64,000 bases of DNA from Labyrinthula sp. Ha (taxonomy: Eukaryota > Sar > Bigyra > Labyrinthulida > Labyrinthulaceae): NCBI GenBank assembly GCA_015227615.1, contig JAALGZ010000016.1, positions 558,001 to 622,000 on the forward strand, given 5' to 3'. The position numbers and the translations under genes were made by a program. The notes beneath the pieces were generated by a model. The model did no database searches and had not been told where the DNA came from. It worked only from the letters and a program-made list of their open reading frames with translations. Positions 1-64,000 of this stretch are shown one piece after another. Numbering within the stretch: the stretch's first letter is position 1; the number at the start of each line of letters is the position of its first letter.

Positions 1-3000
1 TCCACTGCAAAACTCAATAAGAAAAAGATTGCGTTAGCGATCTTCGCTAAATTGCCTAAATACATCTGGGTAGAGGCTAGCAGGCTTAGTTTGAATCCTG
101 CTTTAACCGATGTTGACCACGTGCGATTACAACAATATGTGCTGGAGTGTCTGCCTCCGCTGTGTGTAAGAAACGAGATGAAAAAACGAGTCAACTTTAA
201 GAAGATCCAGTTAGGAAAGTTCAAAGAAAGTGCTCCTATTGAGGTGAACGAGGTGAATACCAAGGGAGAGAGGAAACCACACTCTCATTTCAAGAAGCAA
301 TCTTCTAATGATGAACCAGACTTATGTAATCATTGCTGGTTTTATGGACATAGAAGCTTTAAGTGCTGGATGAGGTTAAAACTTATTAGGAATGGAAATA
401 AGAATCCATCCTCGCAGCCCAAACCAGATGGAGAGGTTTTAAGGAAGAGATTGCTAAAGTGGAAAGAGAATAAAAAGAAGGGCTGGAAGAGAAATTTTAA
501 GAAACCGGTCGAGAAGTCCACGTTTACATCCAATGAAGTGACGCCGGCTAATGAAGGCGCAGTTGAGGATGTAGAGACCGACATTATTGAAGTCGTTCCT
601 GCAGGATCGGTCGATGAGATATTTTTAAGTGAATGTACTGATGTAGCAAATGCAGAAGTGCGGGATGTAGCGGAAAATGAGATTAATCATGTCGAAGCTG
701 AACTTGTTTTAGAAACCAGAAAAGGTCCGATGGTGGTGGACGGTATTTTAGATTCTGGAGCTAGAAAAACCTCGGGGGCAAGGAATTTATTTGAAAAGTT
801 CTGCTGGAAGATAGAGGATATCAAGAGAAAGACATTTGTGAGAGTGGCCTCTGGGAATTTGTATCCCGTTTTTAAGATTGGTCATTTACTACCTTCAGTA
901 AGGATTCCAGGATTTGGAGATTATTCGCTGGGACCTGTGGCAGTGCTGCTAGTTGAACAAGTGAAGAACTGGACGAAACTTTTAATAGGAAAAGAGGTTC
1001 TAAAACTCCATGGTCTTGATCCTACGCAGATTTTAGTTCGACGATTAAGGAACACAGGAAATGGAAGATCTTCTAAACTAACTGAAAAGGTTGAGAAATC
1101 AGTGAAATCTTTCAAAGAAACATGTGAAGTCAATGAGTGTATTACAGTCGAAGGAGCTTATTTAGCGAACTGGTTCAAGAGCAAGGTTTTTGGTGACCTT
1201 GAATTTGATGTCGTCAATACAATGGCAATTAATCCACACGTTTTTAGCGAGCCTGGTATTGAGAATCCATTAGAGTTACAAAAAGGAATGGTAGAGGCAT
1301 TTGCAGTAGAAGAAAATAAAATAAGTTTTGAAGAAGGAGGTGCGTGGCCCGAGCCAGTGATATTTAATGCTAGACATGATGCAGAGCTAGAGGAGTTGAC
1401 TGGTGTCGGAGAAAATTTAGAAGTTACCAGAGAAGCAGATTTAATGAGATTGAAAGATTTGCTGAAAGGAAAATTAAAGGAAATACCTGCTCAAATATTT
1501 GGTGAAGATAAGAAGTTAAAAATGGAATTTGATGACTTGATTTTACACCATGTAGCCGCTTTTGGCGATGATTTATCCCCAACTCAATTATCTCTTCTAA
1601 AACCTATGAGATGTTCTTTAATGGAGGGAACATCAGTGGGAGTTTTTAATGCGATCGCCCTTGGTATCGAAAAAGAGGAGTTCATGAAGAAAAGAGTGGA
1701 CCAGATGATAAAAAATAAAATTGTTGAGGTTAATGATGACCCAACAACATGTATGAGAGCTTTTGTTGTTCCAAAAAAAGGGCCTAAAAAATACCGAATG
1801 GTGGTTGATTTCAGGCCATTAAATGCAGTTACGCAAAAGGTTGTTAATAACCTACCGAATATTGATCTACAGGTCGCTAAGATAAAAGGAAACACTATTT
1901 TTGGATCATTCGACCTGTTAAGCGGGTTTGATTATTTACCAACACATCATAACTCGCAACATTTATTTACCTTTGGAACACCTTGGGGTGTGTCTTACCC
2001 GTTTAGAGGAGCCCCCCAAGGTTGGTGTAATACCCCGTCTTTATTTTCTCAAAGGGTAATTACACATGTTTTGACACCTGCATCTCTTTGGCCTAATCAT
2101 GCTTTACAATGGATTGATGATACAGTTTTATTTGCATTGGATGTAAGAGCATACATGACTTTATTAAGGAGTTTTCTAAAGGCTATTATAGATAAGAGAT
2201 TGAGGCTAAATATAGGAAAATGTGACCTGATTGCTCAGAGTGCAGTATTTTGTGGGCACAAGTTGACAAAGGATGGTTATCGTTTAGATGACACTTATTT
2301 AAAAAAGTTAATGGAAAGACCAAAACCTACCTATGTGCATGAATTAGCACAGCTGATTTATTTAGGGAACTGGGTCTCAAAGATGTTACCGGGTTTTTCG
2401 GAGTTAAGAAAAAGAATGACCGGGGAGTTTAATATTTACGGAAGACTCAAGAAGTTAGAAAGAACAAAAGTACTCTTGGAATGGAGCGAGGAAATGAATC
2501 ATGCTTACGAAAAGTTAACGAAGGAGGTTAAATTGGCTTTCTCTAATACATTAGGCTACTACGATCAGAAGTTAGACCTGGTCTTATTTGTGGATGCTTC
2601 GGAATTTTACTGGAGTTATTTTATTTGTCAAACATCTGATGCAATTAAATTAGAATTTCCAATGGATGCTAACTATGATGTGATTGCCATGGCTTCAGGT
2701 ACGTTTAGAGATAGTTCCTTGAATTGGCATATTTCTTCGAAGGAGTTATTTCCAGTGGTGATTGCATCACAGAAGCATTCTTATTTTCTGAAATCAAATG
2801 AGAAGAAGAAGATTCTCTTTACGGATCACAAGAACCTATATTATATTTTGAATCCAATCAAAGCGTCTAGGAAGTCTTATTCTGAAAGGCTGACGCATTG
2901 GAGCTTGATTTTTCAAGACATTTGTTTAGAAGTACATCATATTCCTGGAGAACAGAATGTAGCTGCTGATATTTTATCTCGCTGGCTTAATCCTGAATTT

Positions 3001-3387
3001 GATAAGGTGGAAGCTGACGAAGTGTTAGTTGCAGTAGCAACTGTAGAACATTTTAATGTGCAGCATTTCTGGGAAAAAGTTGATGAAATTCATGCTGGTT
3101 TACGTAACATAGATTTTACATTGAAATATGGAGACGCCTGGCCCGAAATGGATGAATCATTTTGCTTAAATTTACAAAAGAAAGATCTAAAGTTCAAAGA
3201 AAATATTTTGAGAAGATATAAAAATAAGTTAGTGGTGACAAAAAGTTTGATTTTACCAGTGATTGTTCATACCCATCTACGCTTCAATCATGGGGCAGTG
3301 GATCAGGAAAAGAAATGGATTTCAGCTAATTATGTGATGCACTCTAAAGAAGTAAAAAAATATTTATGGAAGCTACGGAAAAATTAA
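1..3387 (+). CDS. Retrotransposon Gag-protease-RT-RNase H polyprotein, 5'-partial
   Basis: The frame is open from position 1, so the N-terminal about 173 codons seen in copy 2 lie outside the window. A CCHC zinc knuckle (C-x2-C-x4-H-x4-C) lies near 325-366. A retropepsin-like DSGA motif is near 751. The RT carries the GAPQGW block near 2010 and an IDD active site near 2116. RNase H shows its Asp near 2593, the SKEL glutamate near 2740 and the TDH aspartate near 2822. The frame ends with the first half of the integrase HHCC zinc finger, before its two cysteines, and terminates at a TAA. The rest of integrase continues in the -1 frame after an A7 run at 3354-3360. Compared with copy 2 the first visible codon is Ser instead of Cys. 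Confidence 0.93.
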   Translation, partial: STAKLNKKKIALAIFAKLPKYIWVEASRLSLNPALTDVDHVRLQQYVLECLPPLCVRNEMKKRVNFKKIQLGKFKESAPIEVNEVNTKGERKPHSHFKKQSSNDEPDLCNHCWFYGHRSFKCWMRLKLIRNGNKNPSSQPKPDGEVLRKRLLKWKENKKKGWKRNFKKPVEKSTFTSNEVTPANEGAVEDVETDIIEVVPAGSVDEIFLSECTDVANAEVRDVAENEINHVEAELVLETRKGPMVVDGILDSGARKTSGARNLFEKFCWKIEDIKRKTFVRVASGNLYPVFKIGHLLPSVRIPGFGDYSLGPVAVLLVEQVKNWTKLLIGKEVLKLHGLDPTQILVRRLRNTGNGRSSKLTEKVEKSVKSFKETCEVNECITVEGAYLANWFKSKVFGDLEFDVVNTMAINPHVFSEPGIENPLELQKGMVEAFAVEENKISFEEGGAWPEPVIFNARHDAELEELTGVGENLEVTREADLMRLKDLLKGKLKEIPAQIFGEDKKLKMEFDDLILHHVAAFGDDLSPTQLSLLKPMRCSLMEGTSVGVFNAIALGIEKEEFMKKRVDQMIKNKIVEVNDDPTTCMRAFVVPKKGPKKYRMVVDFRPLNAVTQKVVNNLPNIDLQVAKIKGNTIFGSFDLLSGFDYLPTHHNSQHLFTFGTPWGVSYPFRGAPQGWCNTPSLFSQRVITHVLTPASLWPNHALQWIDDTVLFALDVRAYMTLLRSFLKAIIDKRLRLNIGKCDLIAQSAVFCGHKLTKDGYRLDDTYLKKLMERPKPTYVHELAQLIYLGNWVSKMLPGFSELRKRMTGEFNIYGRLKKLERTKVLLEWSEEMNHAYEKLTKEVKLAFSNTLGYYDQKLDLVLFVDASEFYWSYFICQTSDAIKLEFPMDANYDVIAMASGTFRDSSLNWHISSKELFPVVIASQKHSYFLKSNEKKKILFTDHKNLYYILNPIKASRKSYSERLTHWSLIFQDICLEVHHIPGEQNVAADILSRWLNPEFDKVEADEVLVAVATVEHFNVQHFWEKVDEIHAGLRNIDFTLKYGDAWPEMDESFCLNLQKKDLKFKENILRRYKNKLVVTKSLILPVIVHTHLRFNHGAVDQEKKWISANYVMHSKEVKKYLWKLRKN
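3354..3360 (+). promoter_or_regulatory. Candidate -1 frameshift site, copy 1 (A7)
   Basis: Seven adenines are read in the zero frame as A-AAA-AAA. Slipping back one base leads straight into the frame that supplies the missing two cysteines of the integrase zinc finger and the DDE core. This sequence is a legitimate slippery heptamer. A one-base loss from an A8 run, real or from sequencing, would look the same. Confidence 0.5.
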
Positions 3388-3971
3388 GAAGCCAATGTTT
3401 ACATTGTCAACGTCCATCGAAAATAATAAGGAGACCTTTAGCGATTAATGAATTACCAAGTGAATGTAGAGCAGTTCTAATGTCAGATTATTTGTACATT
3501 TCACCAGAGGAAGGTTATGTGTTGACTTTAATAGATGCGTTATCAAGAGTTACTTTATTGAAGCAGTGTAAGAATGCCAATGCAACAAATGTCATGAATA
3601 TTTTATGGGAATGGCATTCTCACTATGATTTAGCTGATGATTTTATTCTACTATCTGACAAGGGTTCACATTACGTTAATGCAGTTGTAGATGCTTTTGT
3701 TAGGCAAAGCGGAGAAAGTCAGAAGTTCACGGTGGCTTATGCTCCCTACACTAATGGAGCCGCAGAAATACAAAATAAGCAGATTTTGAAGAATTTGAGA
3801 ACCTTACTTTCAGAATATAATTTGAAGGTTGAAGATTGGCCTGAGGTTTTAGTGCAGGTACAATGTTACCTTAATTCGAAGCCATTGAGAAGTAGAAATA
3901 ATCTTACACCCTCCAGATTTTGCTGGGTAAGAAACCTAGAAGCGATCCAGTGGGGCGAAAGCCAAATTTGA
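3366..3971 (+). CDS. Retrotransposon integrase core, copy 1 (-1 frame)
   Basis: This segment overlaps the upstream frame by 22 bases and is open from before the ATG at 3366, so it probably continues the polyprotein and does not start independently. It begins with the C-x2-C of the HHCC zinc finger (residues 11 and 14). The retroviral-type integrase triad is complete: Asp41, Asp98 and Glu134, with exactly 35 residues between the last two. It stops at a TGA just where the C-terminal integrase motif begins. That motif continues in the next -1 frame from 3920. The frame is identical to that of copy 2 at 10181-10786. With two frame changes needed to make a full integrase, translation of an active enzyme depends on recoding or on unseen intact copies. 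Confidence 0.9.
   Translation: MEATEKLRSQCLHCQRPSKIIRRPLAINELPSECRAVLMSDYLYISPEEGYVLTLIDALSRVTLLKQCKNANATNVMNILWEWHSHYDLADDFILLSDKGSHYVNAVVDAFVRQSGESQKFTVAYAPYTNGAAEIQNKQILKNLRTLLSEYNLKVEDWPEVLVQVQCYLNSKPLRSRNNLTPSRFCWVRNLEAIQWGESQI
3917..3921 (+). promoter_or_regulatory. Second frame break in integrase, copy 1 (T-run)
   Basis: Between zero-frame codons AGA TTT TGC the homologous integrase motif carries on in the -1 frame starting at 3920. No classical X-XXY-YYZ heptamer is present. One missing T in the T4 run (3918-3921) would restore a single frame, so a fixed deletion or a homopolymer error is at least as likely as programmed slippage. Confidence 0.4.
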
Positions 3972-5971
3972 AATTGACATCAATTCAAATGAGTGAACTT
4001 AAAGAAGTTTCGCTGGAGTTAGAAGGAAGAATAAGAGAGTACCAAGAAACGGCTTTTTCATTCGCTGAACGGTCAAGACAATATGCTAATGCTTTGTACA
4101 ATAAGAAATACAAACTAACTCCGATGCATTTCCATGTGGGAGAGTTTGTATTAGTCAGTAAACCAAAACGTGGTTCGAAGGTAAAACCTCAATGGACAGG
4201 ACCATTTCAGATCATTCAACAATTAGGGTCATATTTATATTTATTGAAGAATTTATGCGGGGATGAAGAAGAAGTACATGCATCTAGAATGATGTTTTAT
4301 GCTCCATCACACTTTTTACCTTCTGCAAAAACAAAGATTTGTTATTTAAATGATTCAGAAAAGCTTGAGATTAAGAAGTTGATTAAGATCAAGAAAAAGG
4401 ATGATGAATATTTTCTGTTAGTTCATTGGAGAGGATTTCCATTAGAAGAGTCGACATGGGAACCAGTACAACAATTATTTGAGGATTTGCCGAGTTTAGT
4501 GGTTGATTTTCTATTGAAGAATAAATTCAGTGGAATTAAAGCATGTCTAACCCGATTACGATTAGCAAATCCAGAAGCGGAAATATGGAGTGCAGATGAG
4601 TATAATGTAGATCTTTGTGATTTGCATCTTACTGACAAAGAATTAGATGATTTCTTGAGTTTCGAACCAGTCAGTCAGTTTATGATTCCCATGTTTAATT
4701 CGCTTTTACGATGGAAAAAAATCGAAGTTTACATATTGAAACAATGTATTTTGAAGTTTGGATTTTCTAAGTATGGGAAGTACGCTGAGTTTCTCAAGAA
4801 TAGGCCAAAAAGACAGATTTACAGTCAATTGCAGCGCCTGGTAGGTAAACAGGCCATTTCTGTTTACACGAATTTACGGCTTGATGTGGATGCATCACGA
4901 AAAGACAATAATAAATCTCGTGGGGCTAAGTATTTTATTGAGAAGGAGTTTAATGGAGAAACCCATTTATTTAAGTTACGAATCTTTACTGCCATGCGTT
5001 ATGCAAAAATGCATAGATTGAATACAGAACGAGCTGAAAAAGTTGATATAATGAAGTATTTTAATTGCAGCTCGGCTGATGGTATTGCACAGTTTATAAA
5101 GTTTATGGAAGAAAAAGGTGAAGTAGCATCCTTTCCTCTTGTAAATTGGTTTAATGTTGATAAAGAAGTGCAATGCTGGAAAAAGAAATTCAGGGAAATT
5201 AGCAGATTCGAAGCAGCAATGGCTAAGAAGAAAATAGAAGTTCTTAGGGCTGTTGATGCAAGAAGAGATGATTTGCAATGTGATAAATTGATGCCTGATT
5301 CTAAACATGGTTTTGATGTAAAAAGAACTAAATTGACAAATTTGTATGAGTTTAGAAAGGAGAATTTTATGATGCAGCATTGGATCATACATCCTAAGGT
5401 GAAGTTCTTCCATGGCGATGTAAATGATTTCATTAAAAAGTTTGATGGTGGTGCTTTTGAAGTTGTGCATTTGGATCCGCCGTATCGATTTATGGCAAAG
5501 AATCCAATTAGAGGGGCAGCTAATTTTTACGATACCATATCAGATCATGATTTAAGGAAATTGGATTTTACGAGACTAATGAAAAATACTATTGTCTTTC
5601 TTTGGACCTTTCCAAGTAAGAAGTCTTTAGCCATGGATATTTTCAAGAAAAACAATATTAAATACATGGATCACTTGTTGTGGATTAAACTTTCTGCTAA
5701 ATGGAAATTGCGATCCACGTTTGGTAAGCTTACTCAGAAGTGTAGTGAAGAACTACTAATTGGTGTCTATGGGAAGTTGCCAGATGTTTTGAAAAATAAG
5801 AACTTTGGTAAAGAATGTGTCTTCGCAGAAGTGGTAGGCAACAGCTGCAAACCGGAGAAGTTCTATGAAATTATTGAAGTGCGGTTTGAAAAGCAAGCTA
5901 AAAAGCTGGACCTCTTTAGCAGAAAAAATAATCTTCGTTTAGGATGGTTAGCTGTGGGGAACGAGCTCTAG
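3920..5971 (+). CDS. Integrase C-terminus, chromodomain, Myb-like and MT-A70 adenine methyltransferase, copy 1
   Basis: This frame completes the integrase tail (GKKPR motif at the start). It then carries a chromodomain near residues 155-205, recognised by the HWRGFPLEESTWEP core. A segment near residues 260-330 resembles a Myb/SANT DNA-binding helix set (regular W, FG, R..Q pattern). Residues about 490-650 match the MT-A70 family of SAM-dependent N6-adenine methyltransferases. They contain the catalytic DPPY at residues 519-522 (METTL3-like enzymes have DPPW), a CSEELLIGV block matching the family's C-terminal strand, and a KPEKFYEIIE motif typical of its end. The product would be the 3' end of the polyprotein. 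The acceptor (DNA or RNA) cannot be told from sequence. The start codon is uncertain, since the frame is probably entered by frameshifting. Confidence 0.85.
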   Translation: MLGKKPRSDPVGRKPNLKLTSIQMSELKEVSLELEGRIREYQETAFSFAERSRQYANALYNKKYKLTPMHFHVGEFVLVSKPKRGSKVKPQWTGPFQIIQQLGSYLYLLKNLCGDEEEVHASRMMFYAPSHFLPSAKTKICYLNDSEKLEIKKLIKIKKKDDEYFLLVHWRGFPLEESTWEPVQQLFEDLPSLVVDFLLKNKFSGIKACLTRLRLANPEAEIWSADEYNVDLCDLHLTDKELDDFLSFEPVSQFMIPMFNSLLRWKKIEVYILKQCILKFGFSKYGKYAEFLKNRPKRQIYSQLQRLVGKQAISVYTNLRLDVDASRKDNNKSRGAKYFIEKEFNGETHLFKLRIFTAMRYAKMHRLNTERAEKVDIMKYFNCSSADGIAQFIKFMEEKGEVASFPLVNWFNVDKEVQCWKKKFREISRFEAAMAKKKIEVLRAVDARRDDLQCDKLMPDSKHGFDVKRTKLTNLYEFRKENFMMQHWIIHPKVKFFHGDVNDFIKKFDGGAFEVVHLDPPYRFMAKNPIRGAANFYDTISDHDLRKLDFTRLMKNTIVFLWTFPSKKSLAMDIFKKNNIKYMDHLLWIKLSAKWKLRSTFGKLTQKCSEELLIGVYGKLPDVLKNKNFGKECVFAEVVGNSCKPEKFYEIIEVRFEKQAKKLDLFSRKNNLRLGWLAVGNEL

Positions 5972-5975
5972 TAAC

Positions 5976-5988
5976 AAGAATGGGGCAG
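5976..5988 (+). other. Polypurine-tract-like site upstream of shared LTR
   Basis: A purine-rich stretch with a GGGG core sits directly before the TG that opens the LTR and just after the last stop codon of the element. This is where the plus-strand primer of an LTR retrotransposon is expected. The tract is interrupted by T and C, so the call is positional. Confidence 0.5.
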
Positions 5989-6253
5989 TGTTAGTTCAAG
6001 TTTGAAATATATGGACTGAAATAAATTCTTATTACTAGCTGTTCAAATACTCTTGAAATATGAGTACCTTGTAATATAAGCGGTTTAAGCGAATTAAGAG
6101 TTTAAGAAAATACAAAAAGAAAACTTATAATTTTATATTTTACTCTACTTTTTGCACAGCAAACTACTTTGAGAACAAGCCGATACAGTCGTCCTTTTGA
6201 AAGTCCGTAGAATTTGTAGAAAGAAGTTTATTTTTGGACTATAAACGAATATT
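5989..6253 (+). repeat. Long terminal repeat shared by copies 1 and 2
   Basis: This 265-bp sequence recurs at 12804-13068 with two G-to-A differences (6071 and 6188). It begins with TG after the polypurine-like tract. Identity between the two copies stops exactly after 6253, where one copy continues into gag leader and the other into unrelated flank. It ends in ATT instead of the usual CA. An AATAAA-like signal and TATA-like strings occur inside, as expected for an LTR that drives and terminates transcription. It serves as 3' LTR of copy 1 and 5' LTR of copy 2. Confidence 0.85.
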
Positions 6254-6263
6254 GATCAATATT
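6248..6263. repeat. 16-bp perfect palindrome at LTR/leader junction
   Basis: AATATTGATCAATATT is its own reverse complement and straddles the 3' end of the shared LTR (6253) and the first bases of the internal leader. This is where a tRNA primer-binding site should begin, but I see no TGG start immediately after the LTR. The palindrome is absent at the outer end of copy 2, where flank replaces its second half. Confidence 0.7.
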
Positions 6264-6296
6264 CCCTGTGGCTTGATATTTTCAAAGATTTAGAGA

Positions 6297-9200
6297 ATGT
6301 CTGGAGTAGATCAAAACGAGCTTACGCGTCCTTTGAATCAGAAGCAGATGCTGGCTCTTTATGAAAGTATGCAGAAGACCTTGGATTCAACAAGAAGAGC
6401 TATAGAAGCTTTGCAGTTAAGTTCTAATGAAAAGCAATTAAGTAACATTACGCAGAATGGTGCGATGATTTGTCAGGATTTCAAGGTCAATGATTTAAAA
6501 GTTCTCGAAAGAAAGAATGTAGAGAAGTTTATCTATCAGTATGAGAGGCTGTCTTTACAACAGAAAAGAGATATTAACTTGACTCAATTCGTAGATTTGG
6601 ATCTTTTTATTCACTTACGACGACTAGATGTTACTAGAACTAATGAAGATCTTGTGGATTATTTAAAGATCCTATTGTTAGAAATGAAAGAGCAAGCTTT
6701 GGAGGAAGCCGAAGTGATGATCGCCAAACATGTGAAATACAACTTCAAACTAAGAGAGGAAGATGCGATAAAAATCCTTTTTAGTGAAGTGCAGGAGATC
6801 ATTAAGTTGCAACCATGCACTGCAAAACTCAATAAGAAAAAGATTGCGTTAGCGATCTTCGCTAAATTGCCTAAATACATCTGGGTAGAGGCTAGCAGGC
6901 TTAGTTTGAATCCTGCTTTAACCGATGTTGACCACGTGCGATTACAACAATATGTGCTGGAGTGTCTGCCTCCGCTGTGTGTAAGAAACGAGATGAAAAA
7001 ACGAGTCAACTTTAAGAAGATCCAGTTAGGAAAGTTCAAAGAAAGTGCTCCTATTGAGGTGAACGAGGTGAATACCAAGGGAGAGAGGAAACCACACTCT
7101 CATTTCAAGAAGCAATCTTCTAATGATGAACCAGACTTATGTAATCATTGCTGGTTTTATGGACATAGAAGCTTTAAGTGCTGGATGAGGTTAAAACTTA
7201 TTAGGAATGGAAATAAGAATCCATCCTCGCAGCCCAAACCAGATGGAGAGGTTTTAAGGAAGAGATTGCTAAAGTGGAAAGAGAATAAAAAGAAGGGCTG
7301 GAAGAGAAATTTTAAGAAACCGGTCGAGAAGTCCACGTTTACATCCAATGAAGTGACGCCGGCTAATGAAGGCGCAGTTGAGGATGTAGAGACCGACATT
7401 ATTGAAGTCGTTCCTGCAGGATCGGTCGATGAGATATTTTTAAGTGAATGTACTGATGTAGCAAATGCAGAAGTGCGGGATGTAGCGGAAAATGAGATTA
7501 ATCATGTCGAAGCTGAACTTGTTTTAGAAACCAGAAAAGGTCCGATGGTGGTGGACGGTATTTTAGATTCTGGAGCTAGAAAAACCTCGGGGGCAAGGAA
7601 TTTATTTGAAAAGTTCTGCTGGAAGATAGAGGATATCAAGAGAAAGACATTTGTGAGAGTGGCCTCTGGGAATTTGTATCCCGTTTTTAAGATTGGTCAT
7701 TTACTACCTTCAGTAAGGATTCCAGGATTTGGAGATTATTCGCTGGGACCTGTGGCAGTGCTGCTAGTTGAACAAGTGAAGAACTGGACGAAACTTTTAA
7801 TAGGAAAAGAGGTTCTAAAACTCCATGGTCTTGATCCTACGCAGATTTTAGTTCGACGATTAAGGAACACAGGAAATGGAAGATCTTCTAAACTAACTGA
7901 AAAGGTTGAGAAATCAGTGAAATCTTTCAAAGAAACATGTGAAGTCAATGAGTGTATTACAGTCGAAGGAGCTTATTTAGCGAACTGGTTCAAGAGCAAG
8001 GTTTTTGGTGACCTTGAATTTGATGTCGTCAATACAATGGCAATTAATCCACACGTTTTTAGCGAGCCTGGTATTGAGAATCCATTAGAGTTACAAAAAG
8101 GAATGGTAGAGGCATTTGCAGTAGAAGAAAATAAAATAAGTTTTGAAGAAGGAGGTGCGTGGCCCGAGCCAGTGATATTTAATGCTAGACATGATGCAGA
8201 GCTAGAGGAGTTGACTGGTGTCGGAGAAAATTTAGAAGTTACCAGAGAAGCAGATTTAATGAGATTGAAAGATTTGCTGAAAGGAAAATTAAAGGAAATA
8301 CCTGCTCAAATATTTGGTGAAGATAAGAAGTTAAAAATGGAATTTGATGACTTGATTTTACACCATGTAGCCGCTTTTGGCGATGATTTATCCCCAACTC
8401 AATTATCTCTTCTAAAACCTATGAGATGTTCTTTAATGGAGGGAACATCAGTGGGAGTTTTTAATGCGATCGCCCTTGGTATCGAAAAAGAGGAGTTCAT
8501 GAAGAAAAGAGTGGACCAGATGATAAAAAATAAAATTGTTGAGGTTAATGATGACCCAACAACATGTATGAGAGCTTTTGTTGTTCCAAAAAAAGGGCCT
8601 AAAAAATACCGAATGGTGGTTGATTTCAGGCCATTAAATGCAGTTACGCAAAAGGTTGTTAATAACCTACCGAATATTGATCTACAGGTCGCTAAGATAA
8701 AAGGAAACACTATTTTTGGATCATTCGACCTGTTAAGCGGGTTTGATTATTTACCAACACATCATAACTCGCAACATTTATTTACCTTTGGAACACCTTG
8801 GGGTGTGTCTTACCCGTTTAGAGGAGCCCCCCAAGGTTGGTGTAATACCCCGTCTTTATTTTCTCAAAGGGTAATTACACATGTTTTGACACCTGCATCT
8901 CTTTGGCCTAATCATGCTTTACAATGGATTGATGATACAGTTTTATTTGCATTGGATGTAAGAGCATACATGACTTTATTAAGGAGTTTTTTAAAGGCTA
9001 TTATAGATAAGAGATTGAGGCTAAATATAGGAAAATGTGACCTGATTGCTCAGAGTGCAGTATTTTGTGGGCACAAGTTGACAAAGGATGGTTATCGTTT
9101 AGATGACACTTATTTAAAAAAGTTAATGGAAAGACCAAAACCTACCTATGTGCATGAATTAGCACAGCTGATTTATTTAGGGAACTGGGTCTCAAAGATG

Positions 9201-10202
9201 TTACCGGGTTTTTCGGAGTTAAGAAAAAGAATGACCGGGGAGTTTAATATTTACGGAAGACTCAAGAAGTTAGAAAGAACAAAAGTACTCTTGGAATGGA
9301 GCGAGGAAATGAATCATGCTTACGAAAAGTTAACGAAGGAGGTTAAATTGGCTTTCTCTAATACATTAGGCTACTACGATCAGAAGTTAGACCTGGTCTT
9401 ATTTGTGGATGCTTCGGAATTTTACTGGAGTTATTTTATTTGTCAAACATCTGATGCAATTAAATTAGAATTTCCAATGGATGCTAACTATGATGTGATT
9501 GCCATGGCTTCAGGTACGTTTAGAGATAGTTCCTTGAATTGGCATATTTCTTCGAAGGAGTTATTTCCAGTGGTGATTGCATCACAGAAGCATTCTTATT
9601 TTCTGAAATCAAATGAGAAGAAGAAGATTCTCTTTACGGATCACAAGAACCTATATTATATTTTGAATCCAATCAAAGCGTCTAGGAAGTCTTATTCTGA
9701 AAGGCTGACGCATTGGAGCTTGATTTTTCAAGACATTTGTTTAGAAGTACATCATATTCCTGGAGAACAGAATGTAGCTGCTGATATTTTATCTCGCTGG
9801 CTTAATCCTGAATTTGATAAGGTGGAAGCTGACGAAGTGTTAGTTGCAGTAGCAACTGTAGAACATTTTAATGTGCAGCATTTCTGGGAAAAAGTTGATG
9901 AAATTCATGCTGGTTTACGTAACATAGATTTTACATTGAAATATGGAGACGCCTGGCCCGAAATGGATGAATCATTTTGCTTAAATTTACAAAAGAAAGA
10001 TCTAAAGTTCAAAGAAAATATTTTGAGAAGATATAAAAATAAGTTAGTGGTGACAAAAAGTTTGATTTTACCAGTGATTGTTCATACCCATCTACGCTTC
10101 AATCATGGGGCAGTGGATCAGGAAAAGAAATGGATTTCAGCTAATTATGTGATGCACTCTAAAGAAGTAAAAAAATATTTATGGAAGCTACGGAAAAATT
10201 AA
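6297..10202 (+). CDS. Retrotransposon Gag-protease-RT-RNase H polyprotein, copy 2
   Basis: An ATG at 6297, 43 bases after the LTR, opens a 1301-residue frame. The first 280 residues are a helical Gag-like region. A CCHC zinc knuckle begins at Cys282. A retropepsin-like DSGA motif has its Asp at residue 424. The RT domain includes the fingers and palm, the GAPQGW block and an IDD active site (Asp879, Asp880; most relatives have YVDD or YLDD). RNase H starts with Asp1038 and has its conserved Glu, Asp and His/Asp residues downstream. The frame ends at the integrase zinc finger after the two histidines. Gag and Pol are in one frame here, with no Gag stop codon, so the Gag:Pol ratio must be set otherwise. 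Copy 1 differs by one silent C/T change (8991). Confidence 0.95.
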   Translation: MSGVDQNELTRPLNQKQMLALYESMQKTLDSTRRAIEALQLSSNEKQLSNITQNGAMICQDFKVNDLKVLERKNVEKFIYQYERLSLQQKRDINLTQFVDLDLFIHLRRLDVTRTNEDLVDYLKILLLEMKEQALEEAEVMIAKHVKYNFKLREEDAIKILFSEVQEIIKLQPCTAKLNKKKIALAIFAKLPKYIWVEASRLSLNPALTDVDHVRLQQYVLECLPPLCVRNEMKKRVNFKKIQLGKFKESAPIEVNEVNTKGERKPHSHFKKQSSNDEPDLCNHCWFYGHRSFKCWMRLKLIRNGNKNPSSQPKPDGEVLRKRLLKWKENKKKGWKRNFKKPVEKSTFTSNEVTPANEGAVEDVETDIIEVVPAGSVDEIFLSECTDVANAEVRDVAENEINHVEAELVLETRKGPMVVDGILDSGARKTSGARNLFEKFCWKIEDIKRKTFVRVASGNLYPVFKIGHLLPSVRIPGFGDYSLGPVAVLLVEQVKNWTKLLIGKEVLKLHGLDPTQILVRRLRNTGNGRSSKLTEKVEKSVKSFKETCEVNECITVEGAYLANWFKSKVFGDLEFDVVNTMAINPHVFSEPGIENPLELQKGMVEAFAVEENKISFEEGGAWPEPVIFNARHDAELEELTGVGENLEVTREADLMRLKDLLKGKLKEIPAQIFGEDKKLKMEFDDLILHHVAAFGDDLSPTQLSLLKPMRCSLMEGTSVGVFNAIALGIEKEEFMKKRVDQMIKNKIVEVNDDPTTCMRAFVVPKKGPKKYRMVVDFRPLNAVTQKVVNNLPNIDLQVAKIKGNTIFGSFDLLSGFDYLPTHHNSQHLFTFGTPWGVSYPFRGAPQGWCNTPSLFSQRVITHVLTPASLWPNHALQWIDDTVLFALDVRAYMTLLRSFLKAIIDKRLRLNIGKCDLIAQSAVFCGHKLTKDGYRLDDTYLKKLMERPKPTYVHELAQLIYLGNWVSKMLPGFSELRKRMTGEFNIYGRLKKLERTKVLLEWSEEMNHAYEKLTKEVKLAFSNTLGYYDQKLDLVLFVDASEFYWSYFICQTSDAIKLEFPMDANYDVIAMASGTFRDSSLNWHISSKELFPVVIASQKHSYFLKSNEKKKILFTDHKNLYYILNPIKASRKSYSERLTHWSLIFQDICLEVHHIPGEQNVAADILSRWLNPEFDKVEADEVLVAVATVEHFNVQHFWEKVDEIHAGLRNIDFTLKYGDAWPEMDESFCLNLQKKDLKFKENILRRYKNKLVVTKSLILPVIVHTHLRFNHGAVDQEKKWISANYVMHSKEVKKYLWKLRKN
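10169..10175 (+). promoter_or_regulatory. Candidate -1 frameshift site, copy 2 (A7)
   Basis: Same A-AAA-AAA heptamer as at 3354-3360, in the same position relative to the integrase zinc finger. Slippage by -1 joins the two halves of the HHCC finger. Confidence 0.5.
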
Positions 10203-10786
10203 GAAGCCAATGTTTACATTGTCAACGTCCATCGAAAATAATAAGGAGACCTTTAGCGATTAATGAATTACCAAGTGAATGTAGAGCAGTTCTAATGTCA
10301 GATTATTTGTACATTTCACCAGAGGAAGGTTATGTGTTGACTTTAATAGATGCGTTATCAAGAGTTACTTTATTGAAGCAGTGTAAGAATGCCAATGCAA
10401 CAAATGTCATGAATATTTTATGGGAATGGCATTCTCACTATGATTTAGCTGATGATTTTATTCTACTATCTGACAAGGGTTCACATTACGTTAATGCAGT
10501 TGTAGATGCTTTTGTTAGGCAAAGCGGAGAAAGTCAGAAGTTCACGGTGGCTTATGCTCCCTACACTAATGGAGCCGCAGAAATACAAAATAAGCAGATT
10601 TTGAAGAATTTGAGAACCTTACTTTCAGAATATAATTTGAAGGTTGAAGATTGGCCTGAGGTTTTAGTGCAGGTACAATGTTACCTTAATTCGAAGCCAT
10701 TGAGAAGTAGAAATAATCTTACACCCTCCAGATTTTGCTGGGTAAGAAACCTAGAAGCGATCCAGTGGGGCGAAAGCCAAATTTGA
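10181..10786 (+). CDS. Retrotransposon integrase core, copy 2 (-1 frame)
   Basis: This frame is identical to the copy 1 frame at 3366-3971. It supplies Cys11 and Cys14 of the zinc finger and the catalytic triad Asp41, Asp98 and Glu134 (D,D-35-E). The catalytic core looks intact, which argues that the element was recently active despite the frame breaks on either side. The ATG at 10181 is probably not used as a start; entry by -1 slippage at the A7 run six bases upstream is more plausible. Confidence 0.9.
   Translation: MEATEKLRSQCLHCQRPSKIIRRPLAINELPSECRAVLMSDYLYISPEEGYVLTLIDALSRVTLLKQCKNANATNVMNILWEWHSHYDLADDFILLSDKGSHYVNAVVDAFVRQSGESQKFTVAYAPYTNGAAEIQNKQILKNLRTLLSEYNLKVEDWPEVLVQVQCYLNSKPLRSRNNLTPSRFCWVRNLEAIQWGESQI
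10732..10736 (+). promoter_or_regulatory. Second frame break in integrase, copy 2 (T-run)
   Basis: Same T4 context as 3917-3921. The integrase C-terminal motif continues in the -1 frame at 10735 and there is no canonical slippery heptamer. Confidence 0.4.
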
Positions 10787-12786
10787 AATTGACATCAATT
10801 CAAATGAGTGAACTTAAAGAAGTTTCGCTGGAGTTAGAAGGAAGAATAAGAGAGTACCAAGAAACGGCTTTTTCATTCGCTGAACGGTCAAGACAATATG
10901 CTAATGCTTTGTACAATAAGAAATACAAACTAACTCCGATGCATTTCCATGTGGGAGAGTTTGTATTAGTCAGTAAACCAAAACGTGGTTCGAAGGTAAA
11001 ACCTCAATGGACAGGACCATTTCAGATCATTCAACAATTAGGGTCATATTTATATTTATTGAAGAATTTATGCGGGGATGAAGAAGAAGTACATGCATCT
11101 AGAATGATGTTTTATGCTCCATCACACTTTTTACCTTCTGCAAAAACAAAGATTTGTTATTTAAATGATTCAGAAAAGCTTGAGATTAAGAAGTTGATTA
11201 AGATCAAGAAAAAGGATGATGAATATTTTCTGTTAGTTCATTGGAGAGGATTTCCATTAGAAGAGTCGACATGGGAACCAGTACAACAATTATTTGAGGA
11301 TTTGCCGAGTTTAGTGGTTGATTTTCTATTGAAGAATAAATTCAGTGGAATTAAAGCATGTCTAACCCGATTACGATTAGCAAATCCAGAAGCGGAAATA
11401 TGGAGTGCAGATGAGTATAATGTAGATCTTTGTGATTTGCATCTTACTGACAAAGAATTAGATGATTTCTTGAGTTTCGAACCAGTCAGTCAGTTTATGA
11501 TTCCCATGTTTAATTCGCTTTTACGATGGAAAAAAATCGAAGTTTACATATTGAAACAATGTATTTTGAAGTTTGGATTTTCTAAGTATGGGAAGTACGC
11601 TGAGTTTCTCAAGAATAGGCCAAAAAGACAGATTTACAGTCAATTGCAGCGCCTGGTAGGTAAACAGGCCATTTCTGTTTACACGAATTTACGGCTTGAT
11701 GTGGATGCATCACGAAAAGACAATAATAAATCTCGTGGGGCTAAGTATTTTATTGAGAAGGAGTTTAATGGAGAAACCCATTTATTTAAGTTACGAATCT
11801 TTACTGCCATGCGTTATGCAAAAATGCATAGATTGAATACAGAACGAGCTGAAAAAGTTGATATAATGAAGTATTTTAATTGCAGCTCGGCTGATGGTAT
11901 TGCACAGTTTATAAAGTTTATGGAAGAAAAAGGTGAAGTAGCATCCTTTCCTCTTGTAAATTGGTTTAATGTTGATAAAGAAGTGCAATGCTGGAAAAAG
12001 AAATTCAGGGAAATTAGCAGATTCGAAGCAGCAATGGCTAAGAAGAAAATAGAAGTTCTTAGGGCTGTTGATGCAAGAAGAGATGATTTGCAATGTGATA
12101 AATTGATGCCTGATTCTAAACATGGTTTTGATGTAAAAAGAACTAAATTGACAAATTTGTATGAGTTTAGAAAGGAGAATTTTATGATGCAGCATTGGAT
12201 CATACATCCTAAGGTGAAGTTCTTCCATGGCGATGTAAATGATTTCATTAAAAAGTTTGATGGTGGTGCTTTTGAAGTTGTGCATTTGGATCCGCCGTAT
12301 CGATTTATGGCAAAGAATCCAATTAGAGGGGCAGCTAATTTTTACGATACCATATCAGATCATGATTTAAGGAAATTGGATTTTACGAGACTAATGAAAA
12401 ATACTATTGTCTTTCTTTGGACCTTTCCAAGTAAGAAGTCTTTAGCCATGGATATTTTCAAGAAAAACAATATTAAATACATGGATCACTTGTTGTGGAT
12501 TAAACTTTCTGCTAAATGGAAATTGCGATCCACGTTTGGTAAGCTTACTCAGAAGTGTAGTGAAGAACTACTAATTGGTGTCTATGGGAAGTTGCCAGAT
12601 GTTTTGAAAAATAGGAACTTTGGTAAAGAATGTGTCTTCGCAGAAGTGGTAGGCAACAGCTGCAAACCGGAGAAGTTCTATGAAATTATTGAAGTGCGGT
12701 TTGAAAAGCAAGCTAAAAAGCTGGACCTCTTTAGCAGAAAAAATAATCTTCGTTTAGGATGGTTAGCTGTGGGGAACGAGCTCTAG
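10735..12786 (+). CDS. Integrase C-terminus, chromodomain, Myb-like and MT-A70 adenine methyltransferase, copy 2
   Basis: Layout is the same as the copy 1 frame at 3920-5971: integrase tail, chromodomain (about residues 155-205), Myb/SANT-like segment (about 260-330), and MT-A70 methyltransferase (about 490-650) with DPPY at residues 519-522. The only difference found is Lys627 to Arg (A to G at 12614), near the C-terminal edge of the methyltransferase and conservative. The long linker between chromodomain and methyltransferase has no stop codons or low-complexity decay, so the whole extension appears to be under selection or newly copied. Chromodomains in such elements steer integration to marked chromatin. 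A linked adenine methyltransferase could mark the target, the element's cDNA or its RNA, but that is inference. Confidence 0.87.
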   Translation: MLGKKPRSDPVGRKPNLKLTSIQMSELKEVSLELEGRIREYQETAFSFAERSRQYANALYNKKYKLTPMHFHVGEFVLVSKPKRGSKVKPQWTGPFQIIQQLGSYLYLLKNLCGDEEEVHASRMMFYAPSHFLPSAKTKICYLNDSEKLEIKKLIKIKKKDDEYFLLVHWRGFPLEESTWEPVQQLFEDLPSLVVDFLLKNKFSGIKACLTRLRLANPEAEIWSADEYNVDLCDLHLTDKELDDFLSFEPVSQFMIPMFNSLLRWKKIEVYILKQCILKFGFSKYGKYAEFLKNRPKRQIYSQLQRLVGKQAISVYTNLRLDVDASRKDNNKSRGAKYFIEKEFNGETHLFKLRIFTAMRYAKMHRLNTERAEKVDIMKYFNCSSADGIAQFIKFMEEKGEVASFPLVNWFNVDKEVQCWKKKFREISRFEAAMAKKKIEVLRAVDARRDDLQCDKLMPDSKHGFDVKRTKLTNLYEFRKENFMMQHWIIHPKVKFFHGDVNDFIKKFDGGAFEVVHLDPPYRFMAKNPIRGAANFYDTISDHDLRKLDFTRLMKNTIVFLWTFPSKKSLAMDIFKKNNIKYMDHLLWIKLSAKWKLRSTFGKLTQKCSEELLIGVYGKLPDVLKNRNFGKECVFAEVVGNSCKPEKFYEIIEVRFEKQAKKLDLFSRKNNLRLGWLAVGNEL

Positions 12787-12803
12787 TAACAAGAATGGGG
12801 CAG

Positions 12804-13068
12804 TGTTAGTTCAAGTTTGAAATATATGGACTGAAATAAATTCTTATTACTAGCTGTTCAAATACTCTTGAAATATGAGTACCTTATAATATAAGCGGTT
12901 TAAGCGAATTAAGAGTTTAAGAAAATACAAAAAGAAAACTTATAATTTTATATTTTACTCTACTTTTTGCACAGCAAACTACTTTGAGAACAAGCCGATA
13001 CAATCGTCCTTTTGAAAGTCCGTAGAATTTGTAGAAAGAAGTTTATTTTTGGACTATAAACGAATATT
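12804..13068 (+). repeat. 3' LTR of retrotransposon copy 2
   Basis: This 265-bp repeat of 5989-6253 differs by two bases (12886 A, 13003 A). The first change creates a TATAAT string. It is preceded by the same polypurine-like tract at 12791-12803. Beyond 13068 the sequence no longer matches the internal leader. Confidence 0.85.
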
Positions 13069-16000
13069 CCATAATTGGAAATTTTGGCTTAATATATGAT
13101 GTATAAATTTCCATGTTAGGATTCCGAGAATTTTTGTAAAATGCGAATGATCGGTGACTAGATAAACAATATCATTGGTAAGTTAGGGTTCTCAATTATA
13201 TTTGAAGTTCGAGCATAGAATACAGGAAATTCTATTATGTTCGGTATAAACCATTAATCATATTGACAAGAAGACACACTCTTTCCCTTGGTTTGACAGT
13301 TTTACAGTACTCTATCCTAATATCCTTGCATAATGCAACCATATAGTTGATTATCGTTATTAATAATTTAAACAAAACGTAAAACCCTTTTGTTAGCTCA
13401 TCTAAGGTACAATCAATTAAAATATAAATTCAATAAGCCAGTTTTCGTTACGGTGTGTCTACATAGTTTTAAATCAAAATCTTCGTAGGTACCGTGTTGA
13501 TGGTGTTTGCATCTTACCGAATGCCTTTGGCCTTTTATTCTTGGACCGCGATGGAACCCTACAATGCCCTTTTCACAATATAACCCAACCTTAAAGAAGA
13601 TCTGGTTAAACACCATTAAACTACCTGAACAATTATTTGCCTCTCATCAGTGCTTAGGAAGAATATACGAAAAAGAAATGATTTCAGGCAATCGCGTCAA
13701 TTTATCTGCCTGGCTATGGCAACGGAACCAAGAATCACAAAACAAGGGAACAAAATATAGACTACTACTTTTACTCCTAAACAAACGATGAAACCACCAG
13801 TGGTTCTAAGAACACCTATCTAAACTCAACCTAACTTCGTCATCCAACATAGAATCTTCAATGTGATGTATTCTCTGCCCAGTCAAACATATTTCAATAA
13901 GAACACTATTGTAGACAAGCTATTCCAATTCAAAATCTTCTTTCTATCTTTAAAATGGAAAGTAACTTGCAAGACCTTCCTTCTCTGGCTGAAATAGGCT
14001 GACTCTAATTGGAAGTTTAAACTCTAGTATTCTAAAAAAGCTTCTATTGTTCCTGCCCAGGTTATTATTAACTATGACTAAAAATATCTCACAAATGATG
14101 ATACTAAAGCTGTGTTTAAATCATCAGAGAGCTAAAATTCTATTCCCAGAAGATACAATTATAGTTCTCGAGGTAAAATTTCAGGATTAATGTCTTAGCT
14201 TCTCGCAAATGGTTTAATAGCTTGTATCTTCTAATGTCTGATATACTAGAGTGTCTGGGGGTAGATATCCAATGATTTTCTACTTTGTTAACCCATAAGT
14301 GAGAAAAATGAGAAGTTCTCTTAAATTATATTGTGTTTTCCCCCAGATTTCTGATAATTTTCTGGACTAATAAGTGCTGTTGGTTCCTCTAGTTCAAGAC
14401 AAAGCGGAACAAACAAAGTTCTATTATGTGACCCTAATAACTACGTATCCCCTTTATTTAGAAATAGTATGGTGAAATCAAATTTCACCAAGTATTATCC
14501 TAACTAATCATAAAATTTACCTATACGAATACCTTCGACTGTAGCGAAGTTCTTTTATTATATGTTGCTATTAATTGTGGTCGCTTTATGCATGTTCTTG
14601 TGTGTTTCTATTTCCTTGGATACTCACTACTCTAGTAACTTGTATCTCTCGTAATTAAATTCGATCTGAAGAAACTCTTAAGAATAGTTCTTCTAACTGC
14701 TCCTTCATCTAGATGGCAATACTTTGACTTATGATTTACACTACATAAATGATCCACAGTGTTCGCTCCTTCTAAACCCCTCCCAAAATTCTTTGTCTTT
14801 GCATGTTCTGCTATAGAGACATGATTCTCTCTCTGATCCTCAGTAATTACAGTTAAATTGTACCTGCGACCTTAACTTAAAATCAGTAAACATTTCTAAG
14901 CTTTTTTTCTTACTAGCTCTATGCTGATCAGGAAGTTGACTATCTATATTTATATCAGAATATGAGCATTTAACTTTACACATTTTCACAACTCCTTATG
15001 CGATTGCTTTATATTCCTGACTTACTTTTAGTTAGCTTATCGTCTTTAGATAGCGCTATCTCATACCTGAAGGTTCTAGAAAGAGCACCCTATGACAGCT
15101 GCAGGATATAGAGGCCTACAGATTTCAGTAGAGATTCTCAGAAATGAGAACTTTTTCTTTCAATACAATATATTGTTATCAGGAATAATTTAGCCTAAGA
15201 AATAAATTTTCTTAAGGCATAACTGTTATAAAGTGGAAACTAGTTTCTTACTTATTTACACCAACCCAGACCTTAATATTCTATGTCAAAGGGATTTTCA
15301 ACATTTTATCACTTTCACTCATTTCATTAAAGTTTACGGCTTTTAATGACACAAAATAAGTTTTAATCACCTAGTAATGCAATTTTGTCTTAATCTGCAT
15401 CTCTTCCCGGTCATAGAAATCCTTTGATCTAAGGTGCAGACATGCTTTTACTTTCTTAGGATTACTCGATCTCTACAAGCACTATTCTTTAACCTCGTAT
15501 TCAAGAGAACTATTATGGTTTGGTCTCGAATTCAAGGGCGTCTATTTGTTAAGTAACCAAGCATTTATGATCCAAAGGCCATTAGTATTATATCTTTGGT
15601 ATTTTAGTCCAGCAAGTATGTGTCAACAAGCTGTCGCTTATATTTTATGCCTTTTATATTTGTCAAATAATCACAAGATATTATGACTAATATTACATGA
15701 AAATACTTACAACTCCACCTACCTATTTATCATGGTCAAAACATAATGGATTTAAGCGCTTAAGAAATATTATGAGAGTTTTCCCCATTCATCATATAAT
15801 TCACTTCCGGCTAGCTTTCTGAAATTTTTAGTTGGAAATTTATTTTGGAGCATATTGGTGAAAAGGCATCTTTCTCTTCATATAAATATATACTCAAGTG
15901 AAAAACTAGAAATCAGTTTTATTTTCAATGTCCTTACTCAATAGACTACACTAGTCTACAGCAAAAATAGAGCTTATACCTCCTGTCGTATTGATGTCAA

Positions 16001-19000
16001 CATATTCTGCCCTCTTCTGACTATTACATGAGCCCCGATCAATAAGAGCTAGTTTCAAACTTGATTTTGAACAAAAAAAAACAATAATACACACTCAATT
16101 TAAAAAATAATATCGTGCGCGAGTATGTATATATTAATGCTTTAACCCACTGGTTACATGTGTGGACAATTGGACAGACCTTTTGAAAGGGAAAATATTT
16201 CACATTAATCATCTGTGATCTTGCATATACGTCGCTTACTTGTCTTCTAGCGACCTTGCAAATTATCGTATTCCTCCTCGACACATTCACTAAAAACTGT
16301 TCAATACATCTAATTTCTCGTTTTATCTCAACTTTTGACTATATTTTGCCAGGAATCTTAGGTTTGATACAATGTAACTTACTCCCAGCTATCTATGCAA
16401 AATCTGAATTTATACATATTTTTATAATCTAACTACTGAGAATAGAAATTTTTTATGTTTAAAAAATAAATGTCCAGGAAAAGTTTGGTCAATTCAAAAT
16501 AAATTTAACGTTACAACACCATGAAATAACTGTACCACACTTCCACGTATCAAAAACATAAATGATGTGCACCATATCTTAAGCAAAGAGTTTTCTAATT
16601 ACTAGTCTTCATCAGAGCTCATCTAGGTACAATTGAGTTTTTCTTCATATAATTCATATTTAACTAGTATGGTTTCCAGTATGATTCCTTTAAATTTGTA
16701 TGATAACATGTGCTCAAATCTAACTGTTGATTAGTACAAGTGTACATTACATAGCTTATAACTACTGAGTGATGTACATTCTTTTTCTTGCTAAATATCA
16801 TAATTCTCTAGAGAATCCATTTGAATTGTAATAAAATAGTGTCTTGTTAGTGGTAATATGTTATGAATCTATAACTTTTAAACCCAAAACTGCAAAGTGT
16901 ATCTTCATGCTCTCCTATCTGTTACCAATAGAAAGTTTCTAAGTATGACCCATATCTTCAGTCCTATAGATAATTATTTTGACTTATCAATAAATATCGG
17001 TAGTTTTAGAATTCTCAATCTGGATATTAAATTTGCATTAGGGATCTTAATTTCATAAGGAAAAAATATTGCCTCATGTGTGGCTGCAGCCTCGTGGGGA
17101 CTCTTATCCACAATATTTAATTACAAGCAGGAATATTTGTATTTGTTTCTCTAGTATATCAAATTTAATGGACAATGTATACCCTAAAGCTATTTCGTTG
17201 AATTATTACTATACACATCTATCTGTTCACTATATAATTTATTAATTTCTTAAATATATTACTAGTTAAGAATCAGAAATCAACGACGATGCTTGACTTC
17301 ATTGCACAGTAGCCGATACAACCTCATCCGATTAATCTATTCAAAAAGAACCTAGATCTAAGATAAAATTAACGAAAAGAATTCCGCATTATTCTCTCCC
17401 CCTCTCCCCATATATACTCACTGGTAGTACAGATTCATGAATATATTAAAGTTGTTTATTAATTCATGGTTAACGATAATTTATCTCTAATATGACAACT
17501 CTAAGTAAGAGTTACGTTATGTAAACTGTATCAGTATTTTCTTACCGAATAAACTCAAAATGATAAGTTACACTGCAAATCTTGGAATAATAGCGAGTGA
17601 AGATGAGTCTATATGAGTTTTTTAAAACCTTTTTCTTGAGCAGATGGTATATTTATTTTCGGAGGGTAGCATATATTATCAGCAAAGAACCATCTTAAAG
17701 AAACGTTAATAATACCTTTTGAATCTTTTTATTTGCGATCCTTTACCTAGGTAATTTTCAAAAATATATGTTATCTCGCAAGTATGATTATAACTATCTT
17801 AAAAAACATTAAATAACATTATTTTCTTTAATTTATCTAAAATAATTCTTATCTATCGTAATCTTACAAAAAATTAGAGGAGAATTATATTTTGCCATAT
17901 TTTCGATGACAAAAGCTGTTATATATAATATATTGTATCTAAGACTGTGATATAGCTACGGATCAATAGAAATGATGTTAATTATGGTTAAAATTGTTTT
18001 AAAAAAATGGTAATGAGAGTTTATATAAAACTTTGGATCAAATTTTAATGCCAAAGGCTTATAAATTGGGTCATAACTAAACAAAATATCTCAATGAATC
18101 TCAAATTGCAACGCTACGCCACTCTAAGATAGAATCACTACTTATTGGTGTCTTCTTAGGTTAATTTTATTTCAATAATAAGTATATATTTTACATTGAT
18201 AAATTATAACCCTATTGATCTCCCCTATGAATACCGTTTTATAGATTCAATGCATGTGCAACTCTGATACTTCATACCTATCCATTGGAGTGGCGATATT
18301 GTATCAAAAGTCTAAAATTATAAATATTGATTCACTAAAATTTTCATGGGATTGATGATGCAGTTTTAATCATCTGTATTAATTTAGCGAATTTATAGTC
18401 ATCAGTACTTTCATTCAGTATATTTTGTTCTCATTTTACCCTTCAATATGGGTCTTCCAAAAAAGGTTGGCCCCTTTAATCATTGATACTCATGACAGAA
18501 AAAAAGAGTATTGTGCTAATTTTTTATCACCTCTAAATTATTTTATTAAGTCCTTGGTTAAATTCAGATTCATAGGGCAATTTCTTCTTATTCCCTGAAT
18601 ATTCAGTTATATTGTTTTCTGAGTTCCGACTAGAAGATTTAACTAAAAATAAACTGGATTCCATCCCTGTCCTATTTTCTTTTATATATCTGGATATTTA
18701 CTTAATAATAATGATGCATAAACGTAATTTTTCGAGATATATTACGGGGATAACTGATATATCTATAAATTAAATTAGATGATAAATAAATAACGAAATT
18801 GTCTTTAGTCATTTTCACCATAAATCATACTAAATTTGCACAGCAAATTCAAATATTTGCAATAACATTCTAGTTCTAACAATTCAAACTCAAAGCTCTC
18901 CAATCAGATTGAAAGAAGACATTGTCACACTGAACTGGCTTCTTGATGTAAATTAGATTTTTTTCTTATATAATCATGTTTGAGCTGCTTTAATCTGAGC

Positions 19001-20374
19001 AATAGAGTCACTTGAGGAATACAAGAATGATAGAATATGCTATAGATAATGGATACTGGTTGACATTTGGATAAGTCGAAAAATACAGAATTGGATATAT
19101 TAAGTATACATTCAAAAATAATTCTGTACTGTAAGTACTCAATTTTTTAGCTTTGTATCCAGTAAAATCAATATATAGTCGATTTTAATTTTAACAATTT
19201 GATCAGTTTTAACCAACAAAATATCCTGCAAAAATGAATTTCAGCCAACCAGATTGTGGAAATCAACCAAAGTCCAATAAAAAAATACTCTCTAGCGACA
19301 ACCTGGTCAATAATATTTTTACTAAATAGCTATGAACTTGAACGAAAACTCAGCTTGTGAGGTTGATTCCGATCTATGAAGGAACGATGTATCTCTAAAA
19401 TATTGTCTGATGCTACCAGATTATCGTGATATTACTTCAGGAGTTCTGTGGAGGGAATTCCACTCCATCACCACAGAATTTAAAGCCAATCATAGCTATA
19501 AACCCTTTTACATATTTTATTTCCTCGTTTTTGAACTGATTCAGAGGCTGACGTAACCAGATTCAATAAATAAAACTTAAAGCGAACTCTATCACACATA
19601 TCTATTACGCTATATATATATATAAGCAACTTTGTTACTGTTTATTGTTTTCTGAGCATTTAACAAGTAAAAAAAAACGATTTTTAAATAAGAACGAAAA
19701 CATTATGGGTAAATTGTATATGTACAGTCTAACAATCCACTTTACATTACCAAAATTACACGCGGAAGCTATGTTAGCCTAGATAAAAACACCGTGAATT
19801 AAAAAGTACTAGTTGAAGCGAGTTACAAGAATTTTCGGATATTCCAAGAGCCGATCTCAAAGCCTCTTTCACACCATATTAATTAGACAACCCTGTATAC
19901 GAGGAAGGAATACTTTTAATTGACCGAAGTCGTTCTGTTTGCAAGGTATGGCTTATATACCTTTATTTTTCTAACTAATTTAAACATTGAGATCAATAAT
20001 CGGACAGCCATAGGTTCTAAAGTATGAGGATAGCAAGACAAAAACAGGTCTAAATTTTGCTCTAATACCACTAGGCAAGTGGTTTTAGTTCATTGACATA
20101 AGATATCTATGTAACCCATTCAAAGTTGTTTATGGAACAAATCCATCTTCCAAATAGCACTGGAGGGATGCGAAAGTTTACAATTATACTGCGTGTATTA
20201 TTAAAGATGAATATATAGAAACCAAATTTGATAAGATGTATCGAATACAAATATTTGATCTCAACCGTTTAAGAAATATTCCAGAAAATAAGTTCTATTG
20301 AAATGAAACTGGATAATGCTCTCTGAAAACATGGATTATTCCCTAGCATTGATAAAAATACAAGAACATAATAT
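13069..20374. other. Gene-poor AT-rich desert
   Basis: I see no supportable gene in 7.3 kb. The longest ATG frame (13507-13791, 94 codons) resembles nothing I recognise and looks like chance. A short TA microsatellite lies near 19612-19624. No tRNA, rRNA or intact transposon was seen on either strand. Confidence 0.6.
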
Positions 20375-21189
20375 GTGTGCTCTTTAGGAAGTACAAAGTG
20401 TAAATTAGGTATGTATGCTCTCAACATAAATCCTGATAAACCTAAATTAATTAGTGTAGCTTATGTTGGTAATGATGGTTATGCGCATGGCGCGTGGATA
20501 ATGGTCTATGTCGGACCAAGTAGAATATTTAGTGGAATGTGGGTACTTGTTGGAAATAATGAAGACAATTTATTATTCCTATTGTTTCTGATAAGTACAA
20601 TATTCAAATGATTTCCAGAACTAGATGTCCAAATGCAGAATGTACTCATCAAGGTTGGTTAGCTAAAGATATGAGATGGGTCGCCTTAAATGACGAGTAT
20701 GGTGGGAAACGAAGTTATTAATACAACATCAATATGAATTTGGTTAATAAAAGAGATCTGAGGAAACCAGTTTTTGCCGCAATGTACACATACAGAGATA
20801 TAGCATCTCAGCATAACTGTACAACTGGGGAGGAACACAAGCACGTGGTTACTTTGAATCGCCGCTGTGTTATCAAGAAATTGTTTATTTCTGGAAACTA
20901 GTAGCAGGTTTATATACCTATAACATTTGGTTGCTGGAAAACCGATTTTGGATATACAATATACAGCAAAAGTTTCAGAAGCAAGATTTTTTGACATCGC
21001 TTCAGATTATGAAAGAGAAAAAAATATTAGAACTTTGAGTAATTATTTACCCCCAATTAAAAAATTAGCTATTTCAACTATAGAAACAGGTTTTTTATTC
21101 TTGGATCAAGTGATAATATCATGTACACAGAATTGATTAAGACAATTTCTCTTTTAATTATTCCAAGTAGGCCACCTACACGGACCTTT
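20375..21189 (+). pseudogene. Decayed coding remnant of unknown family
   Basis: Several protein-like stretches lie in order on the plus strand but in different frames. One frame at 20375-20575 continues, after a single-base shift near 20575, into another that runs to a TAA near 20720 and holds a cysteine pair (RCPNAEC). Further open pieces cover 20734-20900, 20927-21136 and about 21090-21189. The pieces have globular-protein composition, unlike the surrounding desert, and the joins are frameshifts and stops with no intron signals of the local type. I do not recognise the family. A relic of a mobile-element or viral-type gene is possible. Confidence 0.35.
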
Positions 21190-21801
21190 GTACCTGATCA
21201 AACAATTTAATAAATAGATCTTTATTTTATATGTGTAGATGCAATTTCGAGTGATTTCATAGTTTATTTTACTCAAAACCTATGAAGTGTATAGATCTTG
21301 CGAGATTTTGCGAAGAAAGTATTACTAGAGGGAAATTTCTTGTGACTTGTAAACTTGGTGACACCCAAACAAAATCTCCCAAATCATTCCCTACTAGGAA
21401 TTAGTTAAGTGAAAAAAAATAGCTTTGATAGATGAAGATGTGATTAATCTTGTGTTTTTTACTCTCTTGATCGTTATTGATGTTTTCGTTGTTCTGTTTT
21501 TTGGAATTTTATGATCTTATTCTTGTTCATCTAATGCTGCAAAACTACTGAAATAAAAGAGTTAGACTAAAATGAAGTTATTGGAAAATGCTTGGCGTGA
21601 AATTATATTAAGAGTTAACTCTTGTACCGTTAGGACCTGTAAACAAGCTATTGTAGCCTGTATACCATTAATAATTGCGATTCAGTAGGTGCGACTGACT
21701 AGTAAGTAGAGTGAATTAATTAGAAAAAAGACAGTTTTACTGTATTAAAATTGTTAGACATAGCTTCATAACCAACAAGAAATTACGGGATAACAGATGA
21801 A
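21190..21801. other. No feature seen
   Basis: AT-rich sequence between two decayed coding remnants. I see no gene, RNA or clear repeat. Confidence 0.5.
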
Positions 21802-22560
21802 ATGCCACAAGTTATTTCTGAGACTGAGCTTATATCTACTCAGCGCCTACAGGGATTCCCTAACTTTACTAACCAACAAAAAGTGAGTGTTAAAGATCTA
21901 TCGCTCAACCTTGGTGGCTTTACTCAATACAAACTCTCTACAATACTAAAACTTACCCATGAACTTCCATCCATTGTGATCTTACTCCAAGAAGTAGGAC
22001 AGAAAGGTGTTGCAAGGGTTGAAAGAGTAAACTAGAATACCAATCATAATGAAAAATGATGATGGTTTGCATCAAGAGTCAACTCCAGTTCTACTGGCGT
22101 AGTGATCTTTGTATGACAGGAACTCCTTAAGGATCTTATTGGAACCTACAGAGTGGGCGGTAGGATCATAAGTGTTAAGACCAGGTCAAGTAAAAACAAA
22201 AAACTGTTACTACTAAATATTTATGTAGCACAGAATATACTCACAACCCAAGAATACTCACAAACACTCCAGAAAAACACTATAGAAAAGCGAAAAAGTG
22301 AAGATTAATTGTTATTGGCGGAGACTGAAACATAAAGGTCAGGAGAATATGAAAGACAAAAGCGGTAAGTATGAAATATCTTCAAAAAGTAACCGCAGTG
22401 GAATTATCCTTTAAAAGTTCCTACAGCGCAACGCACTGAAAAGTATGAATCGCATGTACACAAAAGAAAACAAGAAATCCATAGGGCATCTCACCTTCAA
22501 CCAAAAAATGATAGTGAGCACAGAACAACCCTAAAGAGCACTAACAGATAGAACATTGTA
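21802..22560 (+). pseudogene. Dead LINE (non-LTR retrotransposon) APE-type endonuclease fragment
   Basis: The motifs of an exonuclease-endonuclease-phosphatase domain occur in the right order. SLNLGG (Asn motif) is near 21901 and LLQEVG (catalytic Glu) near 21981. GVVIFV is near 22099, a GRIISVKTR strand near 22156 and LLLLNIYV near 22207. A GGD-x-N-I motif lies at 22317-22334, with the x codon mutated to TGA. The frame is broken by in-frame stops at 22033 and 22114 and a one-base shift near 22305. No reverse transcriptase follows recognisably, so this is a short, long-dead LINE remnant. Its target and host effect are nil today. Confidence 0.62.
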
Positions 22561-24706
22561 AAGACAAAAGACATGAACCTTGAAACACCGTGAATAATCA
22601 CCATAAATACCTGAAAACTGCCCTAGAGAAAATCGAGAAAAGGTAAAAAATCGAAACCCAACAGATTGCAAGGACTCAAATATAGGCAAGAATCATCTGG
22701 AAACTTTCCGATATGTATCCCGACCTCTGGAAACATTCTTTATCATTCTTGGGCATGTTGATCATCCTGTCTGTATCAAAACCAAAAACCGTCATCTTTT
22801 ATGTCAAAATTGCTGTTTTGGTTAATTTTGGATTGCATTTTGAGAAGTTACAGTTTTTTGGGAAATCAAGCATAGGGATCATGAATAAGCAAGAAGTTAA
22901 CGGAACAAGAAGGATCCTGTTGCTTCATAACTCTTTTTATTGAAAGCAATGTAATAACACTAATAATTTTACTGTAGAAATTATGAACACAACGGCAGGC
23001 TCATGCTGGGTTAGATCCTCGAGCTCTATTTACATAGCCACGGAACCTCCTTAACATCTAATCTAATTTAATCAACAGAAGGAACAAGAAAAACTAAAGA
23101 AAAAGAATAAGCTAATAGGTCTTGGTTCGACAGTCTAAAGTAAAAAGCTCCATATTGCTCTACTCTTAAAAGGTTTTAGAATAAGTACATATATTCCTAG
23201 TACATAATATAGACATGTTTTTGCTTCCCTTAAAATAAAAAGGTTACCTTCTAGGCTTGTTTTGTCAGTACTTCTATTCAATGCTAAGTTAATAACATCA
23301 TTAAATGCAGTGCCTTAAGAAAGCTCTTTTCAGTATTGAGCAATGGCAAAAGTTAGAACCATATCTTATAAAGAAAATAAGAACAGAAATATCTAAATTT
23401 CAATCAATCTTTGAAAATCCTAATCGGATGGCAAGTTGGAAAATACCAAAAGAAGCAATATGTTTAACAAAGTTGACTCTTAACTAACAATTAGCAATGT
23501 ATGCAAGTTTGATAGCTTTAGCTCTCTACTTTAGCAACATCACTACAACACAACGTAATAGAATTAATTATGCTATTGATATATTTAAGTAAGTTTATGA
23601 GCTAATGAGATGAATCCATACTATTTGAGATGTGTTCAACCTAATTTCACTGTAAATCCAAAACCAAGTTTATTCTGATTTCAAACAAATCAGTTCAAAC
23701 TTCCGTATATATGTAAACATACTGCACTAGAAGTGAACAAATGTACTTCATAAAACATTCTTATTGAGTATGAATCCTACTTTTCTGGAGCCTCTAAGAA
23801 ATTTTTAATAATCTCTTATTTAATCCAGTTAAATATGAATATATGCATAAATTTGAGCCCGAAACAACTCAACTAGAAACCAAAAAAAGATAATTGGATA
23901 AAAAGCAGAATAAATTCATAAGTTTATAGTTTCTCTTAAAATAGAGTCTTATCTCTTTCTGCGCGGATCTTGGGATTAGATAAGACCTGTCACTAAAAGG
24001 TAGTATTTAAGAGAGGATTCTTGTTTATATTTTTTAATCAGATTAACTAGAAAATATTTGGTTTGCGAAAATTGACTAAATTTATCACTGTTGAGACAAA
24101 TCTCATTGTCTACTCGTTGATCTCATAGAATGTTTTATTGTAAAACCGAAATAATTTATTTTACCTTTCTGGTGAAACTTTCTAACCTATATATAGAATA
24201 TACTTTCATTAAAGCAAAAAGAGAAAATCATTTATGGTAAGGAACTAGTTATCTTCTATAAGAAATAAGCGAATTAAATCATTGCTATAAATAAGCCCCG
24301 TAAAACTTGAAGCGGATCTTAGTAACAAGTAATTTCATTTTGCCCATTTATGTTTATTGTGACTAATAAAAAAGCACGGAAAAAATATTTTTTTGACTTT
24401 GGATTTCTATTCATATATTGTTGGTAGTGGGTTCTCAGAAAGTCTGTTGAGAACCCTGGACAAGAATTTCCTAGAGATAGGAGTAGTATATATGACTAGA
24501 CTCAAAGGTATAATTAGTATTTTGTGTTTGAAAGCTTTGAAATTATAAAACTTGAAGATATCTTAGGAAAGTCAACAAATATGCAGAATAGAACATAGGG
24601 AACAAGGATATAAACAAGAGAAAATTGAGTCAATGGGAACATTTCAAAGTTTATTATTATAACCAAGGAAAAAATTCATTATGAAATAAAATGAATTCTA
24701 TTATCT
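22561..24706. other. Coding-free stretch
   Basis: Only chance-sized frames occur (76 codons at 22713-22943 and 60 codons at 23305-23487 on the plus strand). The first might be a downstream relic of the LINE, but I see no RT motif. Nothing else is supportable. Confidence 0.45.
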
Positions 24707-25714
24707 TTAATGATTTATGAATGCTGAAAGTACTTTGGTCACTTTAATATCAATTCTTGAACTATGATCATTTACCTGCTTACTCTTGAAAAGTTGCCTA
24801 AATTTGGTCTTAACTTTTTGATGCTCATCCTCCAATCCAACCTCATTTCCAACTACATGCAACTTTTTAGATTTAAATCTTGAATAAATTGGTTTTGATT
24901 TCTCTTTGCAATTATATCTAGTAACATATCCATCGTAACATGCTGAATCTTTTATATATAAAGTACTTTCTTTATCTCTCTTCCTCCTTGGATTATCTGT
25001 TAGTGCTTTTTGAGTACAAGTTAATTTAGGATGAGCTTTTTGAATCATCGATCCACAACTAAAAAGGGAAACGAAAGTTTTCTCCAAAGAAATGTTTCTT
25101 CCATACCTTTCAAGATCTTCTTCTCTCACAATTTCTTGTAAAAGTACTTGAGGTGTTCTAAACTCTTCATTTGGTCTAATCCCACAACTAATCTTCTCAT
25201 TTAGTTTCTCCTTGAGTATAAATCTACGGATGATAGGAAAACTTACCAAGATATTCTTCATTTCTCTTGTTTTTGCTACTTGCCATGGATAAAGTAGCGA
25301 ATTATTTCGTTTCTCCTCTAGCTTCACATTTGCGTTTAAACTCTTTAAGAAAATCTTAGTGCAAATTCTTTCCTCACCTGTTCGAGCAGCTAGATGTAAC
25401 AGATTTTCACCATGCCCAGTAAGTTGATGTAAATCGACATTTTCACATAGAAGAGTATAGATCTCTAGTAACCTTGATCTTTCCCTGTTCTTAAGTATAT
25501 CTTGAAGAGCTTTCTGTAAAGATGATGTTTCTGTTTTTGAGCTTGTTTTGTCATCTATAAGAATCTTACAAATTTCTTCTTTTACATTTTGACGCTCACT
25601 AATTTTTTTTCTTTGAATTAACTTTTCAGATTCTTCGAAAACAGTTTGAATTCTCGAAACAATAAACGAATCTTTCTTTTCCATAATTAAACTTAAAAAA
25701 ATATTTTTTTCCAT
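24707..25714 (-). CDS. Ankyrin-repeat-like protein of unknown function
   Basis: A 335-residue frame starts at ATG 25714; a second ATG ten codons in is an equally good start. Residues about 90-155 show an ankyrin-type repeat, with the hallmark GENLLHLAARTG core followed by a second weaker unit with Asn/Lys-rich loops. The N-terminal 85 residues are charged and probably helical. The C-terminal half is basic, rich in Lys, Arg and Ser, and without a recognisable domain. Ankyrin repeats bind other proteins, so an adaptor role is likely, but no partner can be inferred. It is the last of three minus-strand genes in this island, 156 bp downstream of the coiled-coil gene. No intron of the local type is needed to keep the frame open. 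Confidence 0.65.
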   Translation of the reverse strand: MEKNIFLSLIMEKKDSFIVSRIQTVFEESEKLIQRKKISERQNVKEEICKILIDDKTSSKTETSSLQKALQDILKNRERSRLLEIYTLLCENVDLHQLTGHGENLLHLAARTGEERICTKIFLKSLNANVKLEEKRNNSLLYPWQVAKTREMKNILVSFPIIRRFILKEKLNEKISCGIRPNEEFRTPQVLLQEIVREEDLERYGRNISLEKTFVSLFSCGSMIQKAHPKLTCTQKALTDNPRRKRDKESTLYIKDSACYDGYVTRYNCKEKSKPIYSRFKSKKLHVVGNEVGLEDEHQKVKTKFRQLFKSKQVNDHSSRIDIKVTKVLSAFINH

Positions 25715-25870
25715 TTGAAAGATAAAGCAAAATATTTATAAGCACTAGAATAAGTTTTAAAACCAAAAAAATCATTATTCCTACATTAAAAAAAACTATA
25801 GAAAAAACTCTAGGATTACTTGCATACTGCACAAGTTTCTAATAAACATTCATAAACATGAAATGTTAAT

Positions 25871-26149
25871 CTATGGCGTAGTTAAAGAATCTAATGTCTG
25901 TTCCTCAGAGTTCAGCGATAAACACAAAAAATGATTCAACTTTTGAACCTGAGTTTCTAATCCTCTTAATCTCTTCTCTAATTCTTGTACCCTAACTTCA
26001 AGATCTTGACTGTTTTCTTTCATTTCTACATCGGTAGTACTCACGCTCGAATTAGAGCTTTCTTCAGTTCTTGTTGATCCTTCACTCAAGCTATCTTCTT
26101 CCGATGTTTTTTCGTCACAGCTTTTTTCATTTACAGAATTTTTGCTCAT
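25871..26149 (-). CDS. Small acidic coiled-coil protein
   Basis: A 92-residue frame starts at ATG 26149. Residues 1-48 are Ser/Glu/Thr-rich and acidic, probably disordered. Residues 50-80 form a leucine-heptad coiled coil (LEVRVQELEKRLRGLETQVQ), so the protein probably oligomerises. No family is recognised. It sits 111 bp downstream of the membrane protein gene and 156 bp upstream of the ankyrin gene, all on the minus strand. Composition is clearly protein-like rather than chance. Confidence 0.6.
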   Translation of the reverse strand: MSKNSVNEKSCDEKTSEEDSLSEGSTRTEESSNSSVSTTDVEMKENSQDLEVRVQELEKRLRGLETQVQKLNHFLCLSLNSEEQTLDSLTTP

Positions 26150-26260
26150 TCAAAATCTAACCCCCAAAAAAAATAAAAACATAAATTGATAATAATTTTT
26201 ATAAAAAACTAACTTGGAACAAACCGAACCTCTAACTAACAAAATCACCTCAATAAAAAA

Positions 26261-28510
26261 TTATATTGGTGGGAAATATTTCGAACTCGTTTCGTGAATC
26301 TGTTGATCCTGGGAAACGGGGTAACCTATAGATGGTGTTTTTCCCTTACTCTGCTGCTTCTTTATTGCTGCTCTTCGCTTCTGACTTTCCCGCTCTCTAA
26401 TCCTGCTTCTAGAAGTACGGGAAATTCTTGATCCAGCACTACTATTACTAACTACTCTTAATATCCTTCCTCCATCTGGCTGCCCCATTTGACTCTGTAC
26501 CCCTAGATTTGGAGGAGGTGGCTTTGGTGCCTCAACAGCTTTGCTTCGTCTGGTTCCTGTTGATAATGAGCCCATTGATCTAACAGTCTTAGAATTAGGT
26601 CTTCGGGAAACAACAGTTGATGCATTTTCACCACGTATTCCCCTATCTCTCGATCTCCTCTGTCTCGCACTCGTTACTGATGCCGGTCTTTCATGTCTAA
26701 CCGGAGCTGTAGCAGCGTTCACAGTTCCAACCGCCATTGAATGGAGCGGGACTGCTACCATAGAATCTAATGATGGACGAGGACTACTACATTGATCACA
26801 TAACGCATGTTCAATGCTATTTTCAGTGTAATTACACTGAGAACATGTCCACATCTGCTCAACTTCAATATTTTCTGCTTTCTCTATATTTTCAGAAACA
26901 CGATTTGACCTTAATCTACTTCTACTTGTTCTCTGCACGGGTTGATTTCTACCCGATGAAGACACGTTAGAGCCAGGAACAGCGCCTGCAGCAGCAATAT
27001 TAGCTGCATTCATAGGATTCATAGCAGTTCTTTGTCTTGAATCCCCTGTTTTCTTTTTTCTAGGCTTAGATTGTCTTAATGACGTCACTGCAGCACCTGA
27101 CACTGTGTTTTGCGTTCTGCCTCTTTCTCCTGCTGCCACTGGATTTCTACCTTGCTGCGCATGGTTTCTAAGAGCCTGCCGTGGTACGTTGTTTACATTC
27201 ACAGGGGCAGGGTGAGAAATATCGGTTCTTGGGGGCACGATTTCATCTTCTAAATTTTGAGCTCCAGCTCTTGTTTTTAATAAACGAGGAGAGTTTTCTT
27301 CATCAATAGGAACATCCTTTATGTAATAATCAGATCTGAAAAATAGAAACAGGGTAAAAAAACCCAATGAGAGCAAAATGTGAGCAAATGCAGTAGTCTG
27401 AAAGTTACTTTCTGGAAAGCAAAGAGACTCTTCTTCTACATCCAAAGCTTCTAAGCCAAATGAAGTGAGAATGAAGAAAATTGAAAACAACAATAAACTC
27501 CAAGATGATCCAATTTTTCTGCTAACAGCACAATAATGAAAAAACATAGGTAGACTGAAAAATACCAGAACAATAGTCAAAAGTCCACGGTCTAAATCAT
27601 TCACTTCATTAATTTCTACAAAGAGAAAAAGAAGGAACTGAATTCCACCAGCAATAGAAAGGAAAAAAATAGTTGAAACTAAACTGCTTCTTCTTGGATT
27701 TCTTTGATATCTCGTGCAATCTATTTTTTTCCAACAAAATAACCATTGCACTGCATCTTCAGTGTATCTTGCAAAGGAATATCCTACAAAAGTAAGCAGT
27801 ACAATCCATAATCCTAAACCAGACAACCTCTTTCCCAAGTTACTCAAAGAAGCATGAAAAACTAAGTTGCCTATCCCTAACAAAGCTACTGCAACTGACA
27901 ACACAATAGACCAAATTGGCTGCCTAATAAATAAACTCGGAGTTCCACTCTTTCCCATAATGTATTCGTTAAACTTTCTTCTAGCTGTTATTTCTTCGTG
28001 CTCAACCGACAGAATTGTTCTAGATGTTCTAGTCGTTAGATGAGTAGAAGCTCGAGAGGAGATAATGCTTGAACCTGTCCCGAGTCCCCCCTGAACATTT
28101 CTTCTATGTGCACCTGTGATGAGATGTGTCTCACGCCATAAAGCATCTCGTTCTTTCCAGCTGAGAATGTCATAAGAAGCCAGTAAGGAGATTAAGGAAG
28201 CTATAAAGATATAAGAGAAAGTCGATGCAGAATTAATAGGTTGAAGAAATGTGGAGTTGAGTTGAATTTCTTCACATGGAAGTTCTCCTGTGTAGTTCCC
28301 ATCCCACAGATCGTTGGGGAAAGAAAGATCAGAGTTGAAAAGAATGATATATGCGAGAGCAAAGGAGAAAATAAGGACAAGATATGATATATTTGCTATA
28401 AAGTAGGGGCCGGAGCAATCACAGATTCCAGAAATACCGATTTGTTTCCATACAGGAAGTCTCCGGAAAACAAGCTGATTCTCTACAGCTGTTGTTTCTA
28501 TTGAACTCAT
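26261..28510 (-). CDS. Eight-TM CREST/alkaline ceramidase-like protein with RanBP2 zinc finger
   Basis: From ATG 28510 the product is 749 residues; upstream in-frame codons lack an ATG. The first about 420 residues contain about eight hydrophobic segments. The N-terminal CDCSGPYFIANISYL and the GIGNLVFHASL stretch followed by a Trp-rich helix resemble the CREST superfamily (alkaline ceramidases, PAQR, Per1). The family's catalytic Ser is Asn here (GIGN instead of GIGS), its Asp after the second motif is missing, and only one His is evident in the last helix, so hydrolase activity is doubtful. The C-terminal about 330 residues are basic and low in structure. They hold one RanBP2-type zinc finger (W-x-C-x2-C-x10-C-x2-C near 26790-26870), which in other proteins binds RNA or ubiquitin. 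Likely an endomembrane protein with a cytosolic tail. The family assignment is tentative; the topology and the finger are clear. Confidence 0.6.
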   Translation of the reverse strand: MSSIETTAVENQLVFRRLPVWKQIGISGICDCSGPYFIANISYLVLIFSFALAYIILFNSDLSFPNDLWDGNYTGELPCEEIQLNSTFLQPINSASTFSYIFIASLISLLASYDILSWKERDALWRETHLITGAHRRNVQGGLGTGSSIISSRASTHLTTRTSRTILSVEHEEITARRKFNEYIMGKSGTPSLFIRQPIWSIVLSVAVALLGIGNLVFHASLSNLGKRLSGLGLWIVLLTFVGYSFARYTEDAVQWLFCWKKIDCTRYQRNPRRSSLVSTIFFLSIAGGIQFLLFLFVEINEVNDLDRGLLTIVLVFFSLPMFFHYCAVSRKIGSSWSLLLFSIFFILTSFGLEALDVEEESLCFPESNFQTTAFAHILLSLGFFTLFLFFRSDYYIKDVPIDEENSPRLLKTRAGAQNLEDEIVPPRTDISHPAPVNVNNVPRQALRNHAQQGRNPVAAGERGRTQNTVSGAAVTSLRQSKPRKKKTGDSRQRTAMNPMNAANIAAAGAVPGSNVSSSGRNQPVQRTSRSRLRSNRVSENIEKAENIEVEQMWTCSQCNYTENSIEHALCDQCSSPRPSLDSMVAVPLHSMAVGTVNAATAPVRHERPASVTSARQRRSRDRGIRGENASTVVSRRPNSKTVRSMGSLSTGTRRSKAVEAPKPPPPNLGVQSQMGQPDGGRILRVVSNSSAGSRISRTSRSRIRERESQKRRAAIKKQQSKGKTPSIGYPVSQDQQIHETSSKYFPPI

Positions 28511-28540
28511 AAATTCCCTTATACTGTCAGAATAGGCCAC

Positions 28541-31500
28541 TCTTTGCAGTATATTAATATTTTGGGCAATTAAGATTCATTGATTTGTTATTACGGTACA
28601 GTTCCAGATTTCAATAGAATCTAAAGGATTGGAAGTTTGTACTATAGAATATACTATGAAAACAAGAATGACAACAAAGTGTAGATTTTTTTTCTTTACT
28701 TCTGAAATAGTATAAATTCTGCTAAGCTCTATAGCACTTATATTTTGATACCTTGTGGCGCTATTTTTTGATTTGGTGAGCTCTTCTAGCTAGAATATTA
28801 CTACAGTTTGCTATACTTCAAAATCATATCAACAAAGCCTAGAGGCTAAAATTTGTAAGAGAAATTATTATAGTTTAGTTAATTTTTCTTTAATTTCTAA
28901 ATTACGATAGCGCAAGCTTGGCCTATTAGCTTTTCTTGTACCCTTCATGCCACTGTTATAAATAAGGATTGGTCACTTAATAACAGAAATAAAGTTTATT
29001 CCGTTGATTTTGTATACAAAATTAACTTTTATATCATATATTATTTATTATTTCAAACTTCCTTCACAATTTTAAACCCAACATCACAGATTCCCAGTAG
29101 CGACGAAACTTTGGAATGCAAGTTTGGGCGAAGAAGAGAGCAAAATCGGAAATAAGCTTTAATCAGTGATGGAAGCAGGGATGAGGATGAAGCTGAAATA
29201 TAATTTGTATTTCTGGGATTGAAATTATTATTTATTAATTTTACTGTTACTGTTTTGAAGTATTTATTATAGGCAATTACTCTTCTCTGACTCAAGAATT
29301 TATGTACCAACAACTTGGTAGATGTTTAGTATACTAGCCAGTTAGAATTTAACATTAACCTAAAATTAAACCAAAAATTACCTCATTTTCAATGTTTTTC
29401 TTAATTTTTTCTAAATATGGCGGGGTCTGCAAAAGAAGAAAGTATTTCGAGGAAACTTCAACCCAAGAGTGAGTGAACATGTAACTAGAACTACAAGCTA
29501 CAGGATATAGGATATAGGTTATAGTTGGCAACAAATGGTTCCAAATCGCTAGCCCTGTTTTACTCCAAGAAATTTTCCCTTTCATCCGGACTAATTTTGT
29601 GTCATGATTGAACTCTGGGCATCATTTCCAGGTACTGTCACATTATGTGCGTTGGTATATTCCATATGGGTTTTTATCCCTCTAGAATTTGAAATAGCTA
29701 GAACACAGTACTTAATTGTTATGTGAAGGAATTAAATTTCCGAGTTCTTTCTAAATCAAATCAAAAGTGGGAATATATATAATAGATTAATTAAAGGTTA
29801 GCTGACTGAATAACTGTCCCAAATTTGGTCCATTGCAGCACTTATATTCCGATTAACCATTAAATGGCTAACAATAGCAGCAGCCTGAAGTGTATTAGTA
29901 AAAAATGTGTGAAATCAAGACATTCATAACTAGTAGTACTTCAACGCCATGGTAATCGCAGTGTCTTTGAAAGTGGTTTTATCAAGATGAGGAAGAATGA
30001 TATATTTCTGGCAGCTACAGGTATTAAAGCGATAAATATTCATTCATAGAGACAGAAGATCTACTATATTTGTGTTTACAACAGGCATATAGATATCTTA
30101 TTCACTTAAAAAAAATATTCACGCGGAAACCTTAACTATAAGTTCAGTTTATCTCATTTAGCAACACTAGTTATTTTATTCTTTTTTCCTGACATTCCAA
30201 ATTTCTGGACTTGACTGAAGAATATGAAAATCAACGGCTACGATGGTTATAAAAACTGTTGAACAAGCCTATTATATTCAAAATACTTTTGCTACTTAGA
30301 TTAATTTCTTATAAAATATTTAACCAGATCGATAGATTTTACTATCTGTGTACATTCATCAACATATTTCCTCTTTCTGTATCAAACTTAGTGAGAGCTC
30401 ACTCGATCTATGCTCTAAGATTCACCTATACATAGCTCTTTTTAACATATCTGTGAGGTTCTTATTCTTTCCAAATTAATTTACCTTTACCTGAAAGCTG
30501 AGATTTACTTATCCTACAGAGCTGCAACAGCTATCTTGATTTCTTGTTTCATAATTAACCTCTCTACACTTAAGCATTATGCTATGCTTTGAAGCTTTCT
30601 AAAATCATCACAGGAATAAATCTCGAATCCGTTGCTTTTATTGCAATAGTAAAAAATATATTTTATTTTCATCTGATGTAAACGTTTGACTTCAAATGGA
30701 TCTATCATTACAATGGTGTTTAGAACTAATCTTTTTATCTCATCTTGCACAATAGCAACCCATTATTTCTCTCTGTTTGTTGGTCAATCCCCTGCTCGAT
30801 ACTTTGACACATGCTGATGTTCTTATATTTTGTAGTTCTTAGAACTCAACATGTATTCTTCGTAGCGATCAGAGAAGAGAATCTTTTCTATGTTTAAAAT
30901 ACTGTCCTTTCTTCGGCATAACCAATGAGGCTACTATTACATCTTGGATTTTTTTTCGTATCAGCTTCATGCTTTTCTTTACGCAGTAGTGCTTCCTTGA
31001 TGTTTACCATCATCTGCAGCCCTAGTAAAAAGCTGAACAGCTTACCAATGATCACATTATAAACAAAGGCCAGGCTCTTGTAGACCTCAGATCTAATTCA
31101 TTGACGTCATATTAACAAATTCATGCACATAGTTTTCTTAACGCTTGTCGCTAATAATGCTAAAAACCATTTCTATTTATTATTGATGACCAATTGAATA
31201 ACATAACAAGGTTGAACCACATCGTCCTGGGTAAAAGACGCAAAAATATTTTTTTTTTATTTTTGCACCATATAAGAACCTTCAGAAATGAGCCATATTG
31301 CCCGAGAATAACCCAGGAGTATGATACAGTTAGGCTGTGTAACCCATGTTTTTAAGGTTTTTATAGGGTGCAAAAGCGAAAAAACATTATTTTCAACTAG
31401 TCGGCCTAGGATTACGTGGCACAGTCTGTCACTTAGAATCATGTGATTAGCTAAGTAAAATCAGAATCATTTGATGCTAATATAAGCCACAAATTTTTTG

Positions 31501-32625
31501 ATGATCATAAAAATCAAACAATTTTAGAAAAATATTTGGTAAATTTTATCAAGTCCGATGCCTAATCTCTTGGGACTTCATACTTAAACTTAGTAACAGA
31601 AAACCTTTGAAGTTTTCCTCAGGATCCTTAAGACTTAGTCAAGAAACTCAAAATCTTCAATGAGATTCCTAGTTTATTCCTGCATGAGTTCCTCATTATT
31701 CACTTATTGTGTTACCGTGGTTCACACAGCCTCACTAAACCATGTGGAAAATTTCTCGTACGTCTAAATGATTCCTCATTAAGAACTGTCTTTGCACTTC
31801 TAATTAGAATGGCTGCACAGCTATATAATGACAGACTAAATATAAACAATACTCTACAGGCACCTTGTACTAAGTGTAATAATAACTAAAGCATCTATGC
31901 CCAATATTGGATATGTTCAAAAACACTAAAGAGTTTCTAGTTATCAAAGGCTGCTACGCTACGTAGAGTTAAGTTCATCACTTTATTTATTTACTACTCT
32001 GGGTCTACGGGAATCAGGAGAAAACTAACCAGTTGGTACCAACAGTATACGCAGAACTCTGCTTCCTTAGTCTAAGAGCTAAGGTTGATGCAACTGCTTG
32101 AAATTTATATGTTTTTCATGTAGTAACAGCTAAGATACTGAATACTTTAACTTGATTTTTTTTCAGCACATGTGTGGGAGGTTGCAAGAGTTGATTCATT
32201 TCAAGGAATGCACTCTAACTGGAAGCATAATTTGAATATTGCTGTCGAGGGCTGCCTCTTCCCAGATTGAATTGTGAGCAAATTCTGCAGTACACTCTTC
32301 GCGGCGGTGAAAGAATAGAATAAGGCAACAATAGTGCTGAAATGCGTGGGTTAGAACAATTTGCACATGATAGTGGTCCTTCTGACGCGAATATTTTGCC
32401 TTTCCTTAGACGTTGCCTCCAAGCAATTGAAGTAGCTCTCACAGGAACGATATAGGAGGAGCTGTCAACTTGTAGTGCATAGAGATGTTTTGAAAGGACT
32501 TGAATTTGAACCACACTGCAAAACTAAACAAGCAAAGATTTTCCACCATAACCTGAACCCGAAAAGTTGCAAAATATTTTCGCTTCTGATTTTGGGTAAA
32601 ACTCTAGTTCCTCTCAGTATTCAAT
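28541..32625. other. Coding-free stretch between islands A and B
   Basis: About 4.1 kb without a supportable gene. Short frames of 60-99 codons on both strands show no domain and no short-intron linkage. I see no RNA gene or transposon. Confidence 0.5.
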
Positions 32626-33480
32626 CTAGTTTCTCATTTGCCCTGCTTTCAATACGTCTATCATATTGTATACCTTCTTTTTAGGATCATCTAATCTTTC
32701 ACTCAGGAATACCAATGCATCCAAAGTCCCTTCTGCGTAAGTGCCTCTACCACTGATGTTATGAACAAACTGAAATTTTGCTTCATCACCTCCAACTGCC
32801 TTATCTAAAGTATAAGTATGCCAGGCGTGGCCCTTCAAATGTGTTGGTTTCACTCCCATTTTCTTCTGGTCTTCGACATTCCTGACCTTTTTAATGTCCT
32901 CAACTTTCATTTCTTTGCCACAAAGAGAGTTAAAACTCTTAAGCAGGGCTTTTGCGGTTCCACTTGTGTCAACCTTAGCTGCTTGATGACTTTCTTTAAT
33001 TGACAAATCATACCCTCCAAAACATCCTGGGTAATTAGATTGAGCAAACTCGAGCATAGACTGAAGGGCAACTATTTGCTTACACATATTCGGCGCGATT
33101 AAAGCCTTAATTTTACCAGCTTCCATAATTTTCTTCATTTCTTCTTGGTCAAAACCTGTGGTGCCCATCACAAACGGAATCTTCATCCTACAAAACAGTT
33201 CGGCATTGGATAGAGCTGAAATAGGAAGCGTATAATCTATTGCAACCAATAATTTTCCATTCCTTTCAATATTTTCTTTTTCTTTTATAATTTCTTTTTC
33301 AACTTCAACGGTTATGTTTCTTAGTGAAAACTCCTGTCCACAAACGGATATATTTCTTTCTTTACCTGATGTGAATGCCAATGGAAACATATTAATTTTA
33401 CGTGCTTGACAAACCTTCACGATCGCTTCACCCATCTTTCCTTGCACTCCATTGATCAATACAACAATTTCTTTCTTCAT
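32626..33480 (-). CDS. dapB: 4-hydroxy-tetrahydrodipicolinate reductase (plant-type DapB)
   Basis: The product, 284 residues from ATG 33480, reduces hydroxy-tetrahydrodipicolinate with NAD(P)H in the diaminopimelate route to lysine. The N-terminal nucleotide-binding loop is NGVQGKMG (residues 10-17). DYTLP (82-86) and GTTGF (106-110) are cofactor-site motifs. The substrate/catalytic block is ESHQAAKVDTSGTA (163-176), with catalytic His165 and Lys169. The single SHQ and DTSGTA instead of bacterial HH and PSGTA mark the plant/algal clade of the enzyme. No transit or signal peptide precedes the Rossmann fold, so it should be cytosolic. Intron-free. It diverges from the lipase maturation factor gene with 126 bp between start codons, probably a shared bidirectional promoter. 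Confidence 0.93.
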   Translation of the reverse strand: MKKEIVVLINGVQGKMGEAIVKVCQARKINMFPLAFTSGKERNISVCGQEFSLRNITVEVEKEIIKEKENIERNGKLLVAIDYTLPISALSNAELFCRMKIPFVMGTTGFDQEEMKKIMEAGKIKALIAPNMCKQIVALQSMLEFAQSNYPGCFGGYDLSIKESHQAAKVDTSGTAKALLKSFNSLCGKEMKVEDIKKVRNVEDQKKMGVKPTHLKGHAWHTYTLDKAVGGDEAKFQFVHNISGRGTYAEGTLDALVFLSERLDDPKKKVYNMIDVLKAGQMRN

Positions 33481-33606
33481 AATGTGTTATTTATTGATAT
33501 TCACTTTGAGCCGCAATTGAGCCACGGGGCAACATATTGTGAGTTATTAATCATATACAACCGCTACTATGAAACATATAACCGTTAATAAATATTGTTG
33601 ACGAAG

Positions 33607-35952
33607 ATGAAGAATAGAGTTTTCTTTCAAGGATTAAGTTTGTGTTATTTTTTTGGATTCTCAAGCTTATACGTTCAATGGCCAGGTTTGTTTGGATACG
33701 ATGGGATATATCCAGCTGGAGAAGTGTTGCCAGGACCAGCGGAGTCTTTATACATTTTTAAAGAGCGCGGGGTAATAAGAGAGAGAGAAATATCAAAAGA
33801 AAACTACACTACTTTTCAGAGGATTGGTGAAATTTTACAGAACATAAAGCCAAGAATGAGTGATGGAAGTAAAAATTTTCTCAACGAGTTCATATCTTGC
33901 TACTTGCAGAAGCCAACTCTAGGATGTATATCTCGAACCTCCGCAGTTCCTTTGCATGAAGATGTAGCCTTTCAGATAATAGCACTGCTCGGAGCAGTTT
34001 TGGCATTACTATTTTCAATGGATTTTATCATTCCTCGAGTACTGCAAACCCCTTGCCTTTGGTTCTTGTGGTTGGGCTACTTGAGTCTCCAAACTGTGGG
34101 GAGAACCTTTCTGTCGTTTCAGTGGGATAATATGTTACTCGAAGTAGGTTTCTTAGCTGCAATTCACTCAACTATGCGCAATAATATGTCAAAGTATCTT
34201 CTTTGTGTGACCCTATTTAAACTAATGTTCATGTCCGGTGATTTCTTGCGCTATCTTTATTTGTAGGAGCAGTGAAATTATTGAGTGAGTGCCCTACATG
34301 GTGGAGCCTTACTGCGTTGGATTACCATTTTGTCACACAGCCATTGCCATCTCCATTGAGCTGGGTAGCCCAGCAGCTCAGCCGACCAGTAAAGAGAGCT
34401 CTAGTAGCCGGAACATTGTTCGCAGAAATTCCGTTGGCGTTTTTCATACTATCGCCTTACAAGAGTATTTCATAGTATACATTATCATTTAGGCCATCGT
34501 TTAGTTGCTTTTATAGTTCAATCTGGACTTCAGGTTGGTATTCTGTTAACTGGAAACTATGCTTTTTTTAATCTATTGACGATTGTTTGCTGCCTTCCAC
34601 TTCTCGAAACATTAAGACTGAGTTCAGTTTATGAGAGTATGATGAGCACCTGTTGCAAACAAAAGCGAAGAAACGGTTATTTTATGTTGTTTTCCCTAGG
34701 ATTTGCTGTACTTACGTTTGGTCAGATGTTTGAAATTATCTGGGATGAAGATAGGCAATCGTTTCCTATAAAAACAACCTCTTCATTGAGAAAAGCTTTT
34801 TCTTCCGATCTAGGTTATGTACTTTTTGGTACATGGTTGCTTCTTCTAGCCCTTTCAGCCTATCACTTCCAAGCTGACTTTGCCTATTACAAGAGAAAAC
34901 ATCTAAATTTCAAATCAGAAAGAAAAATTAGTGCAAAGCGTTTTTTTGGTGTAATGTCTTTCATGACGAAATTTTTCTCGTTGGTTGGAATGTTTTTTCT
35001 GCTTCAAATTCTAATGCTCCCTATTTTCTCTTTGAACCAGGATTTGCTCTCAAGATTACATATGACTTTGTACAAAGTAACTAGTTACAATTGGGTAGGG
35101 AACTATAACAGGGCTCTACCGTACCAAATTTCACACCAGTATGGGCTTTTCAGAGCAATGACAGGGGTTGGGGTAAATGGTGGTCAATACCCCTCAATTC
35201 CTACTAGACCGGAGTTGCACTTCTCTGCTTTGTTGAGATCCTCTTCTGGAATCGAATCTTGGGATCCCATCGATTTCTATTATAAACCCAACCATCCTGA
35301 TAATTATCATGATTACCCTAAAGGTTCATATCCAAAATTCGTAGCACCACATCAACCACGTCTAGATTGGCAGCTTTGGTTTGTCTCACAAAGAGACATG
35401 TACCAGAACAGTGCCTGGATAATTCAATTTTCTCAAAAAGTGCTAGAAGGGTCTCAAGATGTCTTAGATCTTGTTCAACCTATTGGGCACACTTTCCCTT
35501 TTAACACGTATAAAATTATAGCAGTTAAGGCAGACAGACTATATCTGGATTTTACAAGAGAAAGTGAGAAACTAACGTCAGATGAGAAATACTATTATTT
35601 AAACAAAGACGACAGTACTCACCCTTCCATTTACTACTTTGAAGTCGGAGATGAAAATGCTACAAAATATATACGAGATGAATACTTGCCACCAGTAAAG
35701 AAAGGTGACCCAGCCGTTGTAGAATTTCTAAGGTTTAATGGATTTAACGCTGTTACGCAGAAGACAAGAGAGCAGTTCAAGGAAACTAGATGTGGATCAG
35801 AAAAAGATAGGGTAGCGTTTTTCCGTTATCACTGGTTTTGCAATATCTTGGATTCTTGGAAAGGAAAAAACATGGACTTTTGGTGGTTTGCTAAAAGAAT
35901 TCTTGCGCTGCTTACAACAAAAGTCATGTTTGTGTTGTGGTTGCAAGAGTAA
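33607..35952 (+). CDS. Lipase maturation factor family protein (3 exons)
   Basis: Exons 33607-34237, 34267-34464 and 34493-35952 give 762 residues; the introns are 29 and 28 nt, both GT..AG. The start is the first ATG giving the conserved N-terminal helix followed by GYDGIYPAGE. Family hallmarks follow in order: several membrane helices, FLSFQWDNMLLEVGFL before the first intron, YHFVTQPLPSPLSW in exon 2, and APHQPRLDWQLWF in the lumenal C-terminal half. LMF1/LMF2 are endoplasmic-reticulum membrane proteins that help dimeric lipases and other disulphide-bonded proteins fold; the role here is inferred from the family. Reading without the introns breaks the frame in two places. It converges on TBP with 61 bp between stop codons. 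Confidence 0.88.
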
Positions 35953-36013
35953 GAACAAACTAGTGTTTCCAAAATTACTTAACAATATGAGCTGGACACC
36001 ACGGAAAAACTAC

Positions 36014-36643
36014 TTAACCTTGACTTTTGTTAGTTTCCCCAAACTGCCTCAATGTTGGATATATTCTTTGAATTGCTTCAAGTACTGTAGTTTTGTATTT
36101 AGCACCTGTAATAACAACTTTACCCGAGACAAATATCAGAAGGGTCGCTTTTGGATTCAACAACTTATAAACCATACCTGCAAATACTTCAGGTTCATAA
36201 TGTGCAAAATGACCATGCTCTAAAGCAAAAGTTTCAAGTCTAATGGGAAATTTACAATCAAACAAACCTACCATGTTGGAAATCTTAAAGTCACGTATTT
36301 GACCTTGGATCCCTACTTTCTGAACAATTTTCGTAAACCTAAAGTAAAACAAAATAAATCAAAATAACTTTCTTGCTGCAAGTTTAGCTTGTTCTTCAGA
36401 TCGAGTTCCAGTTATCACAAAAGCACCTGTTCTAAAAATCAATGCGGTTGACTTTGGATTCTGAAGTCTCATAATAACAGCTGAATATCTTTGTGGATTA
36501 AACTCTGCATTACGAACACGTACTGCTATACGTCGGAGATCAATTGGAACTCCATATTTAAAACTAGCCACAACGTTTGTTATTTTAACATCAAGATTTA
36601 ATGCTGGGATTGCGGGATTGTTTTTTGTCACAAGTGAACTCAT
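36014..36643 (-). CDS. TBP: TATA-box-binding protein (2 exons)
   Basis: Exons 36369-36643 and 36014-36338 are joined across a 30-nt GT..AG intron (36339-36368) and give 199 residues, essentially only the conserved saddle. TBP nucleates TFIID, TFIIIB and SL1-type complexes on core promoters. Both direct repeats are clear: FNPQRYSAVIMRLQNPKSTA in the first and FAGMVYKLLNPKATLLIF in the second. Of the four DNA-kinking phenylalanines, three are kept (ALIF, EPEVF, LLIF); the first (usually KRF) is Tyr. The usual PEL-F-PGL is EVFAGM. The N-terminal tail is only about 15 residues. The intron interrupts between the two repeats in LAARK-FTKIVQ. Confidence 0.97.
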
Positions 36644-39600
36644 TTAATCTTAAAGATTTAAATTTTTATATGGCCATTATGTCCATGGACATGGCTTAGT
36701 GGGAATAATTCTTAAGTGGTAACGAGGTAGACGCGGCTTCGATCCTGGTATTATCTAGTAGTCCAAGAAGAGTTATCCTCCGTAGGAGATAAGAGAGAAG
36801 ATTAGGAGATACAATACAGTCTCATAGTGAAAGCACTTATAAGGGTTTGAGAGAGAGGGAGCGTAATTTAATTCCAATTTTAAATTTGGAGATATATCAC
36901 AAGAGTAACAAAGAAGGGTTTCATGTTTGTATAGGAAGAATAAACGTTCTTTGGGATAGAGAAACAAAGCCAAAGAGATGATAAGCAAGTACCTGTGCCT
37001 TAATCATGAGGTACTAAAATATTATATTTTTTTTGTGAAATTTCGCAGAAACGTTTGTTTAGTGGACATAGTTTAGCATTTTTGGGGAGAATATAATTTA
37101 GGTTGCAACGAGCAAGAAGTAAATGCCTGTGCGTGAAACTCAACATTTTTGAAGATATAGAACACGACCATGTTAACCTAGTTGCATTTTTTTTTGATTA
37201 ATGAGAAGCGAATAAGTATATTTGCATATAATTTCTGTTAGTTTCATTTTGATTCAATATACCGCCCATGGGTAATAAACAATTGTTAATAACATCTACC
37301 TGTTTTCTCTGCATGAAGCGTTCAGCGAAAATATGATTTATCTCTTTTAGCATTACAGACTCGTCCGCTACGAGAAATCTTATTCATATTTACTTAATGT
37401 AAGCCTCTTTTTTTCATCATTATCAGTATTATTGGATTGTCTTGTTTCCAATCCTATCATAATTTCGCAAGTGTTACAATCAGCGAATTTGAGTCTTTGG
37501 TTTTCAACATATATGAAAAACTTTCTTTAATATTACGATCAAAAATAAGTTCTAAGTAGTAAAGAACTAGCTTAGATCATTAATCTATTCCTGTTTCAAG
37601 TGGAATCTAGTTATGTGAAGCTATAGCCAGAAAAAATTATTGTATCTTAAGCTAGGCCAATGATCATGATAAGCTCTCTAAGAATCTGTGCAAAGGATCA
37701 TAGAACTTAATAGAAATTTAAAAATTTACTCCGACTTCCTATTATCTACTTAATGCCATAGGAATTATTCATCGCCATGTAAAATCTGAATCATGCCTCC
37801 CTTATTTTATTTATTTGGATTTTGCCGAGCAGCTTTAATCTTTGTTTTGATTTCCCGTAGTACTCTACCTTATGTATTTATTGTATTCTATAGTTTGCAA
37901 ATAAAGTATACTTTTATTTGATACAACAGGAATATTTTTGTACTGCCTAATAGGGTGCTAAAGAAAATTAAAATATTCCAATATTTTCTGTAAGACATTT
38001 CACTTCATTTATCCCATTAAACAAAGAACCTCAGATCACAACGCATGCGATGGCGCAAGTACCAAGTCCAAACAAAGTCACATAATTAGGCAGCTATTAT
38101 TCAATTCCACCAAGCATTATTAAAAAAATTTGAATCACCATAGAAAATATACAAAACGAAGCTGATTTAATGTAAAGGTATTACAGAATTTAAATTCTTG
38201 TCAAACTGCGTATTACACACTTTAAGATAAAAGATATCGTGAACGGTCTCTTTTAGGTTGATACAGGATGTTAAGAATTTTTCCTGAGATGTTTAGCAGA
38301 CAAAAAATAAGAATGAAAAAAGAATCAAATTTAGGTTATCTTAATTCTTAAGTACATTTGGGAACCACCCTTCCTTTGATTTAAAACACATGCTGATTTT
38401 CTTGTAACACGATTTCTTTGCGCTGAAGCAAGATAGGAAGGCTCTTTCTAAAGATGTGTAAGTATAATTTTACAACTCTTCCGTAACAAAATTTTGAAAG
38501 CTAGAAATGGGGTATCATTATTAGAAGTTTCGGGAAAAGTACTAGAATCTTCTCTAGCTGTTAGTCTTTGCTCTAGCTCAGAACGTAAATTAACAGATTT
38601 GTGTAGACATTGTGAATAGCGAGTAGTGCATACGAAATGACCAAGACACTAACGATATACTATGCTGAGCCATTTATCTTCGGTAGCAATATGAGCTTAG
38701 TCAACCGAGTTGTTCCGCAAACCATTTCGCTTAGTTTATTATATCTCAGTACTTGAAAGTGGTTTTCAATAGAGTCAAAAAGGTTGCGAGCGCCTCTTAG
38801 TTTTTTTAATTCAGTTTATATAAGTGCTAGGGCAAAGCAAAGTGACCGAAAATTTTGTTAAAATTATCACTCTCACAGTATTGTACATTCGTTGTAAATA
38901 GAGAGATATTTTCTAGATTTCTTCATGCCCCTCCGCCACTTGCAATGGTTTTGCAGAAGTGTTTGTAATGATTTGCTTCTACCACGTTAGTTTCCACGAA
39001 TGTGCACAAACAAAATTAAAACTCTGATCACTAAGTATAAAAATGAGGTAGTGAACACAATGTAACTCGTCAATAAGTTACCAGTGATGAATAATAAGCT
39101 CGTCTGCAAACTACAGATACTTCTATATATTTTTTGAATTGTCGTTAACGGCTAGTAAGCGTAGTAATGCTATATCGACAAATGGGTCACAGTGCCTACT
39201 ATTTGTGCGACCTATTTTAATACGAACCAGTTATTACAAGTTTTTGCTAGCTTTCAGCCCAACTACAGTAGAAAAGAGAGATATACCCTACAACTATAAC
39301 ACGCAGGGCTAATAGTTGTCTACATTGTAGACTGGAACAGTTTAACAGAGTTTTTCAATATAAAAATGGGAGTTAATAGACTCAATTGAGTTTATGTACT
39401 ATCTGAACTGCAGTTTCTCTTGTTTTAAAGGGCGGCGTGTAGTTTTCTTGTCTGAACCCCAGAATAGTAAAGCAGTAGTCCTTTCTTAGCTGTAGAAACT
39501 GATGAGCTATTTACAGTTTTAATTATATGATGGTTAAAATGTAGCGACTAACTAAAAAAAAATTAATTTTAGGTATTTAATTATTAAAAGCGAAAAGTCT

Positions 39601-39958
39601 TAACAGATCTAACTTTCACATAGCGATAATTTTATCTCATCTCCAGCAAAGAAAAGGTTCCACATCTTTCCGGTATGAAATCAAAAATATGACTTTGTCT
39701 ATGAATTAAGGTGTGTGATATGTGTATACTCATATTATTCTAATTTTATTGTTTATTTGGGAAAAGACTAAAATATTGTGAAAAACACTCGAACCAGAAA
39801 AATACTGAATAAGGACTAAACGCAAAAAGAGTAAGTACCGCAGTATGGCATTACCACCGAATGTATTCATAGCAGAACAATTGAAGGTATAAAACCGTTA
39901 TAACTAAAAAGTTATAAACCAGAATAAAGGAGTTAAAAATCCACAAACTATACATTAA
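36644..39958. other. Coding-free stretch between islands B and C
   Basis: About 3.3 kb. The largest frame (36773-36988, minus) is chance-sized. A short tRNA-promoter-like string near 36690-36760 does not fold as a tRNA. No transposon seen. Confidence 0.5.
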
Positions 39959-42900
39959 ATGTTCACATATACAAATTCAGAAACAAATACATCTTCTCTT
40001 ATCAACAAAGACTTTTCAGTAAACCTATATTCGAAAGTTCCAGATAAACGAGGAAACGACAAACTACTTCTGGAAAATAAAGCTTCCGATGACTTTGATA
40101 AGAAATTTGGATTTGACACCTTTAAAGGTCCGGGCAAAAAATTTGCCTGGTTGTCTAACTTGAAGCCTAAGACTATCGCTAAAGGAATAATGGGTGCCGA
40201 GTTGTACTTCATCGAGGAAGATGGAAATACCTTCAAGGTTTTCTACGAGTTTAAACCATACTTTTATATCCTTATCAAAGATCTCCCTTCTTTTCAACTT
40301 CAATCCGCAACATTTTCTACAATGGAAACCTTAAAAAATAAATTTCAGGATAAATCCACCTTTGAAATTGTAGACAAACTTGATCTTGATATGCCTGATC
40401 ATTGGGATAGGAAAAGAAGAATTATTAAAGCTTCTTTCAACAACTTTGATGATCTTCAATTTGTTAAAAGAGAAATTTCCAAATCGATTAATACTTCCAA
40501 ACGGCTAGATAATACAAGGGAAAAATACCAACTGATTTCCAACGAACAAAAAACGTTGACATCCAGTAATCTGTTTAAATTTGTAGATGGAATTCGCGAA
40601 CACGATGTGCCTTATTGCACTCGCTTATCTATTGATAGAGAGGTGTTTGTTGGAAGTTGGTATACAATCTCGTATGATAAGGTACCTGGACATGAAGCAA
40701 AGGGTGATGTATTGAACTTGGAAAAGCAACAGGTGTTCCAGAAGCCAACTTTGAAGATATTAGCGTTTGATATAGAATGTGCGAAGGCGCCACTTAAGTT
40801 TCCAGATCCAAAGCAAGAGAGTGACGAGATTTATATGATTTCGTATATGGTTGATGGACAAGGATATTTAATTGTGAATAGAAGTGTTGTGTCCGAAGAA
40901 ATTGGAAACTTTGAGTATACCCCAAAAGCTGAATTTCCTGGATTTTTTGAAGTATTCAACTGCAAGGATGAAAACGAAACATTGGTTAAGTTCTTTAGTC
41001 ATTGCCAAAAAGAAAGACCAGGTGTTTATGTCACTTATAATGGGGATTTCTTTGATTTTTGGTATATTGAAATTAGAGCAGAAAGATATGGCTTGAGCAT
41101 GAAAGAAGAGATTGGTTTTCATAACGTCAAAAAAGGAACATTGACAAAAGAATATAGAAGTCGTTTTGCAACTCACATTGATTGCTTATATTGGGTAAAA
41201 AGAGACTCTTACCTTCCTGCTGGATCAAGGGGTCTCAAAAAAGTGTCTCAAGCGAAGTTAGGTTTTGATCCAGTGGAAATTCACCCAGAAGATATGTTAG
41301 ACTATGCGAAGGAGAAACCCTACGAAATGGCAACGTATTCCGTGTCTGATGCTTTGTGTACTTATTACTTGTTTGAAAAATATATTCGCAACTTTATATT
41401 TTCATTATGCACAATTATTCCCTTAGAAGCAGATGAAGTTTTGCGAAAGGGTTCAGGAACCTTGTGCGAGATGCTGCTTATGATTGAAGCGTATAAAAAT
41501 GATGTGGTGTGTCCAAATAAATCTGTTAAGCCGCTAGAAAGTTTCTACAAAGATTCTAGATTGATTGAGAATGAAACTTACGTTGGTGGTCATGTAGAGG
41601 GTATTGAATCTGGTGTTTTTCGGGATGACATTGAGTATGATTTCAGCATATCTGATGAAGCAGTCGATTATTTGATTAGTAACGTAGAAAGAGATTTGAA
41701 TTTTGCCGTAGAAGTTGAGAATAAGAAAAGTATGGAGGATACAGAAAACTTTGAAGAGGTTGTTGCTGAAATAAAAAAGCAGTTGACAGCCATGAAGGAA
41801 CGCAAGAAACTTTTCGAAAAGCCGAAAATTTACCACTTGGATGTTTCGGCAATGTATCCGAATATTATTCTTACGAATCGGTTACAACCGAGTAGTATAG
41901 TGGCGGAGAATACTTGTAATAAATGTCGTTACTCTTCAGGAGGTTGTAATATTCAGGGAGAGAAAGGTAATGGGTCAAATATGTGCCAGAGAAAATTGGA
42001 TTGGGTCTGGAGAGGGGACATCATGTCGATAAAGAAAAATGAACTTGAAAATTTGAAGAATCAACTGATGGCAGAAAAGATAGAAAACAAGTTATATAAA
42101 CATCTTGCTCGTGCAGATCAGACAAAGATTTTAAGGTCCAGATTAAAACAATACTGTCAAAAGAACTATGCTAAAGCAAAGGAGACAATTGTGGAAACTA
42201 GGTCAGGGATTGTTTGTCAAAGGGAAAACAGTTTCTATGTCGATACTGTTCGAAGTTTTAGGGATAGAAGGTACGAGTACAAAGGACTTGTTAAAAAATC
42301 ATTCAAGGCTAAAATGAAGCTTGTACAACAGCAGAAAGATGAAAGTTCTCCTGCTAAGAAAGAGGACTTAGGAGTCCAAATTCAACAAATGTCGGATCAA
42401 GTTGTCCTCTATGATAGTTTGCAGTTAGCACACAAGTGTATTTTAAATAGCTTCTATGGATATGTGATGCGGCAAGGATCGAGATGGTTCAGTATGGAGA
42501 TGGCTGCCATGGTTACTCATACAGGAGCGAATATTATTAAAGAAGCAAAGAAGTTGATTGAAGGTGTAGGTCGTGTACTTGAGTTAGACACTGATGGAGT
42601 CTGGTGCATGCTGCCAATATCTTTTCCTGAAAATTTCAAAGTAAAGTTGAAAACGTATAATCTGTTCTTTTATTTAGTTTAGTGGCGGATCTTTATCAAT
42701 TTCTTATCCATGTGTTATTTTGAACTCACTCACTGCAGAAAAATTTACAAATCCTCAATACCAAACATTGATAACTGGATCAAAAAGAGCAGAAGAGTAT
42801 AGTATGAAGTCTGAGTGCAGTATTGAGTTTGAAGTTGATGGACCTTATAAGTGCATGGTCATCCCTTCCTCTCAAGAAGAAGGGAAAATTTTGAAGAAAC

Positions 42901-45900
42901 GATATGCTGTGTTCAACCTGGATAAAAGCCTTGCTGAACTGAAAGGATTTGAATTAAAACGTCGGGGTGAGCTTGGGATAGTAAAACAATATCAGTCTCA
43001 GTGTTTTTCTAAGTTCCTTGATGGAGAAACATTACAGCAGTGTTATGATTCAGTTGCTACCAGTTCAATTTCCTGGCTAAATATAATTCTTACAAAGGGC
43101 GAGAATTTTTCTGATGCTGAGATCTTAGATCTCTTAGCTGAAGATAGAAGCTTGTCCAAATCTCTGAAAGAGTATGGGCAGCAGAAGAGCAACAATATAA
43201 CAGCGGCTACTAGACTTACAGAGTTCTTGCGCCTTGAAGAATCTGACTCTTCTGGACTAAACTGTAAATTAATTATTGCAAAAGAACCTGTAGGTAATTT
43301 ATGTCTTTATATTCTTATATGTAGGTTTTGCAACTAGTGCCAGGGCCATTCCATGCGCAATATTCTCAGCTGACCCCAATATTCGAGAGACATATATAAA
43401 AAAATGGACCCATAGTTCAAAGACAAGTTTAAGAGAAGTTATTGATTGGGACTACTATTTTGAGAGACTCTCTACTGTTATGCTTAAAGTCGTTTGTATT
43501 CCAGCTATTTTGCAAGGTCTTGAGAATCCGATCCCTCTAGTTCCACTACCAAAATGGGTTCAGCGAATAATTAACGATAGAAACGGTCCTAAACAGCAGA
43601 AGTTGACAAACTTCTTCTCTGTTCTTTCTGGAAACACTAGTAAACGAGTCTTTCCTGACAGGAAACTTTGGAAGAAACCTCAAACTGTTGAAGTCGAAAA
43701 GGAGATGGAAAGTTTGAAAGAAAATGCACAACCTTTTGAGCTTCATGATAATTTCAGCACTTGGTTAAATGAGCGAAAAAAGCTTTGGTTTCGCAATAGA
43801 AACTTAGGGAGAATAAAGCAAACCACTTCTTTTAGGGATAGATGGGTGCAGGATCACCGTAGTAATAAAGAGCAATATTGGCAGATTATCAACATTGAGA
43901 AAACTATTTCTCAGAGGAGATCTAAAATTGTGCAAACTTTCAAGGTCGAAGTCTTAAAAGATCGAACATATTTACACAAGTTTATTGAGGTGCCTCAAAA
44001 TCATAGTATTATTGATGTAATTGCGCAGTTAGGTTGTGTGTGTCACCCCAAACCTCAAGGGTTATTGACTGAAAAAAGAAAAAGATTAAATTCTGGCTTA
44101 AAGGGATCTCGAATGAACCCATATTTAATTGATGAGTTGAAAATGCTGAGTACTAAAAACAATAAATATTTACCTAATGATCGAGTTCAGAAAATCTTTG
44201 TGTACCAATGGAATTCTAATCAGAGCTATTTCACGGCGGCGTTCCTACCAAAGGTAAACACAGGCAAAGTGCATTTTCGCGGAATATCCATCGCTGATGA
44301 AGTTAGAGTAGTTTTGTGGACGAACCTGGAGAGTCAAAATTTGGAACAGTCCGATTTATGGAAGTCAGCAACTGAAAGTCTTGGTTTTGATTGGAAAACA
44401 CCTGTTACTCTATCTCTAGGGTCTATTATTAAGGAACGTCCATTCTCTCCAGCAGAGCTCTCTGAAGTTGCCTCCAAATATGCATTCAGCAAAGGAAAAA
44501 ATATTGTTATAGCGACAAACTCGTTGAAACTTTTTTCCCTAAATAGGCGCGATCAGCTTCACATCAAGATAAAGGTTCCTTATTTATACCCACTAAAAGT
44601 GGAAGATGCAAACTTAGATTTTCTTCAAGTAGGGAAGGCCTTGTTGAAGCATTCTGTGAAACAGTTATTCGAACAAGAGTTGGCCTGGAAAAATTTACTA
44701 GCTGCATCTAAATACTCTCAAATTCCAGTTAACATGTTGGGAGATGATTTTGCAGAAAGTATGTTTGCATGTTTTTTTGCACGACAATACCAAAAGCATC
44801 AAATGGGAAAACCGCTGAAGACTAAATCTACAGGATTATCAGAGCTGAAAATAGACAAACTGTGGAGTGTAAAGGCAGAAAAGAAAAAGACACAGATAAA
44901 AAAACAGAATGAAAATCTCTTGGTACGAAGATTACTAGATGATACGCGAAGTCCATTGAGAATTTCTCATCCTGGATTTTACCAAAGCTATGCTGTTGAG
45001 ATTCACGTGAATAATTTAGTGCTATGCTCTATTGTAAAATCACAAGAACTTCTTGGTCGAGAAGGAAACAAGCTTGAAGGTTTTTCCTCAAAGTTTGCTG
45101 AAGCAGAAGGTTTCTTCCTAGTATTGCGAAGTTTGATATCTACATTTGTTGAACACGCACAAGAGAAAAGAAACAGCTTTGCAGAAGTAATGTTAGAGAG
45201 TTTACATAGGATGATAACCGATCCAACATATGTATACTATAACAAGCATCTAGATAGTTTGATAGACATTATATCAGACAAACTATTTCTGGAAGTTCTG
45301 CAACATTGTAAGAATATGGGAGCAAAGGTGATACTTGGACAAAAGAGAAAAAGCAAAATCCTACTTGAAACGAAAGCTTGTTCTTTTGAAGAGGCGAAAG
45401 AAAGTGTTTCCAAATTGATATCTGCCATAAAATCAGTTGATGTTTGCAAGTACTTGTTATTTAACGTCACAGAGTACCACAGAAATCTCATAGTATTGGA
45501 TGAGGTGAACTGGGCTGGCCTATGTACAGCAGATAATGAAACCCTAAAGCTGGATGAAAGATTATCTCTTGCTCAAAAGCTGCCACCAGTATTGAAAAGA
45601 ATGTTCTTTAATATAATTGACCAAATACTTCGAGTTCCAGTTGAACAAAATCTGGATGATAATAGTTTTCTGACATTTTTGATCGAAGATTTGCAGCCAA
45701 AAATCCTGAAGTTTCTTGGAAACAGGTTGCGAGATTTGAAGATGCAAGCGATGTACACGAAGCATGAGTTTTCCGGTCAACTATCCAGAGAAGATCTGCA
45801 TCGATTTGTGGTTCTGGTAAGCAATTTCATGAAGCTTACAGGGTGTAATCAAGCTCAGACTGTGATTCAAAGGAATTCTTTGAAGTTAATAAACCAGCCA

Positions 45901-46353
45901 AGTTATCTTGTAGAGGATCTGTCGAGGAACAAGATAGCACCAGTGAAAGTGAAAGATTATACTTGCAGATCGTGTTTCCACGTTTTTGATATAGATGTTT
46001 CCCCGGAAGAAAAAAGTTACGGGACTGAGTTTTTTTACTGCATAGAATGTGAGACTGAAGTAGACTCGCATATCCTGGAAACTAGAATAATTGAGCAATA
46101 CCAAAACTTTTACCAGAAGATCTTCTTATTTGATCTTCAGTGTTCTTGTCGCATGCCTTTGAACTATGCAAAAACCTTACTTGGAAACTCTGTTTCACAT
46201 CCATCTCCAGAAAAACTAGCTATTCAAACTGAATCACACGCTTCCATTACCGAAGAAAATGTCGATAAACTATTTGATCAATTCAGAAAAATATCAGAGG
46301 TGTACAACTTCAATATTCTCAAAGAAATCATTGACGTACACTTTGAAGGTTAA
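39959..46353 (+). CDS. POLE: DNA polymerase epsilon catalytic subunit (3 exons)
   Basis: Exons 39959-42654, 42683-43293 and 43325-46353 give 2111 residues; introns are 28 and 31 nt. This is the leading-strand replicative polymerase. The proofreading exonuclease is intact: Exo I FDIECAK (Asp271, Glu273), Exo II YNGDFFDF, Exo III YSVSDALCTYY. Polymerase motif A is DVSAMYPN (Asp628), motif B is KCILNSFYGYVMRQGSRW, and motif C is the epsilon-type ELDTDGVWC (Asp877, Asp879). Cysteines from residue 653 (NTCNKC, GGC, MCQRKL) match the Fe-S site of the catalytic core. The second intron falls in the conserved YxxVGF-ARAIPCAIFSAD region. The C-terminal half is the inactive polymerase fold. Zinc site CysA (C1983-x2-C, C-x2-C) is present, but CysB keeps only one C-x-C pair. 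Slightly shorter than yeast Pol2 (2222). Confidence 0.97.
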
Positions 46354-46410
46354 CCCTTGAAACTGTTTTACTCTTATCTTATTCTATTGTGTACTTGCCG
46401 TTAAACATTT

Positions 46411-47842
46411 ATGGTGACACAGGAGGATTTTGTTTCCGATGAATTAGTTATTCTGACACAGAGTATACTCGTAGTAACCTCGGGTCTCCTGACAGGATTT
46501 CTTACAGTTCAGAAGTTTGCAGGTAGGTGTTCAAATGAAGTGATTTACGTATCAGCTGTAACTACTATAAATTATGGCAGTAAGATTCTGGCAGGGTATG
46601 GATTGACTTGGGTAAAGATAGAAGAAGGCAAAGAAGTACCTCTAGGAAGATATTTTTCTTGGTTATTGACTTGTCCTGTAATGTTAATGCAGTGGATGAA
46701 ACTTCATAGCAGTGTCGGGTTGAGAATAAAAGATGAAGAGGAAAGAACGATTGTTATACTTGATCAAGTCATGATCGTTTGTGCTACGTTCGGCGCAATT
46801 TCAACAGGTTTTCTGAAATGGTTTTGTTTCTTAACTGGAATTTTTCATGCTTATTTTCTCTTCTTCAAAATTGTAATGATCACAAAATTTAACCTAAAAA
46901 ACTTTGTTCCCAAAGGTCGGCTTCCGGTATTTTTTTTCGATTGAATCAGACTTTTAGGTTGTTTTGATGACCATGTTGATGCTTTCCTCATGGGCTACCT
47001 TTCCTTTATTTTGGGTTCTTGGTCCAGCAGGTGTACGAGTAGTGGGAAAAAATGTGGACATGGTTGCGGGAACACTTGGAGATCTCACTTCGAAGAATAT
47101 CTTTGGTTTTGTCGCTTGGTATTGTAGATGGAATTATGCATATGTTGAGAAAGATATATATGGAAATATTCTACGAGATAAGATTAATGCTAAAGATACT
47201 CCAGATGCAGAGCATGGATTAAGTGATATTGAAGTGAATAATGCAAAGAGAAGAAGAAAGAACGTGCTAGTTCTAAGCTCAAGAGTTACGTTTATAAAAA
47301 CTATGATGCTGATGTTTGAAAATATAAATGCTGATCTCATCAGCGTGTTTACGTATTTTTCTTGTGCTTTTTATTATAGAGTAAAAGATGCTAAGAATAG
47401 AATGGCAATGTATGCAGTGACCCATTTCGATGCCATTATTGTTGCACCAGCAATGATGAAACAGAGAGAGAGAGATGAGTTGAAATCATTTGCTCGCTAT
47501 GTTTCGTCACCTCCTTACAAGGTTCCTGTATTGGGAATGTACTTTGATCTGGACCAGCCGAAAGAAGAACCTGGGTGCTGTTTGCATGGTGTCGTTTCTA
47601 AGCCATTTGACGAAAGTGCCTTGCAAGATGTGTTGTTGGAATGGAGGCTAACTGCGATGTTGTGGAAAAGGCTCTCCGAAAGCTTAGAAGCAATGGAAGC
47701 ACGAAATGAAGTAGATGAACCAAAAACGGATCCTAAACTTGAGTCCCAGCTGGAGAGTAAATGGACTAATTTGAAGAATGCGACAATGAAAAGAAAAGGT
47801 GGAGTTACTTTTGGGCAAAAAATTCTACCAGGAAAAAAGTAG
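46411..47842 (+). CDS. Channelrhodopsin with C-terminal receiver-like domain (2 exons)
   Basis: Exons 46411-46926 and 46958-47842, with a 31-nt intron, give 466 residues. Seven helices span residues 10-230. Helix C RYFSWLLTCPVM and helix G GDLTSKNIFGF are diagnostic, with retinal Schiff-base Lys218, Asp214 (BR Asp212) and Arg80. Cys88 and Asp118 align with the DC pair of ChR2 (Cys128, Asp156), which marks a channelrhodopsin rather than a pump. Helix F SWATFPLFWVLGPAG also matches ChR2. The counterion position (ChR2 Glu123) is Ser83 and helix-B Glu90 is Thr51, as expected of anion-conducting forms. Residues 272-400 resemble a response-regulator receiver: beta-1 VLVLSS, beta-3 FDAIIVAP, beta-5 VVSKPF with Lys387. 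The acidic pocket and phosphoacceptor Asp are replaced (Ser279/280, Ala335), so it cannot be phosphorylated classically. Likely a light-gated channel of the plasma or eyespot membrane. It starts 57 bp after the POLE stop. Confidence 0.9.
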
Positions 47843-50800
47843 CAACCATTATAACTGTATTCTAAATATATATTATATAAGTCTTGATATAAATGCTACT
47901 ATTTTTATGTTCACAAGGGTGGTTTCGATGAACTCGACAACAGCGAATATTCGAAAGTTCAGACGCGTTTGGTGGTTATAAAGTACAAGAGCAAGGCAAT
48001 ATGAGAATGGAAAACGGATCTCAAATACCCATTAGAAGGAATCCTTTGTTTATTTACTCTTCGGATATATATTTTCTTAAGCTTGAGTCAGATAAGGATC
48101 ATCATTTTCCTTAGGCATGTGTCAACTGAACTCCTATCTATAGAAACTCTGATATTTATGCCAAGTGTAACAGGGGTTGGCATGTACTAAACTAAGCAGG
48201 ATAAGTAGGTTTACGTCTTCAAAAGGCTCATTGAAAAACAAGTAAAGTTATATATTGTAATATGCGGTAACTCTTTGGCTTCGATCAAGAAATTTACTTG
48301 TTCCAACTCTCTTCGCTATATCAAAGGTAACCATAAGAACTGTTATTATATGAAAGTAAGGGATAAGATACTAACATGCTTTCGAGTTAAAGAGTTCAGT
48401 CTAATACGCCAAGAATCCTAGGAATCTAGAGGTTAAGACGTATTCGACTAACTTCAAGTTTCATCGTGTACCTACCTACCCCAAGAACTTGTGACATCAA
48501 ATGATATTCCATCGTGGTTCTAAGGATCTGTAATATCATAAACCTTTCTAGGCCAAATGAAACGTGGTTTCTTCATAGGATTTCGAAGAATCTTATCGAG
48601 ATTTTAACCCCATTCAGAATTTGTATTCTTTTAGGATACTGGTCCTAGGTTCGCAACTTATTGTTAACTTGACTGACGCTTTTCTGGATAGGAATCTAAA
48701 AGGACCCCCTTTAAGTTAAGTATTACTACTTCGACATTTATCTGTTAGTAGGATCAACCAGGAAACCTAATAATGCTGGCTAGTGGGAAATAATCTTCTC
48801 TGAACATTTTTTATGTACCAAGAACCGGTTCTGTAAGTTCGCCGCATTGAAATGTTCTGAAATTAAGTTGTAGCAGAGAATGTTGAAAGATTTCTCCTCT
48901 GATAAGATTCAACTAAAGTTATATTACTAACTTTACTTTTGACAACTATGTTGTTTCTTCGTCACTTTGGACCAGAAGATAATTTTAATGTTTTAACTAT
49001 TTTGTTATATGGCCAATATAGTACAATTTCCGCGTACACAAGTAAGAGAAGGAATGTCCTTTGAGATCCTTTGGGTAAATTTTAAAAGATTAAAGAAGCT
49101 CGTAAGCTCCATACCATACTCTAATTCAAAGGAAAAATCAAGTGGCTTTTCATGTTACCAAAGTATTTTAAGATTCTCTGGTATATATTTTATTTCTATA
49201 TTCATAATGCTGTCTGAGTTTATTACTTGGTAATAGAAGAATGGTTGCTTGTGAAGCTCACGTTGTGAAAGAATTGCGTTCTCTTTTGCGCATGGGTGAA
49301 GTTTTCATAGGGAATGTCAGCAATGATTGCTTTCGTCATGAGAGCTTGTTTGGGAAGTGGCAAACTTTTTTTGGTGAACATATGCGCTAAGTAGACGGGT
49401 AAAGACTGACTTGCATTGTAGCAGGGTTAATCTCACAAACTTTAGTAATAGTTTGTGCTCACCACAAAAAAATTATCTTTGGAAACAGTCCATGGAATTG
49501 TTTAAGAGGAGGTAGAGACACTTAAAACTTGTATTTACAGTACTAAACTCTGTAGTCTTAAATTCCTTTGGTTGATCATTTTTCTACTTCCAGATTTCCG
49601 GATTTCTTTGCTTGACTTATTGTTGCCGATTGACTAGGACCATGACCTTGGGTGAAGCATTTTAACATATCTGTACCGAAGCACTACCTCTCAGACACAT
49701 CTGCCTATACCAGAATGTTTTCTATTGTGGCAGGTAACCGCGTGGACATACTGAGAGCTTTTGCTAGATTCCTCTTGAAACGATAGTTCTGTTAGTATCT
49801 TGAATGAACAGGAAGAAAAGGTATTGTTTAATGACAACTCTGTGTAACAACTTCTTTTTGATTAACCAGGAATCGTGTGAAGCTTCATGGGGAAAATTAA
49901 AATAAAAGAGTAGAAAGCCTTGCTGGTAGTTGAGCTGAGTGAACCCTCGGAAACATAGCAGACCAAGATAAGATTGAATTCTTTGTTAGCTGCTGTCTAG
50001 CTTAAGAAACTACACAAAGACCAAAGGGAAATCATTTATTGGAACAATAGATTCAGGCAACTTGACTCATTGTATCGTAGCTAAGCTCCTCAAATTTAGC
50101 CTTTCAGCTTCGTAGCTTCTACGTTCTACTCGGCTAACTCTAAGATTGGCAACTTGGGTTGTTGCTCTGCAACCTCGAAATATTTTGTTCAGTTTTGATT
50201 CCGTTATGACTAGTATGTGTAATATTGTGTACTTAGGTCCTAATGGGTTTGAGTTTCTACCCATGAGGAAGACCAAGTCAAATTCTTGTTTTTGAACTCT
50301 TAAGCTGTTGTTGGATAACGAAACAAAAAAATTAGAACAATTTTTCAGAATAACTATGTGTGATCTAACCTGATCTACGCTATATATATATGCTACTAGC
50401 TTACAGAGACGAGTGTATCGCATAGTACAAGCTCTAATATGGGGCAATGTATTGCAAACAGGGGTAGGACTTAATAAAAACTGTTAATAATTAGTTGAAA
50501 AGAGTTTTGAGTCTGATTATCATTAAAAGAATTGGGATTTGAATTCTTAGCAAGTGTTTCTTTTTTTTTTATTATCAATTGTTTATCAATACTAAATTGA
50601 GCCACACCGCATTGGGCCAAACGGCCCAAGGGCATATATTTCAATTGTTCACCGTATGAAAATTTGTATAAAAAGGCCAGTTGGCCCGTTAATAATCCGT
50701 AAATAGGATGCAATAGGGCCATGTGCCCCGTCTTTTAAACTGTTTCAAACTGTGGCAGATAGAAGCATAGATTTCTTGGTCTCTTGGCCCAAGGACATAT

Positions 50801-51287
50801 GTCCCAGTTTATTATTCATAATCAAATGATTACCAATAACCAGTCAAAATGTTTATTGAATTATCAGAATCGAACAATAAGAAATATATAGGCGAATTAC
50901 TTATTGATAAATTATCAATAAAGCAAATCTGCTCCTAGAAGCAAAGCATGAAACTGGGGAGAAAATGGAATAGTCAATAATAGAGTGCGGGACACGATTT
51001 TAGGCTTCTGTTTGTATATCAATGACTTTGATTGCATTTAGTGAGTTTTCTCCTTTCAAAGGATGCGAAATTGCCCAAAATATGATCCAGTAGGTCACTC
51101 CCCCTCACTGAATCCCCCGAGTGTGGTTGTATCAACAAACCGGAATATTCATGCAAACAAGAATCGTCAACGGTATAGGAATAAGAATTTTATAGTTCCG
51201 GTAGTGATGCAAAGTTTTAAGTTGCTGAATTGTACCCAAAAGTAGAACCGAACAGCAATACTTTGCCGTTAAAGCAAAAACAAAAAG
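47843..51287. other. Coding-free stretch between islands C and D
   Basis: About 3.4 kb. Frames up to 126 codons (50067-50447, minus) have no recognisable domain. The only structured element I see is a cluster of GGCC-containing inverted repeats at 50612-50804. Confidence 0.5.
50612..50804. repeat. Cluster of short GC-rich inverted repeats
   Basis: Five small palindromic units lie within 193 bp of otherwise AT-rich DNA. They are TTGGGCC-AAAC-GGCCCAA (50612-50629), GGCCAGTTGGCC (50675-50686), GGGC-CATGT-GCCC (50716-50728), CTTGG-C-CCAAG (50783-50793) and GGACATATGTCC (50793-50804). Most share the half-site TTGG(G)CC or GGGCC. Function unknown. Confidence 0.55.
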
Positions 51288-52237
51288 ATGAATTTTAGAA
51301 AAGAATTTGAAAAACTTGTTGCCTCTCCAGTTGAAGAACAACTTGAGTTTTTCTTGAAACGATATATTCTCGTACTTGGGGAAAGTTGGAGAGATGTCAC
51401 AACACTTGCAGATAAGTTCAATACTTATGTAGAGTCGCACAATGTGGACGCTCTGAATCACACGCAAGCAGCAGATTTCCTACAGAAAAATGGTAAGACC
51501 CGAACAGCCCAGGAGAGAAAGATGGAGCTAAAGGACATTGATTTGGATAATAACGGTCTTATTGTTTTCATTGAGTATCTGTTGCTGCACTACAAAGTAA
51601 TGGTGTAAAGTTTTGTTGTGGCGTCACATTTCATAGGTTACGTGATTTCTTCGAAAAGAAGGGGAAAAGTATTCCAAGGGAGATTGATCTTTCAAAAGAT
51701 GGAGTAGGAGTTACTGGGGTTGGTCATTATATACTGGAGGCGTTGTTTACTTTTGGGAAGGACACGGATCCAAAGATTGAAGCGGCTATAGAAGAAGTAA
51801 TGGGGGTTAGAAGACACAGAGAAAAAGAGATGAGAGGTTTAACCAATGTTATTAAGGATACCTCAAAAAGCCAGGTAGTTAGAATGAGAGCACAGCATGA
51901 GTTGATACGAATCGAGAATGAAGACACATCGAGTGCTGATGAAGCTTTGATTCACCTCTTGGCGGGAAGAAGAAGAGTAAAGCGAAATGCATATAAGGCA
52001 AAGGCAGAAAATGAAAAGGCCTTGAAGCAGGAAAAAGAAACTAAGATGGAAATTGAAAGAAACAGAAGGAAGGCTTCTAGAAATGCCCTTGTGAACAAAG
52101 CAAATAATTTTAGTGAGAATGCAAAAGTTGACAATAGTCAATTTGTGGGCAATGCAGGTAATAGAGCGAGTATTCAAGCTTTGAGAGGACACAATGGAAG
52201 AAATTTATATTCAGCAGCTGCAAGAAAAAATATTTAA
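51288..52237 (+). CDS. ABP34-like calcium-regulated actin-bundling protein (2 exons)
   Basis: Exons 51288-51604 and 51637-52237 (intron 32 nt) give 305 residues, close to the roughly 295 of the Dictyostelium 34-kDa actin-bundling protein. A canonical EF-hand loop lies at residues 85-96 (DLDNNGLIVFIE), followed by the family's EYLLLHYK. The first potential hand upstream is degenerate. After a Gly/Val-rich linker comes a block matching the actin-binding half: IEAAIEEVMGVRR, then an SQVVRMRAQHEL helix and an ADEALIHLLAGRRRVKRNAYK helix. The C-terminus is Lys/Asn-rich. Such proteins cross-link F-actin at low calcium in pseudopods and cortex. The match rests on remembered family features; the single EF-hand is certain. 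It converges on the DNAI7-like gene with 100 bp between stops. Confidence 0.75.
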
Positions 52238-52337
52238 GAGAATACTTTCAAGGACCCTTTTGTTAGTGAGTATTAATTAATTTGAATGGTTTTCCAAAAT
52301 GAGACCCCTTTTACAATATTTGAGATATTGTTTAAGA

Positions 52338-54409
52338 TTATTTTAGTATGCAAATGTTCACAAAAAAATCAAATACAGAAAGCTTGATATCTAGTTTAGG
52401 TATCTTATTGAAGAAGGAAGTAGGAGAGAGCTCAAGTAAGCTGCCAACTAACTCTCCACCTTCTTTTGCCCATGCATATCCTCTCTTTAGTTGACTTTCC
52501 ATGCAAAGTGTAGCAGATATTGCTTTCCCATTGCTTTCATCACTTCTTAATATATTTACTTTATATTTACTGTTGTCTTGACTTGTTAAGTTAAAGATAT
52601 AACCTACTTTTAACTTTCCAAGAAGCTCGCAAATATCATAGAGTATAGTTTCTTTCTCAAACGAAATAATTTGTGCTGTCCATATGTTTAGACCATACGT
52701 CTCCATATTATTAAGTAGTGAAGGCAGATTTCTTGCTAACTTTAAATTAGTTATATAGTTTTCTTGTTCTTCCTGAATAGAACAACAACTTCTCAAGAGC
52801 CATCCCTTTTCCTCCAAGTTATAGATTATGACAATCTGCAGCTCTGAGGCACTTAGAACGAATTCAACTTCTGTTTCAGTATTGTAAATATTAATCTCAC
52901 GTACAGGGTAAAATTGTTTTCTTGGTTGGGTAATCGTAGAAATACTATGAGGGCACAAGAAAGCTTGGAAAGTGATAACCTTGTATTTTTGTGTAATAAT
53001 TTGAAGCTGCTTACTTTGAACAGATCTAGATGTGAATGTGTTGTTGCTATCTTCATTTTGACTTTCATCATCATTAACCTCATGGTTTATGTCTTCTCTT
53101 GCTGATGGCGCTACTAAGATCTCCTTTTCTTTTTCATCAATTTGAACAGCCAGCTCCTCACGTGAGAATACCTTGAAATCTTCCAATCTAGATACTCTTC
53201 CCACCTTAAAATTAAAATTTTGTTGAGCTATTTCAGTGTTTTTCGTTGTCTCCGTACTTTCTTGGGTTTCTTTGGTTGAGGCATTTTTCTTTGAAAAGCT
53301 GTCCAATGAACCCTTAATTTCTTCCTTTAGTGAGCTAAATGCAGTCACAACGCCATCCATCATTTTACTCGCTATTTTTACTTTCTCCGCGGACATAATT
53401 TCTTCTTTAATCTGATTTTCTGATCTAGAGTTCTTGTGTTTTCCAAAACTCATCACCCAATTAAAGCTTTTGACCGAAGGTTCTGGAATTTGTATTGTCT
53501 GAACCAAGTAGGATGAATAAAATTGTTCGACGTTTTCATCTTTCATCTTCTCTCCAATTTTTTCAAGTGAACCTAATCTAACATCGGAATTGAACTGAAC
53601 AAATAATATCGCATTTTCATCTAAATTCACTTCTTTTGGAACCTCGATTGTGACTTCTAAGTCTTTAAAAACTATTTTCTTAGTTCTAAGGCTTCTTTTC
53701 CCATTCCTTATAAGTCTAACAAATAATCCGATTTTAATATCTTTTTGTTCATTCTCATAGCAAAGCAGCTGCTCGCTTTGTTCACTTTTTTTATTTTCTG
53801 GTTTAAAATTATCAACAATTTTCTTCAAATGTCTTTCAGCAACATTTCTTAGCGCGTTTAAAGAGACATTGGTTAAAGAAGAAACAACTTCCTTAATCTC
53901 ACTAGAAAGCATCATATTCTCTGCTTTTGTGTTAGAATTTTGTCGCTCAAGAGTGATAATGTTCTTTATGATCTTTTCATTTTTCTTAAGTAACGAAAAC
54001 CAATCTTTAAAGCTCTCGGCATTCAGCCTTTTTAATAATTCTACCTCTTGCACTTCATTCAGATATGCATTAAGGGCTGGTAAGCTTTCGATATTAACAT
54101 TTATAGTTTCTGCTAATATATTTCTCGCATCAGTCTCCATTTTCTCGTAAATATTTAAATGAAACTTCTTTAAAGAATCAACTTCGTTATCAAAACGTTC
54201 ATTTAAAGATCTTAGCTCAGCATCCTTTCGTTCTCTTTCCTCCAAATCTTTTAGTTTTTGTTTTTCTAACTCTTCTTCAATTCGCAACTTTTATACACGT
54301 TCAGCTTCCTCTTTCAACAACCTTTCATCTTCTTCTCTTTGTTTTTTACCTATACATCAAGACACACTATTTTTTTACTTTTTCCTTTCTTTTTTCCTTT
54401 TTTAACCAT
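52338..54409 (-). CDS. DNAI7/CASC1 (IC97)-like axonemal dynein-associated protein (3 exons)
   Basis: Exons 54379-54409, 54299-54349 and 52338-54265 give 669 residues; the introns are 29 nt (54350-54378) and 33 nt (54266-54298). Without the second intron a TAA interrupts the frame; with it the N-terminus reads through as a Lys-rich start (MVKKGKKKGK) followed by a long Glu/Lys/Arg coiled coil, as in IC97/CASC1 proteins. A conserved central block lies near nt 53590-53740: GLFVRLIRNGK, then VTIEVPKEVNLDENAILFVQF. It matches the family's GLW-N...EIPK-L...AIRV motif. The C-terminal domain (after about residue 430) is weaker but in the expected place. In Chlamydomonas IC97 associates with inner-arm dynein I1/f in the flagellar axoneme. 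Its presence implies motile cilia. Confidence 0.75.
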
Positions 54410-54499
54410 TTATTTTTTTAACGGCTATAGATGAAAAACAACAATTTAACAATTAAAATTTCTTGAATTTGCCTAAACTACATTTGTCTATTTAATTCT

Positions 54500-54820
54500 T
54501 CAAGAGGCAAATTCCAGCTTTTTTCTACTACGAGTCGCATATCTCATTATTTGTTTCTTGTTTGTATCTGTTCTTATATTTTGATTTGCTATGTTGCAAA
54601 CTCTTGCTAAGGGAGTTCTTGCTCTTCTTGCTGTATCAGTGAATTTCGTTTTCTTCTTTACTGGAGTGATCACTTTCCTTTTCATCTCTTTTTTCTCTTG
54701 CTCTTTTCTCTTATTATTCTTTCGAATTTGCAAATAAACAGATTTTCTTTTCCTTCTCAAAACTCCACTTATTGGACTTGTTCTAGTCGCGGGACTTTTA
54801 TACTTTAATTCTTTTGTCAT
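54500..54820 (-). CDS. Small basic protein of unknown function
   Basis: From ATG 54820 there are 106 residues; upstream codons stay open but have no ATG. More than a third of residues are Lys or Arg, including runs such as LRRKRK, KKEMKRK and VKKKTK, suggesting a nucleic-acid-binding or nucleolar protein. There are scattered SP/TP sites (TSPISG, ARTPLAR, VITPV) that could be kinase targets. I do not recognise a family. It is transcribed towards the DNAI7-like gene on the same strand (90 bp between) and diverges from NDUFA2 with 140 bp between start codons. Confidence 0.5.
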   Translation of the reverse strand: MTKELKYKSPATRTSPISGVLRRKRKSVYLQIRKNNKRKEQEKKEMKRKVITPVKKKTKFTDTARRARTPLARVCNIANQNIRTDTNKKQIMRYATRSRKKLEFAS

Positions 54821-54960
54821 GTCTTTGTTATACGTTCGCGTCCTTGAATTATTTATTAATTCTACAGTAATGCAATCTTTAACTATAATGCAGATCACAT
54901 AAAATGAAACATAATTGGTTTAAATTAAGTTTTTCCATCCAATCATTTGCTACTTAGAAA

Positions 54961-55258
54961 ATGTTGAAACAATCCTCAAAAGCATTAAAAGAAGTTAGAC
55001 TCTTGTTCTGTCCTAAAAGCGACTCCAGTGCTGGATTACGTGCATTCGTTCAAAACAATTATGCAATATTGAAACTTGAAAATCCAAATCTACCAATTCT
55101 AGTACGCTATGCAACAGGAACCGAGGCAAGAATAATGGCTACGTATTTTTGAGTGTTCGATTAATTTTAGATTTCCAGGAATGGGAGAGAAAGTTTCAAC
55201 CGTTGAAAACAAAAAAGAAGAAGAAATAAAAACTATTTTGCAGAAGTTAATTGCTTAA
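54961..55258 (+). CDS. NDUFA2: NADH:ubiquinone oxidoreductase subunit A2 (complex I B8; 2 exons)
   Basis: Exons 54961-55142 and 55171-55258 around a 28-nt intron give 89 residues, similar to the human subunit (99). This is a thioredoxin-fold accessory subunit of the matrix arm of mitochondrial complex I, of the L51/S25/CI-B8 family. Diagnostic stretches are LKEVRLLFCPKS (strand with the family's single N-terminal Cys), GLRAFVQNNY, and LKLENPNLPILVRY. The second exon completes the C-terminal helix. Without the intron the protein would stop after RIMATYF. No separate presequence is evident, as is usual for this subunit. It converges on the PP2C gene with only 48 bp between stop codons. Confidence 0.88.
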
Positions 55259-55306
55259 AAAACTTCATTTTATAATACAAGTCAGTATCAAAACCAAAGA
55301 TATGAA

Positions 55307-56230
55307 TTAGAGAAATACAACCAAAGCTGTTACATTATCCTGAGAACCCTTTTGAATGGCTTCCTTTACAAGTGCTTTTGCTGCAGAGGCTTCATCAAAC
55401 TTTTTTTCTTTGATTCCTTCCTTTATAAACTCTGTAGCTTCTTTATCTTCCAATACATCCCAAACTCCGTCACATGCGATTATAATAAACTGATCTCCAT
55501 CAGAGAGTTGTGTGATATTCGTATGTGGCTTTGATATAACAAATTTCTTCATATTATGGTCCCCAATAGCTCTAGAAACACTTATTATTCCCAAAATTCT
55601 TTCTCTCAAAATAAACCCACCTGCCTTTTCTATTCTTTCTTTCTCTTGTTGATCATTACAACTATGATCATAACTCAATCTCACTGATTCCTTTCCTCTT
55701 GCTAATATAATTCTTGTATCACCAACATTTGCCGTGTACAGTGTTCTTTTTCCTCCTTCGGTTTTTACTAAACATACCGCTGCCGTTGATCCTGAGTTAT
55801 TTTTGCCACTTGGTGCAGAATCAACATCAGCTTTACTAAAACTTTCAACTATAGCGTCCATTATTCCGTCGCCCCCAGCGGTTTTCTTAGCCGTTAAGCA
55901 ACATCTACAAATCAGGAAAAAAGGAAATTAACTTTGAAGAGGAATTTGTGGAGTTGTTTGGATTAGAATGTTGTAAAAGCATATCCTTGAGAATCTGTTC
56001 ATAGTTTTGCTCAAGAAATGTAACAATTCCGGTACCTCCGTGACCATCAAAGACTGCAAAAACACCCTGGGAAGGATTTTGGTTGAATTTGTCGAGTACG
56101 AGGTGGGCATCTTCCATAGTTCTTCTGTGATTTGTATTTGGATCAGAGTGCTCTAAGGAAACATTAACTGAAAGGGAAGGAATATACCTGAAACAAAACG
56201 CACACTAGACCATTCCTTCTGTTCTACCAT
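55307..56230 (-). CDS. PP2C-type (PPM) serine/threonine phosphatase (3 exons)
   Basis: Exons 56200-56230, 55933-56167 and 55307-55904 give 287 residues. The second intron (28 nt, 55905-55932) is clear. The first (32 nt, 56168-56199) is my best choice among several GT/AG pairs that keep frame, so the first ten residues are uncertain. Metal-dependent phosphatase motifs occur in order: RRTMEDAH, FAVFDGHGG (metal Asp), GSTAAV, NVGDTRIIL, YDHS, SVSRAIGD, IIACDGVWDVL and SQDNVTALVV. All metal-binding Asp residues seem present, so it should be active. It is short for the family, with no regulatory extension, transmembrane segment or targeting peptide, so probably cytosolic or nuclear. Substrates unknown. 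Confidence 0.9.
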
Positions 56231-59200
56231 TTTAGGGACTTTTCAAATTTTGTTTTTTTTCTTGATCTGACTGTATGGAAAAATTCATGGCTGATATGGT
56301 CATCTTGAAAATATTTTTGGTGGAATAAAATTTTTACTGCCGTTAAAATACAATAGTTGAAAAAAATACGAAATATAATAAAATAGTAGAGATTATAATA
56401 GTTATTATATAGATTTAAGCATAAAGTATTCACTGCCCAAAATTTCTTCTTTTTATTCAGAGGTTTCAATGCAGAAAAGGTTTCTTAAAAGGTATCCATT
56501 TGAAAGAATTAATATTCTTCTAGTCATTTTCATTACAAGTAACTATTGGAATATTTCTTTTGTGGATTAAGATTATTTTTTATGCAATACATGTTTCACA
56601 ATGCCTTTGTAGATACTTAAAATGTTGTCTTGTTGTAATGAAAGGAAATATAGTTGACTGGATATGTGAGTAGCAGTAGTGCTTTCAACTGCCCAAAATG
56701 CCCTTACTCTGGAGTTCAGAGAGGACTAGTTGAACTTTAACACAGGTAAGTCTTTGGATTTATGCTCGCATGCCTTGCAGGGAGCTGCTATCTGGTAGAT
56801 CAATGCGTGCTTTGATTTGAAAAATCAATCGTTTCCTCTACTTTGCAGGCAATAATTCGGGTAGATCTTCTTCAATATGTTTTCTACATATTAATTGTTC
56901 GTGAATGTTATTCTTTTACTCTGAATATTGCATCTAAGCTTCCACCTTCATTTTGTGAAAATTTCCATTTTGTTTTGAGATATTGTGTACCGACACAGGT
57001 GCTAACGAATAAGTTAAACTTACCTGCGCTTATTGTCCTAACCGAATTTTTTTCTTGTTATTTTGCGCCATTTACACTCCAGTTTCAAATTAAACCACAG
57101 TTATTAAAATATTGCCCGGTCAGATTCACATTTGCGTTTTCAGTATCGCGTCTGTACTTACATTTTCACATTTGCCACACTTTTCACATTTTGGCTCCAG
57201 ATGTTCACATTTATCCATCTTAAATCAAATTTCTTTGAAGACTAGTGAAAACATTGAACATTTTAATTTAATCCTGAGGGGAAAAGGTGATATAGGCTTC
57301 GAACTACATTTTTGTGTTTTTCGTTACTATGCCGAATGTCGAAATTTTCCAGATTTAGAGGTCAACTAGTTTAGAACTAAGTACATATGAATGGTATAAG
57401 CTAAACTCATTAAAAAACCCTTGTACTTGCTAAGACAAAAAGTATTTATGCTTATGATTCAGTCTCTCATGTCGTTTCACTTATTAAGTACCGATAGATA
57501 AAGTTTCGTCGTACGGTGCACTGAAATGGGAATACAGACTCTCAGTCTTCAATCTAAGGCCATACTTTTGCTATGTATGCAGTTATTGCGACCCAACGTT
57601 AGCACGGGCTCTGACTTGTTGATACTGGTGAGGATTATCTGGTGCTTCGCGAATTTCTGTGGTAAGATCGAAATTGTCTACACTGAGTTGAAATTGAGGT
57701 TACGCAGACCGAAACTCAATGGGCAAATGTGAGACTGTTATAGTAGAGCGTGATATTAGGATGTAAATGGCATAGCTAGTTCAAGACCCTTTAAATCTCT
57801 TTTGCTTCTGGATCAACTTTAAATTTATTCTTTGGAAACCATGATTGCATTCTTTCTGTTTCTCAAAATCACCATAGCTACTCAGTAAAGGATTAGTTTC
57901 GACCATAACTTCTCTGCGAGATCCGTTGATTCCATGTAAATGTAGTCCCCTTAAAAAGTTCTATCATACGCTTAAATATTTATCGATATCGGTATAACTA
58001 CACTTGAGTAATAGCAAGTCATCATTTAAAACTTGAATAAATAAGACATCAAATAAGCAGCATTAGGAGCTTGGGGTGAATCTCACTAGTTATTCTCTTC
58101 TTAAATTGGATTTTCTTGAATCTCATTGAGGCATAGGCGGAAGAAATGGCATATGTACTTGATGTCTTACTCCATTGCTGTAGAGAATATTTGCCAGAAG
58201 AATATGGTATTATGTTTTTTGTTATAGCTTAAAGTGATAGCCCGTTTCTTCGTTGATAATTTAGTTCCGACCAAATTCTGTTAATGTTTTCCTGGTTATA
58301 CTTCTTTCCTTCATCCCATGACTAGATACTTTTACTCCCTACTTATTGCTTATCTAAGCTTGTGTAAATTTATCCATTCGAATTAAAGGTTATTGTTTAA
58401 GCGCGTATTATATATGAGGTTATAAGAGAAGCACAATTACTTCCATCCTTCCCAGCAGGCAATAATGAGAGAAAATCACGATTTGACTGATAAACTGCTT
58501 CTTATTTAAGGTTATTGATTCTCGAACACAATGTGCTGGCTGCTATCGCTTCAACAGGAAAAATAATTCTTGTATGCTTTGTCACATGGTGGAAATATTG
58601 GGATAGGTGAAATGACCAGTGCCAGCTTCAATTGAGCAACATCTTATTGCTTATTACCTTACTGGAGGACACCGCACTAAGGCTCCAAATAAAGGAATCA
58701 AAATACTATATTTGACAAGCTATAGCCCTCTACGGGAACTCAATACAACCGAATGTCCTAATTTTGAGGCGAGTTATATCAATGCTATACGTCACATAAC
58801 ATAGTTGTCATCGAGAAAGTTATTTAAATGTAACTGTTGCTTAGAAAACCCTTAGAGTAGTTAGAAGAAAGATACAAAGATTGCCAGATCATCTCCACTG
58901 TTAAGTTTAACTTAAAGTGTATTTTTGCGTAGACCTTGACTTCTGGATGGGAGGAACTATAGTTTCACACAGATATGACAGGGTAAACTATTACTCATCG
59001 CCGAAAGAAATATACATCTATGTAGTCCTCGTTAAGAAGGCGGATGCCCCACATATAGTTAAGTACTACATAAAGCATAATATAAGATTTTCTCACTTTC
59101 GATGGTTACATCTTGTGTCTTCTATCCGAAAGCAAAATATAATTAACTACAAGCAAATCTTCTATGCATTGTAACTTGCCCCAAGTTAGAATGATTTCAT

Positions 59201-61141
59201 AATATATAGAGGATTCTTCATTATAGTCGAACCAGAGTAGTAATGGCGCCACACAACAGATCTCTTTAGTAAACAGATACTTTTTCATTCGGTAATACAA
59301 TTTGAGGTTAGTCAACAATTCTAACATATTTATACGACCTATGAAGATTTTTGAGCTTCTTAAGGGTTACTTCAGAGAGTATCACGTCAGATTTTCTGAA
59401 ATTAGAAAACCCAAGATACTTGCAGTGACTAAACTGTTCATATTCATGTATCTGCACCAAGGCTGATAACACAACATAGACGATTAATTTGCAGAATTTA
59501 CCTGCTCAACTTTTTGTAGGTGCTAATCTAGTGAAAGAAACACTAGAAGATATGTAATTTAATCTTCGAGCATGATCAATGAAATTCTACCCGAGAAAAA
59601 TAATAACTTGAGAAACAAGCAAAAATATATCTAGTTTTCTACCCTAAATTTGACCAGCTAAATATTTTCTCTTTTTATCGTTATTAACGATAAATATTGG
59701 GGTCCTGGATCTGTAAACTAAAATAACATCCAATTATCTAAAACACGAAAACTCTGTAGAAAAGTCACTATCAAGTTCCTTCGCTACGTACATTTAACTT
59801 CCGGAACATTAATCTTTCCTGTAATATTAAGGTTTTTTCGGTGTAATAATAATGAATTTTTTCTTCCTACAAGAGTTTTTTACCTGAATATATATACCTA
59901 ATAACATGGATCCATAAACAAGAAAAAGGAGCACTGATTAATACCTTGTGTCTCGCAATGTAGGTTGATTGATCTAGAGTTTTTTCCTTTACCACAGTCT
60001 TAGATCTTAAACTGAAAGGCTAATAGATAAATTCAACTGATTTTCTCAGCATCGCATTTTCATTCTATAGAGTTTTCCAATAGTCCTGGCAGCCTAGTCC
60101 ACTTAGGCTTGATACTCGTCAAGTATAGTCTAAGTATCTAAATGCGAGTAAACAATCTAATTGGTAATTATTTTGAGGCACGGTTAAACCTAGGGTATTT
60201 TCAAATTAAACTGCAGTAAGATCTTGGCTCTATAAATACTATTACTCATAAAGCAAAGCTTGGGGTTTGCGCATTGAGACCTGTAAACATAGATCAACCC
60301 CAATACACTTGATATGGAGCTACTATCGGCTGGTCCAGTATTTAGCGAAATTTTCTTGGTATATTTAATGCCTTGTACAATCAGAAACAATATAAATGTA
60401 TATTTCAGTGAAAAACCACAGATTGTATGAGCTTGATTGGTACAAGATATTACCATGAATTTGGTAATATTGTCATTGCCAAATAGTTTTATCTTCCCGG
60501 GAAGACAAGGGATCTTCTATACGTTAAGACATACCAGGTTCTTCAATTAAATAGTAAAAATTTTTAAATTACTTATCATATAAATAATTTACTGACTATA
60601 TTATTCGGGATTGAACTATACTTTTCCTTCATCCAATTTAATTTATTTGTCGTTAGTGCTGGTTCATAAACAGAGCATAATACATGAAAATTGGAACAGG
60701 AATCTATCAGTAGCAGAATTAGTAACATAATATACATTTTTTAAAAGTTTTTTTAAGCTTAAACGATATTAATCTACTGTTTCTCAAAATTTTCAGACAT
60801 TCTCTTGTAGTTGCTCTGCTTGAAGCTTAGGGATGCCATGCCAATGTTTTTGTTTGGAGCTCTAAAACATATATTCTCTTGATTACCTACGGAAAGAGAA
60901 ATATTTTTTAGTATCAAAACTAACTATATTTGAAGGTATTAAATACCAACTAAGAGTACTTCGTAATCCATAATATTAGAAGTCTTTATCTATCTTATGT
61001 TTCAATATAATAATATGTAATCCATTTATTAAAACAATGTCACATTACTACAATAAGAACAAAAAAACATTGTCTTCAAAAAACAATCAGACACAAGCCC
61101 AAACGAAGAAAGTTTAATCATATCCAGAATCCCCCTATACA
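56231..61141. other. Coding-free stretch between islands D and E
   Basis: About 4.9 kb. A 126-codon plus-strand frame (56843-57223) has no recognisable domain and covers a run of TTCACATTT repeats. Other frames are under 90 codons. I see no RNA gene, transposon or long repeat. Confidence 0.5.
57125..57212 (+). repeat. Four copies of TTCACATTT in 88 bp
   Basis: The 9-mer occurs exactly at 57125, 57165, 57183 and 57204, spaced 40, 18 and 21 bp. It may be a degenerate minisatellite or a cluster of binding sites. No gene start lies close. Confidence 0.55.
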
Positions 61142-64000
61142 ATGAACTTTCCAAAATTTGGATTCAAAAAAGATCCATGGGAGTCTATAAAAACAAAATA
61201 TTCTCCCTCTGTTGTATGCATCTCTGTAATTTACCCGAAACCCTTTTCCCATTACGTTACTTCAAACGAATCCATCGCATCTGCAACTGGTTTTATCGTA
61301 GATTCTTCCCTGGGGTTAATTCTAACAAATAAACATGTTGTTGGACAAGGTCCAGTTCGAATGACAGCAAAATTTCTTTCTAATCAAGAACTTGAATTAA
61401 CCCCACTCTTTGTAGATCCAGTTCATGATTTCGCATTTGTTTTTTACGATCCAGCAAAATTAACAGCAAACAAGAAAATAATTTCCATCCCTTTATTTCC
61501 AAATGCAGCATCCTCGTAAATTTTTATTTCATCCTCATTTTTTTTCTTAGATCTGATAAAATATTAATCATGGGAAATAATGGAGGAGAACGTTTAACTT
61601 TTGTAGAATCTGTTATTGGACAAACAAAGAAAACAATTGATCATCCACTTTGTTATAATACTTTTTTTTTCTCTGCTACTGATTTAACCGTTGGTGGTTC
61701 ATCTGGAGGACCAGTAATCAATTCAAACGGACAAGCTGTAGCAGTAGTTTCTTGTGGGAATATTGAAGATCATTCAAGTTTTTATTTGCCTTTGTTTAGA
61801 CCAAAAAAAATATTAGAAGATATTCAGAATGGTACTCGTTTTGAAGATATTCAAAGAGGAAGTTTTCTAGTTTCTTTTGGATATAAAGTTTTCGAAGAAT
61901 TGTATAGATTTGGAGTAAATGAAAATAAATTGAACGAAATAAAAAAAGAAGTTTTAAAAGAGATTGAACCAATAGTTGAGGGTGAAATTGAAACAAAAAA
62001 TGAAGAGATCTTAGAATTTAACTTTGAGTATGATTTTGAAGGTTTACTTGTTGTAGATCGACTTCTTGAAGACGGTGTTGGATATGAATCTGGATTACGT
62101 GCAGGTGATATTATTGTACGTATAAATAGTGTTTATGTAGAAAATTATATTCAAATTGAAGAAATCTTAGATAAATATGTTGGTAAAATAACAACTGTTG
62201 ATATAATTAGACCTACGAAAGGTATAGATGATGTGGAATTTTTTGATTTAGCATCTGAAAGTGATGAAATGATACATCTTGAAGTTCTTGTTGAAAACTT
62301 ACGTTCTATTGAACCAAAAGAATATTTAGAAGTGAGTAATGCTGTTTGTCATGAACTTGAATATCCACTTGCACTTGCAAATAATCTTCCTTTAAAAGGT
62401 GTATATTTAAACTCTCTTGGATATATGTTTCAAGAATTAAGTAAATCTGTTCGGCATTTTGGACCTCCAGTAATATTAAAGCTAGGGCATAATAATACGT
62501 TCAATTTAGAGTCATTTCAAAAAGCTATTGAAAAATGTCCCAATGGATCTCGAGTAGCCGTTAAATATTATAATATATATAATCGAACGAAAGAAAATTT
62601 TGCTGCGATTACAGTGGATAAAAGATGGTATCCATTTATATTGGCTGAAAGAGGTAAAAAGTTATTAAAAAGCAAGATTGAGAAGCAATTAGTGTTAGAT
62701 GAAGCGCCAGAAGTGAAAGGTGTAAATTCAAGTTCTCAACAGTTGATTACTGTGTCTAAACAAGGAAGAAGATCAAGATCGTTTTTAGAAAGTGGTAATA
62801 AAAGAATAAGTAAAGATAGAGGAACAAGTAAAGATTTTATATCTAAACAGTTTCGTAAAAGTTCAGCAAACACTCAAATTTTCAAAGAAAAAATAATAAA
62901 TATAACTATTTTTGGAGATAAATGGAAATATAGAAATATAGCTCAAGAAACAAGAGATAATCAAGATATTATTATTTCTACTGAAAAAACTAATGATAAA
63001 GATTTTTTTGATAATGTAGATCCTTTTGATGCTCTTGGATATGTTGAGTTTAAAACTCCTTTTTCTCTTGATGCAACAACTTTTTCTCGTTGTTTTGGTG
63101 TTGGTTTAGTTGTAGATTCTAATCTTGGATTAGTAATTTGTGAAAGAATGACTGTTCCAACAACTTTAGGTGATTTTTATATTACTTTTAATGCTTCTAC
63201 AATTGTACGCTGTAAAGTTTTATTTGTACATCCTTTTCATGAATTTTCTATTTTACAGTATGATGTAAATAAAGCAAAAAAAAGTGTTTTATGTTTTCCT
63301 AAGTTCTTAGACTTAGTTTCTGAGAGAATAGAAGATTACCACAGTTTAAAAGTTGAATATTTTGGAATGACTAGTAAACAAGATAGACTTGAAAGTTTTT
63401 GTGAAATTACAAAAGTTGATTATCTTTATGTTGAACCAAAAATTGCGAAACCCCAATTTGTTCCTAAAAATGTTGAGTTTTTTAGTTCAAATGCACCAAT
63501 AAAAGGTGTTGGTGGAATTTACATGTACAAAGAAAAAGTTATGGGCTTTAATTTTTACTTTTCCGATCAGAAATTTAGAGGTCTTTTTGCTGCTGATGTT
63601 TTTCCTTTTTTACAACAAATTCGAACTAATTTACTTGAAAACAAAAACAAACTTACTAAAATTCATCTTCTTCCGGTTCAATTTAATAGACTTACCTTAG
63701 TTCAAGCTATTTCTGTGCAGCATTTAGATGATGAATGGGCTGCCAAAGTTCTGAAAAGCATGGGTCGATATTCTCGTTCCTTACTTACAATCTCAAGAAT
63801 AATGAGTCCATCTGATGCTAGTAGCAAATTACTTGAAAATGACATTCTTTTAGCAATTGACGACGAGGTTACCACAAGTTTTTTTAAGGTGCAAAAAAAA
63901 TGTTCCGAAGCTGCATTTCGCGACCCCAAGAATCCTTCAGTTAAAATTACTGTCTTACGAAGTCCATCAGTTCTCGAATTCTCGAATGTCTCGTTGTCTT
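61142..64000 (+). CDS. Nma111/DegP7-type tandem HtrA serine protease, 3'-partial (2+ exons)
   Basis: Exon 1 is 61142-61515, then a 35-nt intron (61516-61550), then exon 2 open from 61551 to the window end; 941 residues are visible. The first protease domain is complete: His65 in TNKHVVG, Asp96 in DPVHDFAF, Ser176 in GGSSGGPV. PDZ 1 lies near 62030-62220 (GLLVVDRLLEDG, GLRAGDIIVRIN). The second protease-like domain (about 63030-63600) keeps the fold strands (GVGLVVDSNLGLVIC, HPFHEFSILQYD), but its His and Ser are gone, as in this family. PDZ 2 starts near 63780 (SRIMSPSDAS, ENDILLAIDD). Yeast Nma111 and plant DegP7 (about 1000-1100 residues) share this doubled layout and act in nuclear or plastid protein quality control and apoptosis-like death. 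A Ser/Lys/Arg-rich insert lies near 62700-62900. Confidence 0.9.

What the first reader, a model, noticed from the sequence alone, without database searches (positions are those of the whole stretch)
5390..5960. LTR retrotransposon carrying an MT-A70-type N6-adenine methyltransferase
Seen: at the 3' end of pol, after integrase and chromodomain, both copies encode a DPPY motif, a CSEELLIGV strand and a KPEKFYEIIE motif in MT-A70 order. Known: MT-A70 enzymes (METTL3/14, Ime4, ciliate MTA1/AMT) methylate adenine N6 in RNA or DNA; cytosine methyltransferases captured by retrotransposons have been described in dinoflagellates and a charophyte alga, and DIRS elements can carry a DAM-like gene. Inference: a chromovirus with an MT-A70 enzyme could mark its own cDNA, RNA or insertion site with 6mA/m6A, giving self-silencing, protection or targeting. 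I do not know of this exact combination.
Basis: partly seen in the sequence, partly recalled or inferred. Interest (0 to 1): 0.9.

Follow-up and report, generated by a model that had tools for sequence, protein, structure and literature searches.

The report
Jumping genes carrying a DNA-methylation machine
A family of jumping genes in a eukaryote (likely a marine protist) ends its last coding frame with relatives of both the catalytic and the DNA-binding parts of the cell's own adenine-methylating machine, and it would likely use them to write a mark of active chromatin on its own DNA, so that a parasite would edit its host's epigenome.

Summary
The window holds two tandem copies (99.9% identical) of a Ty3-order LTR retrotransposon whose last frame encodes a chromodomain, then MT-A70 (Pfam E 6e-21), ending just before the LTR. 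In sequence and predicted fold it is of the p1 type, the DNA-binding subunit of the Tetrahymena 6mA writer MTA1c; the methyltransferase's best PDB match is MTA1 (AMT1) of the same complex. So a histone-reader fold, p1 and an AMT1-like enzyme stand in one frame.

This is no single oddity: 150 of 150 scored MT-A70 places in the host genome pass the cut-off, 103 with p1-Myb upstream on the same strand; 53 lie in frames of 1000 aa or more. Free-standing host AMT1 and p1 genes exist besides. RT, p1 and MT trees share the deep split and close pairs show purifying selection; I read one old, maintained capture, which the trees allow but do not prove.

Most likely it writes 6mA on its own cDNA or insertion site, favouring permissive rather than silent chromatin. 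No activity data exist, the window copies have two frame breaks, and 12 of 44 MT rows have altered catalytic motifs.

The parts
5989..6250 (+). LTR shared by the two tandem copies (3' LTR of copy A, 5' LTR of copy B), starts TGTT; 262 bp by the TSD-trimmed end (the end is not the usual CA)
   Evidence: 0 of 265 aligned bases differ from the LTR upstream of the window
12804..13065 (+). 3' LTR of copy B
   Evidence: 2 of 265 differ from each of the other two LTRs
13066..13070 (+). 5-bp target-site duplication ATTCC, also found just before the LTR upstream of the window
   Evidence: one exact 5-mer among 17 end positions tried
12791..12803 (+). purine-rich tract next to the LTR (putative PPT); same at 5976-5988; label by eye
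6294..10202 (+). copy B frame with reverse transcriptase and RNase H (Pfam), and a protease-like LDSGA motif by eye; copy A part 1-3387
10163..10786 (+). copy B integrase core frame (rve); copy A 3348-3971; frame-shifted against both neighbours
10717..12786 (+). copy B C-terminal frame: chromodomain, p1-Myb, MT-A70; copy A 3902-5971
11182..11322 (+). chromodomain (copy A 4367-4507, by position)
   Evidence: PF00385 E 1.8e-7
11527..11730 (+). p1-type Myb-like domain of the MTA1 complex kind (copy A 4712-4915)
12271..12780 (+). AMT1-like MT-A70 methyltransferase domain (copy A 5456-5965)
12289..12300 (+). DPPY catalytic motif (copy A 5474-5485)

Best explanation
The window carries two tandem copies of a Ty3-order LTR retrotransposon whose last pol frame encodes a chromodomain, a p1-type Myb domain and an AMT1-like MT-A70 domain, and this single-frame relative of the eukaryotic DNA-6mA writer would likely methylate adenines (ApT, by analogy with AMT1) in the element's own cDNA or at its insertion site, so that new copies would be held in permissive rather than silent chromatin. 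Shown by calls: the domain order, the p1 and MTA1 kinship in sequence and predicted fold, the conserved SAM residues in the window copy, the spread to over a hundred places in the genome, purifying selection in the close pairs, and free-standing host AMT1 and p1 genes. Inferred: one old capture of both parts. Predicted and untested: that the protein is made, that it methylates DNA, at which sites, and what the mark does.
Confidence: 0.6

Rival explanations
1. Targeting, not writing: the chromo-p1-MT tail would be a docking module that joins the host AMT1/AMT7 complex or reads its chromatin and so would steer integration to permissive regions, with catalysis dispensable.
For: Altered motifs (DPAW, DPPG, missing N370/E371) in families whose domain is otherwise conserved; the tail follows the integrase, as in other chromodomain elements; host p1b itself bears Agenet/Tudor reader domains.
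Against: 32 of 44 rows keep DPP[WY]; the catalytic D is kept in 16 of 16 rows, though one search shows N in L037 and G in L041; window keeps 12 of 13 SAM/catalytic positions, the other being W to Y.
Confidence: 0.22
2. RNA writer: the enzyme would put m6A on the element's own RNA, as METTL3 does, to affect packaging, translation or stability.
Against: Sequence is far nearer MTA1 than METTL3; p1, a partner of the DNA writer, is in the same frame; no RNA-binding or METTL14-like partner domain among the Pfam families of 20 frames; host METTL3/14 not found (introns not spliced).
Confidence: 0.1
3. Self-silencing or hiding: the element would methylate itself to become silent and less harmful, as one could propose from 5mC methyltransferases in retrotransposons.
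For: Precedent of DNMTs in dinoflagellate and charophyte retrotransposons that methylate CG de novo (PMC5890265, abstract and passages).
Against: AMT1-dependent 6mA goes with H3K4me3 and transcription in the species studied (PMC12695648, passages).
Confidence: 0.05
4. Passive relic: a host gene caught by chance and now decaying.
For: Window copies have two frame breaks; a number of scored places carry stops.
Against: 53 of 150 MT places lie in frames of 1000 aa or more, two of these with a stop inside the match; MT dN/dS 0.063, 0.156 and 0.272 in the three pairs with low dS; shared deep split with RT.
Confidence: 0.03

Closest known systems
MTA1c / AMT1-AMT7-p1-p2 DNA 6mA writer (Tetrahymena and other AMT1-bearing eukaryotes)
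   Same: AMT1-like catalytic domain with its SAM residues, and p1-type Myb domain with its extension, both best matches in sequence and predicted fold
   Different: Here the two parts are in one retrotransposon frame behind an integrase and chromodomain; the rows lie outside the cellular AMT1 and p1 groups of my trees; MTA9 and p2 parts not seen; window motif DPPY, not DPPW
Retrotransposons with captured cytosine methyltransferases (dinoflagellate Symbiodinium LINE/DIRS; charophyte; PMC5890265)
   Same: Retroelement with a host-derived DNA methyltransferase, proposed to act on retrotranscribed DNA
   Different: Adenine-N6, MT-A70 class, and with a DNA-binding partner of the enzyme captured too (that the charophyte case is Ty3/gypsy: PMC6338049 passage and recall)
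DIRS elements with Dam-like N6-adenine methyltransferase (named in PMC6338049 and PMC5890265 passages)
   Same: Retroelement-borne adenine methyltransferase
   Different: Dam-like bacterial type in DIRS elements; here eukaryotic AMT1 type in an integrase element
ParB-methyltransferase protein of the Sola1-1_Ec32 DNA transposon (PMC12477816, passage)
   Same: Transposon-borne DNA binding plus N6A/N4C methyltransferase in one chain
   Different: DNA transposon, prokaryote-type domains, separate gene on the opposite strand
Orchid Ty3/Gypsy elements with an m6A RNA demethylase domain (PMC9289625)
   Same: Ty3-type element with an adenine-methylation enzyme
   Different: Eraser of RNA m6A, additional ORF

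Membership tests
Ty3/gypsy-order LTR retrotransposon | LTRs, short target duplication, RT-RNase H-integrase order | tested here: met
   (5-bp TSD ATTCC; RT before RH before IN in the 4 frames)
Chromovirus lineage | RT phylogeny inside the chromovirus clade | not tested
   chromodomain present (15 of 20 frames at E 0.01, some under the curated cut-off), but no reference RTs were compared
MT-A70 methyltransferases (PF05063) | full-length profile match over curated cut-off | tested here: met
   75.5 bits against 23.9, positions 1-172 of 172; 20 of 20 frames of A1 match at E 0.01
AMT1/MTA1 | nearest relative is MTA1 rather than METTL3 or METTL14 | tested here: met
   AMT6/7, AMT2/5 and METTL4 were not in the trees; MTA9 scores 1e-5
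AMT1/MTA1 | falls inside the cellular AMT1 clade | tested here: not met
   AMT1 clade 93/87 and 95/96 without element rows; a joint element+AMT1 clade is not rejected (p-AU 0.377). So: AMT1-like, not an AMT1 orthologue
AMT1/MTA1 | strict DPPW motif | tested here: not met
   window DPPY; 25 of 44 element rows DPPW, 7 DPPY
p1 subunit | p1 is best match and the match runs beyond the Myb fold | tested here: met
p1 subunit | DNA-binding lysines K44, K46, K47 | tested here: inconclusive
   window keeps K44 and K47 by alignment, not K46; other families vary (numbering by my count)
METTL3/METTL14 RNA writer | METTL3 nearest, with RNA-binding or METTL14 partner domain | tested here: not met
   no such domain among the Pfam families of the 20 frames
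Active 6mA writer | 6mA activity on DNA | not testable with these tools
   no wet data

The most novel reading that the evidence does not exclude
A read-write integrase: a retrotransposon lineage that captured both the catalytic and the DNA-binding subunit of the eukaryotic 6mA machine, joined them to a histone reader, and uses the chain to mark each new copy as active chromatin. In this host the parasites carry over a hundred AMT1-like domains against one found cellular AMT1, so much of the genome's 6mA could be written by retrotransposons.
Probability: 0.45. Interest if true: 0.95.

Novelty: new variant of a known kind. Interest (0 to 1): 0.87.

Why it matters
Retrotransposons with cytosine methyltransferases are known; one that carries a eukaryotic 6mA writer together with its DNA-binding subunit did not appear in the searches made (two searches listed only 20 of 263 and 10 of 149 papers). 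The eukaryote-wide survey PMC12695648 calls MT-A70 families relatively static (passage), and here is a hidden expansion of over a hundred. It offers a direct test of whether 6mA opens chromatin or merely follows transcription: a parasite that gains from the mark would show its selective value. It also gives a natural p1-AMT1 fusion for structural work and for 6mA tools.

Tried and rejected
Rejected: assembly artefact (many loci and families); phage or bacterial origin (12 phage MT-A70 rows separate from all eukaryotic and element rows at 100/99); METTL3-type RNA writer as first choice; a recent pick-up of the host's present AMT1 (host AMT1 sits with labyrinthulomycete and Blastocystis AMT1, not with elements); generic Myb instead of p1.

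Led nowhere or part-way: protein search with the window's MT (lengths 379-1206 only): 17 hits, all named ones Kickxellomycotina fungal AMT1-like proteins of about 400 aa, no element. Search at element length with L019: 6 hits, all EukProt entries without species name; P0018 is 100% identical in the region and P0023 ends with the same 20 residues as the frame of L028, so I read them as this same genome or a near one. IMG/VR gave 204 MT-A70 relatives (80 loci kept, 12 used as outgroup; their surroundings were not examined). Many dS values are saturated; the MT ratios rest on three pairs with low dS, a fourth (L019/L027, 0.265) having dS 2.1. One element clade is recovered in few bootstrap trees (18%, 0%). 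p1-tree inner branches are weak. Host MTA9/AMT7 and p2 were not searched for. METTL3/14 absence rests on a six-frame search that does not splice introns and scored 150 of 354 and 150 of 199 candidates.

Rows dropped: L018 from MT counts (domain cut by a stop); 7 near-identical rows from the tree; L024 from the RT tree (RT fragment of 185 aa); tree 69 used 22 of 44 element rows.

Full report
Observation. The window's first 13 kb are two tandem retrotransposon copies. Frames 3902-5971 and 10717-12786 encode 689 aa each. The latter has Chromo at residues 156-202 and full-length MT-A70 at 519-688, E 6.4e-21. RT and RNase H lie in frame 6294-10202 and the integrase core (under Pfam's cut-off) in 10163-10786. 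With the 1.1 kb upstream, three LTRs appear: one before the window, 5989-6250 and 12804-13065, with a 5-bp duplication ATTCC around the whole array; the first two are identical and the third differs from them at 2 of 265 aligned bases. The two units differ at 6 of 7080 positions. So the pair shares an LTR and came from one insertion or a later LTR-LTR duplication. The coding region has two frame breaks in the integrase part. Thirteen of 16 DNA matches of the window's MT region in the genome are at least 94% identical, the window's two included; one of these places (C88, near 1021123) lies in a frame of 2164 aa, so relatives without these breaks exist.

A whole population. MT-A70 searched over the window's own 50.8 Mb assembly gave 354 candidates, of which 150 were scored and 150 pass the cut-off (the host AMT1 is one of them). 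53 of these 150 lie in frames of 1000 aa or more and 19 in frames of 2000 or more (lengths, counted; two of the 53 have a stop inside the match). In four long frames examined one by one Pfam shows RT, RNase H, integrase, chromodomain (3 of 4) and MT-A70 in one frame of 2107-2660 aa at E 0.01, some of the chromodomain and integrase matches under the curated cut-off. Over 20 frames the counts are MT-A70 20, RNase H 18, rve 18, RVT_1 15, Chromo 15, Myb 6 at E 0.01 (several frames are partial).

Origin. The host has a free-standing AMT1 (L008, 327 aa) and two free-standing p1 genes in the stretches read (L029, L030), one of them with Agenet/Tudor reader domains. Host AMT1 is nearest, among named proteins listed, to Mucochytrium and Hondaea (65%), so the host is likely a labyrinthulomycete. 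In a tree of 57 rows the cellular AMT1s form one clade (93/87) without any of the 37 element rows; one element clade is not rejected (p-AU 0.439) but is seen in only 18% of 200 bootstrap trees. With 12 phage rows as outgroup the elements lie on the eukaryote side (100/99), but their order relative to METTL3/14 is open; element plus AMT1 as one clade (p-AU 0.377) and one element clade (0.464, yet 0% of bootstrap trees) are not rejected. RT and MT trees of 14 elements share the deep split and most inner groups (RT 100/99, MT 87/85 for the split); the p1 rows of 15 elements form one side of a 96/95 branch and split the same way (90/96, 91/90). I read this as one old capture of both parts, kept since; the trees allow it and do not prove it.

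Selection. In the pair L015/L016, dN/dS is 0.063 for MT, 0.087 for p1-Myb, 0.038 for RT, 0.034 for integrase and 0.285 for the linker; in L010/L011 (DPAW family) MT is 0.156 beside integrase 0.072; in L015/L012 MT is 0.272 on few changes; in the five wider pairs dS is saturated in most domains while MT keeps 43-75% identity. The MT is thus constrained, on the same order as the replication enzymes if somewhat less, the DPAW family included.

Mechanism. In MTA1c, MTA1 is catalytic, p1 with MTA9 helps bind DNA, and the MTA1 N-terminal helix joins p1 and p2 (PMC9852454, sections 6, 7, 9). AMT1-dependent 6mA marks transcriptionally permissive, H3K4me3-bearing regions (18 unicellular eukaryotes by the abstract), and in ichthyosporeans p1 carries a PHD reader (PMC12695648, passages); the same passages leave open whether the mark causes or follows transcription. 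A chain of integrase, chromodomain, p1 and AMT1-like enzyme is therefore best read as a read-write device that would put 6mA on the new cDNA or its landing site and favour expression. The DNA target rather than RNA is supported by AMT1 kinship, by the p1 partner and by the lack of a METTL3 or METTL14 match better than host AMT1. All steps after 'the domains are encoded' are inferred. The main rival is targeting without catalysis, which the motif-altered families make possible.

Known relatives. DNMTs in retrotransposons (PMC5890265: abstract and passages), Dam-like enzymes in DIRS (PMC6338049: passages), a ParB-methyltransferase gene in a Sola1 DNA transposon (PMC12477816: passages), an m6A eraser in orchid Gypsy elements (PMC9289625: abstract and passages). 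Searches combining MT-A70, retrotransposon, chromodomain, integrase, Ty3, chromovirus, 6mA and labyrinthulomycete terms showed no report of an MT-A70 or p1 domain in a retrotransposon (listings and the passages named; two searches listed only part of the papers found). The library lacks most subscription papers and preprints.

Noticed in passing
L030:1327-2481 (own genome C1 near 1284476): A host p1 gene carries C-terminal Agenet/Tudor reader domains, a cellular p1-plus-histone-reader fusion that parallels the element's chromodomain-p1 and the ichthyosporean p1-PHD.
   Followed up: partly
L002, L003, L005, L006, L007, L009, L010, L011: One element group has DPAW in place of DPPW in all 8 rows seen and is still under purifying selection; either a variant active site or a non-catalytic partner role, unexplained.
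   Followed up: partly
L022, L025, L028 (long frames): The LDSGA-like protease motif lies between p1-Myb and MT-A70, instead of in an upstream frame as in L021 and L024; Pfam RVP in L025 there is just under its cut-off. The protease seems to have moved behind the integrase.
   Followed up: partly
own genome G000: No METTL3 or METTL14 match better than host AMT1 in six frames, and only two C5 cytosine methyltransferase places: the host may lack the mRNA m6A writer.
   Followed up: partly
window 46405-46944 and 46958-47842: A microbial-type rhodopsin (PF01036 E 4.8e-13), followed at once by a second long frame on the same strand, perhaps one gene with a signalling tail.
   Followed up: no
window 61429-63999: Long open frame running off the window, by eye like a HtrA/PDZ-type protease.
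   Followed up: no
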